Source: Patiria pectinifera
Taxonomy: Eukaryota; Echinodermata; Asteroidea; Valvatida; Asterinidae
Direction: 5' to 3'
Length of the DNA: 64,000 bases
Assembly: GCA_029964075.1 (NCBI GenBank)
Contig: CM057142.1
Location: 31,250,392 to 31,314,391, forward strand
Shown: positions 1 to 64,000 of the stretch, piece by piece
Position numbering within the stretch: position 1 is the first letter of the stretch
Layout of the letters: the number at the start of each line of letters is the position of its first letter
The notes under the pieces: model-generated
Database searches by the model: none
Seen by the model: only the letters and a program-made list of their open reading frames with translations
What the model was told of the DNA's origin: nothing
Translations under genes and position numbers: made by a program

Positions 1-45
1 TGGGTGAACTATCTATCAGGCTCTATTCCTCTCACGAAAACTTTG

Positions 46-415
46 TGTAGCGAAATAATCTTTTGTCAGGCCATGCATTTTGTTATTATTGCGATCAAGA
101 GAGGGCGCCAGACAAGACCTATAAAAAGTATCCGTATCTGGGCAGACCCGCCGAGGTCGCCAGGGTCATACGCTAGACAATAAATGATTACAATGTATAC
201 ATTTGAGGCGCGGGAAAAGAGTACGCGCAACAGGAAAAAACGAGTTGCATGATGATATGTGGAAACACGAGGGAAGTTTACACATGATTTTCGGTGGACA
301 GAAGCAGAATAAATCAGCTCGACAAGTAAAGCACATAGAAGAGTCAGTGTGCATGTTTTCGTTCCAGCTTTATTGAAACCTGTACCCCTTTGCTTCACGG
401 CAAAATAACACTACA
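46..415 (+). repeat. 5' LTR
   Basis: 370 bp, starting TG and ending CA, nearly identical to 7853-8223. It contains a TATA-like box (TATAAAA from 120) and AATAAA words at 178-184 and 308-313 that could serve as polyadenylation signals. The start is fixed by the break in similarity to the 3' copy together with the TTTG target duplication at 42-45. Confidence 0.95.
120..126 (+). promoter_or_regulatory. TATA-like box in the 5' LTR
   Basis: TATAAAA lies 74 bp into the LTR, with the same sequence in the 3' LTR at about 7927. It is the likely core promoter of the element's genomic RNA, with the U3/R boundary expected roughly 25-30 bp downstream. This is a motif match only. Confidence 0.5.
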
Positions 416-418
416 AAT

Positions 419-436
419 TGGTAACACGGATGGGGT
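419..436 (+). promoter_or_regulatory. Candidate tRNA primer binding site
   Basis: TGG, the complement of a tRNA 3' CCA, appears three bases after the 5' LTR end and is followed by TAACACGGATGGGG. The position is right for a minus-strand primer site. I could not assign the primer tRNA from memory. Confidence 0.5.
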
Positions 437-1292
437 GTGGGTAACGTGTTTGAAACGTGAACTGGACGACGACAGAAACAGAATTTTGGAGCGTATCGTC
501 GAGAGATTTTGCCTGGGCTGCTGCTTGCTTCAAGTTCAAGACGGGACGAAATACGGCGAACGGTTTAAGAGTTCGTCGATCCATGCATGCAACCGGGACC
601 TGAGCTGCAGGCCTTCCCAATCGAGCCTGACTTGCTGAAAAGCGGACTGTCTGAGAAGTCCGCTGTGCCGTGACAGCTGCCGTTTGATCCGCTGAGTGCA
701 CCGAGACCCGTGGGCAGCGGACGTACGGTCTTCGCTGCGAGGAGACGGGGTCCGCAACTACACAAACGCCTTCGCTGGACGTTGAATTATTGCACTTTGA
801 ACAACGGGGGTGTTGCTGTGACTGATACCACTTTTGGATGACAGAGGCGTGAAGCTTGATGTCCGAGACTCGCTTGGACTGGGCCTACTGGTGTGGGGAG
901 CTCGAGAGGGCAACAGTCAAGTCGGCTACACCTGTACTGGAGTGACGGTTCAACGCTGCGGTGGATGAACTGAGGATTGACAAGTCTCCGGCCTGGATCG
1001 ACTGGTGAAACAGCTCATGGTATTGTAACTTAGGCAGGACTGATTAATGAACTTTCACCTTTAATTGTATTTTGAACAGTACACGTGTAGGCTATAATTT
1101 CATTAAGGTTTGCCCTGAAAACACAAAAAAAACCAGTTGTTGTATTGTTGAGGTGTGTTTGAAGTCAGCTGCCTAATACATGTAGTTTGCTCATTATCTC
1201 ATTTTGTGTACATACGCAACAGTGTGTCCGAAGTTATGAAAGTTTGATTGAGAGTGCTTGAGGACTTTTTTGGGGGCACAGAAGCAAATATT
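437..1292 (+). other. Untranslated leader of the retrotransposon
   Basis: About 860 bp between the candidate primer site and the gag ATG. Short open frames exist on both strands but none resembles a protein I know. It probably holds the packaging and 5' untranslated sequences. It also contains GTAAGT-free stretches and no obvious splice donor strong enough to name. Confidence 0.5.
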
Positions 1293-2387
1293 ATGGCTAA
1301 CTCAGAAACAGATTTGATAACCCAGTTGGTGACAGGGCTGACAAATGCCCTTAAGCAGGATAAGCCTCGGGCTGTATCACAGCGCCCAATCAAGCTTTCA
1401 AAGTTTTCGGGTAAACCCACAAGGGCAGGGGACCCCACTATAATAGAATGGTTAGATGAAGTAGATGTGTACATTCAGCAATGCAGTATCCCGGAGGATG
1501 AGCAAGCAAAGGTTGTTATTCAGCATTTAACAGGGGTAGCCCGGGAGGAGATTAAGTGCCATGGGGATGAAATTAAAAACAATATTGCTTCCCTAAAGAA
1601 ACTGCTTAAGAGGAGTTTTGGTGCGGACGAGACTGTTCAGTCTCTTCAAAAAGCCCTCTATGAGCGCACTCAAAGGGAGGAAGAGTCACTGATGGATTTT
1701 TCTAGATCGCTTATGCGACTTCATGATCGAATCCTTGAAGTCCCGACAGAAGGCGAGAAGGGCGCCCTCAAGGGGTTACGCGACAGGGTGTTAATCAGCC
1801 AGTTTGTCGCTGGTGCTAGAATTCAATCTGTTAGGCTGGAGCTGCGCAGGCTTGAGTTAGCCAAACCTTCCCAAAGTTTCAGTGAGATGCGCGATGCAGC
1901 ACGGGAACTTTTCCGTGACATCGAAGGGGGGTCACGCCCAAACGGTCAAGTGCACCAGGTGTCAGCTGAAAGTGTATCACCTGAGGCTGAAGATAGTACA
2001 CCGGGGGTCAAGGTCAATGAAATTTCAGTTAATAGGAATAATGACCAGTTGCAACAGGTGTTAGCACAACAGCAAGAGCTGTTGCGATGTCTCCAGTCAC
2101 AACAGGGTATGTTGTTAAAGCAACAGGAGCAGTTGAATACATTGTTGAAACATGTACACGTAGGGCAAGATGCGAAAATTCCGCGGGTATCGGATACTGC
2201 CGGGAACAGACCACCCATGGTTTGTTTTTACTGTAAGAAAGCAGGGCATATCAAGGCTCATTGCAAGCGCAGAATTGCTAAGGAGGCAGCGACAACAGCT
2301 CAGCCATCACTCGAACCACAGTTAAGTAGTAATGTGCAGGGTAAAGTAGTCGGGGAGGGGTTAAACCCCCACGCTCCACAACTGTAG
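1293..2387 (+). CDS. gag: Gag polyprotein
   Basis: 364 residues from the first ATG in frame (reading MANSETDLIT); the frame is open further upstream to 1248 but only with a TTG. The middle of the protein (about residues 35-140) has the helical pattern of Ty3/Gypsy and PNMA/ARC-type capsids, with a conserved W in EWLDEVDVYIQ and an R/E-rich stretch near YERTQREEESLMDF. A glutamine-rich coiled-coil-like segment follows. A single CCHC zinc knuckle, C-x2-C-x4-H-x4-C (residues 311-324), marks the nucleocapsid. The protein packages the element RNA. It ends at TAG 2385-2387, inside the start of the pol frame. Confidence 0.93.
   Translation: MANSETDLITQLVTGLTNALKQDKPRAVSQRPIKLSKFSGKPTRAGDPTIIEWLDEVDVYIQQCSIPEDEQAKVVIQHLTGVAREEIKCHGDEIKNNIASLKKLLKRSFGADETVQSLQKALYERTQREEESLMDFSRSLMRLHDRILEVPTEGEKGALKGLRDRVLISQFVAGARIQSVRLELRRLELAKPSQSFSEMRDAARELFRDIEGGSRPNGQVHQVSAESVSPEAEDSTPGVKVNEISVNRNNDQLQQVLAQQQELLRCLQSQQGMLLKQQEQLNTLLKHVHVGQDAKIPRVSDTAGNRPPMVCFYCKKAGHIKAHCKRRIAKEAATTAQPSLEPQLSSNVQGKVVGEGLNPHAPQL
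2365..2387 (+). promoter_or_regulatory. gag-pol overlap, probable recoding site
   Basis: The pol frame is open from just after its in-frame TAA at 2362-2364, so gag and pol overlap by 23 nt. Pol lies in the +1 frame relative to gag. The overlap contains a run of five C (2366-2370), read in gag as AAC CCC CAC. A +1 slip on CCC-C is one possible way to make Gag-Pol; a -2 slip would also fit. This is inferred from frame geometry only. Confidence 0.45.
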
Positions 2388-4866
2388 GCCGAGTGGTGGA
2401 GGACAAGGTCAAAAAGGCCTCAAAAAAGGAAATTCCCAATGTGGAAGGGTGCAGTCAGAGCCTTCCATTGATGAGGTGCTCTCTAAGTTGGTGCGAGAAA
2501 GCCCAAAGGCTTGTGTGACTTTGGCAGGCGTCAAAACCACATGTGTACTCGACACCGGAGCGGAGGCGTCTCTGATTTCTGCATCTTTCTACAGGGAGAA
2601 TCTAGCTAAAAAGATGGCCGGGTTGAAACAGATAGGGATGCATTTGCGAGTATTTGGAGCAAGTTGCGTTGAACTAGCCATTGAGGGGTATGTTGAAGTC
2701 CCTTTGAGTGTTTACAACTACACAGTTGTAGGCCATTTTTTAGTAGTGAAGGATTCTGTGGAGGCTGACCCAAAACATAGACCTTGTCCAGTGTTGCTTG
2801 GATGCAACGTACTGCACTTACTGAAAGATCTTACAATAGAACCCGAGCATGAAGACGCTGGTGCATGGTCATTGGCATTACAGTGGTATGGGCTTTCAAG
2901 GGGATTGGACCAAACTGAAACTGAAAATATAGTCAAGGAGACATCTGGCAAGGGATCAGTTGCTGCGCGCACAGGCAGAAACCCAACCATGATATTGCCA
3001 AGAGAGGTGCGCCGCATACCGTGTTACTTAAGAGCACCGACTGACACCTTAGAGGGGTGTACGGTTTTGGTTGAGGGTCTGCCTGGAGTGAACGAAATGG
3101 GGCTCAGTAGTAGAACAGGGGAACAATCCGACTCTAGTACATGTACTTTGGGTGCCAACTTTAAGGTTTATGATTCATGTGAGATAACCAGGGGTAGAAT
3201 TGTCAATGTGTTGGTGGCAAATGTGGGAGCCCATGTACTTGAAATACCTTCACACTTTAAACTTGCCAGCGTCACAAAGATCACTACAAGGCCCAATGTT
3301 GAACTTGAGGAAGGGTCAGATGGGATTCATGTTTCAGTGAGTAATATCCTTTGTGAATCTTTGGGGTATCAGGAGTTGCCCCAGACTGATTTAGGCAAAC
3401 CCGTGGACCATGATATTGAAATAGGTGATGGTGAGTCGTCGCCGAATGGCGAGTTGTATGTTTTCGAGGATGGTTCGGAGTACCAGTTACCCATTGGGTT
3501 AAGTCTTGACTTGGGTGTAGAATTGAGCAGGGAGGATCGGGATCAGATAGTACATTTGATTCAAAAACATGACTCAGTGTTTTCAAAAGATTCTGTGGAC
3601 CTTGGGTTTTGTGACCAAGTCCCTCACACGATTCGGACAACCGATGACCATCCGATAAACCAACCGTATCGGCGTATCCCTCCACACCACCTTAAAGAAG
3701 TTAGGGAGTTAATTGAAAAATTCCTGGACCAGGGCATTGTGCAAAAGAGTAGTAGTCCATATGCGAGCCCTATAGTACTTGTACAAAAGAAGGATGGGTC
3801 CTTAAGAATTTGTGTCGATTACAGGCGGCTGAATGCCAAAACGGTTCGTGACTCCTTTCCTTTGCCTCGAATTGAGGAGTCACTGGAGGCACTCCGGGGG
3901 GCTAAGTATTTTTCATCTTTGGATCTCGCACACGGATATCATCAGGTGGCGATGGACCCTGACTCTGTCAGAAAAACTGCGTTTCGGGTTCCCTTTGGCT
4001 TGTACGAATACACCAGAATGCCTTTCGGGCTAGTAAATGCACCAGGAACCTTTCAGAGGGTCATGGAGATGTGTCTCGGTGACATGAACCTGTGTGAGTT
4101 ACTGATTTATCTTGACGATATTTTGGTGTTTTCGTCTACTGTTCAAGAACATATCAACAGGTTTGACAGGGTTTTGTCTAGGCTTGCTCAGTTTGGATTA
4201 AAGGTGAAGGGCTCAAAGTGCCACTTGTTTAGTGAACATGTATCCTACCTGGGGCATGTGGTTGGGCCAGAGGGTGTGGCTGTGGATGAAGACAAAATAC
4301 AGAAAATTAAGGATTGGCCGATTCCTGAGAATGCCGCGCAGCTTAGATCATTCCTGGGCCTAGCTGGATATTATAGGCGCTTTGTGCAAAACTTCTCCAG
4401 AATAGCGGCGCCACTGCATGCTCTTATACCCTCACAGGCTAAGGGCAATGCGAGAGGCAAGTTACCTAGTTTTGTCTGGGACTCAGATGCGCAGTTAGCA
4501 TTCGATGCATTGAAGCATGCTTTAACACATGCACCAGTTTTGGCCTATCCCAATTTTGCCCAACCATTTGTCCTGGAGGTGGATGCATCCCTGCAGGGTT
4601 TAGGGGCTTGTCTGTGTCAGGATGACGAGAATGGTAGAAGGCATCCGGTAGCGTATGCCAGCCGCGGTCTAAGGGGTGTTGAAGCTAAATACCCGGATTA
4701 TAGTTCCTTTAAATTGGAACTTTTGGCGCTCAAGTGGGCGGTAGTTGATAAGTTTAGAGATCACCTTTTGGGGGCAACCTTTATTGTCCTTACTGACAAT
4801 AACCCGCTTGCTTACCTCAAATCAGCAAAGTTAGGTGCTACTGCGACGCGTTTTGTTTCGCATTAG
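2365..4866 (+). CDS. pol: Pol, first segment: aspartic protease, reverse transcriptase, RNase H
   Basis: A long open frame with no convincing own ATG, so it is presumably made by recoding from gag. The protease active site D-T-G-A is encoded at 2551-2562 within a VLDTGAEASLI context. Reverse transcriptase spans about 3640-4270, with an SSPYASPIVLV block and the catalytic Y-L-D-D at 4108-4119. RNase H follows with acidic residues at 4582 (VDAS), 4717 (KLELLA) and 4795 (TDNN). The frame closes at TAG 4864-4866 inside RNase H. The recognisable RNase H tail continues in another frame from 4860, so this stop results from a small deletion (net loss of one base near 4857-4860) rather than a natural end. 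Confidence 0.93.
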   Translation, partial: TPTLHNCRPSGGGQGQKGLKKGNSQCGRVQSEPSIDEVLSKLVRESPKACVTLAGVKTTCVLDTGAEASLISASFYRENLAKKMAGLKQIGMHLRVFGASCVELAIEGYVEVPLSVYNYTVVGHFLVVKDSVEADPKHRPCPVLLGCNVLHLLKDLTIEPEHEDAGAWSLALQWYGLSRGLDQTETENIVKETSGKGSVAARTGRNPTMILPREVRRIPCYLRAPTDTLEGCTVLVEGLPGVNEMGLSSRTGEQSDSSTCTLGANFKVYDSCEITRGRIVNVLVANVGAHVLEIPSHFKLASVTKITTRPNVELEEGSDGIHVSVSNILCESLGYQELPQTDLGKPVDHDIEIGDGESSPNGELYVFEDGSEYQLPIGLSLDLGVELSREDRDQIVHLIQKHDSVFSKDSVDLGFCDQVPHTIRTTDDHPINQPYRRIPPHHLKEVRELIEKFLDQGIVQKSSSPYASPIVLVQKKDGSLRICVDYRRLNAKTVRDSFPLPRIEESLEALRGAKYFSSLDLAHGYHQVAMDPDSVRKTAFRVPFGLYEYTRMPFGLVNAPGTFQRVMEMCLGDMNLCELLIYLDDILVFSSTVQEHINRFDRVLSRLAQFGLKVKGSKCHLFSEHVSYLGHVVGPEGVAVDEDKIQKIKDWPIPENAAQLRSFLGLAGYYRRFVQNFSRIAAPLHALIPSQAKGNARGKLPSFVWDSDAQLAFDALKHALTHAPVLAYPNFAQPFVLEVDASLQGLGACLCQDDENGRRHPVAYASRGLRGVEAKYPDYSSFKLELLALKWAVVDKFRDHLLGATFIVLTDNNPLAYLKSAKLGATATRFVSH

Positions 4867-6047
4867 CCGCGTTCAATTTTGAAGTACAGTTCCGTTCAGG
4901 GAGAAGCAACAGATGTGCAGATGCACTTAGTAGGTATCCTGGGCATGCAAGTAATTCGTCAGAGGTTGAAGGTCTTATGCAGGATAAGTTGCACTCGACT
5001 TTACTTCCCAAGACGGCAGTAGTTGATAAAGTGAAGGTTAAACAGACACATAATGAAGTACCCACAGAGGGGGCTGGACCTCCTGGTGTGTTTCCGTCTT
5101 GGTCGACGGAGCAACTTTCTTCCTTGCAAAAGGGTGATACAGAGTTGGGTTGTGTCTGGGAGTGTTGGAACCGGAGGTGGACACCAGGGGAGGTAGTGCC
5201 TGATGAACATGGTCAATTACCTAAGATTAAGTTATGGCTTGATCAGTGGTCACGTATTGTTGATCGTGACGGGGTTCTTTGCCGGCGGGTAATTGATCCT
5301 ATACATGGAGAATTATTCCAGATACTCTTGCCGAAAAGTCTTCGACAGAGAGTATTGGAAGGGTGCCATGACGGATGGGGGCACCAGGGAGTTGTCCGGA
5401 CAAGTTCATTATTAAGGAGACGGGTTTACTGGCCACAAATGACGGCAACCGTTCGTCATTATATTGACCATTGCCAGAGGTGTATTACTTCCAAGGTGGC
5501 TCAACCGCAGACAAAGTTTCCCATGCGTCATCTGCTGGCATTTCGGCCTTTGGAAGTTCTAGCGGTAGACTTTGTTAAACTTGACAAGGGTTGCAGGGGA
5601 TTTGAAGATGTCCTTATAATGACAGATGTATACACAAAGTTTTCGCAAGCAGTACCTTGTAAGGATCAACACGCAGTCACAGTTGCTAAAGTGTTAAGGG
5701 ACCATTGGTTCACAGAGTTTGGTATCCCGAATAGACTCCACAGCGATCAAGGGAGAAATTTTGAGGGGGATATTGTAAGGGAGCTTTGCACCTTGTATGG
5801 AATTAAAAAGACGAGAACCACCCCGTACCACCCTGAAGGGAACGGCCAAGCCGAACGCTTTAATCGGACCTTGTTTGGGTTGATTCGCTCTCTGGATGAG
5901 CGTGACAGGCGCAAATGGCCAGATTTACTATCGCATTTAGTTTTTGTGTACAATGCAACACCTCATTGTACGACTGGGGTCCCTCCATACACTTTAATGT
6001 TTAAGGGAACCTCTGATCCCTTTGGATCAGATGCTAGGAAGGAATGA
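4860..6047 (+). CDS. pol: Pol, second segment: RNase H tail and integrase
   Basis: Continues pol after the first break, with no stop between 4860 and 6045. It opens with the end of RNase H (CADALSRYP context) and a linker, then integrase. The zinc-binding H-x4-H is at 5367-5384 and C-x2-C at 5472-5483. The catalytic D,D,E codons are at 5568 (AVDF), 5745 (HSDQG) and 5835 (HPEGNGQ). D to D is 58 residues apart and D to E 29 apart as read. This enzyme inserts the cDNA. The frame ends at TGA 6045-6047 after a second frameshift near 5998-6006 (net two bases missing or one gained relative to the continuing homology). Confidence 0.92.
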   Translation, partial: ALAAFNFEVQFRSGRSNRCADALSRYPGHASNSSEVEGLMQDKLHSTLLPKTAVVDKVKVKQTHNEVPTEGAGPPGVFPSWSTEQLSSLQKGDTELGCVWECWNRRWTPGEVVPDEHGQLPKIKLWLDQWSRIVDRDGVLCRRVIDPIHGELFQILLPKSLRQRVLEGCHDGWGHQGVVRTSSLLRRRVYWPQMTATVRHYIDHCQRCITSKVAQPQTKFPMRHLLAFRPLEVLAVDFVKLDKGCRGFEDVLIMTDVYTKFSQAVPCKDQHAVTVAKVLRDHWFTEFGIPNRLHSDQGRNFEGDIVRELCTLYGIKKTRTTPYHPEGNGQAERFNRTLFGLIRSLDERDRRKWPDLLSHLVFVYNATPHCTTGVPPYTLMFKGTSDPFGSDARKE

Positions 6048-6594
6048 TAGTAATTGGGAGCAGGACTTTGTTGCTGAACAGGGAGAATTGCTAGATCGTG
6101 CTAGGGAGATTGTAAAAGAGAGAGTAACTAAGCGAAATATCCAAAATAAGCAGCGGCACGATAGTAAGCGTGTCGACAAACCCATACACTGTGGTTCGCA
6201 GGTGCTTATGAGAAGACTAGCATTTAAAGGTCGTCACAAATTAGCAGATAAATATGAAAAGGTCCCATATAAGGTAATTTGGACCAGTGAACATGGGGAT
6301 GTTTTCCGAATCCGTCCTATTAGAGGTGGACCAGAGCGAATCGTAAATAGGAAATATTTACGACTTGACCCTATGGTGGAAATTGATTCTCAGGGTAGTG
6401 AGGAATCCAGTTCAGATTCAGATTGGGATGTAATAGAGCAACCCGTAGAAGAAGTGTTGGGTCAAAAACAACATGGTGTTGGCAGTGATAAAGTAGGGGA
6501 GTCAGGTGGCTCTAAGCTGCCTAGACGGTCTCAGAGAATTAATCGGGGCATGAACAGCAACCCATTTCGACTGCCCAAGTCAGTTATAAAGTAA
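5998..6594 (+). CDS. pol: Pol, third segment: integrase C-terminal region
   Basis: The open frame resumes right after the second break and runs to TAA 6592-6594. It holds the rest of the integrase core linker and the C-terminal GPY/F-like domain (about 6196-6360, containing LADKYEKVPYKVI). An acidic-serine tail and a basic RRSQRINRG-type motif follow near the end. No chromodomain is visible. The frame opens only after a TAA at 5995-5997, so it cannot be a separate gene. It is pol displaced by an indel. Confidence 0.9.
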   Translation, partial: CLREPLIPLDQMLGRNDSNWEQDFVAEQGELLDRAREIVKERVTKRNIQNKQRHDSKRVDKPIHCGSQVLMRRLAFKGRHKLADKYEKVPYKVIWTSEHGDVFRIRPIRGGPERIVNRKYLRLDPMVEIDSQGSEESSSDSDWDVIEQPVEEVLGQKQHGVGSDKVGESGGSKLPRRSQRINRGMNSNPFRLPKSVIK

Positions 6595-6897
6595 TGTCTA
6601 TGTACTTTGTTTGAACGCTTGTTGCGTGCTGTATGTTGGGAAGTTACTAATGGAAAGGCTGGGGTATCCAGTTTCCACCTGGTGATCACCCATCTGTCAG
6701 CATCAACATGTGTTTGACAGAAGGTACATGAATTTTACAGAGTTAGTATTATGTAAGTACCTGTATGTATAATAGTAACCTGTTTTGATCACTTACTTTC
6801 AGGTGTGTGGAAAGCCTTGTTGCTACTTCGAAGGAAGGTTTGGGGAATCCAGTTTCCTGTAGTGACAACTTGGCTAGCCAACATCTCCAGTAATTAG
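6595..6897 (+). other. Spacer between pol and the SGNH gene
   Basis: About 300 bp without a reading frame. Two ~50-bp stretches resemble each other (about 6655-6705 and 6835-6885, each around a GGGxATCCAGTTTCC core). A good splice acceptor (ACTTACTTTCAG, ending 6802) and a donor-like GTAAGTACC at 6753 are present, so the downstream gene may be expressed from a spliced RNA. That last point is inference. Confidence 0.5.
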
Positions 6898-7477
6898 GGA
6901 GGTTTTGTACTTTTTGGTCACAGTTTCGTAAAGAGAATGAAGAACAGACATGGTTTTGCATATGAAGTCGAACTGCAGAGAAGCAAAATCCCTATCGCAT
7001 GTATTGGCGAAGGCGGGTTGACTTTTGACCGGGTCCTGTGTAACCAAGGCCGTTATTTCCGACAGTTACAGAAATTGCAACCCACAGTATTAATTATTAA
7101 TTTGGGAACAAACGACCTGTGTTCGGTTGAGCGAACCCGGCCCCTTGCCAGGTTCACACCTCACTTTGTAATATGGTGTCTGCTCTTCATAAGTGGGATG
7201 TATACCCTGATACTTTGGTGTTTTTACCAGTTTTGCCACTAACCGGGGGGTTGAGAAGCTACCAAGTGTCGTTGCAGACATTTAATAGGATAGATAGAAT
7301 GAGCTGTTGGAAAAGTCCACGTTCCTTGAAGATCGATGGTGGGTTTGGCGCCATCGAGGTCTCAAGATCCCGCGCTTTAGTTAAGATGGGGTGCATCTTA
7401 ATTCGGAAGGAATGATGCAGTGTGAGAGGACACTACGGAAGTTACTTAAGTTTTTCGACTCTCGTATCTGGTTTTAG
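6898..7477 (+). pseudogene. SGNH/GDSL-type hydrolase in the env position, frameshifted
   Basis: About 190 residues spread over three frames. Block I reads FGHSFVKRM (nucleophile Ser codon 6922, with G-H-S in place of G-D-S). Block II is IGEGGL (7003-7020) and block III is INLGTNDL (G-T-N-D codons 7105-7116). After a shift near 7165-7172 comes the strand DTLVFLPVLP. After a second shift near 7383-7385 comes block V DGVHLNSEG (D 7385, H 7394). All four blocks needed for an SGNH esterase are present and correctly ordered. The frame closes at TAG 7475-7477 and a stop (TAG 6895-6897) precedes block I. SGNH domains are known in Ngaro/DIRS-type and L2/CR1-type retroelements; I do not recall them as a standard part of Ty3/Gypsy. 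The molecular role is unknown. Confidence 0.8.
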
Positions 7478-7852
7478 CTTCAAGGACATGATCATTAAGC
7501 TACATTTGTAACTGATTAGAGTATTCATACATGTAAATTCAAAAGAGGAGTTGTATCATGTAACAGAGTATAATGTGTAAAGAGTTTATCGAGATGTTGG
7601 GCCAATCAGTGTAACTTTTAAATAACTGTTATAGAAGACAGCCTGAATGGATACATAGCAGTACACGTGTTCATTTTTATCAATTGTTATTCAAGCTTGT
7701 TGTATTTCCAGTTTTCCTTGTTTATAATAAGTATGTGTAGTAAGGCAAATAATGTATGCTGTAAAGAAACGACATTTTGATTTTGTTAAATCCTGTGAAA
7801 GCATTGCTTTTAACCTTGATCTCCAGGAGTAGATCACCCAAGTAGGGGAGTT
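7478..7852 (+). other. 3' untranslated part with polypurine tract
   Basis: No open frame of note. The last bases before the 3' LTR (about 7840-7850, AGTAGGGGAG) are purine-rich and sit where the plus-strand primer of Gypsy elements lies. Confidence 0.6.
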
Positions 7853-8223
7853 TGTAGCGAAATAATCTTTTGTCAGGCCATGCATTTTGTTATTATTGCG
7901 ATCAAGAGAGGGCGCCAGACAAGACCTATAAAAAGTATCCGTATCTGGGCAGATCCGCCGAGGTCGCCAGGGTCATACGCTAGACAATAAATGATTACAA
8001 TGTATACATTTGAGGCGCGGGAAAAAGAGTACGCGCAACAGGAAAAGACGAGTTGCATGATGATATGTGGAAACACGAGTGAAGTTTACACATGATTTTC
8101 GGTGGACAGAAGCAGAATAAATCAGCTCGACAAGTAAAGCACATAGAAGAGTCAGTGTGCATGTTTTCGTTCCAGTTTTATTGAAACCTGTACCCCTTTG
8201 CTTCACGGCAAAATAACACTACA
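7853..8223 (+). repeat. 3' LTR
   Basis: 371 bp, matching 46-415 with four substitutions and one extra A in an A-run. It ends TACA and is followed by TTTG (8224-8227), the second copy of the target duplication. Confidence 0.95.
8177..8182 (-). terminator. Antisense AATAAA inside the 3' LTR
   Basis: Read on the minus strand this is AATAAA. It lies ~250 bp beyond the stop codon of the minus-strand sialyltransferase gene. I see no AATAAA or ATTAAA on that strand between the stop (8428) and the LTR (8223), so the LTR may provide the polyadenylation signal. This is inference. Confidence 0.35.
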
Positions 8224-8427
8224 TTTGGAAGGAAACACAGGCGTTGCAAAGCATGGTGGGTACGTGCATCTCGTGCTCAACCTGGTATACAAAAATAATG
8301 CTCAAAGAAATCGGTGCGAAGGGCGAATATAATAGACAACCTATAGTAACGACCCAAAAAGTTTGTATTTTGCAGTACACCCTTTGCTTTACGACGATCT
8401 AACGCAAAGAGTATACTGTTAATGTCA

Positions 8428-8728
8428 TCATGAGTTGCTCCCCGTGGTAAAGAACTCCTTCACGTCCCGCTTGTACCAACTGATGATCCCCGCCCGGTCC
8501 AGACCCTTTAATATGGCCAACTCGCTGTGTATGTCGTGGGCGGTGTTGCGTCCTTTCTCTATTTTCATACTAATGCGACGAAACACGGTGTCGGTATAGT
8601 AAAGGGAGTACTTGACGTTATAACCCATTCCGTAGACGCTGACTCGGTCGCAGCCAGAGTGAAAGGCAGCCATGAGCATCAAGGCACCCGTGGTGGGACG
8701 GTAGGACTTCTGGGGGGAGTTCACCCAT
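8428..8728 (-). CDS. Sialyltransferase exon 8: motifs S, III and VS, stop
   Basis: 301 bp, residues 358 (shared)-457. It encodes [14 protein letters not shown] and CDRVSVYG (motif S with the disulfide Cys384), YYTD at the motif III position, and HDIHSE, the H-x4-E of motif VS whose His is the catalytic base. It ends at TGA 8428-8430. Acceptor TTTTTCCAG. Confidence 0.95.
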
Positions 8729-11700
8729 CTGGAAAAACACCAGGAGAAGAGGCAAGACAGTGGATTGTCACATATCTTTAAGATAAAATTCCATGAGCTG
8801 TGTGACCTCAGCTTTATGAACTTTTCATTTTATTTCATTTCATTTAATATATTGATTTTCTCAGGTAAATACAAAACAGCACAGTTTAAAAAGGAACATT
8901 ATGCACAATATTCACAGAAAAAAAAACACACATGAAAAATTGCCTTTAAAAAAAAAAAAACAATTAAAACTACAGACAAAACAGAAACAATACAAGCACA
9001 GCACCCCTGACGAATTGGCTAAAATCAGTTTCAGTCATGTTCCCTTCATCCAATAACAGTACTGAGTGATAACTTGTTTGTGCAAAAAGGAACCAGACTA
9101 TTCCAGCCTCGCTTTGGTTACATTGATTTGAATAGGAAAAAAATCAAATGTCTGCAACATGGTAATGGTCTATATCGTTGTCACGTGCCAAAGGCAAAGA
9201 CAACAACGTCCGTGTCAGACACGTGAAATGGCCAGCATTCTCATAGTTATGAAGTGCTTACATCTTATTGATGTATCTTATGAAGTCTGGATGCAGGATT
9301 CTAACATCTTGAGCGGCGGCTTTAAGCTTTGGTTCCTTGCCTCGCACGACGGAAGTGATGTATTTGTAGTCGTTGTCCCGACACGGCACGAATACGTAAA
9401 TTAATCCCTGAATGTTGTAAACGAAGGGAAACAAAGTCAGTTTTGAACTGAAGAATAAGGAGAAGCCCAATGAACGATTAAGATGATATAGGCCTACACA
9501 AGTGACAATGTTTCTGCTGATCCATGATTAAGAACGAACCCCTGCTCTCGATTATGGCTCTGCAAGTATAACCAACTTGCCGAAGATAAAAATCGCCAAG
9601 TATGGATGATAATGTTAAAATACTGAATACAACTGATCAGTGCAAGCCTATCAATATAAAACGGCCACAGCATCATTGCATGGATTCAACGCATTTGCAA
9701 AAAGAGAAATCCAATATGGCTGAACAGTGCTACAACCACTCCTACCTTATCATTTGGGACGTCCGTTGCATTGGTACCGCGTAGAGATCGGTCATAGAAA
9801 ATGTAATGTGTTGTGCGATTCCCAACATCCCTTTCATGGTTTCGTCTAATAGCCTTGTTGACACTGGATGCAATTGATACAATCAATACAGTTCATCAAA
9901 AACAAGAAGTTTTAAAAAAAATCAGCCAAAGTATTCTCTCGTGCTAAGAAGTGACCTAATAATCTAATCACTCACTGATCTTACCACTCCCTGATCCTGA
10001 CTAGAAAATCATTTTGACAGTTTTTCCATTGTAATTGTTTTCCTAGTCAAATTTTTACTGAGTTTCTTTTTTTAATTGCTAGGGAAACTTCAACTGACCA
10101 AGAGATGTCACTTCATTGTTTTCTATTCAGTCAGAATAGATGAATAACAAATGACAGCGAGAGAACAGTAACAAAGGAATTCCCTTTTCAAGCCGTAGAC
10201 CTTTATCATGCTGCCACTATTTCGGTCATGTTCACCGTATCCAATAACAGTATATTGAATGATTATTGTTTGTGCAAAAAGGAACCAGACTATTTCCCTT
10301 CCAGCCTCGCTTTGGTTACGTTGATTTGAATAGGGAAAATCAAGATGGCCGCAACATGATGATGGTCTATATAAGTAGGTTGTGAGTCACGGTCCTGCAC
10401 GGACTGGATGACCTGTGACTGCCTGGTACGCCAAAAGAACTTGTGTATACCATGCACAACTACAACATGTAAGGGCAAATTGACTCTTAAATAACAAGTG
10501 ATCCGCGGATCGCATGTGTTGCCTTTTTCCGAGGTCGATCCCTATATGTTTTATGTTCTAAAAAAGTGAAATTTTATGCATTGTCAATCAACGACCACAA
10601 ATGACCCCTATATAACATTTGACCTCCAATTTTTGAAGAGTTGTGATGAACCCCCACCCCAGGATCACTCCATCCAAGTGACATTGAAATTCGTCAAATT
10701 CTTTAGATAAGGAAACATTTGAAGCATATTTGAACAATGGCCTCTAATGACTCCTACATGACCTTTGACCTCAGTAACCCGATTAAGAATTGTGTCTTCC
10801 CACCCAAGGGTTACTGCATCTAGATGTAAAAGGGTGCCCCTTTTGACAAGTGATTTTTATTTAGTTTTTAAGTCTTACTCTATCAGACGTCAATATTTTT
10901 TTCCCTTTATTTTGGCTTGGAACACCACTGTCAATTTTCTTTTTCTTTTTCTATTTAAGTATTATCTTAGGTTATTCCCACGCCCGCAAGACTAAGAGAG
11001 ACCTTCTTCTTGAAAGTGGAGTGACCCCTGGACAGGAAGGTGCAGTGGTTTGGGTGGTGTGTTCCACCATGCTTTTTAGTGCTGTACCATCTACCATCAA
11101 TTCCAACTGCCCTGTCTCTTGTCTCTATTCTTCAGCTCGCCAGCAATTCCTGGATCTTTGATCCCCTACCCCCCCCCCCTTACATGAGTTTAATCAAAAT
11201 CCATGACTGCATGTACAATGTAAACTTTCAACACATTTATGAAAGAAAAATATCCCACATTAACCTTGCTACTCAATGAGCCTAATCATACGTTTTGTGG
11301 AATTCAGGCAAATGTCTAGGAAATGGGAACATGCATTCCCGAAACCTTTAACGTACATACGGGGCTACGAACATACAGTCATAATTTTGGACTGTTTAGT
11401 GTCTCCCAAAACTTCCGTCATACGACACAAAAATGCCAACCGGTTGCGAGTTGGACCGTTTTCCAGTCAAATCCAACAATTTAATATTTTCAGATTAAAT
11501 ATTTTCGGAAGTGTGGATGGGACCTTACCGGAAGACCATGTGATGGTTGTCAATCTCTGCACCTTTCCGGGATCCGTTGAGTATGCCGCCATTACCGACG
11601 ACTGCACAGGACAGACATTCAGGCCGGGGATGGTCGTTTGAAAATGCGAATATGGAATTTTTTGGTGGGAAGATTTTGAGCGTAGCAAGGTAATCTAATG

Positions 11701-14700
11701 GTACAAAAAAAAAGGAAGGAGACTATTTAACGTGTGGTTATGGTACATTTATACGACCTACAGGGAGATCTGAGTCATTTTCTAGGGGATTGGCATCACC
11801 TCTTATTTAAGTGGCAAGTTTGGTATTAGAAATGGTCAGCTTGGCATTAGAAAATTCATTTGTAGACGTTGCAGGAATACTCAAGATACATAATTTTGGC
11901 GCAAAATCTCCAGAATTGGGTACAAACTGAAAATACAGTCCTCGCGTCGGCAAGGTCGGGATGGAAAACCACGAGTTTTCATAAGAGCAAACCACAGCTC
12001 CTTGAAGTCAGGTTGACGGGTCTGGAATGACTGCCATGTGCAAACCTGGTGAATTTGAAGGCCCAATACCTACCTTTATACCGCAACTGATCCTTCCTGT
12101 ATTTGTAACCGAATGGCATGTAATACGGGCCCAGTCTTTTGAACTCGGACTCGTTTAAAAGTTTGCTGTTCATTAGCAAGTGAAGCTCTGGGTGGAATAT
12201 TGTACGGCCCCTCCTATTGTTGGACATTCTCCGCTGAATTGAGGTCGGGCATTTCTGTAAAACACAGTCCAGGGAAAGCAAAGTAAAGCCAATGAACCAA
12301 TAAAGAATACAGACAAATACTTTATCAAAGGGATGGACCACCATTTGCTATTTACCACTAGAAGTGAATGTAACAATATTCTGTGCAGTATTTTTCTTTC
12401 ATTTTTCATAGTGACAGTGAAGATTAAAAAAATAAAATAATGAAGGGGTAGAAACTGAAGCAAAGATATATCCCTAAAGCGAAACCCCCAAATGGAGAAT
12501 GGGTTTCATCAGAACATGTTGTATGCATAATGTTTGGTCATTAGGAGTCCCATCAAAATGAAAGAACCAGAAAGGGCTTTTGGATATAACTATTTAAATG
12601 GTATGCCCGACCCCACCCTAAAAAAAAAAAGACTACAGAATTCCCGCGAACATTATAAGTGGCACCAATTAAACAATGCATCGTGTACCAGTGATGTAGT
12701 GCCTTGATGCTGGGCCTTGGCCTTAAGGCTGCCTTAAGGCTGGATTTTAGGGCCTTGGCCTTGGCCTTGAGGCTTGAGGGCAAAAGCCTTGGCCTTGGCC
12801 TTGGCCTTGAGGGTTCAGGGCCTTGCAATTTTGAGTCAAGGCTCTTCAAGGCCCATAGATTTTTGCATTTTCCAGATAAATCTGTTCGAAATGTTGCTGT
12901 TACCATTTTAGTGCTAAAGATTTGCATGTATCTGTTTTAGATAATGCTGATATTTCTGACCATGTTGGGCCAGCAAATAAAAATTTCCCAAATCAGTTTC
13001 TTGGATCCCCCTTTTGTTACACTTGGGAGAATTTTTTGTCAATATAGAAGTAAATCATTATTTTGTGAAGTTAAACCATATTGAAGACCTGAACTTATAC
13101 TTTAAAGGGAATATACATCATTTGCTTTTGCTGTAATTTTCAGAAATGGATGGAATTGGGGGGTTAGAAATATATAGCAAATATAGTTACACTGACTTTT
13201 TTGAGGTGTTGGATTCGAAAATGCTATAAAAACCAAGAAAAACGATCATTTTCCTGTAGTCTGGTTCCCTGACTCCATATAAGAAGAAACAGAGCAGTTT
13301 ACATACATTGGGGAATTGTAAGGTCAGGGAACCAGTCTAGCTGGCTCGTACCCGTTCATAGGTTTGTAATCAATTGCAAACAAGTGCGATGGTCAATTGG
13401 GGCCAGTAAAGCCAGTTGTTTCCAATGCTGATCGGCCGATCAGCGTTGGAAATTGATACAAAAATACCACTTTTCTTGAAAATGACAGTATACCAGGTGC
13501 CATGATTTTACAGGATGCTTAACAATGTCATTCACTAGTTTTATTTTTTGATGTTTGCAAATGTTGTATTTTCCCTTTAATAGATACAGTGCAGTCATAA
13601 AATGGTGTAGGCCTATGCGAGCATGTTGATTTCAATTAAAGAAATGTTGTTCTTCGTAACGAGCAATTCGTGATGATAAGGGCGGATCCAGGGGGGCCTA
13701 AAGGGGCCATGCCCCCCCCCCAAAAAAAAACCACCCCGAAACCATTTTTTTTTTAATGTGACGTCGTAATAAAGGCAGGCAATGAGTACACCACCATCTT
13801 TTCCTCAAAAAACATCGGTTAAAATGGTCAGAAATTGCCTCAAATCGCACCACAGAGCATCTCGAATCCAAATTTTTTTCGGGGCCCTTAAGCGGGCCCC
13901 GAAGCCCAAGCCGTAATTTTTTGACCCACTTTTTTCGGGGGAACCAAAATTCCTTTGCCCCCCCCCCCCCAAAAAAATTGTGTTCTGGATCCGCCCTTGC
14001 GTGATGATGTGTCACTCATTTAGTTCTATATCAGTGGTCATTTCATAAAACAGGGCCTTGGCCTTGGCCTTGGCCTTGAGGGTTAAGCCTTGGCCTTGGC
14101 CTCGAGGCTTGAGGGTCAAAGCCTTGGCCTTGGCCTTGGCCTTGAGGGTCAAAGCCTTGGCCTTGGCCTTGGCCTTGAGGGTCAAAGCCTTTGCTCCAAC
14201 ACTGTCGTGTACGATGCATTTTGTACAACGCGGTCGCACGGTGCGCTATGGCCGCAAAAGTGACAGAGCTCTCCCGTGGCACCTGCACCAAGGTCGCAGG
14301 CAATTAAGCTTGCTTTGTCTCACCGATGGAACATAGCCTGGATTTTTCCTGAAGGCAAGCTCCCGCCCTTCTCCTCCTTTGAAGGAACAAAATCCCCCGG
14401 AGTCAGGGAAGGTTTCCCAGAAGAAACGATTTGTGTAATTGTCTGCAGCCCAGGGTCTGTTAACATGACCAAAAAACAATAAATATTATTGAGTTAATAA
14501 CAGGATCAGATAAGAGTTGGTTTTGCTGTACCCTGACGCCATTTCTAAAGTACCGAGTGCTGCAAGAGGAATAGTTAACAAGAATTGAGAAAACATGCTT
14601 TAGCTTGGCAGAACCTAAGACGTCATGACTGAGCTAATTACATTGATGACTTAACATATCGGGCCAAATAAAAAAAAAACATGTTTAGCGTCCCCGCCTA

Positions 14701-17700
14701 CTTCCTTTTTGGAGGACGCCTCCTTTTTTAAACCGAAAAAAAGAATAAAATTTCAACAGTGACATCATTTTGGCCTCTTTGTCTGTTGCATCTAGCCCAT
14801 ATAATTATAAAGCTGGTATGTAATTTCCCGAGTCCAATGGGGCCATTTAAAAACAAAACCTGGCGGCCATCTTGAAAAATATCCCAGTCGGCCGGTCATT
14901 TTGGAGGGGAAAAAAGGGGCCTCCCGCTTCCTTCTTTTTCAAAAAGGCAGGACGCTAAACATGTTTTTGTATTTGGCCTCCTAGACGCGAAATTATGACA
15001 ACAAAGAGGTTGTTAATATTGTGGCGGAAAGTTGACTTATTGCTGGTAGGTACATGTAATCCCAATGCATTTTTGTATTGCATGTAGCTAGCGCCCTTGT
15101 GTATGCGTGCGTGACGCTCTTATAGTGTGCGCCAGCCAGAGGCAGAGAAGTATATAGGTAATACTTGCGCTCTGTGATTTTGTGGTATTAAATGCATACG
15201 GCGCAGCTAGTACAAAGCCGTATAAGCTGCACGTAGGTTTATACGCTGCCCATGTTTCTGAATCGGAGTCGCGACTAAATAATCAAAGCTGCTGATGCCA
15301 GCTCATTTGCAAGTGCAGGCGTGGACGTGTGTAATGCTGATGCGGTTGCATATGCTGATGTGCCTGTGTAATGCTGATTCGCTTGTGTAATGATGATGCG
15401 TCTGTGTAATGCTGATATGATGCGGTTGTACATTACTGATGCGGTTGTATAAAGCTGATGCGCTTGTGTAATGCTAATGCGCATGTGTAATGCTGATACG
15501 GGCGCATGTGCATTATTGTTGTAGGCCTATATCGAATTGGTTACACTGTGGTGCATTGCTGGCATTGTTGTGCATTACTGAGGCTGCAGTAGGTTCTCTC
15601 CCCAATAATTAAGAACCCAGCTAATAAAACAGCCCCAAGTGAATCTCAATTACTTTACATTTATCGATTGTTGTGAAGTAAAGTATAATTGTAGTGCCTG
15701 CACCGACTTCGTTTATTGTGTAATTAATAGACAGTATTAACAATCATTCACAATCGAGGGTATATATTTCCTTCAAAACGGACCTGCACCCTTAGCCTTG
15801 AGGTCGCTCTGAGTGGTCTCTCGTTTAGGGAAGAGCCTTGGTTTGAGAAGATTGTCTCCACCCTAATAAGTGTCAGACTTGGTCCAAACAGACCTAGGTT
15901 GGCCCGGGGAGATTCCCGCCACAATTCCCAAAAGGCCGCTTTACATCGTTAAAGTTATTCAACAAAACAAATCCTTAAAGTCAAACATTTTGTAGTCTAC
16001 ATGCACATGCCTGTGTCGGTCTACCTCTCCGCTCCCCCATTGTATAAATGGTCCAGTCCATTGACCTTTGTGGTTAGATTAGGTGGGCGAAAAGGCATAC
16101 ATGGTCACAGGGTCAGTGCGCGCACACGAAGCTGCTCAGTTGTACACAGAGATTCATGGTCTCTACAAATGGCATATTCGCACATATAAAATGGTGAAGA
16201 ATCCATTAACTAATCCTGCACTTTCAGACCCAGATCCCTTCCAAAATCTAATCGACAAAAAGCATGCATAAGGTGGGGCTGAATACTTACTGAAGTGCAT
16301 AATTGGTCGGTGGTGTCGGTGTGACAGCTTGGTTGCAGGTCCAGCCAGTGCAATTGGGACCTCGCGTCGTCATGCTGTCGAAAAAATTAAAAAAGATAAA
16401 GTGTTCATAATTATAGGCTAAACATCACTGTTGTGAATTGCGTGCTTGATGCGGGGGGAGGGGGGGGTGCTGGTCAGTTTTAGGATATTTGGCTTGTAAG
16501 ACCCAGTTAATGCGGGGAGGCATTTGGATGTTACAGCCTGTTTATGTTATTATGGAGGAAAGAATGTTTTTAAGAGTGTGGACCGGTAAAGATATTACTT
16601 TTTTAAATAGTACCCAAAATGGTTTTGGTGAAGTTTCCTTGTGTACCTATCTGTACCTCTATCCGTACTAATAGGTATCTAGCACGGAACGGTACCTAAG
16701 CGAACGTTATGACCTAAAATATGACGTATCCTCCAAACAAAAGGCTCCCATTGTGACATGCTGAACAATACCCGTTTCACGCATATAATAGGCCTTCTTT
16801 CGGTGAGTGTCTTGCGATACAAAGTTGCCCGCGATAAGTACGGATTAAGGATCGGATTAAGGCGGTGAGTGACAGCCGAACCGCCCAGCGCACATTGTCC
16901 GCATGACAATCACTAGAGGGCCCCGGAATGCGGGAGTTTTAAAAGCGTATATTGAACATGTGAAATAGGAAATAACATTAACAATTAATTCTGCGCTGAC
17001 GTCGATAAGAACCTCGTTTTCGGAATTATAATAGGAATAGGTGTGGTTGGGAGTAGACTACCTTACGTACCCTAACTTGGCATCTGATTGGCTGTCCCGT
17101 ATATTGTGTACATTGCCGATAACAAAGGAAAAACGCAATGGGAGGGACTTGGTGGGCCTTAGACGCTGATGCGTGAAAATGAATGTACATTTGTACATGT
17201 ACATGTGGCTATGTAGACGTATATGTCCGGGATCAGGGGTTCGAACAACATTTTCCAACAACAGTACTTCGAATTCAGGTTGATTGTAAAAATGGATATG
17301 CGAAGGGTCAGGGGTGTGTTGGCTGCTTGTGCGAGTAGCCTTCCTCCGCCACTTGATTTAGGTTCTAAGACAGGAATTGTCGATATATTATCGGCACTAG
17401 ATGTTGGTATGCCAATGCCGAATGTGCCTCCACCTACGTTCTATGAACTCGTTTTTACGGGGCCTTTGAACAATTTCAACGGACGGGATGTCTACACGAC
17501 TCTGATTCGCCAACCGAAGTCCTTTTGGATGGAGACAGGGGAAACGGTGGAGTCATTTGGCAACCTTTTGGCGTTTGTCGGGACAGCATTGCAAGAGGAG
17601 GAAAGGGAAAATATTGAAGGGAGGAGGAGGAAAAGACTCCTCGATGCCAACAACCGACTGTTACTTACTCTGATATGGCTACGAAAGTACCAGGACTTTA

Positions 17701-20700
17701 ACTCTTTATCCGTACTCTTTGATGTCAGCGAATCGACCGCCCAAAGGATAACGAAGACAGTGACGGGAGTGCTATGGGATGCTTTGACGGGGGAAATACG
17801 GTGGCCGAACGAAGCCGTTTGGAACTCAATGCGGAACGTGTGGGCCACATTTCCGAATGGAGTTGGAACCATAGATGGGACGTCGCATGAAATATTCACA
17901 CCTGAAGATGACCAACACCTGTACTACAGTGGTCATCGTCATCGACACTGCCTTCAAACACAGATAATAGCTGATTCGAAGGGAAATATAAGATACCTGC
18001 ATGTAAGTAACATTTATTGCCGTTATCATAGCGCAAAATAAATGAAGAACACATTATTGGTTCACAACATAATTATTGACTTTTTTTTAACATAAATACC
18101 AATATAACAATGACTTTGGGAATACACACTGGATTGTATGACAATCACTATTTTGTATTACATCGTTAAAAAATACTAACACATCAGTTGTGCACTGTAA
18201 CTATACAAACGCCAAATAAAGGCAATTTATTCATCAGCTGTAGATTAATCACCACAAGCTAGGCGCGCAGGAATCATAAACATACATTAATTACACCTTA
18301 TTATAAATGAGGTTTTCTTTTTCTTCTTAGTCCGGTTTCCTTGGACACACGAACGATGCTGCACAGTATCGCCTCCTCCCTGAGATAGGCCACCAGCGTC
18401 GTCTTCATCTTCCGGAGGGAACATACTTGCTGGCTGACAGGATTTATCCCAATGAGGAGCCGCTCTTAACACCCTGGAAGGCAAATGAACTTCGTGGTGA
18501 GGAACGATACAGGAGGAAAATGTTTAACAAAGAACATGCATCTGCTCGAGTGGCTATTGAACACGCCATCCGACATTTAAAGACATACCGCATAATGCAG
18601 GGGCGATATAGAAATAACAGGGATTTGTTTTCGCAAATTGCTGATGTTTGCGTCTGCCTTGCGCAGCGCCATGTCAAATTCTATGGACAACTCCGTTAAC
18701 CCTTCAAGTCAACCTAGCGATACACACTGAGATTTAGTACAGAAAGAAAATTGTGAGGCTATTGTTTTACACTTGTACATGTGATAGGAGTACATACAAT
18801 GATTTTTACTTTAGTAATGATTCCTTTATTTTTGTTAAATCTGAGTTAACCTGTATCATTTTTTTTTTGTGGAAATTGCAAATAAATGAAATGAATACAG
18901 ACAAGCATCAGTTTAAAGGTGGAATAACGCCCACCCTTTATTGTTAGGCCTATATCATAATATAAACGCCAGTCACACTCTTGACGTGAAAAAGGTAAAA
19001 ACAAAGAAAGCAGTTAGATTCCACCATAATGGTTGTCGTCTCATTTTTGTTGTTTAATGACAATGCTGTTTCTAAATGTGCCATGTCCTCCTTTTTTGGC
19101 CTAAAATTAGGATTTTGATTTTATCAAACAATATTGACAATTTAACTCCTCATGCATCTTTACTTAAAAGCGAGGTTGCCATGAAGTGGCAAGCGACGTC
19201 TTTGTTCCTTACCTCTACAAATTCTCTTCGATAGCATCCAAAATCCTATCCACCCTTTCCATTCGGACCTGATGGGCATCTAGCATGTCCGAGAAACGTT
19301 CCTGGTTCCTCCTTGCAAGTGCCCAGAGAGGCTCTCTCCGCCGTGCCGGTGCATCTGGCTCAGGTTGTGGCTGTCTGTCTTCTGGTTCATGTCCTATGTC
19401 GTCTTCATCAACTTCATCCATGTTTTCATCACCAGGGGGTACAATGGGTGGGGGGGGGGGTACAATCGGTGGGGGCGGGGGTACTTCCGCGACAGCGTTT
19501 AGCCGGTCCATTTCTTCTTGTCTGGCCCTCCATGGAGCAACAGGCCCAGCATGCCGCATCTCTTGCTCTCGTTCTTCCACTGCACTGGAAATCAATGGTG
19601 TACATTATGTACATAATTTTCATGGGCTTAACGCATGTACATGGATTTTGTAGCCTGAATTACTGGATTTTGGAATCATTTACGCTTAATTTAAGTTAAT
19701 GGAGAAACATCCTAAATTTGTTTTTTTTTTAAGATACCTTGAGATTCCCTAGATACTTTGTTAATGGCAAATTCCTTGATTTTGTTTCTAACTTACTCTT
19801 GTAATTCCCTTTGGACGTAATCCCGGATCCTCCTTCGTAGGGCTGCATGAGTCCTGCCTCCTTCGTACACCTCCCGTATATTGGCGGGAATGTGGCGCCG
19901 CACGTACGCTAAAATTCTCACGTAGTTGTTGCGGTGTATATTCCACCCATCTCTAATCACGGCTTTCTCCTCCTCAGTCATGACACGACGCCCGCGATGT
20001 TCTCTCTCAGCCATTTTCTGATTGCCTCCTACCACGTACATAATAATCCGCCCAACCTATTCTTATTGCATTGAACGGAGGTTGTTATCGACGCCAGCAC
20101 AGAATTAATTGTTAATGTTATTTCCTATTTCACATGTTCAATATACGCTTTTAAAACTCCCGCATTCCGGGGCCCTCTAGTGATTGTCAAGCGGACAATG
20201 TGCGCTGGGCAGCTGTCACTCACCGCCTTAATCCGATCCTTAATCCGTACTTATCGCGGGCAACTTTGTATCGCAAGACACTCACCGAAAGAAGGCCTAT
20301 TATATGCGTGAAACGGGTATTGATCAGCATGTCACAATGGGAGCCTTTTGTTTGGAGGATACGTCATATTTTAGGTCATAACGTTCGCTTAGGTACCGTT
20401 CCGTGCTAGATACCTAATGAAACAACTCGAAACAACTGAGATAATATTTTGAGCATGTTTATTACTTCAATATTGTTATTTCTGCAGCTGAATAATAGGC
20501 TACAACAACCATTAACCAACTAAACATATTTGTATGTCAATTTACGATATGGGTGTCGTTGTTTGTTATTCTCTTTTGTTAAATATTTCGGGGGGAAAAG
20601 GAAAATCTTGAACTGATTCTTGAACTGATGGAGCTTGTAAACAATCCGACTAATTAACCGCCCTAGTCTTTTGCACTTCACAATCCTTCAAGTTTTACAA

Positions 20701-23073
20701 ATCACTTTTGCCCAGAGTTAGCACCCAACATTGATTACAATACAAAGCCCTGCATATTTCTTGTGTGTGCATACAGCTTGGCATGTGATGGACTCAGTCG
20801 CTGTTCATTGCTCTTCACGGTCCTTTTTTTTGGGGGGGGGGGTACGACCCGGTCACCTTTTTGAACTGGTACATATTAATCATTCTTACTTTTTTAACCC
20901 GGACAAAAATACCCCGCAGGTTTTCTCCTGAACGGTTTAGGTATTAACTTGTAACTTTATCGAACATTACATCGACCCTGATCCCGAGTATTACTCTAAC
21001 GTCATGATAACGGCATCATCAGGTGTCAAATTACGTGATTTTTGTTCAAAATATGACAATTTTCCGTCATTTCTAACTCATCAACAAAAATGAACAATCA
21101 CCCTCGTAGGTTGTGACCCAATACACCATATTAATTAACTTATTAAAATATTTTTGATTATACCGCAGTCAAAGTCGTCTGACCTTTCCTTCCGGGGCTA
21201 CCGGAAGGTCAAAGTTAGGTTAATACACAACACAGAAATGGCCGTGAAATCATTTGTAAGTTGTTTTCGTTTTGTTGAAAGAACATGTACCTTTTTGTGA
21301 TCCATGGACAGAAGTTTACACGGTGTTTGTGTTTAAAATTATTCCGTAACTTGAAAAGTACAAGAACTTCCGTTAAATAATTGGGCCTGCCATTTGTTTT
21401 GTTTTTTCATTTTTCTACTCACCCTTTAAGCCTACAATAGTTGCGAGCCCGATCACCCTGCGTTTGTAACTCAACAAACGCGAATGCCTAGTGTGTTTTG
21501 TTTTTGTAGTGCCGGTGTCACATGAAAATCCGACTCCTATGAAAATCGGACCCCTTTTTCCCTATTATTGGTTAAACCCTCTCACGTGACCGGTGCCTCT
21601 CCAAATTATCTATGCATGAGCGCGCGCAATACCACCAATGAGTCCGTATTTCATAAAACGTAAATTCATGCTACACCGGTTCAGCGGCTTTGTATATAGT
21701 CATCCTACGTGCATGGGGCCTTCGTAAACTCAACCATTCATAGACGTGGCAGCCATTATGAAAAATGGGGGTGTACTCGCGATTGAATTTTACTTAAATA
21801 ACGTCTGTCATGAGATCGTTCCCTTGCGCCTTTGATGCTACCACACTGTGCATGCAAATTATAGTCAGAAAATTCAGGCACACGTTTGGTTTTGGGTTTT
21901 AAGATGTCTATTTCACCAATATCTTGGCATTGCACGTGAAATAAAAGTACATGTGCCATTCAATGTCACATCTGAGGGCATAATACATGTAACCATTTTC
22001 TGGAGACCAATTACAGTTTTGTATTTTGTTCCTCATATTAGAATTGTTCATCAAATTGGCTCAACTAAAGGCATGATGGTAAGAGTGTTACAAGTTTGGA
22101 TTTTTACCGATGCAAAAAATACAAAAACGCATCCCAAATTAAAAGTTATATTTTTCAGATATTCTAAATAATTATAAAACAGCATATAAATAATGGCCGT
22201 TAACACTTCATAACCCTTCCCCTTAAACTGACCTGATGGGTTACAAAGATCAGTTACTTTAATGCGGCAGACATTGACTAATTTTTGCAGGGGGTGGGGG
22301 GTGGGGGTGCATCAGCAAAAACAATCCGCAATGAAGACACTTTGTTCTCCGGATACTTGGCCTCCGTAAAATCAATAGGTGGGAGATGGGGGGGGGGTGC
22401 TGTTCAAATCTGACGATAATCAACACTATATTACGAAATACCCTTGTAACCCAATTGGCTCTGACAAAATTCTGTGCACTTTGCCAGAATACTTTGAGGC
22501 AGGAGTATGATTGGTTGGACATATACACCATGCACAGAATTTAAAGAAGTGTGTACATATTTTGCAAAACTCGAGTCCTTTCGCAACATCTCAGACATGT
22601 TTAGCAATGTTATTTTCCAAATTCGAAATGTTTACCCATTTACACACGACTATTTAAAACCCAAATACTTAGACCGCGATGAATGTCGTCCGCCAGAAAA
22701 TGAGGTCCTCAATTGCACCCGGCAAATTTGACACAAATTATGCCACTGCTTACAGCATACACGTGTTTTGGTGAAATCTTTTGAGTGGTTTTAAACTCCA
22801 ACTTACCGCCTAGTTAATGTTTACCCACCTTCTGTTCCCAGTGTGAATGTGATGTGTTGCCGTGGATTTAACGAATACACTTTTCCCCGCATAAAGTTGT
22901 TGACGTGTTGCCGTAGATTTAACGACAACACTGGAAGCAATTAAGTACATCAATGTTACGAAGAAAGCGATGTAGGCCGTGATCAACCTGATCATGAAGC
23001 GATGGTTGCACCGTGGAATGAACGGTATAGACCGTGTTATAAGGCTCCAAGATACCCGGTGACGTCGGCTCAT
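8428..23073 (-). CDS. ST6GalNAc-like sialyltransferase (GT29), complete gene of eight exons
   Basis: A Golgi type II membrane enzyme that transfers sialic acid from CMP-sialic acid, most like the ST6GALNAC1/2 group (alpha-2,6 to GalNAc). The hand-built exons are 23073-22829, 16374-16291, 14456-14324, 12254-12074, 11694-11529, 9863-9746, 9407-9262 and 8728-8428. All junctions are GT-AG with matching phases and 1374 nt in total, giving 457 residues. There is a short cytosolic tail, a membrane helix at about 30-51, a stem to about 150, then the catalytic domain. Sialylmotif L is about 244-288 ([13 protein letters not shown] to DVGNRT) and motif S about 347-389 (HPDF to CDRVSVYG). Cys244 and Cys384 form the expected disulfide. 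Motif VS is H422-x4-E427. In motif III (401-404) the usual His is Tyr. Substrate specificity is inferred from family likeness only. Confidence 0.92.
9030..9175. repeat. Intronic repeat, copy 1
   Basis: About 145 bp closely matching 10221-10374. Both run from a GTCATGTTC start through CAATAACAGTA, GTTTGTGCAAAAAGGAACC and CAGCCTCGCTTTGGTTAC to GGTCTATAT. It lies between exons 8 and 7. Confidence 0.8.
9262..9407 (-). CDS. Sialyltransferase exon 7: between motifs L and S
   Basis: 146 bp, residues 310-357 plus two bases. It begins [17 protein letters not shown] and ends [16 protein letters not shown] opens sialylmotif S in the ST6GalNAc group. Acceptor ACATTCAG, donor GTAAGC, ends phase 2. Confidence 0.93.
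9746..9863 (-). CDS. Sialyltransferase exon 6: end of sialylmotif L
   Basis: 118 bp, residues 270 (shared)-309. It encodes [20 protein letters not shown], the second half of motif L (compare the family pattern N-x-A-x-x-x-G-x-E-x-D-V-G-x-x-T), with sequons N-R-T and N-A-T. Acceptor CATCCAG, donor GTAGGA, ends phase 0. Confidence 0.92.
10221..10374. repeat. Intronic repeat, copy 2
   Basis: Second copy of the repeat at 9030-9175, same orientation, between exons 6 and 5. The pair therefore brackets exons 6 and 7. It could be a dispersed element or a local duplication. Confidence 0.8.
11529..11694 (-). CDS. Sialyltransferase exon 5: sialylmotif L, first part
   Basis: 166 bp, residues 215 (shared)-270. 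It encodes [16 protein letters not shown] and [13 protein letters not shown], the donor-binding sialylmotif L with its conserved Cys244. Acceptor TTAG, donor GTAAGG at 11528, ends phase 2 inside an Arg codon completed by exon 6. An open frame on the opposite strand at 11276-11641 is only its shadow. Confidence 0.93.
12074..12254 (-). CDS. Sialyltransferase exon 4: start of catalytic region
   Basis: 181 bp, residues 155-214. It begins [10 protein letters not shown], equivalent to the C-x-x-S stretch that precedes the catalytic domain in ST6GALNAC1/2, and continues with [19 protein letters not shown] then MPFGYKY, another family signature. Acceptor GTTTTACAG, donor GTAGGT, ends phase 1. Confidence 0.88.
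12704..12855. repeat. GGCCTT minisatellite, array 1
   Basis: Runs of GGCCTT hexamers broken by GAGG and TAAGG spacers, inside the intron between sialyltransferase exons 4 and 3. Open frames across it are low-complexity artefacts. Confidence 0.9.
13102..13580 (+). mobile_element. TTAA-flanked MITE, copy A
   Basis: Begins TTAA-AGGGAATATAC and ends ATTTTCCCT-TTAA. A full-length relative of 45764-46354 and 58224-58754, with shared blocks such as CAGAAATGGA, CCAAGAAAAACGATCA and CCAGGTGCCATGATTTTACA. A ~28-bp palindrome lies in the middle (13428-13455). TTAA duplications are typical of piggyBac-type insertion, but no transposase is present. Confidence 0.8.
13678..13999. mobile_element. hAT-like MITE with 8-9 bp target duplication
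   Basis: Terminal inverted repeats AAGGGCGGATCCAG and CTGGATCCGCCCTT. GTGATGAT flanks both sides (13670-13677 and 14001-14008). The interior has long G/C-run plus A-run blocks that are inverted relative to each other. Non-coding. Confidence 0.8.
14052..14190. repeat. GGCCTT minisatellite, array 2
   Basis: A second array of the same hexamer with a longer period (about 45 bp, three or four GGCCTT then GAGGGTCAAAG). It lies 1.3 kb from array 1 in the same intron. The word GTACGATGCATT just after it is nearly the reverse complement of the word just before array 1. Confidence 0.9.
14324..14456 (-). CDS. Sialyltransferase exon 3: stem region
   Basis: 133 bp, residues 111-154 ([16 protein letters not shown] to NPGYVPS). 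The acceptor TTAACAG and donor GTGAGA are both good, and the phases fit exons 2 and 4 exactly. It contains the sequon N-Y-T. No conserved motif; inferred from structure and position before the K-C-P-T-S exon. Confidence 0.7.
14662..14978. mobile_element. Small inverted-repeat element (MITE-like)
   Basis: Ends are inverted copies: GGCCAAATA then ACATGTTTAGCGTCC on the left, GGACGCTAAACATGT then TATTTGGCC on the right, 317 bp in all. No coding sequence and no clear target duplication. Confidence 0.75.
15315..15505. repeat. ~21-bp minisatellite
   Basis: About nine imperfect units of the type TGTAATGCTGATGCGCTTG, in the intron between exons 3 and 2. Confidence 0.85.
16291..16374 (-). CDS. Sialyltransferase exon 2: stem region
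   Basis: 84 bp coding a Thr/Pro-rich stem segment ([10 protein letters not shown]) with two Cys, as in [13 protein letters not shown]. The acceptor CGACAG precedes 16374 and the donor GTAAGTATT follows 16291. It starts with one base completing codon 82 and ends two bases into codon 110, matching both neighbours. There is no family motif here, so support rests on splice sites and phase agreement. Confidence 0.72.
17223..18002 (+). CDS. Harbinger transposase, exon 1
   Basis: 260 residues from ATG 17223 (another in-frame ATG at 17292 is possible). A helix-turn-helix-like stretch (about residues 158-186, [20 protein letters not shown]) precedes the first catalytic Asp, D218, in [11 protein letters not shown]. 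The exon ends at a codon boundary before GTAAGTAAC. The [14 protein letters not shown] block that follows D218 is typical of DDE_4-type transposases. Confidence 0.9.
18331..18699 (+). CDS. Harbinger transposase, exon 2
   Basis: 122 residues and stop, joined in phase 0 after acceptor TTCTTCTTAG. It begins [10 protein letters not shown]. It carries the second catalytic Asp (D296 of the joined protein, LLADRIYP) and the Glu (E337, [12 protein letters not shown]). The joined protein has 382 residues. The 328-bp intron (18003-18330) is AT-rich. Confidence 0.9.
   Translation, partial: SGFLGHTNDAAQYRLLPEIGHQRRLHLPEGTYLLADRIYPNEEPLLTPWKANELRGEERYRRKMFNKEHASARVAIEHAIRHLKTYRIMQGRYRNNRDLFSQIADVCVCLAQRHVKFYGQLR
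19215..19584 (-). CDS. Harbinger Myb/SANT-like gene, exon 2
   Basis: Joined in phase 2 after acceptor TTTCCAG. It encodes a charged segment, two PPPPPIVP proline runs, an acidic patch ([14 protein letters not shown]) and a C-terminal amphipathic helix ([15 protein letters not shown]) likely to mediate protein contact. The joined protein has about 204 residues. Confidence 0.75.
19797..20041 (-). CDS. Harbinger Myb/SANT-like gene, exon 1
   Basis: Begins [10 protein letters not shown] (20041), or at the second ATG 20014 (MAEREHRG). A helical domain with conserved W (about residues 21-80, [16 protein letters not shown] to [13 protein letters not shown]) fits the Myb/SANT-like DNA-binding partner that Harbinger elements need to bring transposase to the nucleus and DNA ends. 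Donor GTAAGT at 19796, phase 2. The exon 5' end abuts the right inverted repeat. Confidence 0.75.
20419..22828. other. Remaining part of sialyltransferase intron 1
   Basis: No exon of the gene is needed here by phase. An open frame on the plus strand (22507-22731) has no splice context that links it to anything and no family I recognise. G-runs near 22290 and 22390 and a few short AT-rich tracts are the only other features seen. Confidence 0.5.
22829..23073 (-). CDS. Sialyltransferase exon 1: cytosolic tail and membrane anchor
   Basis: Residues 1-81 plus two bases of codon 82. I chose the ATG at 23073 for its A at -3. A second in-frame ATG at 22995 (reading [12 protein letters not shown]) would give 431 residues and leave almost no cytosolic tail. 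The helix [21 protein letters not shown] is the signal-anchor. A short internal repeat (V-x-V-K-S-T-A-T occurs twice, residues 50-56 and 67-73) follows it. The exon ends AAC AGA AG before GTGGGT. Confidence 0.8.
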
Positions 23074-24289
23074 TGTTGAAACGGGAACACGGTTTATAGC
23101 AGAAACAAAGATAAAGTTAAGTCTGCTTCTTCAGTAAGTATTGAGAAAAATTCAATCAACAGGTGGGGATACATAGGAGGAATCCACTCCGTGTAATGTT
23201 CTTGCAATTATCTTGCGTCCGTAATTAAAGTCGTTTCTTTAAGGGCAGTGATTTCGCCGAACTCGATCCTCACAAGGTAATTTTCCACACCATTTTTAAT
23301 GACGGTCTTCTGCTGATATCAAATTCTGCCGACGTGCATGGCCCATCATATCATTTCCAAATAACGCTTGCTGTGCTAGATCACCCATTATCACGTCAAA
23401 ATTGGTTGGCAATTTTACATACAAATGTACATTACTTCCAGCGCGCTGCTTTGATAATAGAAAGGCCAAGGTCAGTGGCTGTGTCGATTTAACGCACACA
23501 GCCCCGTTTGACCTCTTGTTTTTCTTGTCCCAGGGGCAATCACGCATGGCCCAAAAGCGTACGCAGGATTTTACGAGATTTATTCGAGACTACAGAAAAA
23601 CACAAAAAGTGTCTGGATACATGCACTGTTTGGCCAAGATGGCTAAATACGTTAAAAGTTGAAATCGTGTGCTTTATTTTGATACCAAAAATAACTGCTT
23701 CTGACAAATTAATATAAAGTGTTGTTACGGCCTGTCAAAAAAATTATATTTTTATCAACAACATCGAGGGCCGATAGTTATTAGACTGAGAGCTGGATAG
23801 GGTTTAATCAAAATTTCGGGAACAAATCACCTGATTGTCTTAAAGCATAGTGTCATCGACCCTGATCACAGAATGGCCAGACTTAAGTTTCGCTAGATCA
23901 GACAAATGCGCATTGGCGCCATGCCAAATGTGGCCAATTTTGCATTTAATCAAAATTTTGAGAACAAGAACAAAACCAGTATCATTTGATAGCTTGGAAC
24001 TTGCAGATTATGAAAATATAACTTAAGAGCGATTTTAGATCAGACTAATGAACTTAAGAGCGGCCCGAAAAACGCGGAGGGTGGGCATGGCCGTCACCCC
24101 CTCTTTTTTCCTTTTTGCTGATACCGTTGCAACGCAACGGTAGAGGAGAAAATGAAAGCAGTTTGTATTGATGCCTTGGCACTTGTGGAACATGAAAATA
24201 TTACTAAAGATGGCTTTTAGGTCAGACTAATTACCTTAAGACTGGCGGGAAAAGCCCGAAAGGGGCGGGGCCTCAACCCCCCTCCGTGC
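23074..24289. other. Upstream region of the sialyltransferase gene
   Basis: Likely contains its promoter and 5' untranslated exon, but I see no TATA box or clear initiator to place it. From about 23820 onward the sequence resembles the outer parts of the inverted-repeat element that follows. Confidence 0.4.
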
Positions 24290-26060
24290 ACATTTTGGCT
24301 CCTGTCGCTGCAAAGCATTTCTTAAATCCTGCCAAATTTCTTTGACAGTTGTTCAGATGCCTTGCGGTTATTTTGACACCAGGTTTATGAAAATATGGCA
24401 TACCTCGATCGCAGAATGTCCATTTTAGCTCCTATTGTTGCAATGCAATTTTTCAATTCTGCCTAGCTTCCCTGATAGTTGTTCTGATGTCTTGCAGTTA
24501 TTTTGACACCATTTTTATGGCAATAGGGCATAACTTCGTCACAAAATGTCTAAAATTCCAAAATTGGTGTAGGCTTAAATGCTAACTTTTCCATTACATT
24601 GAGCATATAACGTCCATCAGAGGGCGCATGAATTATGAGAGTGCCGACTTTAACTGACCACTATAACAAAACGTTTTAACAGATTGAATTGAAACTTCAC
24701 AGATGTACTACACATATTCTGGTGTCCATTAAGATAATGACCGATGTGGGAAGAGCATATCAGACCTCCGTTGCCCTCAGCTGGGACAGATAAATTACTT
24801 TGTACATACCTTAGTTCAACTTCTCGCTAATATAATTTTTATTCTTCAAAACGCAACATTTTTCGTGAACCAAGCCACAACTATAAAGTGAAAAAGAACG
24901 GCATTGCAACTTTTATTCTACACTCATGTTATAAATTTAGACCCAAACGACAATGGGGTAGCCTCTGACCTCTATTTGTCTTTTTTTTTAGTGTTGTAAT
25001 GTTTGTCCGGCTTGCCTTTTAAAATTCTATTCCATCTGTTGCGCCTGCGTGGGCATGAAACAGGGGATCAGATACTCTGGAGAAATAAAATCATCTCTGG
25101 ATCTGAATTCATGACATCATGTGTAGAACAATAGAGTAAATATTAATTTCTATTCATTTTAGACTTGGGACATGAATAGTTGGTATTTTAAAGTAATAGT
25201 GGTACATGAAATAAAGTAAATGGGTACATGAAGCTCGCTGACCGTTAAAACTTCACCATGGGTCAGATATATGAACTTTCCCTACATATGAAACTTCATG
25301 TAATGGCAAGAATTCACATCGAGAGTTTAGATTTGGGTCGTGGAAAAGTAGGGTTTGAATAATACGTCTTTAAAATATCAGTAAACAGGGTATACAAAGT
25401 TAATAAACCTTTCGAAAGTCACCAGAGGGCAAATGTGATTTTCTCACATTATATTCACTGTATGAAGAACCAACGTAAGAAGTTGTATGCTTTTATAGGC
25501 TCAAAGTGCACAACCAGTTACGATATTTGACCTTATAACAGCCCTGTCAGCCCAACCACTACCCCTTAATATTAAATTCAATAACTAGCTTAAAACCCGA
25601 AAACTGATACATGTACGTGCAATGTACTAGGCCTATATAATCTTTTTTTTTTAATTCACCAGCTACTGCTACCTGTTCTTTCGCATAATTACCCATTATT
25701 TTAAGTAAATGTCAATATCTGTTATGAAAGGACTCCCAAATATCTGTCGTACATCTGTAAAGTTTCAAGTCAACCTATTAAAATATATACTTGTCATGAT
25801 TATTTAAAGTCGGCACTCTCATGCGCCCTCCTAACTACGTTATAGGCTTACATGCTCCATGTAATGGAAAATTAACATTTAAGCCGCGCCTATACCTGTT
25901 TTGATATTTGGGCCTTTTGTGACGAAGGTACATGCCCTATTTTCATAACCTTGGTGTCAAAATAACTGCAAGACATCAAAACAACTGTCAGAGAAACTTG
26001 GCAGAATTGAATGTGTGCCTTGCGACGATAGGGGCTAAAATGTACATGGAGGGGGTTGCG
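24290..26060. mobile_element. Large inverted-repeat element
   Basis: The left arm (about 24290-24653) reappears inverted at about 25804-26060. Shared blocks include GTTATTTTGACACCA, GGGCGCATGA and GAGAGTGCCGACTTTAA at the inner ends. The left arm holds two tandem ~125-bp units and the right arm one. The 1.15-kb centre is AT-rich with no gene. It could be a foldback or degenerate DNA transposon, or two oppositely inserted copies of one repeat. Confidence 0.65.
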
Positions 26061-26244
26061 GCCCCGCCCCCTTCGTGCTCTTCGCACGGCTCTCAAGTTA
26101 ATATAAGTGATGTCTTTGGTACAGTAACTGCGGTTGGTTTTTGTCAGAGTCGTGCACGCTTTGTACCAAAGTACGATATATGGCAATAATCTCAAAGCTA
26201 CAACTTATTTTACCTGACTGGGATGATGAATAATGTTGTTGTTG

Positions 26245-26322
26245 TGGTGGTGGTGGTGGTGGTGGTGGTGGTGGTGTGGGTGGTGGTGGTGGTGGTGGTG
26301 GTGGTGGTGGTGGTGGTGGTGA
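26245..26322. repeat. (GGT)n microsatellite 1
   Basis: About 25 GGT/GTG units with one interruption. Poly-Thr, poly-Pro and poly-Val frames over it are artefacts. Confidence 0.95.
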
Positions 26323-26651
26323 CCACAAATTCGCTGCCTTGTGGAGACTCACACACAATAGTGAACAAAACATTGTAAAGGTCTCCACAGGGCAATTTCT
26401 ATAGATGAATAGGTCTCCACAAGGTTTTCACGAAATAGATATATGGGTTTTACTCAAAAACTAGGAATTTCCAAGGTGTGTTTATTTGTCGCAGATGGAA
26501 GAGTTTTAGAAAAGGGATATTAATTCCAAATTTCAGCCCAGGAAACTTATTCTGGTTAAAATAAGAGCATTTTGAAAATTCACTTTCAAAATTGAACACT
26601 TTACTACACGGGAACAAAGAAATGTCTCCACAAGGATACAAATTTTGGAAT

Positions 26652-26749
26652 GCGTGGTGGTGGTGGTGTGTGTGGGTGGTGGTGGTGGTGGTGGTGGTGG
26701 TGGTGGTGGTGTGGGTGGTGGTGGTGGTGGTGGTGGTGGTGGTGGTGGA
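26652..26749. repeat. (GGT)n microsatellite 2
   Basis: About 30 GGT/GTG units with two interruptions, 330 bp from the first. The sequence between them repeats the phrase TCTCCACA(A/G)GG several times. Confidence 0.95.
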
Positions 26750-29259
26750 ACCCGACCCGAGATTTCATTTTTTTTTTTTTATAAGGGCAACACAACATAG
26801 CAGTAAATTAATGTGCAGTTTCCATATTGCGGAATAGTGCAACAAACGGATGCATATAAGCCTAATAGCTATATGGTGTACGTAAGATGAGATATTTCTG
26901 ACATTTGTGGTGGTCATGGGCGTAAATGCTTGGGGACGGTACCCTTTTTTACCAGGGTGATGGGCAAATGCATCACCCCAAGTTTGTGGTGAGAATCAAG
27001 AAATGCCGATAACATTCCAAAAGCCCAAATGTATTACACAACACTGCAACAATTCGAATTTGGTGTCGGGAGCTGTTCAGACAAAAATAAAACATGTTAA
27101 AAATATTACTATGAAAATATATTTTGTGATAAAGGCCCAATAATAAAAAAATATTTTGACCATAAAATGTTATGGATAGAAATGTGATATAGATGTCACA
27201 TGACCATAATTTACAAGTCAGACCGTGGGTCCCACTTGGACTCAGTTGGGAAGATGTGAGCAGAAGTTGCCCAGGTTGCCCAGCTTTTGCCCAAATGGGT
27301 CCCAGTCACAACATTTTTGCCCAGTCTGTGCCCACTTCGGACCCATTTATGGCAATTTGGGTCCACCGTGATTGCCCAGTCAAAAACCCATCTGGGTCCC
27401 GATTGCATAACATTTGCTGTACCGTATAATGTAACGCAGCAGTGTGGTGTAAGAACTAAACTAGCACCTCTGACAAAAACCACCGCCAAGGTGTTTTATG
27501 TTGGACTTGTAGTTCCCGTCACTCACGTGAACACTGTTTCTGCTTCTTGCGTTCAGGATTGACCGTTATCCAATCGACCGCGCGCGTGCACGTGCGTACA
27601 ACTGAAGTTTCGCAGGCTGTTATTGAGTACACGATTTAGTTTTTGAAACTTTGAAAATTGAGTTTCGTTGGGAAGTGTATCATGAATTTGAATATTTTAT
27701 TTTTCAATTTGCCGGTCTTCTTTGTTTTCGGGATTCTATTCGGTTGGAATCACATTTGAATGACATTACCCTTTTTCCGAAGTGACTGGGGATAAAACGA
27801 CCGAGATATCTTTTTCGGGTTGGTCGGAGAGGGCAACACAATTTTGTTTTTGCTATGGCCTTACTAACCTATGATCCCCCCACGCACGCGCATTGTGGTA
27901 TTTGCCCCACACAGCCTGCTGCAGGGCTAGGGCGGGCGGGCGAATTTCAAACCAAATTCCAACCTCGTTGTGTCCGCCATTGTTGATTTCGCGTATCGAC
28001 GTGTCATGAAACCAGAATCAGCTAGTGTCTTTCAAATAATGTAAGTCTGTCTCCTCTTTCCCTTTTGAGTTAGGCCTTCCTTCCTTTATACAGTGCATAC
28101 ATGTGAGTCGTCTAAGTGAGTACTAATAGTGGAGTTCATTTAATTTTGGCAAAACATTTTATCCCGTTGGGATGTGATAAATAATGGAAAGAATGTAGGT
28201 CCTAGTATCCCGACGCCACTTATTTGGTTGTGTACAAAGTATATGGAGGGTCCAGAGTATGGCGATCGTATTTCCTATAAGGAGCAAAATCCACTTTTAA
28301 ATTATTTGACCAACCAAACTAGTTGGCAACATTAAGAACATACAGGCATGTCATAGATAACGGGCGGAGTTTGAATTTTGAGAGAAATTTGGGGGTAAAA
28401 TGACAACGAGAATGACAAAACGCAACACGAAAATAAACATGCACGGCAATCACCGCGCGATGCACCGTGAGCACGTCAGTCGCACTGCACGGCCAACCAG
28501 CCCGTAAACACGCCAAAAACTGTGAAAAAAATGGGGGAGGGGGAGGATATATTCTCCCCATCCCCGCCTTTATGTCCATGCAGCTTGGAAACTGGTGCCC
28601 TGTAAAATAATGTATCTCAAATACTGGACTTTCTCCTCATATAGAGCTACACGTGATACATACTGCATTTCCTTAAAAGTTGCATTTTCTAAGCTTAAAA
28701 TCTAGACTGTTTTTGTTTTGCCCCCCCCCATCTGAGCAAAAGCTGGATCTGCCCCTGGAAACACATGATAGACTTTACAGAGACCACAAGTAAATTTTAA
28801 TTAAAAACATTTTAAACACTGGAAATTATGCTCTAAGTTCTACATTCAGAGTGAGAACTATGATGAGGAACCCAGTACAGCCAGTCTAGTTTAGATCTAG
28901 GTTTATATGCATGTGTTTAGAAATCATAGACTTAAGACATCATGATGTCATGCTTTGTTATACATTGTGCGTTTGGAAAGAATGTTGCAACCTGACGCTG
29001 CTTTTTTCTGCATGTATCACCTCAATGAAGGTCAGTCATTGCAAAAATGATGATAATTATACATGAACATGGGACTGAGAAACATTTCCAGTTTTGTTGG
29101 GAAATACTTAGAAAAAAATTCTTGACTCTCCAAGTACACAACCGCTGAAGTAGTGTCAGGTTGCAACATTCTTTCCGTGCGTTTTCCTATGGGAGCCAGG
29201 TGGGGACGCCAGCCAATTGTCCCCACAGACTGGGACAAAGACTGGGACAGACTGAGCTA
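26750..29259. other. Intergenic, no gene seen
   Basis: 27190-27410 is built from repeated TGCCCA and GGGTCC/GGACCC words in both orientations, probably part of a small inverted-repeat element. A run of C next to CTGGATCTGCCCC (28714-28760) looks like one end of the hAT-like MITE type described at 13678. The rest is unremarkable AT-rich DNA. Confidence 0.45.
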
Positions 29260-29989
29260 CAGTGTTCTGTCAGTTGGGCAATTGATTTTTTTTCAAACTG
29301 CACAATTCTCTACTGCTAATGTACTCCACAAAGTTTGTGTTAATTCCCTATTTTGCTGAACTTCCATTCAGTCTAGACATTAGCTTTGAAATTAGTCGAT
29401 ACAATTTCTAAATGGCACATTTTAGAAATATGCCACAAAAATGTTAACAAAACTTGTAAAAAACAACACATGTATGTTGAAAAACCTTCTGGAAGGTCTA
29501 TTAATTAATACATAAATGTTGAAATAATTGATTTAAAAATGATGTCAGATAATTTACTAATTAATAATTAATGATACCATACAACCAGGCCATGCACATT
29601 TTTTTATATATTTTTTTTTATACAAGACGTGTTTTCCTCTTGCGGTGTGCCCCCCTAGTTTGTACTGTGCCCCCCCCCCCCTCCCTCAATGCCTGGATCT
29701 GACAACTGTTCTGGACATAATTGTATTGGGCTACAAGAATAAATTTATAGGTCAAATCTGGCTAAAACTTGACAAACTTAAATAATTCATTGGTGGTTTC
29801 CGCCTTATATCGGTCACTTGAGACATCATGCAGGGTTAGCATTATTTGGTCAAAACAAGATACTTAATTTAACAATGTACTAATATGTTTTTCTCAGACT
29901 GACAGACAATGTGTGGCATATTTATAAGTACACTTGAAACCTTATTGAGTTCTCCATGCAGTGGTGTCAATTTCATGACACTGATGTTG

Positions 29990-32900
29990 GATGATGGTGG
30001 ACGAGGGTTGCAGCAGCAGTGGCAGGGGTGGAGGCGAGGGTCACGGCTGAGGTGCAGTTGAGGCACCAAAGGGGACAGTGGAGGTTGTGTCATGATTAGC
30101 TGCCAGATTTTTCCTCATTACTTTCGTTTTTCTTTTCAGGTGGCTGCGAATGTAGAGGATGACAATGATGGAAGAGATGACAGAGGCAACAGAGAAAGTG
30201 GAGGCGGTGGTGGCAACAGAGACAGAGGTGCAATGTGACCCAGGTGCCAATGGTTGTGGAGGTGACTGAGCAATGGGCAACAGAGACACCAGAGGGGACA
30301 AAGGAGGCAACAGTTGAGGCAACAGAGGGACAGAGGACACAGAGGGGATGGAGGTGTTCCAGGTGCAGAGGCTATGGTGGAAGCGTGAGCTATGTGCAAT
30401 TGTGCAATTTTTGTAAATCAAGATATGTGTATAATTAAAGCAGTTTATACATAATCTACTGCCTTGTACATGTATGCGGCAAAAATTGTTGAACCTATTG
30501 ATTGCCTTTCCCTCGTTTATGTGTCTGTACATTTAAAATGAACACTAGCAGTAATTCTTTAGTGACAATGCTACATTATCAGGGCCGTCCATTTTCAAAT
30601 AATTTAGTATTTGATTACTCGAAACTGTTTGATCGAATATTTGGATGTTCGAATCTGCAAGCTGCAAGTATGCACTGTGCCGGTAAAAAGTTGCATGAAG
30701 AGCGTCTGGTCAAAATTTGAATGTGGCAATCGATATTGGGAACTGGAGTGATTTGCAGCAAGTATCTTATAACTGTAAATGGCTTTAACCATCTAAAAAG
30801 GTGTGAAGGATGAACTGCCGTCAACAAAAACGTTACTGTCAATAAAAACAGTGGCACCTGGCAATAAATTGCCGCAACTTAACGATAAAATAATATCATA
30901 GTGGTGTCTGCATGTGGGTAATTGTTTTGTTTTCTAATATTCAAACTGGCATCAAGCTATTCGGAATATTCGGTTGATGGTCAAATATTCAAGTATTCTG
31001 TATATTCTGTACGTTTGTTTTAATCCTTATTTTGCTGAATATTTATTCTATCTTTTCATTTTATTTGAGGGTGAAGATTAGCTTACAATTTGTCCTACAC
31101 TGGCACATGTTTGAAATATTCAAACAAGAAGAACATTTACATGTATTTTAATTAAAAGGTAATTATAGGCCTACCTGTATTTGAGAAAACCTTCTGGTTG
31201 GTGTAAAGGTTATCGAAGATTTGTCAACTTGGAGACTTAAAAATTAATGAAAACATTACGGCAGATGTGTTCATATACTGGCTTTTGCCCTTTGGCAGCT
31301 TATTTGACATACTTAATATAAGATTTAAATCTCCCGACGCAAACTCCATCTTATGAAATGTAGGTTTATCATGCAATTTTTTGATGCAGTGGCTCCAAGT
31401 CTTACATAACACTATAATTTTGTGTTGTATTAAACTTTGTTAAAGTCTATTGCAGACTTTTTGGCTGTTCAGATATTCACCATGAGCAACATTGATCAAT
31501 AACATAAATAAATCTTTTTAAAAAGTTAATAAGAGTGGTTGTTATGGTTGTGATTGGTTGTGATTGTTTTGACAGAAAAAAAACTACCTTAATTATGAGA
31601 CCAATGATGTGATTAGTCGTCTGAATGACTACTCACTCTTGTATGCAACACCGAATCAAATGTCAAGATCCATGTCCGACGGACACTGTGTCACGATCAG
31701 GTCACAGCTAGCCAGACGAACAATGCCACTGTCCAGTTTTCTGACCAGTGGCCTATGGGAAGCGACACCAGTTCTTTCTCGGAAGGATGCAGCAAGCTGG
31801 TACTTCAGAAGGTGACCAGAGTTCTTTGAGAACATTACTGTATTGTAATTCTCCCATGACTATTGAAAGAGTAAGATGACTAACTGATATGTCATTTAAG
31901 ACATAATTTTGTTATGTTTTGTATGGCTATTCCACCTAATTTATCAGTACATGTAATTTGAGACATCATGCAGGAGTTATAGTTATTAGTTCAATTGAAT
32001 GACTTAATTTGGCAATGTGCTATTTAACGTGTTCTAAAACTGATTGAAATGAAATAAATTAAACTTTAAACCTTATTGAGTTATTGGTGTCTATTACATG
32101 ACGATGGTGGCTGAGGGCAATGGAGGAGGGCTGAGGGGCAATGGTGGCAGGGGTGGAGAAAGTGGCAGATGAGGCGATGGAGACAGCAGAGGTGGCTGAG
32201 AAGCTGGAGGGTGATGCAGGAAATGGAGGCGGCTCAGGTGCACCGGAGGGGATCATGACAGCAGACGGAGGCAGTGACGGAGGCAACAGAGCGATGGAGG
32301 AGGCCAAGAAAAAGGAGGCTAAAGAGGTCACAGAAGCATCAGAGGCAGCATATGTAAAGGAAGCAATGGAGGTGATGCAGGCAGTGGCAAGTATATGGAG
32401 TCAATGAAGGAAGCAGCTGAGGGAGTTGACGGTGGCAACAAACAGGGTGGAGGCAGCAGAGGAAATGACTAACTGAGGCAGCAGGAGTGGCAAAGGCTAC
32501 GGAGGTGACAGAGACACCAAAAGGGAGCAGATACACAGGAGGTAGAACAAGAAAGGCAGTGGAGGCAGCGGAGGCAGCAGAATCATTGGAATCAAATGGG
32601 GCAGTGGAAGCACCTGAGGGGACAGGTGTGGTGCTGTCAACTATTTTTATTAAGTGGAGGAGGGGAGGCTACACAGGAAATGGAGGAGGTGCAGGCTACT
32701 GAGGCAGTGTAGGCGCCAGAGTGGATAGAGAAGGCAGCGGATTTAGTGGTGAAGGAAACAGAGGCCACACAGGCTATGGAGGTGGCGGAGTTGACAAACG
32801 CAACTGAGGCAGCAGAGGCAAAGGAGGAAGAGGAATGGACAGAAGACGCAGTGTCAGCTTTGCTTCAAGATATTTGTAATGTTGTGTAGGCAAAGGAGGT

Positions 32901-35900
32901 ACAGAGGCTCTTTGGTAGTTGAGGCTACAGAGAAGAGGGGTTTGCAAAGGCAACAGCCATGATACTGCGGCAGATGCAGAAGCAACACTGGCAATGTAAG
33001 TGGGGAAATGGAGGCAACGGAGGCACTGAAATTGACGAAGGAAGCCATGTTAGCATTGGCGCCATGTTTTTCATTGTCTATTTATTTTTTCTTTTCAGGT
33101 GGCAAAGACTGCATCCCAGGTGACAGAAGTGATGGAGGTGAAAGGTGGCAGAGGCTGGAGACAAAGGAAGTGACAGGTAATAAAGGAGGCAAAGGAGGAG
33201 GTCCTGGAGGGAACAGAAGTGCTGGATGAGGTGGCAAAGGGGACGGAGGTGAAAGAGTCTGAAGTGGTCCGAGAGGCGACAAGTAGCAGAAGTGACAGAG
33301 GTAGCAGAGGTGACTGAGGTTATGGGGAAAGGTGTGGAGGCAGCTGGGGCAGTAGACGCAATGGAAAGGTGACAGTGGCAACAGAAGTGGCAAAGGTAGA
33401 GCAAGCAACTGTGGAAGAGGGGGCTGCAAAGGCAACCAAGGTGACGAAGAAGATATTTATTCTAGGGCTGTACATCAGAACCGGGTACCCGAGTACCCAA
33501 GTACCCGACTGCTGATGTCAGGAACTGGCTCCAGATTATCTAATCGTGTACATGTATCCAAAGTTTTGAATGTCATTTTGTTGAGAATTTTCAAAATGAA
33601 AAGCAGTCTACATGAAAAATCAAAACAAGTTCACGTTAATATAATATAAACATTTAAATGTTAAAACATTTTAAAATATTAAATGTTAAATTCATTAAAA
33701 AAATACTTATGAAAAATAAAAACTCAGTGAAAAAGTCAGTATGAAATTGACGAATGAGGCAATCGAGGCAGCGTAGGCAAAGAGAGTGGAGAGAGGAGGT
33801 TGCTTCAACATTGGTGACAGACTTTTCATTATTATCTTTTTTTCTTGGTGGTACAGGTTGCGGCAGAGGTGATAGCAGCAACAGACAGTGGCAGAGGTTG
33901 GTGTCGGTGCAGACGTGGGAGGCAGTGGAAGGCAGGGAAGGTGATACAGGTGATAGAGGCTATACATGTGGCAGAGGCGATGGCGACGGCTGAGACAATG
34001 GACATGATGGAGTAGGGAGTTGATGGGGTGGAGTTGGTGGAGGTGATGGAGCAGGAGGAGAAGGCGGTTGAGACAGGTTATCGGATGGAGGAGGTGGCAT
34101 GCAACATAGATTGGAGGTGGTGGAAGCAACTGAGGCTAAGGGAATGACTTAGGTGACCAAAGTGATGAAGCCTGGCCTCGGAGGCGACTGAGGCACTACA
34201 GGAGACAGGAGAGGTGGCAGAGGTAGCGATAAGGGCGACAAAGGGGACCTAGGCAGTAGAGTACCAAAGGGGATAGAGGAGGAAGCAGAGGTGATTACAG
34301 GGCAACGGAGGCGACTGGCGATGTGGGCAATAGAAAGCAAGTTACAGGCAATGGAGGCTACAGAGATTGGCAGTTAAGGTGACGGAGGAAACAAGGGTGA
34401 CAGAGGTGTTGGAGGTGCAGAGGCTGTGGTGGAAACATGAGCTTACGGTATGGCAAATAATGCATTTTTTAAAATTCAAGTTACATATGTAGATTGCGAT
34501 TGTGTTTTATGCTTTAATGCTTTGTAAGGTGAAAGTCTCTTCTAAAGAATGTTCAACTCCTTGTTTATTTTTCCTACTTATTTTATATGTGCCTGTATAT
34601 TAAGTGAACACCAAGGACAATCCTCCAGTGCCAGAACAATAGATGGAAGATTGATTTATTCCAACTGCACCACTTTTCTACCAATAATGGGCTTCATAAA
34701 GTTTGTTTTAATTCCTTAACTTCCTGAATGTTGATTCAATCTTGACATTATCTTGGAGGATTGAGATTAACTACAAAATTGTTCACTGGCAAATTTGGGA
34801 AATTTGCCCCCCAAAAAGTGAACCCCCCCCCCTCAAAAAAGTGTTTTTGAGAACCTTCTGGCAATTCTAAAGATATTTGATGAAATAATTGGTTTGAAAA
34901 TTTAAAAAAAACCGTGAACCTCCAGATTTAAAAATATGATGCCAGGCAGCCAGACCAAGCAAATATAATTTTATTTTTGAACATTTTAATCTTTCATGTG
35001 GTGAACATTTGCAAAAATTACACTCTACAGACGTTGTTGGTACTTCACATTGTACCTCAAACATGATGTGTCATTGCTGACTCAGTCACGTCTGCAAACG
35101 TTGGGATACATTTGAAGATTTGCTATGCATTTGTTTTTATTCAAGCTTAATACAGGGAGATATTTAGGGAGTCTATATATTTAAATTGCTTGTGCTATAA
35201 TTTCAAAACGAATCACTGAATTTTACAGTGTAGTGACAATATTTCTCAAATTGATGGACAATGTGTGGAAACAAAATAAACTTGAAACCTTGTTTAGTTA
35301 TCCAGTGGTGTCAATTTTATGACAGTGGTAGTGAATGGTAGTGGATTTGGCCGGCGGCAGTGGTGGCAAGAGCAGGAGAGAAGGTGGTTGCGAACTTGCG
35401 ATGGAGGAGATGGCAGGGGAGGCTAAGGTGCTGTATGGTGACGTGAGAAATGGAGGTATCAGAGGCAACAGGCAACATAGGGGATAGAAGAAGTATTACA
35501 GTTGGTGGCAGAGGCAACAGGTGGCACAGCAAAAATGGACAAACGGCTAAGGCAACATAGGCTAGAAATTTGGCAGAGAAAAAGGGAGACAATGGAGGTA
35601 ATTGAGGAGGTGGTGGCGGAGACAGGGGATATGAAGGACAAAAGCTGGCAGAGCGAATGGAGGCAACAGAGTTGGTAGAGCAACATAGTCAAAGGAATTA
35701 TCTCAGGCAGGGGAGGCACTGGAGGAGAGACAGAAGAGGAGGTAGTGTCCACCATTTCTTGGTGGATGATTTTCATTTTTTTTTTTTCAGGTGGTGGCAG
35801 AGGAGGTGAAACAGGCATTGTAGGGAGTCAGCGGAGTTGAAAGAGGTGACGAAAGGGACAAAGAAGATGGCAGAGGCAAAGCAAACAGAGTCCATACAGG

Positions 35901-38540
35901 CAACTATTTAAAGGCAGTGTAGTTGACGGAGGCATCGGAGGTAGCAGAGGCAAAAGAGGAAAACTGGCAGAGGTGATGGAAGCCGCAGAGGCAACAGAGG
36001 GGTTGGAGGCAGCAGAGGAAACAGGCAGCAGAGAACTGGGGGTTGAGGAGGTTACTGAGGGGAGCAGATGAAATGGAGGCCTGAAAAGAGACGGCGGCAG
36101 AGGCAACAAAAGTGCGGCAGAGATAATGGAGGCAAAAGAGGCAACTGCGAGGTGATGGAGGAGGGGCGTACTCAAAGGAAAATGTAGAGGCAGCAAAGGC
36201 AGTGGAGGCAACAAAGTGGAAGGGTCCACAAAGGCAACAGAATCGAGGGAGGTGACAAATGGCGGAGGCAGGGGTATTAAACACAGGTGACAAAAGGGAC
36301 AAAGAAGATGGCAGAGGTGAGGCAAATGGAGTCCATACAGGGCATTATGGTGGTGAAGTTGACAGAGGGATATGAGGTAGTAGAGGCAAAGGAGGAAATG
36401 GACGGAACAGAGGAGGTAATGTCAGCATTGCTGCACGATTTTAGATATATTTTTCAAGCGGATGCAACAGAGGTGATAGAAGTGACAGTGACAAGCTGAT
36501 GCAGGAGGCTTTAGCAATGGCAGAGGCAACGGAAGCGTGGAGGTGATGAAGGGTATGGAGAAGGCGACAGACATGGCAGGGGTGACAGAGGTGATTGATG
36601 CGGGAGACATCAACTTGTGAATGTGGAGGCAGCAGTGGCAATGGATGTGGCAAAGAAGGAGGTGGCGGGAGCAACAGAGGCGACAGAGGTAACCGAAAAC
36701 ACAGTCAGTTGGGCGATTGATTTCTTCAAACTGCAAAACTCTACTGCTAATTGGCAGGAGACAGACTTTTTTTTTTTAAAGGTTTTTGTGTAATAATCTA
36801 GTTAAACTGAGTACAGAATGTTTATGAAATATGTTGGCAATTGGCAAAACCAATATAAACCTAAATATTTCCATGACACTAATTATATTTTTAGTGTTTT
36901 TTTATACACAACACGGCAACACGAGGATGGAGCTGGTGGCGGAGGTGATGGCAACCAAGCCAACAAAGGCAGAGGAGGTGAAGAAGGCAGTGATATAAGC
37001 CAACTGAAGCAGCGGAGGCACCAAAGGCACTCGAAGGGATGGAGGCACTGTCAGTATTTCTGACAGATATTCTCTCTTTTTCTTTTCCCTTTTCAGGCAG
37101 CATAGGCAGCCATGGAGATTAAAGAGGTGATGAAGGCAGTGATTTAGGTAATGCGTGGGACAAAGGAGTTGATGGGGTTAACAGAGGCAATTGAGGAGCA
37201 TTGCAAGTGACACAGTTGACAATGGCAACCGAAGAAGCACAGGTGATGGAGATGATGAAGGCTGGCCGGGTGATGAAGGCTGGTGATGAAGGCTGGGGAG
37301 TTGGCAAAGCTATCGGAGACAACGGATGCAAAAAAGAGTGGCAGAGGTAGTGGGGTAGAGGACATGGAGGCAGCAGAGGCAATGGAGGGGTGGGGAGACG
37401 AAGGCAACTGAGGTAGCCGGCCATGGAGAAGATGGAAGCAATGGAGCAGAGGCGGCAGGGGTGGCAGATTTGAAGTTTTATAATGTAATTAATCTAAAGA
37501 GATCTGTTGAAGCTCGTTACAAAGGCAATATTGGATTTTGTTTAATAGGGCCTACTTGTATAGTTATTGTGCTACAATTTTGAAATTCCACTTAACTTTT
37601 GTGAAAGTCTCATGAATGCAATAATAATCTGACAAAAACATGACTATCACTTGTCTGGATTTCCTGCCTATTATCAGTACTGTAAGACGTTGAGCTGTGA
37701 GCAGTAATATTTATTAGAATAAAATGTCAAAATGAAAGGCGTATTTTATATAGTGTATTAGGCCCTATACACGTATTCACTGATTGACAATGTGTGATAA
37801 AAATTGAAACCTTACAGGTTGTCCAGTGGTGTTGGTGTCAACTCTCAAGAGGCGAGGCAGGTTGGGGAGGTATAGCAGATGTGACGGAGGCAAGGGAGGA
37901 GGTGGCAGAGGAGACAGCAATGTCAAAGGCAGCAGAGGCAAAAGAGGCAGCAAGGGGGGCAGTCACTGTGGTGGCGGCGAGGAGAGCCAGCGGACGCACC
38001 GAAGGGGACAGAGGAAACTTGGCAAAGATGACAGAGGCAATGGAGGTGACAGAGGTGACGATGGCAATGGGGGAGATGGAGGTGACAAAGGCAATGGAGG
38101 AGGCGGCGGATCCGGAAGACGACGACAGTGGAGATACATGACAAAGGCAATTAAAGGGGCAGCAGAGGTTGTGGCAGCTGTGAAGGCAATGTAAACCATG
38201 AAGCTATGGAGGAGTTGGCAGACTATAGGGGCAGACTGAAGTGGGGGTCTTGGAGGCAATGGAGGAGGAGGGCATGAGGCAGAGGAAAACTGTGAAGGAG
38301 GCCCTGTAAGATATGATGGAGTCAAGGGAGGCATCAAAGGCAATGGAGACTGTCGAGGCTATGAAGGACGCAGTAGAATCTGATGCAGTGAAGGTAATGG
38401 AGGTTGACCTAGGCAAAACAATGTGGCAGTGGTTTCGGACTCAGACTAAAGCTACACTGGAGAAAGAGGCACTGGAGGGGGGAAGAGAAAGTGGAAGTGG
38501 CAGAGACGAGGGAGGGGCAGCAGAGGTGATGGAGTGACGT
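29990..38540. repeat. Purine-rich 9-nt-periodic repeat mosaic
   Basis: Long tracts of degenerate GAGGCAACA, GAGGTGACA and GAGGCAGCA units on the plus strand. They are separated by AT-rich modules that themselves recur: a CTTGAAACCTTATTGAG to GGTGTCAAT block near 29930, 32070, 35290 and 37805, and a TTTTTCTTTTCAGGTGGC-like block near 30125, 33085, 33845, 35785 and 37080. Read in the favoured plus frame the tract would give E-[A/V]-[T/A/M] tripeptides, but no frame stays open beyond about 160 residues on either strand. I see no start, stop or splice logic for a gene. Confidence 0.8.
30580..31012 (+). mobile_element. hAT-like MITE (AGGGCTGTCCA type), copy 1
   Basis: Begins CAGGGCCGTCCATTTT and shares long blocks (AAAAAGTTGCATGAAGAGCG, TTATAACTGTAAATGGC, AACAGTGGCACCTGGCAATA) with the reverse complement of 61621-62063, and with 51630-51825. 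It interrupts the purine-rich mosaic. Non-coding. Confidence 0.7.
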
Positions 38541-38998
38541 TAAAATTATTTTAGACTGTCTTAGGAATTGACTGAAATCTTACGAATTGTTACAGTGATT
38601 GTTCAGGCTGGTGTGCGTCGCTGCCATTGTTCACAATCACAGTTTATTTATTCACTTGTTCTCCCGCCACAGAGTTGAAAAGGATATATGTTGGTCATAT
38701 TCTCTGGGCCTATCAACCTGATCAAGGAATTTGCCAATCGATGTATTTTCAGTGTTCAACTAAGTTGAAAACAGGATTTCCTTGAGAATTAAGACAATGA
38801 AATTATTATTCAATATTGAAAGCTAAATTTGGTCAAATTTATTTTTTAAAAGAAAATGGAACTATTTTACCATTTGTTTTGTCGTTTGATCGTATGGCAT
38901 AGTTGCATATATAATTCCTGAAGCTTTAATTCCAATGTTATTTGGTGTACTACAATGTATATTCACTATTGATTACTTAGAACCAGTCAAGTATGGCA

Positions 38999-39146
38999 GT
39001 GACTGAGGCGCTAGATTCCCCCCCCCCCCCAAAAAAAAAATTAACTTTGTCTTTGGTGCCGAATCGAATACTGTATTACTATTACTTATTAGCGACCGAC
39101 TAAAGTTAAAATTCGAGGGAAAAAATAGTTCTAGCGCCTCAGTTAC
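38999..39146. mobile_element. Short inverted-repeat MITE
   Basis: 148 bp with ends GTGACTGAGGCGCTAGA and TCTAGCGCCTCAGTTAC and inner inverted words TTAACTTT/AAAGTTAA. Contains a C-run/A-run block. Non-coding. Confidence 0.75.
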
Positions 39147-39279
39147 AACGTCCAGTTCACGATCAACATTGACATTATTTACTCACTTTTTCTCCCGTCA
39201 CAGATAAATGCAACCAATATCCGAATAAATTTCGAACTACTGAAGATAAACGCCTTTACCAAACTCCAACTATGGTATA

Positions 39280-39665
39280 CTTGCGCGCGTACGCGTAACG
39301 TATAGTGCCCCCTCTATCGATGAGTACTCTCCACCTAAAACTTCAGAAAACTTTGGATGAATCAACTGCAAGCAGTGGTCTTGTACTGAACTGCTGTGGT
39401 ACTTATTGAGTGTGCGTGGCGATGTGAACCAGACTAATTTAACAATCTTGAGCGTTTGCGTGGAAAGTGGAATACTTTGCGTGCTTTTACAAATGTTTTA
39501 TGAATGGAATTTAGCACTGTGGTTTGCAAGGAAGAGGTACAATTCCTTGGACGATAAAACTGATTTTGCATAGGATTTGGGCAGTAAAGGATCAGGACTT
39601 GAAACGCTTGGCGGCTGAGTAGTGGTACACGAAACTACATCATGTAACGCACGCACAGTTACCCG
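39280..39665 (+). promoter_or_regulatory. Candidate promoter and noncoding first exon
   Basis: A locally CpG-rich stretch (GCGCGCGTACGCG near 39285, then many CG dinucleotides around 39670-39760) with a strong donor CCCG|GTAAGTACAG at 39665/39666. The next good acceptor on this strand before the DNRLRE/LDLa/MAM gene is TTTTTCTTGCAG at 42277. It could be the first exon of that gene. Inference from composition and splice signals only. Confidence 0.35.
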
Positions 39666-40830
39666 GTAAGTACAGCCGGCCGTACGCTACCGACGCCGCG
39701 GTATACTCACGGTACCGTCCGTGGGCATGTCGGAACACGGCGTACGTACGTAGCTAGGCGATTGAACACGTTATTTTAGGACGTGTTATTTTAGCCGCGC
39801 TCATCCTCAGCTGTGATAAAAGATTTTAATAGCTGACAAAAGTGACAATAGGTTTAAAGCCGGAGTCCATCATTTGCAGCTATCCAAAAAAGTAATTGGC
39901 GTAATTATTGTTGAAAAACATACTGGTTGAAAGATAGTAAGGAGACTAAACTCCCTGTGAAATTATTCTTTCTGGCAAGCTCTCATTTTGAAGAAATCAA
40001 CAAAAGAAGGCATTTCCAACGGTGCGTCTTAAGAAGTACCGTAGGAAAATTTAAATTAGTAGTTCGTTTTGTTATTCGGCGCAGCGCGTGCAAGCATTGG
40101 CACGACGCACAGGCGGGGTAGTTGCTATAATTCGTCGGATCAGTGCGTGACATCGCGTAATGCTGCAATTCAAAACAATTCAAAACATGATTGAGCAACT
40201 TTTGATTTGAAATTGAGATCCTAGAATGCTGTTTTTCTCGGAATATATACAGCTGAAGCTGAGCTGAAACTTCATCAGGTTAGTTGTTCAGTATCCTTCA
40301 TTAGATTTTGAACACTTTTGTTGCTTCAAACGAACAAAATGCACAAATTACAAATGATGGACTATGTCTTTAAAGTTTGTACAATTGTGGTCAGACATGT
40401 CCGAAGTTTAAATTTAAGTAATACTGTCATGGCTGTTGCTATTGCATGTATTGCCAGATCATCATTAGCATGATTAGTTTGATGAACTTTGCTATTTTGG
40501 TATAAATTTTAAATATTTATTTTAAGTATATAGTTTATGTTTTTGGTAATCTTGTAGTTTAGGACACTGTTCCATATTAAAAAAAAATACTTGCACTTAA
40601 TTACATATGGTGATGATACAAGCGGGAAAAGTTACTTATTTGGAATAATTTAAATTAGCCTGCTAAGATACCATGTTGAATATCAGCTAGCAAAATTTTG
40701 TGGGAAGAGGGCAGGGTTTTGATTTTAGTGTGAATGGTACATGTACTTAATAAAAGCAAACATTAAAGCAATAATAGAGGTGTCCCTCAACTACATGATT
40801 ACAATTACCAAGATTAAACAGCATTTTCAT

Positions 40831-40886
40831 AGCTTGAGTAACTCCAGCTCTAATGCCAATGCATTAGAGCTGGAGTTACTCAAGCT
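40831..40886. repeat. Perfect 26-bp hairpin
   Basis: Arms 40831-40856 and 40861-40886 are exact reverse complements around the loop CAAT. The arm starts AGCTTGAGTAACTCCAGC. The loop is too short for a normal pre-miRNA. It may form a cruciform. Confidence 0.9.
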
Positions 40887-41252
40887 AATTTTCACATGTA
40901 TTGTGCCTTTATTGTGCCTAAAACACTTCCTAGAAACTGAACACATGTACGAATTATCAGTTGTGTCAGTAAAAGTTAATTTAGTAAATTAAGTGTCACA
41001 CTTTGTAATGTGGTCTGTTGGTGGCTGTCTTTGTCAAATGTAAGGTTCATACACCCATCCGGTGCGATATTCTCGGTGTTGGGCCCCATATTTTAAATGA
41101 AATAATCATAAAGTGATCTCCACTTTCTAAGGAAAGTTTTGAAGGATTTTTTATTTGAGCAAATAAAGGCAAAAGTTGCCTCATTTTTTGGATGTGTCTA
41201 CAAATTCTTCTTAAAAAGATGTTGCTATTTCTACGAACTTTGGAATGAAACG

Positions 41253-41615
41253 CAGTGGCGGTTCTATGGGGGGGGGGGGCTAGGAGGGGCTTAGCCCCCC
41301 CCCCCAAAAAAAAATTCCATAAAAAAAATGCACTAGCAAAATGTAACAATTTGACATACATGGGAACGGTCTCCCCTAATAAGAAGGGTGCATTTGTACA
41401 CTTTTAGTTAATATAGTGTGCCTGATTGTTGGATTCTATCAGCGCTCCCCATTGAAAATATGGCAGGACCCCCCTTCCCCCCCCCCTCCCTTATTTTTTT
41501 TCAGAGGCTTAAGTGTCCAGAGAAAATAACCGGTCTACATTTCAGCACGCCTCCCTGAAAAAAATTCTGCATCCACCTTGCTAGCCCCCCAATAGTGGCT
41601 CTAGAACCGCGCTTG
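41253..41615. mobile_element. hAT-like MITE with perfect 8-bp target duplication
   Basis: Begins CAGTGGCGGTTCTA and ends TCTAGAACCGCGCTTG, flanked on both sides by ATGAAACG (41245-41252 and 41616-41623). G-run, C-run and A-run blocks lie inside both ends. No coding capacity. Confidence 0.88.
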
Positions 41616-41689
41616 ATGAAACGACTGAGAATATTTCCATTCCCCCCTCGCGATACATCGCAGGTTACTCCCCAGTTAAAGCCTGTACC

Positions 41690-41800
41690 CATTTATGCTC
41701 CTGGGTGGAGAGAGGCAATTTGGGGTGAAGTGGCTTGCTCAAGATCACAACATAATGTTATGGCCAGCAGCCTGCAGCTGGAGTCGAACCGCATTGCAGA
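41690..41800 (-). mobile_element. SINE fragment
   Basis: Contains CTGGGTGGAGAGAGGCAATT and CTTGCTCAAG, shared with the SINE at 63330-63625, and ends in a box-B-like GGAGTCGAACC (in inverse orientation). A tRNA-derived SINE remnant. Confidence 0.6.
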
Positions 41801-42277
41801 TTAAAAATGCACTTCAGATGCAATGAAGAAATACTATCAGGCATGAGAATCGTCCTGTTTAAACAAGATTTCTTGAGGTTTTTTTTGTTGCCCAAATTTA
41901 CATGTTTATATTTATTTTGAGCCTGTTTTGTGGCTTTTTTGCCTGATTTCAGATCTTTTTCTTGTTTTTTCTCAACTTTCCTATTTTTGTCATTGAAATT
42001 CATTCTCACGCCTGTAGTAGACAAAGTGAATTCTCACTGAGGACAGATCTATATTTTATGTTCCTCTGTGTTACGCTTGAGAAGACATTTTTAGTGTCAC
42101 AGAATTTAGATTTAAAAAATGTGTTCACATTGAGGCAGCTCTGGGCAATTAGCTCTCTATACATTTTGTAATTCCAGACTCCAATTTAGAATTTCTTTTT
42201 AGAAAGAATTGTCCTATTTGCCATTCTCACAATGCCTGCGTGTACGAATTGCAATTTTGTTTTTGTTTTTCTTGCAG

Positions 42278-42895
42278 TGCGCAGTGTATGCAATGGCAAG
42301 ACTTAATAACAGTGCAGACAGGATGTGTTTCATAATGCAGATGATATCAGCTGTTGAGCTCCCAGCATCTCTACACTTCATTATGTATCGGCAGATGTGT
42401 GACATCACACCACGGAATTGCCCCCAGGTCCCTTGCCTAGTGGTTTGACTTAGCCACACCGACACTTGAGGGAAGTTGTATACGGCTTGGGGCGTACCGC
42501 AATCATGAAAAGGCTGTTGGCAGTGGACGGGGGCTGTCAGTACTTGACTGAGGCTTGACCGCAATCATGCCAATTGCAAACCAGTGTTGACTGGTGTTCT
42601 TAGAGTGGATTGGCTGTGTGTTGTTCCACATCTTGCGAGGAGGATTTCCTAAACACTGGAGTCTTCCCAAACTGCTTCCCAGTACTTATGTCATGCAACA
42701 TGCTGCTCGTTGCCCAGTGTTACGGTCACCATTAACTGGACAAAAGCAACTTTTGGTACCGACTCATCTTTGGTGATTTTCTTTGGGACAATGGTTTTGT
42801 TCCGGTCTTTAGCATTCTGTTTACACTATTTTTAATGGAATTGAAGTAAAGAATATACAGAGTCCACAATTCTACGAGGAATCGTTCGTGTCAAC
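42278..42895 (+). other. Possible 5' untranslated part of the DNRLRE/LDLa/MAM gene
   Basis: Follows a good acceptor (polypyrimidine then GCAG ending 42277) and leads into the ATG at 42896. It contains several upstream ATGs, so another splice or a nearer transcription start is possible. Confidence 0.3.
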
Positions 42896-43637
42896 ATGCA
42901 GTATCCATATCCTCAAGTTGTCCTGGCATTATTGCTGACACTGAAGTCCTCGGCGTTGGTTTATCACGAGCGGACCTACCGCTTGGCCCCCACACAAGAC
43001 ACATATATTCACGGGGACATGAACAACCCTCCACTCTTCCAGAAAGACTATCTAGAAGTCGGCCACCGGTACGACGGACGAGACAGCCGAATCCTACTGA
43101 AGTTCGACCCCGATGAATTTCTGCGGAGCAGCGCATGGGGATCGGAGAGTAGCTTCCCCAACTTAAACCGCTCTGTTATCAGTAACGTCACTCTCAGATT
43201 ATCCTGCGTGAATGTGGCGGACTACTCAATTGCTGATGTTACAACCAGCGTCTTCAGGGGAGTGCTTCAGATGTCAAAACTTCTTCTACCATGGGACCAG
43301 ACCTACGTAACTTCATCCGTCAGAAATGTGGAAGGTGGTGTGTGGTGGGTCAGCGGGCTCGATACAACTGGTCGGGATGCTACTGCTCCCTTCGTTCAGA
43401 AAGACGTCACTATAGACTACAGCAGTTGCCAGAGCGGCGCGACACTGTCTTTTGACGTGGACCCCAGCATCTTCAAGTCTTGGCTTGAGGAGCCGCTGCT
43501 CAATTACGGCCTGTTGGTGTGGGCCGATTTGGCCGCTGGTGTGGAGTCTATACTGAAGTTGGCCTCTGTTGAGAATGGCCATGTAGAGAGACATCCTGAG
43601 CTTGTAGTCTTGCTTCAAGACGCCATTATTGATTCAG
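42896..43637 (+). CDS. Secreted/cell-surface protein, exon 1: signal peptide and DNRLRE-like domain
   Basis: ATG with A at -3 opens a frame of 247 codons plus one base. Residues 1 to about 22 are a signal peptide (VVLALLLTLKSSALV core). The rest (about 25-243) has the pattern of DNRLRE domains, a beta-rich carbohydrate-binding-module-like fold. The blocks are RLAPTQDTYIHGD, LEVGHRYDGRDSRILLKFD, ISNVTLRLSCVN, WDQTYVTSSV, FDVDPSIFKSWL, YGLLVWAD and HPELVV. There are at least two N-glycosylation sequons. The donor is TCAG|GTGAGT, phase 1, and the next exon in phase encodes an LDLa domain. Function is probably extracellular binding or adhesion; the ligand is unknown. Confidence 0.8.
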
Positions 43638-44346
43638 GTGAGTCAAATTAGGATATTTTTTTCATGTTAAAATTAATATCAAGGTACTTTACTAATGGAT
43701 CAATGTGAAGAGAAAATGAGGATAAGGGGGCTTTACACCAGTGGTGTGTCTAGTACCAGTATGTATTTTGGCACTCCAAGTTTTATCCCATAAAAGGTTT
43801 GGAAAAGGGTTGAGGGCAGACTGGGTCCTTGAGTGCAGAAAAACATGCAAAACCAATTCAGGCCAACTTTACTCACTCTTTAGCCGACAGAATTCTCCAA
43901 AATGTTCATGAGGCAAAGACAAGGTCCTCAGTATTTCACCAGCCAAATTCAAAGTCTCAATTAAATTTTGAAAGGAGACTTTTTTCCCCTTCAATATTTT
44001 GCACCTGAGAGTGAAACTATGTACGGACCTCTTCAGTACTAGTAGTCTGGTGGCAGACTATGGAGAGATGTGAAGAAATACAGACCTGTACCAGATGTTT
44101 GTTTTGATACAGTTGTTTGATGCCGTACTAATTAAAGGGGTGTTGGACTGGTTGTTTCACATGCCAATCTAATTTCTTGTGTTGCATGTTTTCAGTACCT
44201 TAAATTTTAGGACTCTCATACGCAGTATTAAGACTGAGAGTCCCAAATTTTCAGAATAGGGTGAGGGTGCCTGTTTAGTAAAAGTTGTGAATTGCAGGCG
44301 CTTTTTCTACAAAAGGCAACATATCATTGTTTTGCCTTTCTTTATG

Positions 44347-44525
44347 GTAGTATACAAATAATAAATGTTTGTGAGTGCAATGGTAAGAATAATTTCATGA
44401 GGTGACAGATGAAATGTTCCATTCCACGAGGCGAAGCCGAGTGGAATGGAACATTTCATCTGTCACCGAATGAAATTATTCTTTCTATTGCACGAACGTG
44501 AAACATTCATTATTTGTTTTATATA
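44347..44525. mobile_element. Foldback element 1
   Basis: Arms of about 75-80 bp (44352-44427 and 44441-44524) with loop GAGGCGAAGCCGA. Inner arms GAAATGTTCCATTCCAC and outer arms with ATAATGAATGTTT-like sequence. A further inverted pair (TCATCTGATTGGT, 44549 and about 44886) lies outside. Confidence 0.8.
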
Positions 44526-45763
44526 ACACCTGAAGAAATCCTCGTCATCTGATTGGTTGACTTTTAATAGCCAATTTATTCAAGTTAAAAATTGTTTACA
44601 AGTTTGACAAGTTAAGAGTTATCATATTTAATTTATGCAAACTGTTCAACAGGTTGAGAACTATCATATTCAATTTAAAACTTTTCCATAAGTTTAGAAC
44701 TTAAACAGTTCAATAAGTCCAGAACTTTTATTGCCAATTTAACCACCACAGCGCCACCTTTGGCAACAATAGCAGTGACAGTGCAATGGTACAGTGCAAT
44801 AGTACTTCCATTGCACTGTGCGCTGCGCGCCACGCGCACGCCATGCATTGGTACAAATAATTCAATGACATGTGATCAACGATCCACCAATCAGATGATG
44901 GGGATTTATTCAGGTGTTGTATAATACCGGCTATCCCACTTGATTTGCCATAATTGATTATAAGTAATGGGGACTTTACAAAAGTACCTTTAGTGTACAC
45001 TCTGTCCATTTAAAAAATAAAATTAAATGTGTGGCTCATGATATGCTTAATCCTCATCAAAATGTACGTGGAAATTGTTTTCACATTGTGATTACTATTG
45101 ACACTTCCACAAGGGCTTACTGGTACATTGTGAAATACTGTGTGAAGTTACAGTGTACAATATTTGTTTGAGATAACCAAGCTACCATTTTTTCCATAAT
45201 GTATACTTTGAAATCTAGTGTATTGTTTGTTCAGTTCATTGACAAGGACACACAATATGTACACTGTGCACACAGTGTGTGGAATATCACTAGCAAGCTT
45301 GTGAAGCAATATTCAGCCTTGTTGTAACCCCATGTGTGGGTGTTTTGGTGTGTATGAGAATTCAGTCAGCTGATTAATACACCTTAATGCACTTGTGATT
45401 AGACTGTGTCTGGTAAAAAAGTTACTGAACAAACCTGCCATAATGTGTACTGTGTACATTTGTGTTTATTAATAGTTACACAGGGCCTGGGTGCTTTTGA
45501 TCATACATACATGTATGAGGTGAGCATGGTATTTCAGCGTCTTTAAAGGTTGAACATAAAAAAACATTACTGAGATCCTGCTGTACATGTGTACGTAACA
45601 GGCTGCCTAATTACCCTGAGCAAACCAATCTATCACCCAGACATTCTACTTAAAGTAAAATATATCAAGTTTCAAGCTGGATTAATAATAACCTCATGTC
45701 AACATCATGCTGTGACATCTGTAACTGATCAATCACTTGTTTTCTTGAGAATTTTGGCTGCGT

Positions 45764-46354
45764 TTAAAGGGAATACCGGTATATATACAACATTCAAATT
45801 TGCAAATACATGTCCACACAATGTAATTGTCAGAAATGGATGGATTTTTGGGGAGTTAATATTTTATAGCAAATATTGTAACACTGACTGGCTTGATGTT
45901 TTGTGTTCATAGATGCCGGAAAACCAAGAAAAACAATCAGGTTTCTGTAGGCTGGTTCCCTGGCCCCATTTAAGATGAAACGGAGCAATTTATAGACGTG
46001 GGGGAATTGTAAGGTCAGGAAACTTGTCTAGCTGGCTTGTACCTGTTCATAGTGTACTGTGTGTAATCCATTGCAAACCAAATGCGGACTAGAACTAAAT
46101 ATGGTAAATTGGGGGCAGTATTTGAAAATAAGCCATTTTTTTCCCAACGCTGGTCGGCTGACCAGTGTTGGAAATTGGTACAAAAATACCACTTTTCTTG
46201 AAAATGACAGCACACCAGGTGCCATGATTTTACAGGATGCTTTAGACTGTCATTCACTAACAGCCCAGTAAGGGATATCATGAGAATTTGGTAGTTTTGT
46301 TTTTTTATATACGTTTGCAAATTATGGTACATGTACATTTTATATTCCCTTTAA
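45764..46354 (+). mobile_element. TTAA-flanked MITE, copy B
   Basis: 591 bp, TTAA-AGGGAATACCGG to ATATTCCCT-TTAA, same orientation and same block order as copy A. The central palindrome is near 46146-46173. Non-coding. Confidence 0.85.
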
Positions 46355-49300
46355 ATACCAAGAAACAGATCCATTTTTTAACAAAATTCCTTTTTTTTTA
46401 CCCCCTTCTGCCTCATGTGGTAATCAAACATGTCACCAGGGCTGCCGCTGTAATCCTGTTAGTGCAAAGGCAATTCTCATGCTCAGTGATCCTCCTCCTC
46501 CCCCATCACTGAGCATAAGAGGGGGGGGGATGATTTCAAAGAGCCGCTCAAAAACTGAATTGTGCTGGAGACTGGAATAATATGCTTAGCCAAAACAGGG
46601 TACCCGACGTAATTGTTGTACAGGTATGCGATGCATACTGCTGTTCCCTGGTTTTCTGCTGATTTTTTTTTTTGCTGGTCACATGAATTTAGTAAGCAGT
46701 ATTTTTTGCTGTGTTGCAGCTTTATGATAGAGCCCTGGTTTGGTTCGGCCTTGGTGGGAGCAGATCTGCATGAATAATACATTAATAGCATAGGACATTT
46801 CGATATGTTGCAAAACATATTACACTCACTAGTGCAGAAGATGACAGAGCAGGCAGTACATGTTATTCCATGTATGGCTGCACAAACTTGGCATGTGCAT
46901 TACTTTTACATACATAATATTTAATAATAATAGTAATATCCTAATAATCTATTACAGTTTTTGAGAAGAACAAGTAAAAAATCAGATCATCTAAAAAGTA
47001 TTTTAACAATAAAAGTGTATGTAGAGGGAGGAATACCAAGTTCCAAAATCAAACAGGGGAGAGAAGGAAAAACAATTTGCAGTACACGTGTCTCTAAAAA
47101 AAAAACTTTCCACTTGGAATAAGTCCTGTCCAAACAATTCTATGACAAAGTCGTACAATGTATCTCTTTATTCTCTTTGCTGATTTTCTTGTAGGAAAGT
47201 TTCTTTTTCCAGCTCATGATCAAAGCTCATTTAGTAAAGCTGTTTTTATATACCAGTTTGCCAGTTGACACATGATTAAGGCATTTTGGGAAAAATGGTA
47301 AAATTTGCAGAAGTTGGAAAGCATTACCTGTTGAGGGAAGGGTCTAGGCATAAAAGCAAAACACACAAAAAAAGTGCAGTCCAAAAACCGACATTATTTT
47401 GAGATTGCATACTTTCTTTGGAAGGAAATTTTGTTGCCATCACCAAGGAAAATGAGAGTCGTGTTTAAAATGTTGGTTTTTGATTCTAAGACATAGGCCC
47501 TATAGTACTGTACACCTTTTGGTATAACTATCTTTAACTCTCTAGGGTTTGTAAGGGAATTCATACAGTGAAGAATTACTTAAGCTATTTCTGAATTTGT
47601 TTGAAGTGATTAAACGTTTACTTTTTAAATCTATTTTATTTTATAAATTTATAAATGTAATGGAGACCAACAGTGGTTAACCGCCACTTACATTTACCAT
47701 GAAACATTACAATACAAGCTTTAGTTCCCTCCATAATGCTTGCTGACTGGGTTGTTGGCTGGCTAGCAGATGTTGGCTATTTTCCGCTTACAGAATCAGG
47801 GTGCATGCGGTACATGTGTGTGTGCACGTACACCTTAAAGTACCCTATTGTTAGTAACTAAAACTGTTACACACTTCCACGAAGTCCATGCCCCCTGATT
47901 GTCCCTTTTTATGTCCATGATTCTCATTATAAATTCTGAATTAAAAAGGGATACCCATAGACCAAAAATCCCCCCTACAAAGGCTGCTCTAGGGGCCTAC
48001 ACTTCAGACCCTGTACATGTATGGAGAGTGATTTAAAAAATACCCGGTAAACAGTAAAAATGTCCAATTGAAGCCAATATTACTGGACCATTGAAATCCT
48101 ACTGGTATATTGCTGGTACTTTGAGTGATAGGGATATCCGGTGGGTGAACATTGCCTGATTTGTGGGCACCCTGCTAACATTATCCCGGTGGACGTGTTT
48201 TAGTACATGTACCGGTACGTACGTTGTACATCAAGGTGCATAGTATGTAACCATAGAGCAAGGCATGTGCATACATTGTGTACAGCCTCGAGCTAAACTT
48301 TCAGGCTTAAATTTAAATGAAGTTAATTCATCAGTAAAAATTGCATACACCTTGATAATTACGGAACAGACATTTTGTAGGATGCTTGTCCCTCGATATG
48401 GAGGTTACTGAGCAAATTAGGACAATTGTCATATCGTAACTCTCTGGATGATTTGAATGATTTCACAGGTTCCCGGCATTTACTAGTAAATATTAATACA
48501 TATATATGCAAACGGTACGGTACATGTACTTCCCAATATTTATAACTTTGCACCATGGATTTGAATCAGACAGCTGACCCCCATTTATAACTTAGTTCAG
48601 TTTTTAAGGTGTCTGCATTGAGTTGTGAGCAGATACCGGTAGTCCCAGCCGAAAAAGCCCGGTTTTCTTTTTCTCACACGCTCACAGAATCCACTTTGCA
48701 AACATTGCTTTAAATTCACACACACACACTTGCTTACTCAACTTTTTTTTTCCTTACTGCATGAGTAAGTCCCTCTCTTGTGAATTCATGGCAAATTTGT
48801 TTTCAAAGGATTCCGATGTCCATGCCCCTGTATAAGAACTCAAGCACGTGATTAAATATAGGCACCGGCCAAAAGAGTTTTAGCAGTTAATTTCATCAAT
48901 GGCAGCTGTTGTTAAATATCTGTGAAGAGACCAATCCGGCATCTGCTCAATTCTAGAACAGGTGCCACAATATTGTGGGTATTTATTTTATTGTTATCAC
49001 AATAATGTTACGCAATTTAAGTAAATCTACCAACAAGCCAAAATATTTGTGGTTGATATCAACTTTGATAATCTGGGGATTCCACACCTTATAATACTCT
49101 AGTTTATACTGGTACAGACTTGTTTGTGTATATATAACCATGAATAGGTGAAATTGTAAACGTCCCAAGTTAAACACGGCACATCTGCTTTAACATGTGT
49201 GGGCCTATGAGGTTGCATCTCATTTTTAGAATACAAAACATGCCACATTACAACATGTGCATTTGTGCACTGTATGTAATAATTCTGAACAATGATTTTA

Positions 49301-50221
49301 AAAAATTTGGTTTTCAAAAGTTTTACAGATATCAGTTAAAAAATTCAGCCTTCAGTCACTGGAATTTGATAGAACAAATCAATAAAATAAGCACCAATTT
49401 AGTTTGCTGCACTTTTTATTAGGCAAGAAACATTTACTTGTATATAATTTTTGGCTCGGTTGTTTACAAAATACTGAAGCTGTCATACAAGTTATGCATT
49501 ACTTGGCAAATTTGGCTAGTTGGCAAATTTCACAAAATAAAAGCATTACATTTTGTACATAGACCCTACTGTATATCAATGAAAAGGAGAATTCACTCAG
49601 AATTAAAAAATCCGGAAATTGTAAACATTTTGGTTAATATTTGCTGTAGAAGTTCCCTCAACTATGATTTTGTAAACTTGTACACTACTGGTATGTACGA
49701 TATCTTCCCTGTAACTGCTTCTTAGATCTGATCAAGTTGATTTAACCCCAACCATCTTCCAATCTCCTTTTATATTTGGCAGATCTTATTCAAGTAGCAA
49801 GCACTTTTATAAAAGAACTGATTATTTAATTTTCAGAAAACTTGTGAAGAGTGTTGTAGTTTAATATCCTTTCAAAAGGATTTGGGGTTAGCTAGAATAG
49901 AACTTTACTTTGGCTTTAGGATGTGACGTTTACACGTGTAAACATTTAAACGAAAAAAATTCAAATCCGTTTAGAAATTTTCACAAACGTAAACGGAACT
50001 CAAATTTTACAATGGGACCTTGTACCGGTATTTTGCGCAATCTTCCCTCCAGGTTTCATTTACAAGGAATCTACAATGTTTATTTAGCCCGGCGTCCTAT
50101 TAAATTTTATCAGCACACCGCAATCTTCTCTGCGCCTCAGGGAGCCGCACAACGCCGCATAAAGGCCTCCCTGGTATTCTCATTCACCGAAAAAAATTCT
50201 CACTGGCTAGCAGCTTAGCAT

Positions 50222-50422
50222 GAATGATCGGTCGACCGTCATTAGAAATTGATGACACAAATTCCACTTTCCTTGAAAATGACAGCACACCAGGTGCTAC
50301 GATTTTACAGGATGCTTGAGACTTATTCACTTACAGTTTAATAAGTAAGGTATTTCATACTTTGGTAGTTTTGTTTTGTGATATTTGCAACTGTTGTACA
50401 TGTACCGGTACATTCCCTTTAA
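50222..50422 (+). mobile_element. TTAA MITE, copy D (3' part only)
   Basis: Matches the right half of copies A and B (TTCCTTGAAAATGACAGC, ACCAGGTGCTACGATTTTAC) and ends ACATTCCCT-TTAA. It starts at its variant of the central palindrome. Confidence 0.75.
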
Positions 50423-51189
50423 CGCATCTCTGACATTTTATGATTTTTAGGTAGTCACTAAATTGTGTTTAGTGTAGAAGCAGGTGCCCAATTGTCACTG
50501 ATTGTGTTTGGTGAGCAAGCATCCTGCCCTGGTTCCTTTTTTGTCCAAACAAATTAGGAAAACAGGTCAGACACTGAATGAATTCCCCATCCAAACTCTC
50601 TGGCCAGCAATCAGGAGGTAACCTGATAATCGCACAGACTCCGGAGAGGCGTCTGTCCCCAAATGAGAATGCCATCAAGATGTTGTGCTGGCTCGCCCAG
50701 ACTGTAGGAGAAGGCATCGTTGCTTTCTTTTATGGGGGGGGGGGAGGTTTACATATAGATTGCAAAAGATTCTAGTCTACATCATCCCATAGGAGGGGTG
50801 GAAAGTTGCAGGGCCCTGCCCTCTGCGTGAGGATTCTGGGTCCGCAATTAGAGAGTTGAGTCAGAAATTTCAAGACTTGAGTCATCACTGACATCAGGGT
50901 TTTTTTTTCTTTATTTTTTTTTTGTAAGCACGGTCCCAGGACCTGATTGAAAGTGATTGATTTGGCTCGGAAACGAATCTGAGAAATGTCATGTCAGCAT
51001 AGACGGATGGCGGACCGTTGTAACTTGTCATCAGCTTGCAGTTAGTCAGTCTGTTTGTAGCCTGTTGCAGAAAACTTGTTTTCTGACGGCTTTGACTTGA
51101 GGGTACGATGATTCTGCTTTCGCTGAGATGCATCATGCAGTACATGTAGAGTGTGCCAAACAAAAGTGCAACATTCAATGACATTATAT

Positions 51190-51477
51190 TACATTAAAGC
51201 CTGAATATTTGTCAATCCACTCCTTTTTGCCCCATTCCATTTGGGTCCCTAGATCCAGAAATACAATCGATTAAGTGAAAGGGTGTACATTTTACTTGGG
51301 CCACTCTCACCTGGACATGCTGAATCTGGGCTAAGCATTGAATTGGCATTGAAGCTGGTGACTTCACAGGTGAATGTGACCCAAGTAAAATGTACACCCT
51401 TTCACTTAATTGATTGTACATGTATTTCTGGATCTAGGGACCCAAATGGAATGGATTGAGAAATAGGCTTTAATGTA
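51190..51477. mobile_element. Inverted-repeat element of 288 bp
   Basis: Ends TACATTAAAGCCT and AGGCTTTAATGTA. The inner arms of about 70 bp (near 51234-51300 and 51378-51451) are almost perfect reverse complements, e.g. GTGTACATTTTACTTGGG against its complement. Non-coding. Confidence 0.88.
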
Positions 51478-51629
51478 CGTTTAGTATATAATTCATTGGA
51501 GAAATAAACATTAATTGGATTTTGGCTTGTTGGAAATATTACAAACACCTACTGTAGAACGTTATAAATTTAATTTGTGTGACATCACTGTCACCAAGAT
51601 TCGACACCCTCTTTCATTGCTTTGAATAC

Positions 51630-51825
51630 CAGGGCTGTCTTGATTACTTGAAAATGTGTTTGAACGAATATTGGGATATTCAAAACCGCAAGTGTGTGCC
51701 GCGCCGGTCAAAAGTTGCATGCCAGAGTGCGCCAGTTAAAGTTTACATGTGGCGATCGATATTTTTGCAGTATTTTGTAATTGTCAAGGGCTTTAATTAA
51801 CCTGTTAAAAGGATATGTATCGTAC
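51630..51825 (+). mobile_element. hAT-like MITE (AGGGCTGTCCA type), partial copy
   Basis: Begins CAGGGCTGTCTTGATTACT and shares GCGCCGGTCAAAAGTTGCAT and GGCGATCGATAT-type blocks with 30580-31012. Confidence 0.65.
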
Positions 51826-54228
51826 AGTATGTACTGGTACATGTACAGCTGTTGACAAAACCTGAAATCACAGTCGTGTGTGCGTAAACATGTGCAGATT
51901 TTTTTTTTATAGCTGTCCATACATTGCAATATGGAATGCCATTGGGAGCTATTGAGCCAAGTGAGAATTGCAGATTACACACAAGCATTCAAATACAAAT
52001 GAAATTAAAATCATTTAAATCAAGACTGAAACATTTTTACTGTCAGATTTTGTCCTTTGAATATGGGGAACTAGTCAACTCTTTTTTCCTGTAAAGACAC
52101 AATACTGGCAACCAAAAGTGGGACATTAGAGATCTACATTTTTTGTATCTGAAGCAAGATGAAAGCTGCATGCAGTTAGTGTTGGTTTTCTAAAATTGTT
52201 GGGAGAAACATGCCTATTTTTTACGTAAGTGGAAAACAACATTGAAAAGATGAATTATGCCAAATTTTTCCCCCGCAAGGCAGATATTTTTGGACTGATA
52301 ATTACAAAATGGTGAACATTTCATATGTACACGTACCAGTACATACTTATACCGGTATGTACCGGTATGCGTGGGAGGTGCTTAGCAGAAAAAAGCTCAA
52401 CTGTTGTGGGTTTTTGTCCTAATGCCCTAAAGCCCTTCAATTGTTAATTGTCATGGTTGAGATAACGGTACTTCCTGTTTTTTATTATATTGAAATTGTA
52501 TAGATTCTCTCTGAATAGAGGGGCTCCACCCTACAATAAATTGTTAAAAGTTATAACTTATCCATTTAATTTAAACATGTGGAGACTCCTGTCCATGGAT
52601 TGACATCTTCAGACGGTTATAGTATGGTTGGACCATTGAATGGACAGTTTCCAATCAATGCCCTATTTGCTCATAATATAAAAACACTGACAGTGATACC
52701 GGTATCTTCAAATTATGGGCCTGGCTTTATTCTACATTCACAAAATAACTTTGCTTTCACTACCAGCACAAAAATGTGATTTGTGTATTTTTAAAGAAAC
52801 AATGGTACCGGTATACCGGTACGTGTAGCCTACCGGCTTTATTGAAGTGCATACATCTACATGTACACAGTAAAAGTAGATTGTGATGATAATCCTTATC
52901 TCAAAATAAGTGAAATTCGTGACTGAGTGTTTTTTTCAGTGCTTTACAACCAAGCATAAATTTGTAAAATGTGCAGGTACATGTACCAGTAGTTTTTCAA
53001 AAATATCAAGGTGTGGTAAAGACTGGTTTGATTTTGGAGAAATTGTTATGTTTCAGAGTCTGCATGTATCACATTTCTTTAAAGGCACATTCAACTTTCA
53101 GGCATGCTACCGTACAACATGTACTTCTTGCATCCATTCACTTTGAAAGTTGTTTGGGATGCTTTTAGGAGGGGTTATCATCATACGGGTAGCAGCTGGT
53201 TTACAAAATGATGGGCACATTCAACACTACCCAGAGATGGTTGCTGATGTGTTGGCAGTGGTTGTTTCTGTCATTAGTTGTTGCAGATTTTGTTATTAAA
53301 TGTGAAAAAAGGTACTGATGTACAAAACTACATGAACATGTACCTTGTATTCCTGTTTTCAAAGTCATTTAGGTGGGTACTCATGTACATGTACCTGTTC
53401 ATCGAGGACCGACACACAAAGGGAGAAGAACAGATCCTTTCAACTTGTCCTCAGGAGTTGGGTCTTTTGTTGGAAACGGTCCTCTGTAGTGAGTTGTGTG
53501 CTTAGTCTATGGGAGAGTGTCATATTACAGGGACAAAGGGAAACACAAAGCATTGTCCTCGGGAGTATAGTAAAACAAGAGTGTCTGCACAAGTATACTC
53601 ATTCTTGTTTCGTAGTTGTGGGGACTTACACTCGTCTGTGCAAGGTATTTGTGGGGACCGAAAATGCTATGGGGACAGCAGAAAGTCCCCATAACTCGGT
53701 CCTAATTTCCCTAACAATAAAAAACTTCCCTATAACGCGGTGTATGCCTACATGTACCTACATGTACAACATCATCACCATCAACCACACCCACGAAACG
53801 CACGACCTACTTCACACACTGCTCTTGTGTCGCCATACATTAATCAGTGAAATAAGCTTGCCATTAATCAAGATATTACCTGCCAAATGCCAGTAGAATG
53901 GGGCTAAAGGAAGCTTATTACATGCCCAGCAAATGTACTGTTGGCACGTACATATCGCAAATGCCTCATCTTTCTGAAATGCCATCCCAGATTGTTAAGT
54001 GTCTCATTTGTTAACATTTGACATCAGCAGGTACACATTCATCATTATGGAAGGAATGCCAGACTCATTGATTAAACCTCAAAGTGGTTAGAAAACGTTA
54101 TAAATATAAATATCCTTGGGTTTCAAGTGAAGGGTTCGTGACGCTTCTCAAATGAGTGAATCTAAAAAAGAATGTCCTCTCATTGTACAAGTATCTTACA
54201 TGAACATGGGATATGTGCGTGAATCTGC

Positions 54229-54236
<8 letters not shown>

Positions 54237-54265
<29 letters not shown>
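54237..54265. repeat. (AAT)n microsatellite
   Basis: About ten ATA/AAT units leading into AAAGTATTTATAAAGCGC. The latter is a widespread SINE/LINE tail motif, also seen near 63350. Confidence 0.9.
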
Positions 54266-54266
<1 letters not shown>

Positions 54267-54983
54267 GTATTTATAAAGCGCTTTTACAAAATAGAACAAA
54301 GCGCTGTACAAGAGAGGACTAGGATGTTATGAATAAGAAACTTTTAAGACGTTATGGTATGCATGTTACTTGTAGTGTGAACAGTTGGTACCGGTAGGTT
54401 TTACAGGAACCAAACTTTTTAGGGACATTCAAAGTCCAACAATTCAATCTTTCCTAAAAATAGAAAACTTCCCACGATGCAGTCCCCGCCAGGGCACACG
54501 CACAGACTGGTTTCCGTAGTTGTTGGGACCGCAGCCAAACATGTCAACCAGTCACCACTGGCCCCATATCATATTGCTGCCAATACAAAGCTATTTAGTT
54601 TTATTATATCACCCAAGTACCGGTAAATCCTTGTCATTTGATTTGAGGATTGTATAGGTCACGCGGCATTCATTAATCGAACCATTGCACGGCCTACCGG
54701 TACATCATAACCATGCATTTTTGGTTCCATTCACTGTGCATTTTCCCATCCCTCTTGATCTATTGCACGCTGCGCACACGCTAAGACGCGCAGCGGCCTG
54801 GCGCTATACGATCTTTGCGATATATCATGCATTATAGCCATAGGTTATAGCAGACTTTTAAACCGTTGTTTAAGCCTTGAACAAGCTGAAGAAAAGTAGT
54901 GGATATGACACAATTTTGTGAGTTTTGTTTGTTCCTAAAGTTTTATCCTCCAAGCGAATGACAAAGATCTACTTGGATGTTAT

Positions 54984-55157
54984 ATTAAAACAAATAATGA
55001 ATGTTTGGCATTCGTGCAATGGAGAGAATATTTTCATGAGTTGAAAGATGGAATGTTCCATTCAACTCGGCTTCGCCTCATTGAATGGAACATTCAATCT
55101 TTCAACTCATGAAAATATCCTCACCATTGCACTCATAAACATTCATTATTTGTATAC
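54984..55157. mobile_element. Foldback element 2
   Basis: Arms 54986-55065 and 55081-55156 around the loop CTCGGCTTCGCCTCA. Same family as 44347-44525 (shared ATAATGAATGTTT, TGCAATGG, GTTCCATTC), but the loop is inverted relative to that copy. Confidence 0.82.
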
Positions 55158-56857
55158 CATAGCACACTACCACTTTATTCAAGTTTATTATTAATTTCTC
55201 AGGCCAAATACAAGACAATGAAAATCTATGACTGGTTTAAAATTCATTGCGTAAAAGTTACAAGTCACAACAAAGGAAAACATCAAAAGGACAAACAGCA
55301 AAAGGCTAAGATACGAGAACTTAAAGTACAGAAAACATTTTTAAAAACATTAAACATTAAGTTGCAGGCCTGAAGTATTTAGGATTGCCTAAAAAGCTAA
55401 AAAAATAAAAACGCACAAAAAAAGGTTATCGGCTCTCCAACTACCGGTACAACAGTACAATTATTTTTGCACAAGACACTGAAAAAAAAACCCCAAAAAA
55501 CAACATGACAAACAGAACAGACAAAGCACACAGAAGATAACAAACAAGCGAACAGCATTTAAAAACAAAAACAAAACCAAAAAACAAACAAACACCCCAA
55601 CAAGACAAAATACCGGTAAGAGACAAACACACAAGGCAAGACTTTCCAGCAAATTCTAAACAGATCTGTACCATTATGTAATATAATTCCACACCGCCTA
55701 CACTATTCCCGATATATTTGGTGTTGGATTTTCTTTATTTGTTTACAAACTTTACAGCTTAACTATAAATATGTATTTCATCTGTTTTAGTTAATTATTA
55801 ACCAAGTTCTTTTGTGCCTGATCTAATTGTGTTTAAATTATCTTGCAGATTTTCTGTCGTACAAACGCACACAATCTGGTCAGGATCAAAAATATCACCT
55901 ACATACAGTATAAAGCTAGGGGGTTTGACTTAACATTTTGAAGTTGTGTTGCATTGTATACACTGTAACACTATGTTTCTTGACATAATTGGTTTGGATT
56001 GACTTGTTTTTTTCCCCAGCTGTACATCTTGCAAATGTGTCTATTTGATGATGAATATGTGTCAATGGCACACACAAAGAGCACACATGGAATTGCAACC
56101 CACCCTCTCCAGGACAGCAGCAATGCTTTTAGGAGAGTACTCTAATGCAAGATGCAAGATGCAAAATGGCATTTCACAGTCTCAGTTAACCTCCCTTTAA
56201 ATCACTTTTGGGATTCTTTCCTGATCCCAGTGACAGTTGTAAGTTTTAAGGGCAGTGCACTCTGGGATTTACTCCTGGCTTATGTGCATGTCGTCGTAGT
56301 TTGATCTGGCCTACTGTCCCATCTGTGGAAAATGTAGCCTCATGAATGTATTTCCGCTCGCAAGGTCTTGGTGTAATTGACTGTCAGATTGCATGCATGC
56401 AGGATCAATCCAGTTCACTGCCTCTGTCCTCTGACTCAGAATTGGAGATAGAATCAGAAAATCAGATGCTTGTACAGATGTACGTATTGCTCACAAGGGG
56501 AAATAGGTCTCGGGATGGGACCTTTGTGTTCTTCCCAAGTATTGAAATTATGTATACCTACATTTGTTGTACATGTATGCTTCGACAAGTTTTGCCCTTG
56601 GCTTTTTAGGAGATTAGGGAATGCTTTATTGTCTAATTTGGAAACTTTTTCAGTGAGGATGATCTGGGGATCAATTTAGAACCTTCTGTTGGGACAAATT
56701 TAAATATATCTTTGAACTCTTGGTTTACAGTGTATCGGTACCGGTACGTCACAAAATGATTTAGCTTTTGAATCTCGGACACATTAAACTTGTGTCAGAG
56801 TGCAAGTGGAAACTAGAATGTGTGATTTCGATGGATTTTACAGTCTGTTAAGTTTAA

Positions 56858-57056
56858 ATGTAATAATATACAACATTTGCAAACATCAAAAAATAGAACT
56901 ACCAAATTACTGTGAAATATACTTGACTCAAGCATCCTTAACCTATGCGCTTAAGCATCTTCATTCTTCGAACACGAAACTTTAAACAGGTCAATGTAAC
57001 AATATTTGCTATAAACTACTAACCCCCAAATCCATCCATTTCTGAAAATAACAGCA
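56858..57056 (-). mobile_element. TTAA MITE, copy E (internally deleted)
   Basis: Has both ends of the family (ATACAACATTTGCAAACATC and CCATTTCTGAAAATAACAGCA) but lacks the central palindrome region. No intact TTAA ends. Confidence 0.7.
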
Positions 57057-57426
57057 TTTTTGTTGTACATGTATATTACATACCTTTAAAGCAAAGTTTG
57101 ATGATTGTTGCTTTGTTGCCCACTTTAAAACTTTGATTTGTGCTTTGTGCCTGTCAAAAATAAAAATAAAATTCAGGGTTGGAATACATGTACATTGTAA
57201 CCCTGAATTATTTTGTAAATACAATCATTTTGTTTAGAATTCCATTTTTCTTTATTTTAAAGACGGGTTGTGTGTTCATTTAAAAATCTGTTTAGAATAC
57301 CCCCATCTTTTAGTGAAGTGCTATGAAAAATTAATTGAATTAAAAAAAAAGGAAAAGCAAAACATAAAACAAACAAAAAGCCAAAATATATTACTAATTT
57401 ATTTTTGTCTGTTATATTCAAAATAG

Positions 57427-57540
57427 GAACGTCTTGCCCAGGTGAGCAGTTCCAGTGTGTGGATGGCAGCTGCATTGACCAATCAAAAGTCTGTAACTTT
57501 GCCGAAGATTGTCTACATGGGAATGACGAAGTCACGTGTA
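57427..57540 (+). CDS. Exon 2: LDL-receptor class A domain
   Basis: 114 bp, phase 1 on both sides (acceptor AAATAG, donor GTAAGT). It encodes one complete LDLa module with six Cys (CPGEQFQC, SCIDQSKVC, AEDC, EVTC) and the C-terminal acidic cluster ED...NDE that usually binds calcium. As an isolated phase-1/1 module it fits exon shuffling in extracellular proteins. It joins exon 1 in frame through a Gly codon. Confidence 0.93.
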
Positions 57541-58223
57541 GTAAGTATGAATGTTTGTTTTCTTTGCATAACATTGTCCGTCTATAGTTCACTAAAAATC
57601 CTAATGATAGAAAGAACGTAGCAAGTTACGTTCCCTTTAATCTCCGCCTTTTCAAAATGCAGAGTCCTGTTGGAGCACTCTGACCCACTTTGAGTGTGCT
57701 AGTTTGCGCAGTGCTTGTGGGACTAAGTCACGCGCCTCCAGACGTGCATTAGATCGCCCATTCATTGCTCACGTTCCATCTCCTATGATCATTGTCCCAG
57801 CTTCACAGCAAGCAAACCGATGAAACAACTTTAAGGTTGCTCCAGGCAATTCTGGTCGCTCAAATGGAAAACCGGATTTGTTTCCCCCATAGCCAATTTG
57901 GACTATAAATAGACCGATCTAAGGACCAGCAGATTTAACAGTTGGTGGACCTGTCGCATCAATAGTTTTACCAGGGTGAAATTTTTTTCCCCAAATATTT
58001 TCAACCGATCCAAGACCTGAAAGTCATATCTTTGATGTTAACAGCATGTGGTTACAGATAGAATAGATAAAAATACTTTATTAATCCATCAAGGAAATTA
58101 CAATTGCTCGCCGGTACAACAAAAAAGTATTAGTATTATTCAATAAAAGTTATACAGTTTCACAAAAACACTAATAATTACAATGCTCAATCAAAAACAC
58201 GAACAATTACAATAATTTTAAGA

Positions 58224-58754
58224 TTAAAGGGAATATACAACATTTGCAAACATCGAAAAATAAAACTACCAAGTTTTTACGAAATACCTTACTAGGATGT
58301 TGGTAAATGACAGTCTAAAGCATCCTGTAAAATTATGGCACCTGATGTTAAGTCATTGTCAAGAAAACGGTATTTTTGTATACATTTCCAACGGTGGTCA
58401 GCCGACCACCGTTGGAAAAACCTAACTATTTTTCAACTACTGCTCCAAATTTACCTTTTTTTTAGTCCAAATGTTGTTTGCTATTGGTTACATGTTCATG
58501 AACGGGTGCAGGCCAGCTAGACTGGTTCCCTTACCTTACAATTCTCTGGCATCTGTGAATTGATCCATTTTATCTTTAGTGGAGTCAGGGAGCCAGACTA
58601 CTTAAACATTTTTGTTTTTCTTGGTTTTTCCAGCATTTTCGAACACAAAATTTCAAACACGTCAGTGTAACAATCTTTGATCTATTATACTAACACCTCA
58701 ACCAGTTCATTTCTGAAAATTACAGCAAAAGCCAATGATGTACATTCCCTTTAA
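58224..58754 (-). mobile_element. TTAA-flanked MITE, copy C
   Basis: 531 bp with TTAA at both ends, inverted relative to copies A and B. It holds the variant palindrome near 58388-58415. Non-coding. Confidence 0.85.
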
Positions 58755-59189
58755 GGTTATACAATGTTGGATGTACATGTAATTAAAACATGTACAGAAT
58801 ACTTCACTAGCCTATCACTGTCAATAATTCTTAAATAAAAAAATAACTAACGCTTGTTGGAATTATGTTTCTTATAAATCAGTTAATTTGCTAGTAATCA
58901 GCAAAGTCCTGTACATGTATCTTCTTCATCAGTTGATACCGATATGTGTACAGAGTTGAGCAATGTCAAACACGGAGCATATATCCATATAATTGTGTAA
59001 ATAGCCAATGTGATTGTGATGGTTAATAAATCACAAAGTAAAGAACAAAGGGTCAGAGAGCTGATTATGTACGCTCACGTGTACCGGTACCTTCAATTAA
59101 ATTTTCTAATAGAAATACATGCTCTGGCCAGGAGAGGAGAGACTGTCTGGCCCCAAGAGACTCCCAAGCCCTGAAAACTGATTTCGTTA

Positions 59190-59465
59190 TTATTATTATT
59201 ATTGATTATTTCTGGTAATGACACCAAGGATTCTTCAAAAGCGCCCCAGGCACTGTAGCTCGCAAGCCTGAAGAAACCTGTACAGAGGAGTCGAGAAGAA
59301 AATTTAGAGTTGGGAGGAAAACTCCAGAAGAATATTCTGGGGAAAACCTACAGAATCAGGTAGGAACTGAAAAAATCCACATGTTGGTGCAGGCGGGATT
59401 CGAACCGGATCACAGCAGTGGACGGCAAAGAAAGTGATACGCCAACCTGACTCCCATGAAGGAAT
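59190..59465 (-). mobile_element. tRNA-derived SINE
   Basis: On the minus strand a box-A-like TTGGCGTATCAC and a box-B GGTTCGAATCC lie about 50 bp apart at the head (about 59395-59460). A body with GAGGAAAAC-type sequence and an ATT-rich tail near 59190 follow. Confidence 0.65.
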
Positions 59466-61391
59466 TCAATCAAAATGTTGGGAAGGTTAGAGAAATAAAC
59501 ATTGGTTCTGACATTTTCAATTTCAATCTGCTGTACACATGCAATGGTGCTATCGGGCAGAGGAATTGATAAACAAATTAACAATCTGGTGACCCCTTGT
59601 TGCTGAGAAAATAAAACTGTTTTCATTTCAAGCAAAATTGTGTGCTTATCAGCACCATAAAATCACACCTGCGTTTTAGGCACATTGTTGCACTTTCGGT
59701 CCCTTAACATTTTTTTGATAGATGAAGAGCCAGTGGAGTTATAAAAAATAAGCTCTCTTTAAATAGTCATTGCCTTTCCTTCCTAATCTGTACTTGATCA
59801 TTGATCGGATTGAATACGCAAACCAATAAACTCTGTCAACATCCGATTTGATTGTCATTCGAATCACAATGGGAGAATGGAGTACTGTGGGTGCTGAGAT
59901 TAGGTTTCCAGAAACAACTTACCCCAATTTATCAAATGAAAATGTCAAACTGCCACTCCTACGCTCCCCCCCCCCCTCCCCAGGCGAAAAATCATTGCAG
60001 CAATTAACCCAAGGTGTTACAGGCCATCAACGCAATCAACAGCATGGATCTTTCAGTTTGCCTTTCTAGTAATTGAGGATCCTTCATTGGGTGGTGATTC
60101 GCCACTCATCATTGGATATTTTGAGCACTTGTTATCACTCAGCGTCCGTTTCTCATGTTGGGACAGTTTTTTTTCAGCAAGTTTCAAATTCCTCCACTTT
60201 TTTTGGTACATGCTTATTATTTTGACAATCCTGGCAGATTTGTTCGAGGAAGGTTTTCACAAGTTTGACATGGCATTTTTTTTTAAACCTAACTACCGGT
60301 AATGTGCATCAATTATGAAAATAGGAAAATCCACATTTACATACCGGTATGTATGCATAAAGTAAGATATTTATGAAGTTTATTCATGTCTAGCATTTTG
60401 ATAATAATTGCACACCCAACTTTGAATAATCAGACTAAATGCTCTTTTACTTGGACTCTCCTAAAACATTTTTAGACTAGTCCTGTTTTGTTTTGGGGGT
60501 AAGTTCTGTTCTGATGGTGCTGCCTAGATGGTGTTGTTAATCATCTGGTATAGGTACATGTAGCTGCTGTTGCTCCTGGTGCTGTTGTTGCCAACATTGT
60601 AGCTGTTAGTACATGTACTACTGCACTGCTGCTGTAGCTAAATTCTTGCTGCTGTGCCAAGTTGCTACATTGGGCCTGTTGAGTCATTGACCATTGCAAC
60701 CACTTATAATGACAATGTTGCTACAGTGAATAAGAACTCTTTACTGCATGCATACCGGTGTTTCATGCTCTTTTTCAATTTAACAATATAGCTTCATCTA
60801 TTCCATCGGGTAGAATAATAAGACTAGATCGGCAGCACGTGCATATGCGCAGCCTTGCATGGAGGGTCACGTGCTGGAGGACAATACAAATTGCCCACTA
60901 GACGTGACGAATGCAATGCCGTTTACGCGCACAGTGCGTGTTTGCTACTTGATTGGAGACCTTCAATGCTGATAATTAAAATACACAAGAGAATAAATAA
61001 GATAACACTGTTCTCATTATGTTGAAATCCCAGTCTACTCTTGTTGTTTATTTCAATTAAATATGGATGATTATGATTATGACTAGGGCCTACTTAGCAA
61101 AATTGGTTGTCTTAAACAGGTTTATAAGTTTGCAGAAAATAAACTGATTATACGGTCATCGAAATGAAAAGCTGCACGCCAATGTGCGAGCGAATGTGAG
61201 TGCAGCGCGTAAATACGCGATGCGCATTTCTAGCTCCACGAGCGTTCAGCTAGGTCACGTGCTGGAGGACGATTACATTTACATGTAGCTCCATTACTCT
61301 ACGTTAATTTATTGCGCGTCCACGAGAGACAACTAAAATGGTGGAGGTTTATCGCACAGAATTTAAAATGTGTCCTATCCTCTTATTTCAG

Positions 61392-61535
61392 GTATCAAAT
61401 GTGACTTTGAGACACCGTGTCCCTGGGGAATGCCAGCAGTCTCCAGCGGGGTACCAGGCTGGGAGGTTCACAGTGGTCCTACAGAGACGTCTGGTACCGG
61501 ACCCTCGAGTGGTCAGAGTCATACAGGCAGTGATG
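61392..61535 (+). CDS. Exon 3: first part of a MAM domain
   Basis: 144 bp, phase 1 in and out (acceptor TTATTTCAG, donor GTATGT). It encodes IKCDFETPCPWG, then a Gly/Trp segment (GVPGWEVHSG), then TSGTGPSSGQSHTGSDG, matching the opening of MAM domains (C-D-F-E, C-x-W, T-G-P, H-T). The rest of the domain is not found before 64000, so the gene continues beyond the window. Spliced with exons 1 and 2 it makes a signal peptide/DNRLRE/LDLa/MAM architecture. Confidence 0.9.
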
Positions 61536-61620
61536 GTATGTAGTCTTGACACCGGGTTTTTTTTTTTTTGGTTGTAATCTCGTCCAGCTTTATAGTTACA
61601 CCCACGTGTGGTTCCTTCCT

Positions 61621-62063
61621 AGGGCTGTCCCAAATATACCGAATAATTGAATATTCGATCATCAACTGAATATTCAAATAGCTTTTTGGCTGGTTTGAAT
61701 ATTCAAAAAACAAAAAAAACTATGCATATATACAAACATGACTGTGATATTATTTTATCATGAAGTTGCGGCTCTTTATTGTCAGGTGCCACTTTTTGTC
61801 GTCGGTAACTTTCTTTGTCGACTGCAGTTCATCCTTTTTCAACCTCCTTTTTGAATGTTAAGCCCTTTACAGTTATAAAATACTTACTGCAAAACACTCA
61901 TGCGACCCATATAGATTGCCACAGTTTTAACTGGCGCGCTCTTCGTGCAACGTTTTTTACCAGCACAGCAGTCAGTTTCAGCTGGCAGTTTTGAATATCC
62001 GAATACTCGGTCCAACGCAGTTTCGAGTAATCAAATATTAAATTATTCCAAAATGGACAGCCC
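61621..62063 (-). mobile_element. hAT-like MITE (AGGGCTGTCCA type), copy 3
   Basis: Ends AGGGCTGTCC and GGACAGCCC are inverted repeats. The body is the reverse complement of 30580-31012 with many substitutions. Flanks (TTCCTTCC, TTTCTTTC) may be a decayed target duplication. Confidence 0.75.
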
Positions 62064-63012
62064 AATTTCTTTCTTGATTTATGATTCATTATCATTAGAC
62101 ATCTGTCACGCTAGGTTTGACAACCAGACTGTGAAATGTCTTGCAGTAATGACTTGTCCGCGCTCCAAGGCACTGTTTTTTTTACCAAGTCATCATAAGT
62201 CAATCACAGTGCAATCATGAGTCAGTTGATTAGTCATCCACTCTCAAGCCGGGTGAAAAGCTTTACAAATAAATTGTGACAAGGGGATTCCCTTTTGTCA
62301 TTGTTCATACTTATCCCCAGCATCTTGGGTTTTGACTCAGCATTTGACTTGATTGAGTTCTGATTGAATTGATGGCATCCATTTCGCTAGACATCATGGG
62401 AATAATAAGCACATAAATTCTACAAAGTAAATTTCATAACTTGAATGATGACATTTATTTAACCAGTTCGCGTAGGATGTCATGTTATCACGATCCGGCA
62501 GTTTTTATACACAGGCACGGCTGACTGGTTAAAACGTCAAGCATGCCTGGACTTGCCTCCGGATGACGTCTAAACACGCTTATCCCCCATTTGTTTTGTA
62601 CACACACACACACACACAAAGTCAGAGAAGTCTGTGGAGGCAGACCATGTGTTAACAAGGCTGCTGTGCACAGCCTGTTGGAGTACAATTTACGCTCCGT
62701 GGGCACACCCCAGATTGTTGAAGAAATATATCGTACAAATACTGTCGAAATGACTCTTGCAAATCAGTATTTGTGGCGTTTGAGTGTATATCAAAAGTTG
62801 TCTGCTATGTTTTGCCTATTTTTAAAATAAAAATTTTCCACAAAAATAATCCCGTCACCAAGTGGTTAAGAATCACAAATGTATTCATAAGGTGGAATCT
62901 GCGTTGGGGTGATATAAACTATTGGGTTTTACATCACCGCAACGCAATTATTCTTATGATTAGTTTCATTGCGGTACCCATTGCTGATTCAAACCAGCCA
63001 GCCGACCCCGGC

Positions 63013-63200
63013 AAGCTTGGTGGTCCAGTGGTCAGACGTCTGCGCTAGTAAGCAGGAGGTCATGGGTTCGAGTCCACCCAAGTGATTTTTTCTCAAAATC
63101 ACTCGGGGGCAGCACTCGTATACATGTAGGGCCTACAGTCTGTACAAAAATATGTCTGTGAAAAGGCAGAACCCAATATTATAATCACATATTTGCTTTT
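63013..63200 (+). mobile_element. tRNA-derived SINE with intact box A and box B
   Basis: TGGTCCAGTGG (box A) and GGTTCGAGTCC (box B) are spaced as in a tRNA, and the outer bases can form an acceptor-like stem (CTTGG/CCAAG). The anticodon loop is not normal, so it is a SINE head rather than a tRNA gene. The tail boundary is approximate. Confidence 0.7.
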
Positions 63201-63329
63201 GAACACATTCCTGTATAAAATCAGTTTCTCAATGATTACTCACAAATTTTGAAACAAAAAGTTCACAAAATACAAGTTATCCTTAAATCATGTAAATGCT
63301 AAAATTGGTTTCCAAGGTTGTCCATAATA

Positions 63330-63625
63330 ATAATTGTATAATAATTGTGCTTATATAGCGCTTTCCATCGTATCAACGATCTCAAAGCGCTTTACAATTA
63401 TTACCCCGTTCATCAGGCCATGGGACCACGCGGCAGCCGATATCAGTGCTCAATCGGTCCTCGACCCTCACAGGTACCGGGTACCATTTATAATCCTGGG
63501 TGGAGAGAGGCAATTGTAGTTAAGTGTCTTGCCCAAGGGCACAAACACCATGTCCCTGGCAGGATTCGAACCCACGCACCTTCGTACATGAGCCAAACAC
63601 TGTAACCACTGGACCATGGCGTTCT
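63330..63625 (-). mobile_element. tRNA-derived SINE
   Basis: On the minus strand TGGTCCAGTGG and GGTTCGAATCC form the head (about 63560-63620). It continues through the conserved CTCTCTCCACCCAG-type core, and the tail has AAAGCGCTATATAAGC near 63350. Core shared with 41690-41800. Confidence 0.75.
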
Positions 63626-64000
63626 ACAATGATGATGGCATGTGGGGCCTACCAGACATTTCTGTCATTTTAGTGATAGTCATTTAGTGATACCATGCTT
63701 TCAAGTGGAGGTTTTTCTTGGTCAAACACAGCATAAAAGTACCGGTACTTGAAAAAAAAATCAAACATGCAAGTACAAAAATGTAGATAGCCCCAGGAGG
63801 GTCCGTCCTTCATGGAACGCCCTAAGAAAAAAAATCTACACCATTGATACAGAACAAATGATGCTCCTTGTGGTTACCATTCTTCTCATGGGAAATCACA
63901 TGCAGGTGGCTGAAGGTAATTGATTCCTGTGGGCGGTAATTAGAATCACTGTCAGTTTCTCTGATTTATTGATTTGTAATTCTCAATGGCCAGACTATTT

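What the first reader, a model, noticed from the sequence alone, without database searches (positions are those of the whole stretch)
6898..7477. A Ty3/Gypsy element with an SGNH/GDSL hydrolase where env would be
All diagnostic blocks are readable in order between pol and the 3' LTR: G-H-S-F, a block II Gly, G-T-N-D and D-G-V-H-L-N. The element boundaries (LTRs plus TTTG duplication) prove this gene is inside the retrotransposon. SGNH domains are known from Ngaro/DIRS-type and L2/CR1-type retroelements, so this points to a separate capture of a lipid or ester hydrolase by a Gypsy lineage, perhaps acting at membranes or on acylated substrates. Whether it has been described in Gypsy I cannot say from memory.
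Basis: partly seen in the sequence, partly recalled or inferred. Interest (0 to 1): 0.78.

Follow-up and report, generated by a model that had tools for sequence, protein, structure and literature searches.

The report
Gypsy retrotransposon carrying an esterase gene
A jumping element of the Gypsy type carries, where retroviruses keep their envelope gene, a gene that looks like a soluble ester-cutting enzyme; the copy read here is broken, some sister copies in the same genome keep the gene whole, and a similar arrangement was reported before in rotifers.

The parts
42..45 (+). target-site duplication, left (TTTG)
   Evidence: matches 8224-8227
46..415 (+). 5' LTR (TGTAG...CTACA)
416..441 (+). 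probable primer-binding site region; the 26 bases are the same in 8 of 8 copies with both LTRs complete
   Evidence: function inferred from position
1248..2387 (+). gag frame, stop to stop (PNMA match above cut-off, Retrotrans_gag weak; a CX2CX4HX4C knuckle by eye)
2365..4866 (+). pol piece 1: DTG protease motif, reverse transcriptase, RNase H (frame ends early in this copy)
   Evidence: closest solved structure Ty3 RT
4803..6047 (+). pol piece 2: H2C2 zinc finger and integrase core
5998..6594 (+). pol piece 3: end of pol, beyond the integrase core
   Evidence: no Pfam match; assigned by its place and by uninterrupted pol frames of some siblings
6595..6894 (+). linker between pol and SGNH, with acceptor-like pyrimidine-AG sites (for instance at 6796 and 6884)
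   Evidence: splicing is a guess
6898..7242 (+). SGNH gene, frame piece with block I (GHSF), block II Gly and block III (GTND)
7131..7415 (+). SGNH gene, second frame covering the middle part
7385..7477 (+). SGNH gene, third frame piece with block V (DGVHLN) and the stop codon
7829..7852 (+). purine-rich stretch before the 3' LTR, probable polypurine tract; same 24 bases in 7 of 8 copies (the script did not reach the right place in L018)
   Evidence: function inferred from position
7853..8223 (+). 3' LTR
8224..8227 (+). target-site duplication, right (TTTG)

Best explanation
This is a recently mobile Ty3/Gypsy LTR retrotransposon family whose third gene, downstream of pol, encodes a 194-aa stand-alone SGNH/GDSL hydrolase. 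Shown here: the place inside the element, whole frames in some siblings, the conserved catalytic blocks and the predicted fold. Inferred: the protein is made from a spliced or internally started RNA, stays in the cytosol, and serves the element as an accessory enzyme on acyl esters, most likely lipids at a membrane where Gag particles assemble or travel, as proposed for the ZfL2-1 esterase and for rotifer Vesta ORF3. The window copy of the gene is broken.
Against: No expression, activity or substrate data. 2 of the 4 copies with identical LTRs (L010, L011) have the SGNH frame broken, with the same break, so copies can spread without a whole gene of their own; 7 of 13 copies are broken in all. 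The pN/pS uses only whole frames, few changes and related pairs. SGNH differs more between siblings (mean 1.66%) than RT (0.64%) and as much as the non-coding parts beside it (1.27 and 1.67%). In rotifers, variation within ORF3s was described as mostly neutral (PMC5408684, part 3). No splice donor of the form GTRAGT was seen in the first 1,700 bases of the two loci scanned. Substrate cannot be read from the fold.
Confidence: 0.57

Rival explanations
1. The enzyme acts on a protein or glycan rather than on lipids: it removes an acyl or acetyl group from Gag or from a host factor and so regulates particles or silencing.
For: The listed solved neighbours include sialate O-acetylesterases and carbohydrate esterases as well as PAF acetylhydrolase.
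Against: No substrate evidence; no secretion-like features for a glycan role. SGNH folds have broad specificity.
Confidence: 0.2
2. Passenger gene: captured from a host or another element and carried without a needed function, now decaying.
For: 7 of 13 copies have a broken frame, among them 2 of the 4 with identical LTRs; SGNH diverges about 2.6 times as much as RT among siblings, about as much as its non-coding flanks, and the window copy is altered most in this gene.
Against: Relatives keep the catalytic blocks over wide divergence; pooled pN/pS 0.32 among whole frames; the other 2 of the 4 copies with identical LTRs hold the whole frame.
Confidence: 0.17
3. A working substitute for env: the protein is exported or packaged and helps particles cross membranes between cells.
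For: It sits in the env position; a role in penetrating membranes was suggested for GDSL ORF3 in print (PMC5408684, part 3; PMC6431247, passages).
Against: No transmembrane-like stretch, no N-glycosylation motif, no hydrophobic start. The authors of PMC5408684 also took the lack of TM domains to suggest no env-like function.
Confidence: 0.05
4. Not part of the element: an unrelated piece inserted by chance in one copy.
For: None found.
Against: 12 of 12 siblings carry it at the same place in whole or partial elements. Limit: siblings were found with the SGNH stretch, and the search that could show copies lacking it did not complete.
Confidence: 0.01

Closest known systems
Vesta LTR retrotransposons of bdelloid rotifers with GDSL ORF3 (Rodriguez, Kenefick and Arkhipova 2017, PMC5408684)
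   Same: LTR element, gag and pol followed by an ORF3 coding for a GDSL/SGNH hydrolase with its catalytic residues and, by the paper, no transmembrane domain.
   Different: The paper reports a dUTPase domain between protease and RT in all Vesta families; none was found in this element's frame. How the two hydrolases are related was not tested: no Vesta sequence was at hand.
Ngaro-like (tyrosine recombinase) retrotransposons with an SGNH ORF (passages in PMC9210276)
   Same: Extra SGNH ORF near the 3' end of a retroelement.
   Different: Different element class: tyrosine recombinase and split repeats there; integrase, LTRs and 4-bp duplication here.
ZfL2-1 ORF1p esterase of CR1/L2-type non-LTR elements (PMC3905857, abstract and passages)
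   Same: SGNH hydrolase encoded by a retroelement, with measured hydrolysis and lipid binding.
   Different: There it is part of ORF1p, in front of the RT gene and joined to a coiled coil; here a stand-alone protein downstream of pol.
Platyfish texim SGNH genes linked to Helitrons (PMC4021074, passages)
   Same: SGNH hydrolase gene mobilised with a transposable element.
   Different: DNA transposon; the gene has introns and, by the paper, no RT beside it.

Membership tests
Ty3/Gypsy LTR retrotransposon | Two LTRs with TG...CA ends and a short target-site duplication | tested here: met
   LTRs TGTAG...CTACA, TTTG duplication; 8 of 8 copies with both LTRs complete have a 4-bp duplication, the other 5 of 13 copies could not be tested
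Ty3/Gypsy LTR retrotransposon | Order protease - RT - RNase H - integrase | tested here: met
   RVT_1 2.3e-35, RT_RNaseH_2 1.1e-28, Integrase_H2C2 4e-18, rve 1.1e-11 in order; protease only weak (RVP 0.022, under cut-off) with a DTG motif
Ty3/Gypsy LTR retrotransposon | RT closest to Ty3 (tested among solved structures only) | tested here: met
   Best match Ty3 RT 4ol8_A 2.9e-79, then Ty3 7q5b_A 1.1e-78, the next 4e-41; no tree with reference Gypsy clades was made
SGNH/GDSL hydrolase | Profile match | tested here: met
   Intact sibling: Lipase_GDSL_2 4e-7, 31.1 bits, under the curated 32.9; 27 of 27 members of A1 match at E 0.01 or better, best 1.9e-16. First window piece alone 0.0022
SGNH/GDSL hydrolase | Catalytic Ser, Gly, Asn, His blocks | tested here: met
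   Ser10, Gly38, Asn73, Asp165/His168 in the sibling; Gly, Asn, His invariant and Ser in at least 90% of 27 rows. Text patterns for Ser, Asn and His blocks all present in 104 of 121 listed relatives, 17 lack one or more
SGNH/GDSL hydrolase | SGNH fold | tested here: met
SGNH/GDSL hydrolase | Esterase activity | not testable with these tools
   needs purified protein
Vesta-type rotifer elements | GDSL ORF3 after pol | tested here: met
Vesta-type rotifer elements | dUTPase between protease and RT | tested here: not met
   No dUTPase in the 833-aa frame listed at E up to 10, with HMMER's filters on
Vesta-type rotifer elements | Common descent of the hydrolase and of RT with Vesta | not tested
   no Vesta sequences at hand
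Envelope (env) protein | Membrane anchor, hydrophobic fusion or signal stretch, N-glycosylation sites | tested here: not met
   Highest 19-residue mean hydropathy 0.84, no NxS/T, 194 aa (simple sequence counts on one sibling)
Ngaro/DIRS | Tyrosine recombinase in place of integrase | tested here: not met
   Integrase core and LTRs present

The most novel reading that the evidence does not exclude
A broad Gypsy lineage of animals has kept a stand-alone SGNH esterase in place of env over long evolution, inherited together with RT, as a lasting cytosolic lipid-acting helper. Three contig lengths (14,746; 4,677,478; 6,305 bases) that occur both among listed SGNH and among listed RT relatives hint at further such pairs; only the first has both partners close to this family, and the third SGNH (P0240) lies outside the 33-row SGNH set that holds it, so more than one capture is as possible as one.
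Probability: 0.33. Interest if true: 0.55.

Novelty: new member of a known kind. Interest (0 to 1): 0.37.

Why it matters
It adds a young, multi-copy Gypsy family, in a genome much larger than the published rotifer one, in which an enzyme gene occupies the env position. With whole sibling frames in one genome, the old guess that retroelement esterases act on membranes can be tested on one small soluble protein. If the gene is inherited with RT across species, SGNH enzymes would be lasting tools of LTR elements rather than accidental cargo.

Tried and rejected
Rejected: chance motifs and a one-copy insertion (12 siblings); env protein; Ngaro/DIRS element.

Led nowhere: scans of viral contigs with the sibling protein, A1 and A2 found no confirmed relative; with the RT alignment A3 one Gypsy-like contig came up, L021, none of whose 4 listed frames (120 aa or more) looks like SGNH by eye. 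tblastn against phages: no match. The prokaryote scan with A1, by one short pattern only, gave 2 remote matches of 128 stretches (25 and 29% identity). Foldseek against viral models: named rows among the 50 listed are largely phage esterases, lipases, other hydrolases and tail proteins, with two giant-virus proteins; many rows are unnamed. In the VIA-align list no row is titled as the ZfL2-1 esterase, which excludes nothing. Rfam: no match in the window at gathering scores. Host species not identified: there is a sialyltransferase exon next door; named RT relatives among the 120 listed of 6,492 are two sea cucumbers, a sea urchin, a feather star, fish and frogs, but also a pearl oyster and a tubeworm.

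Not in print as far as searched: no Gypsy element with an SGNH or GDSL third gene outside rotifers was recognised in the listings (open-licence papers only, listings capped, one further search left unused). Papers seen: PMC5408684 parts 1-3 of 5 and passages; PMC3905857 outline, abstract and passages; PMC9210276, PMC4021074, PMC6431247 passages; PMC9025612 and PMC7599744 one reference-list passage each; all others listings only. Recalled, not from a call: what primer-binding and polypurine sites are and where they lie, the usual hydropathy threshold for membrane helices, and the consensus forms of splice sites.

Rows dropped before counts: L019 and L020 from the divergence means and the unique-change counts; one further copy from the gag mean for an incomplete match; seven broken copies from pN/pS. 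An earlier count said 11 or more full-length siblings; the right count is ten, plus one in two pieces and one at 87%.

Full report
WHAT IS THERE. The left end of the window holds an 8,178-base LTR element (46-8223). Its two LTRs of about 370 bases differ at 4 aligned bases and one gap and are flanked by TTTG. Inside lie a gag frame (1248-2387) and a pol that this copy has in pieces: 2365-4866 (protease motif, RT, RNase H), 4803-6047 (integrase) and 5998-6594. The RT is closest to Ty3 RT among solved structures (2.9e-79). From about 6895 to 7477, GHSF and GTND lie in one frame and DGVHLN in another. Only the first piece matches a Pfam profile by itself, weakly (Lipase_GDSL_2 0.0022).

SIBLINGS. 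The region has 12 sibling places in the same 613.5-Mb genome: ten at 94-95% over the full stretch, one in two pieces, one at 87% (the tool calls such counts lower bounds). I fetched all 12. In 12 of 12 the order integrase, SGNH, LTR is kept. Of the 13 copies with the window, 8 have both LTRs complete, 8 of 8 with a 4-bp duplication; LTR mismatches are 0, 0, 0, 0, 1, 2, 3 and 4 of about 370. Six of 13 have an uninterrupted 200-aa stop-to-stop SGNH frame, 194 aa from the first ATG; the other seven, the window among them, are broken, including 2 of the 4 with identical LTRs. These siblings were found with the SGNH stretch, so they cannot show whether copies without it exist; the search for that did not complete.

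THE PROTEIN. The intact sibling matches Lipase_GDSL_2 (4e-7, 31.1 bits, cut-off 32.9), and 27 of 27 members of an alignment with its relatives match that family. Ser10, Gly38, Asn73 and Asp165/His168 take the expected places. A single-protein search gave 30 relatives, the best at 70% identity over 99%; a profile search gave 858, of which 120 are listed. Of the 121 relatives listed in the two searches together, 104 show all three motif patterns in a simple text test and 17 do not. The predicted fold is firm (pLDDT 93.7, pTM 0.90) and matches PAF acetylhydrolases, sialate O-acetylesterases and bacterial acylhydrolases. There is no transmembrane-like stretch or NxS/T motif, and the protein is basic (28 K+R, 18 D+E).

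SELECTION. Among the six whole frames 24 sites vary, 8, 4 and 12 at codon positions 1, 2 and 3; pooled pN/pS over 15 pairs is 0.32. This points to constraint but rests on few changes in related pairs chosen for being whole. Against it, SGNH differs more between ten siblings (mean 1.66%) than RT (0.64%) or integrase (0.69%); the non-coding linker has 1.27% and the 3' part 1.67%, so by raw divergence SGNH looks no more constrained than its flanks. The window copy differs from siblings by 4.0% in SGNH but 0.8% in RT, with no single-type bias in its own changes. I can offer only loss of constraint or recombination with an older copy.

RELATIVES ELSEWHERE. In the SGNH tree the family sits in a set of 20 rows (100/98) within a set of 33 (100/99), whose rows carry no source name (the bootstrap had not settled, and the 122 rows are only those listed). 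No close prokaryote relative was seen. Among the 120 listed of 6,492 RT relatives, identities reach 80% on contigs without an organism name; named ones (48-62%) include sea cucumbers, a sea urchin, a feather star, a pearl oyster, a tubeworm, fish and frogs. Three contig lengths, compared by eye, occur in both lists (14,746; 4,677,478; 6,305), which suggests RT and SGNH on the same contig; this is inference from length alone, and on a 4.7-Mb contig they need not be in one element. SGNH and RT identities to this family in the three pairs are 57 and 79, 36 and 59, 29 and 58%. The RT of the second and third lies outside the 14-row RT set that holds the window, and the third SGNH lies outside the 33-row SGNH set.

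MECHANISM. Shown: gene position, whole frames in some young copies, catalytic blocks, predicted fold. Inferred: separate expression, cytosolic location, action on acyl esters, probably at membranes. The best support for the last step is the ZfL2-1 esterase, which hydrolyses esters and binds acidic phospholipids (PMC3905857). I give the whole chain 0.57, the SGNH-in-Gypsy identity itself above 0.95. After checking, I lowered the chain from 0.6, and raised the passenger rival from 0.15 to 0.17, because 2 of the 4 copies with identical LTRs are broken in this gene and because its raw divergence is like that of its flanks; for the same reasons the novel case went from 0.35 to 0.33 and interest from 0.38 to 0.37; the env rival went from 0.08 to 0.05, since the authors of PMC5408684 also doubted it.

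NOVELTY. Rotifer Vesta elements already showed a GDSL ORF3 after pol in LTR retrotransposons (PMC5408684). Hence new member of a known kind.

Noticed in passing
window 8431-8829 (-): Sialyltransferase (GT29) exon next to the element on the opposite strand (PF00777, 1.2e-12).
   Followed up: partly
window 17217-18696 (+): Harbinger-like transposase pieces (HTH_Tnp_4 and DDE_Tnp_4) in two frames (the name Harbinger is recalled).
   Followed up: partly
window 32001-40000: Strong strand asymmetry, GC skew 0.19 to 0.41 in 2-kb steps; long low-complexity frames, mostly on the minus strand.
   Followed up: no
window 6895-7477: The window copy differs from siblings by 4.0% in SGNH but 0.8% in RT, without a mutation-type bias.
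   Followed up: partly
window 1248-2387 (+): The gag frame matches PNMA above its curated cut-off (2.8e-7); that PNMA genes are domesticated gags is recalled.
   Followed up: no
L003 2753-3548: The flank beyond the 3' LTR holds frames that look by eye like a LINE endonuclease/RT.
   Followed up: no
window 6660-6870: Two similar blocks with CCAGTTTCC in the linker between pol and SGNH, seen by eye.
   Followed up: no
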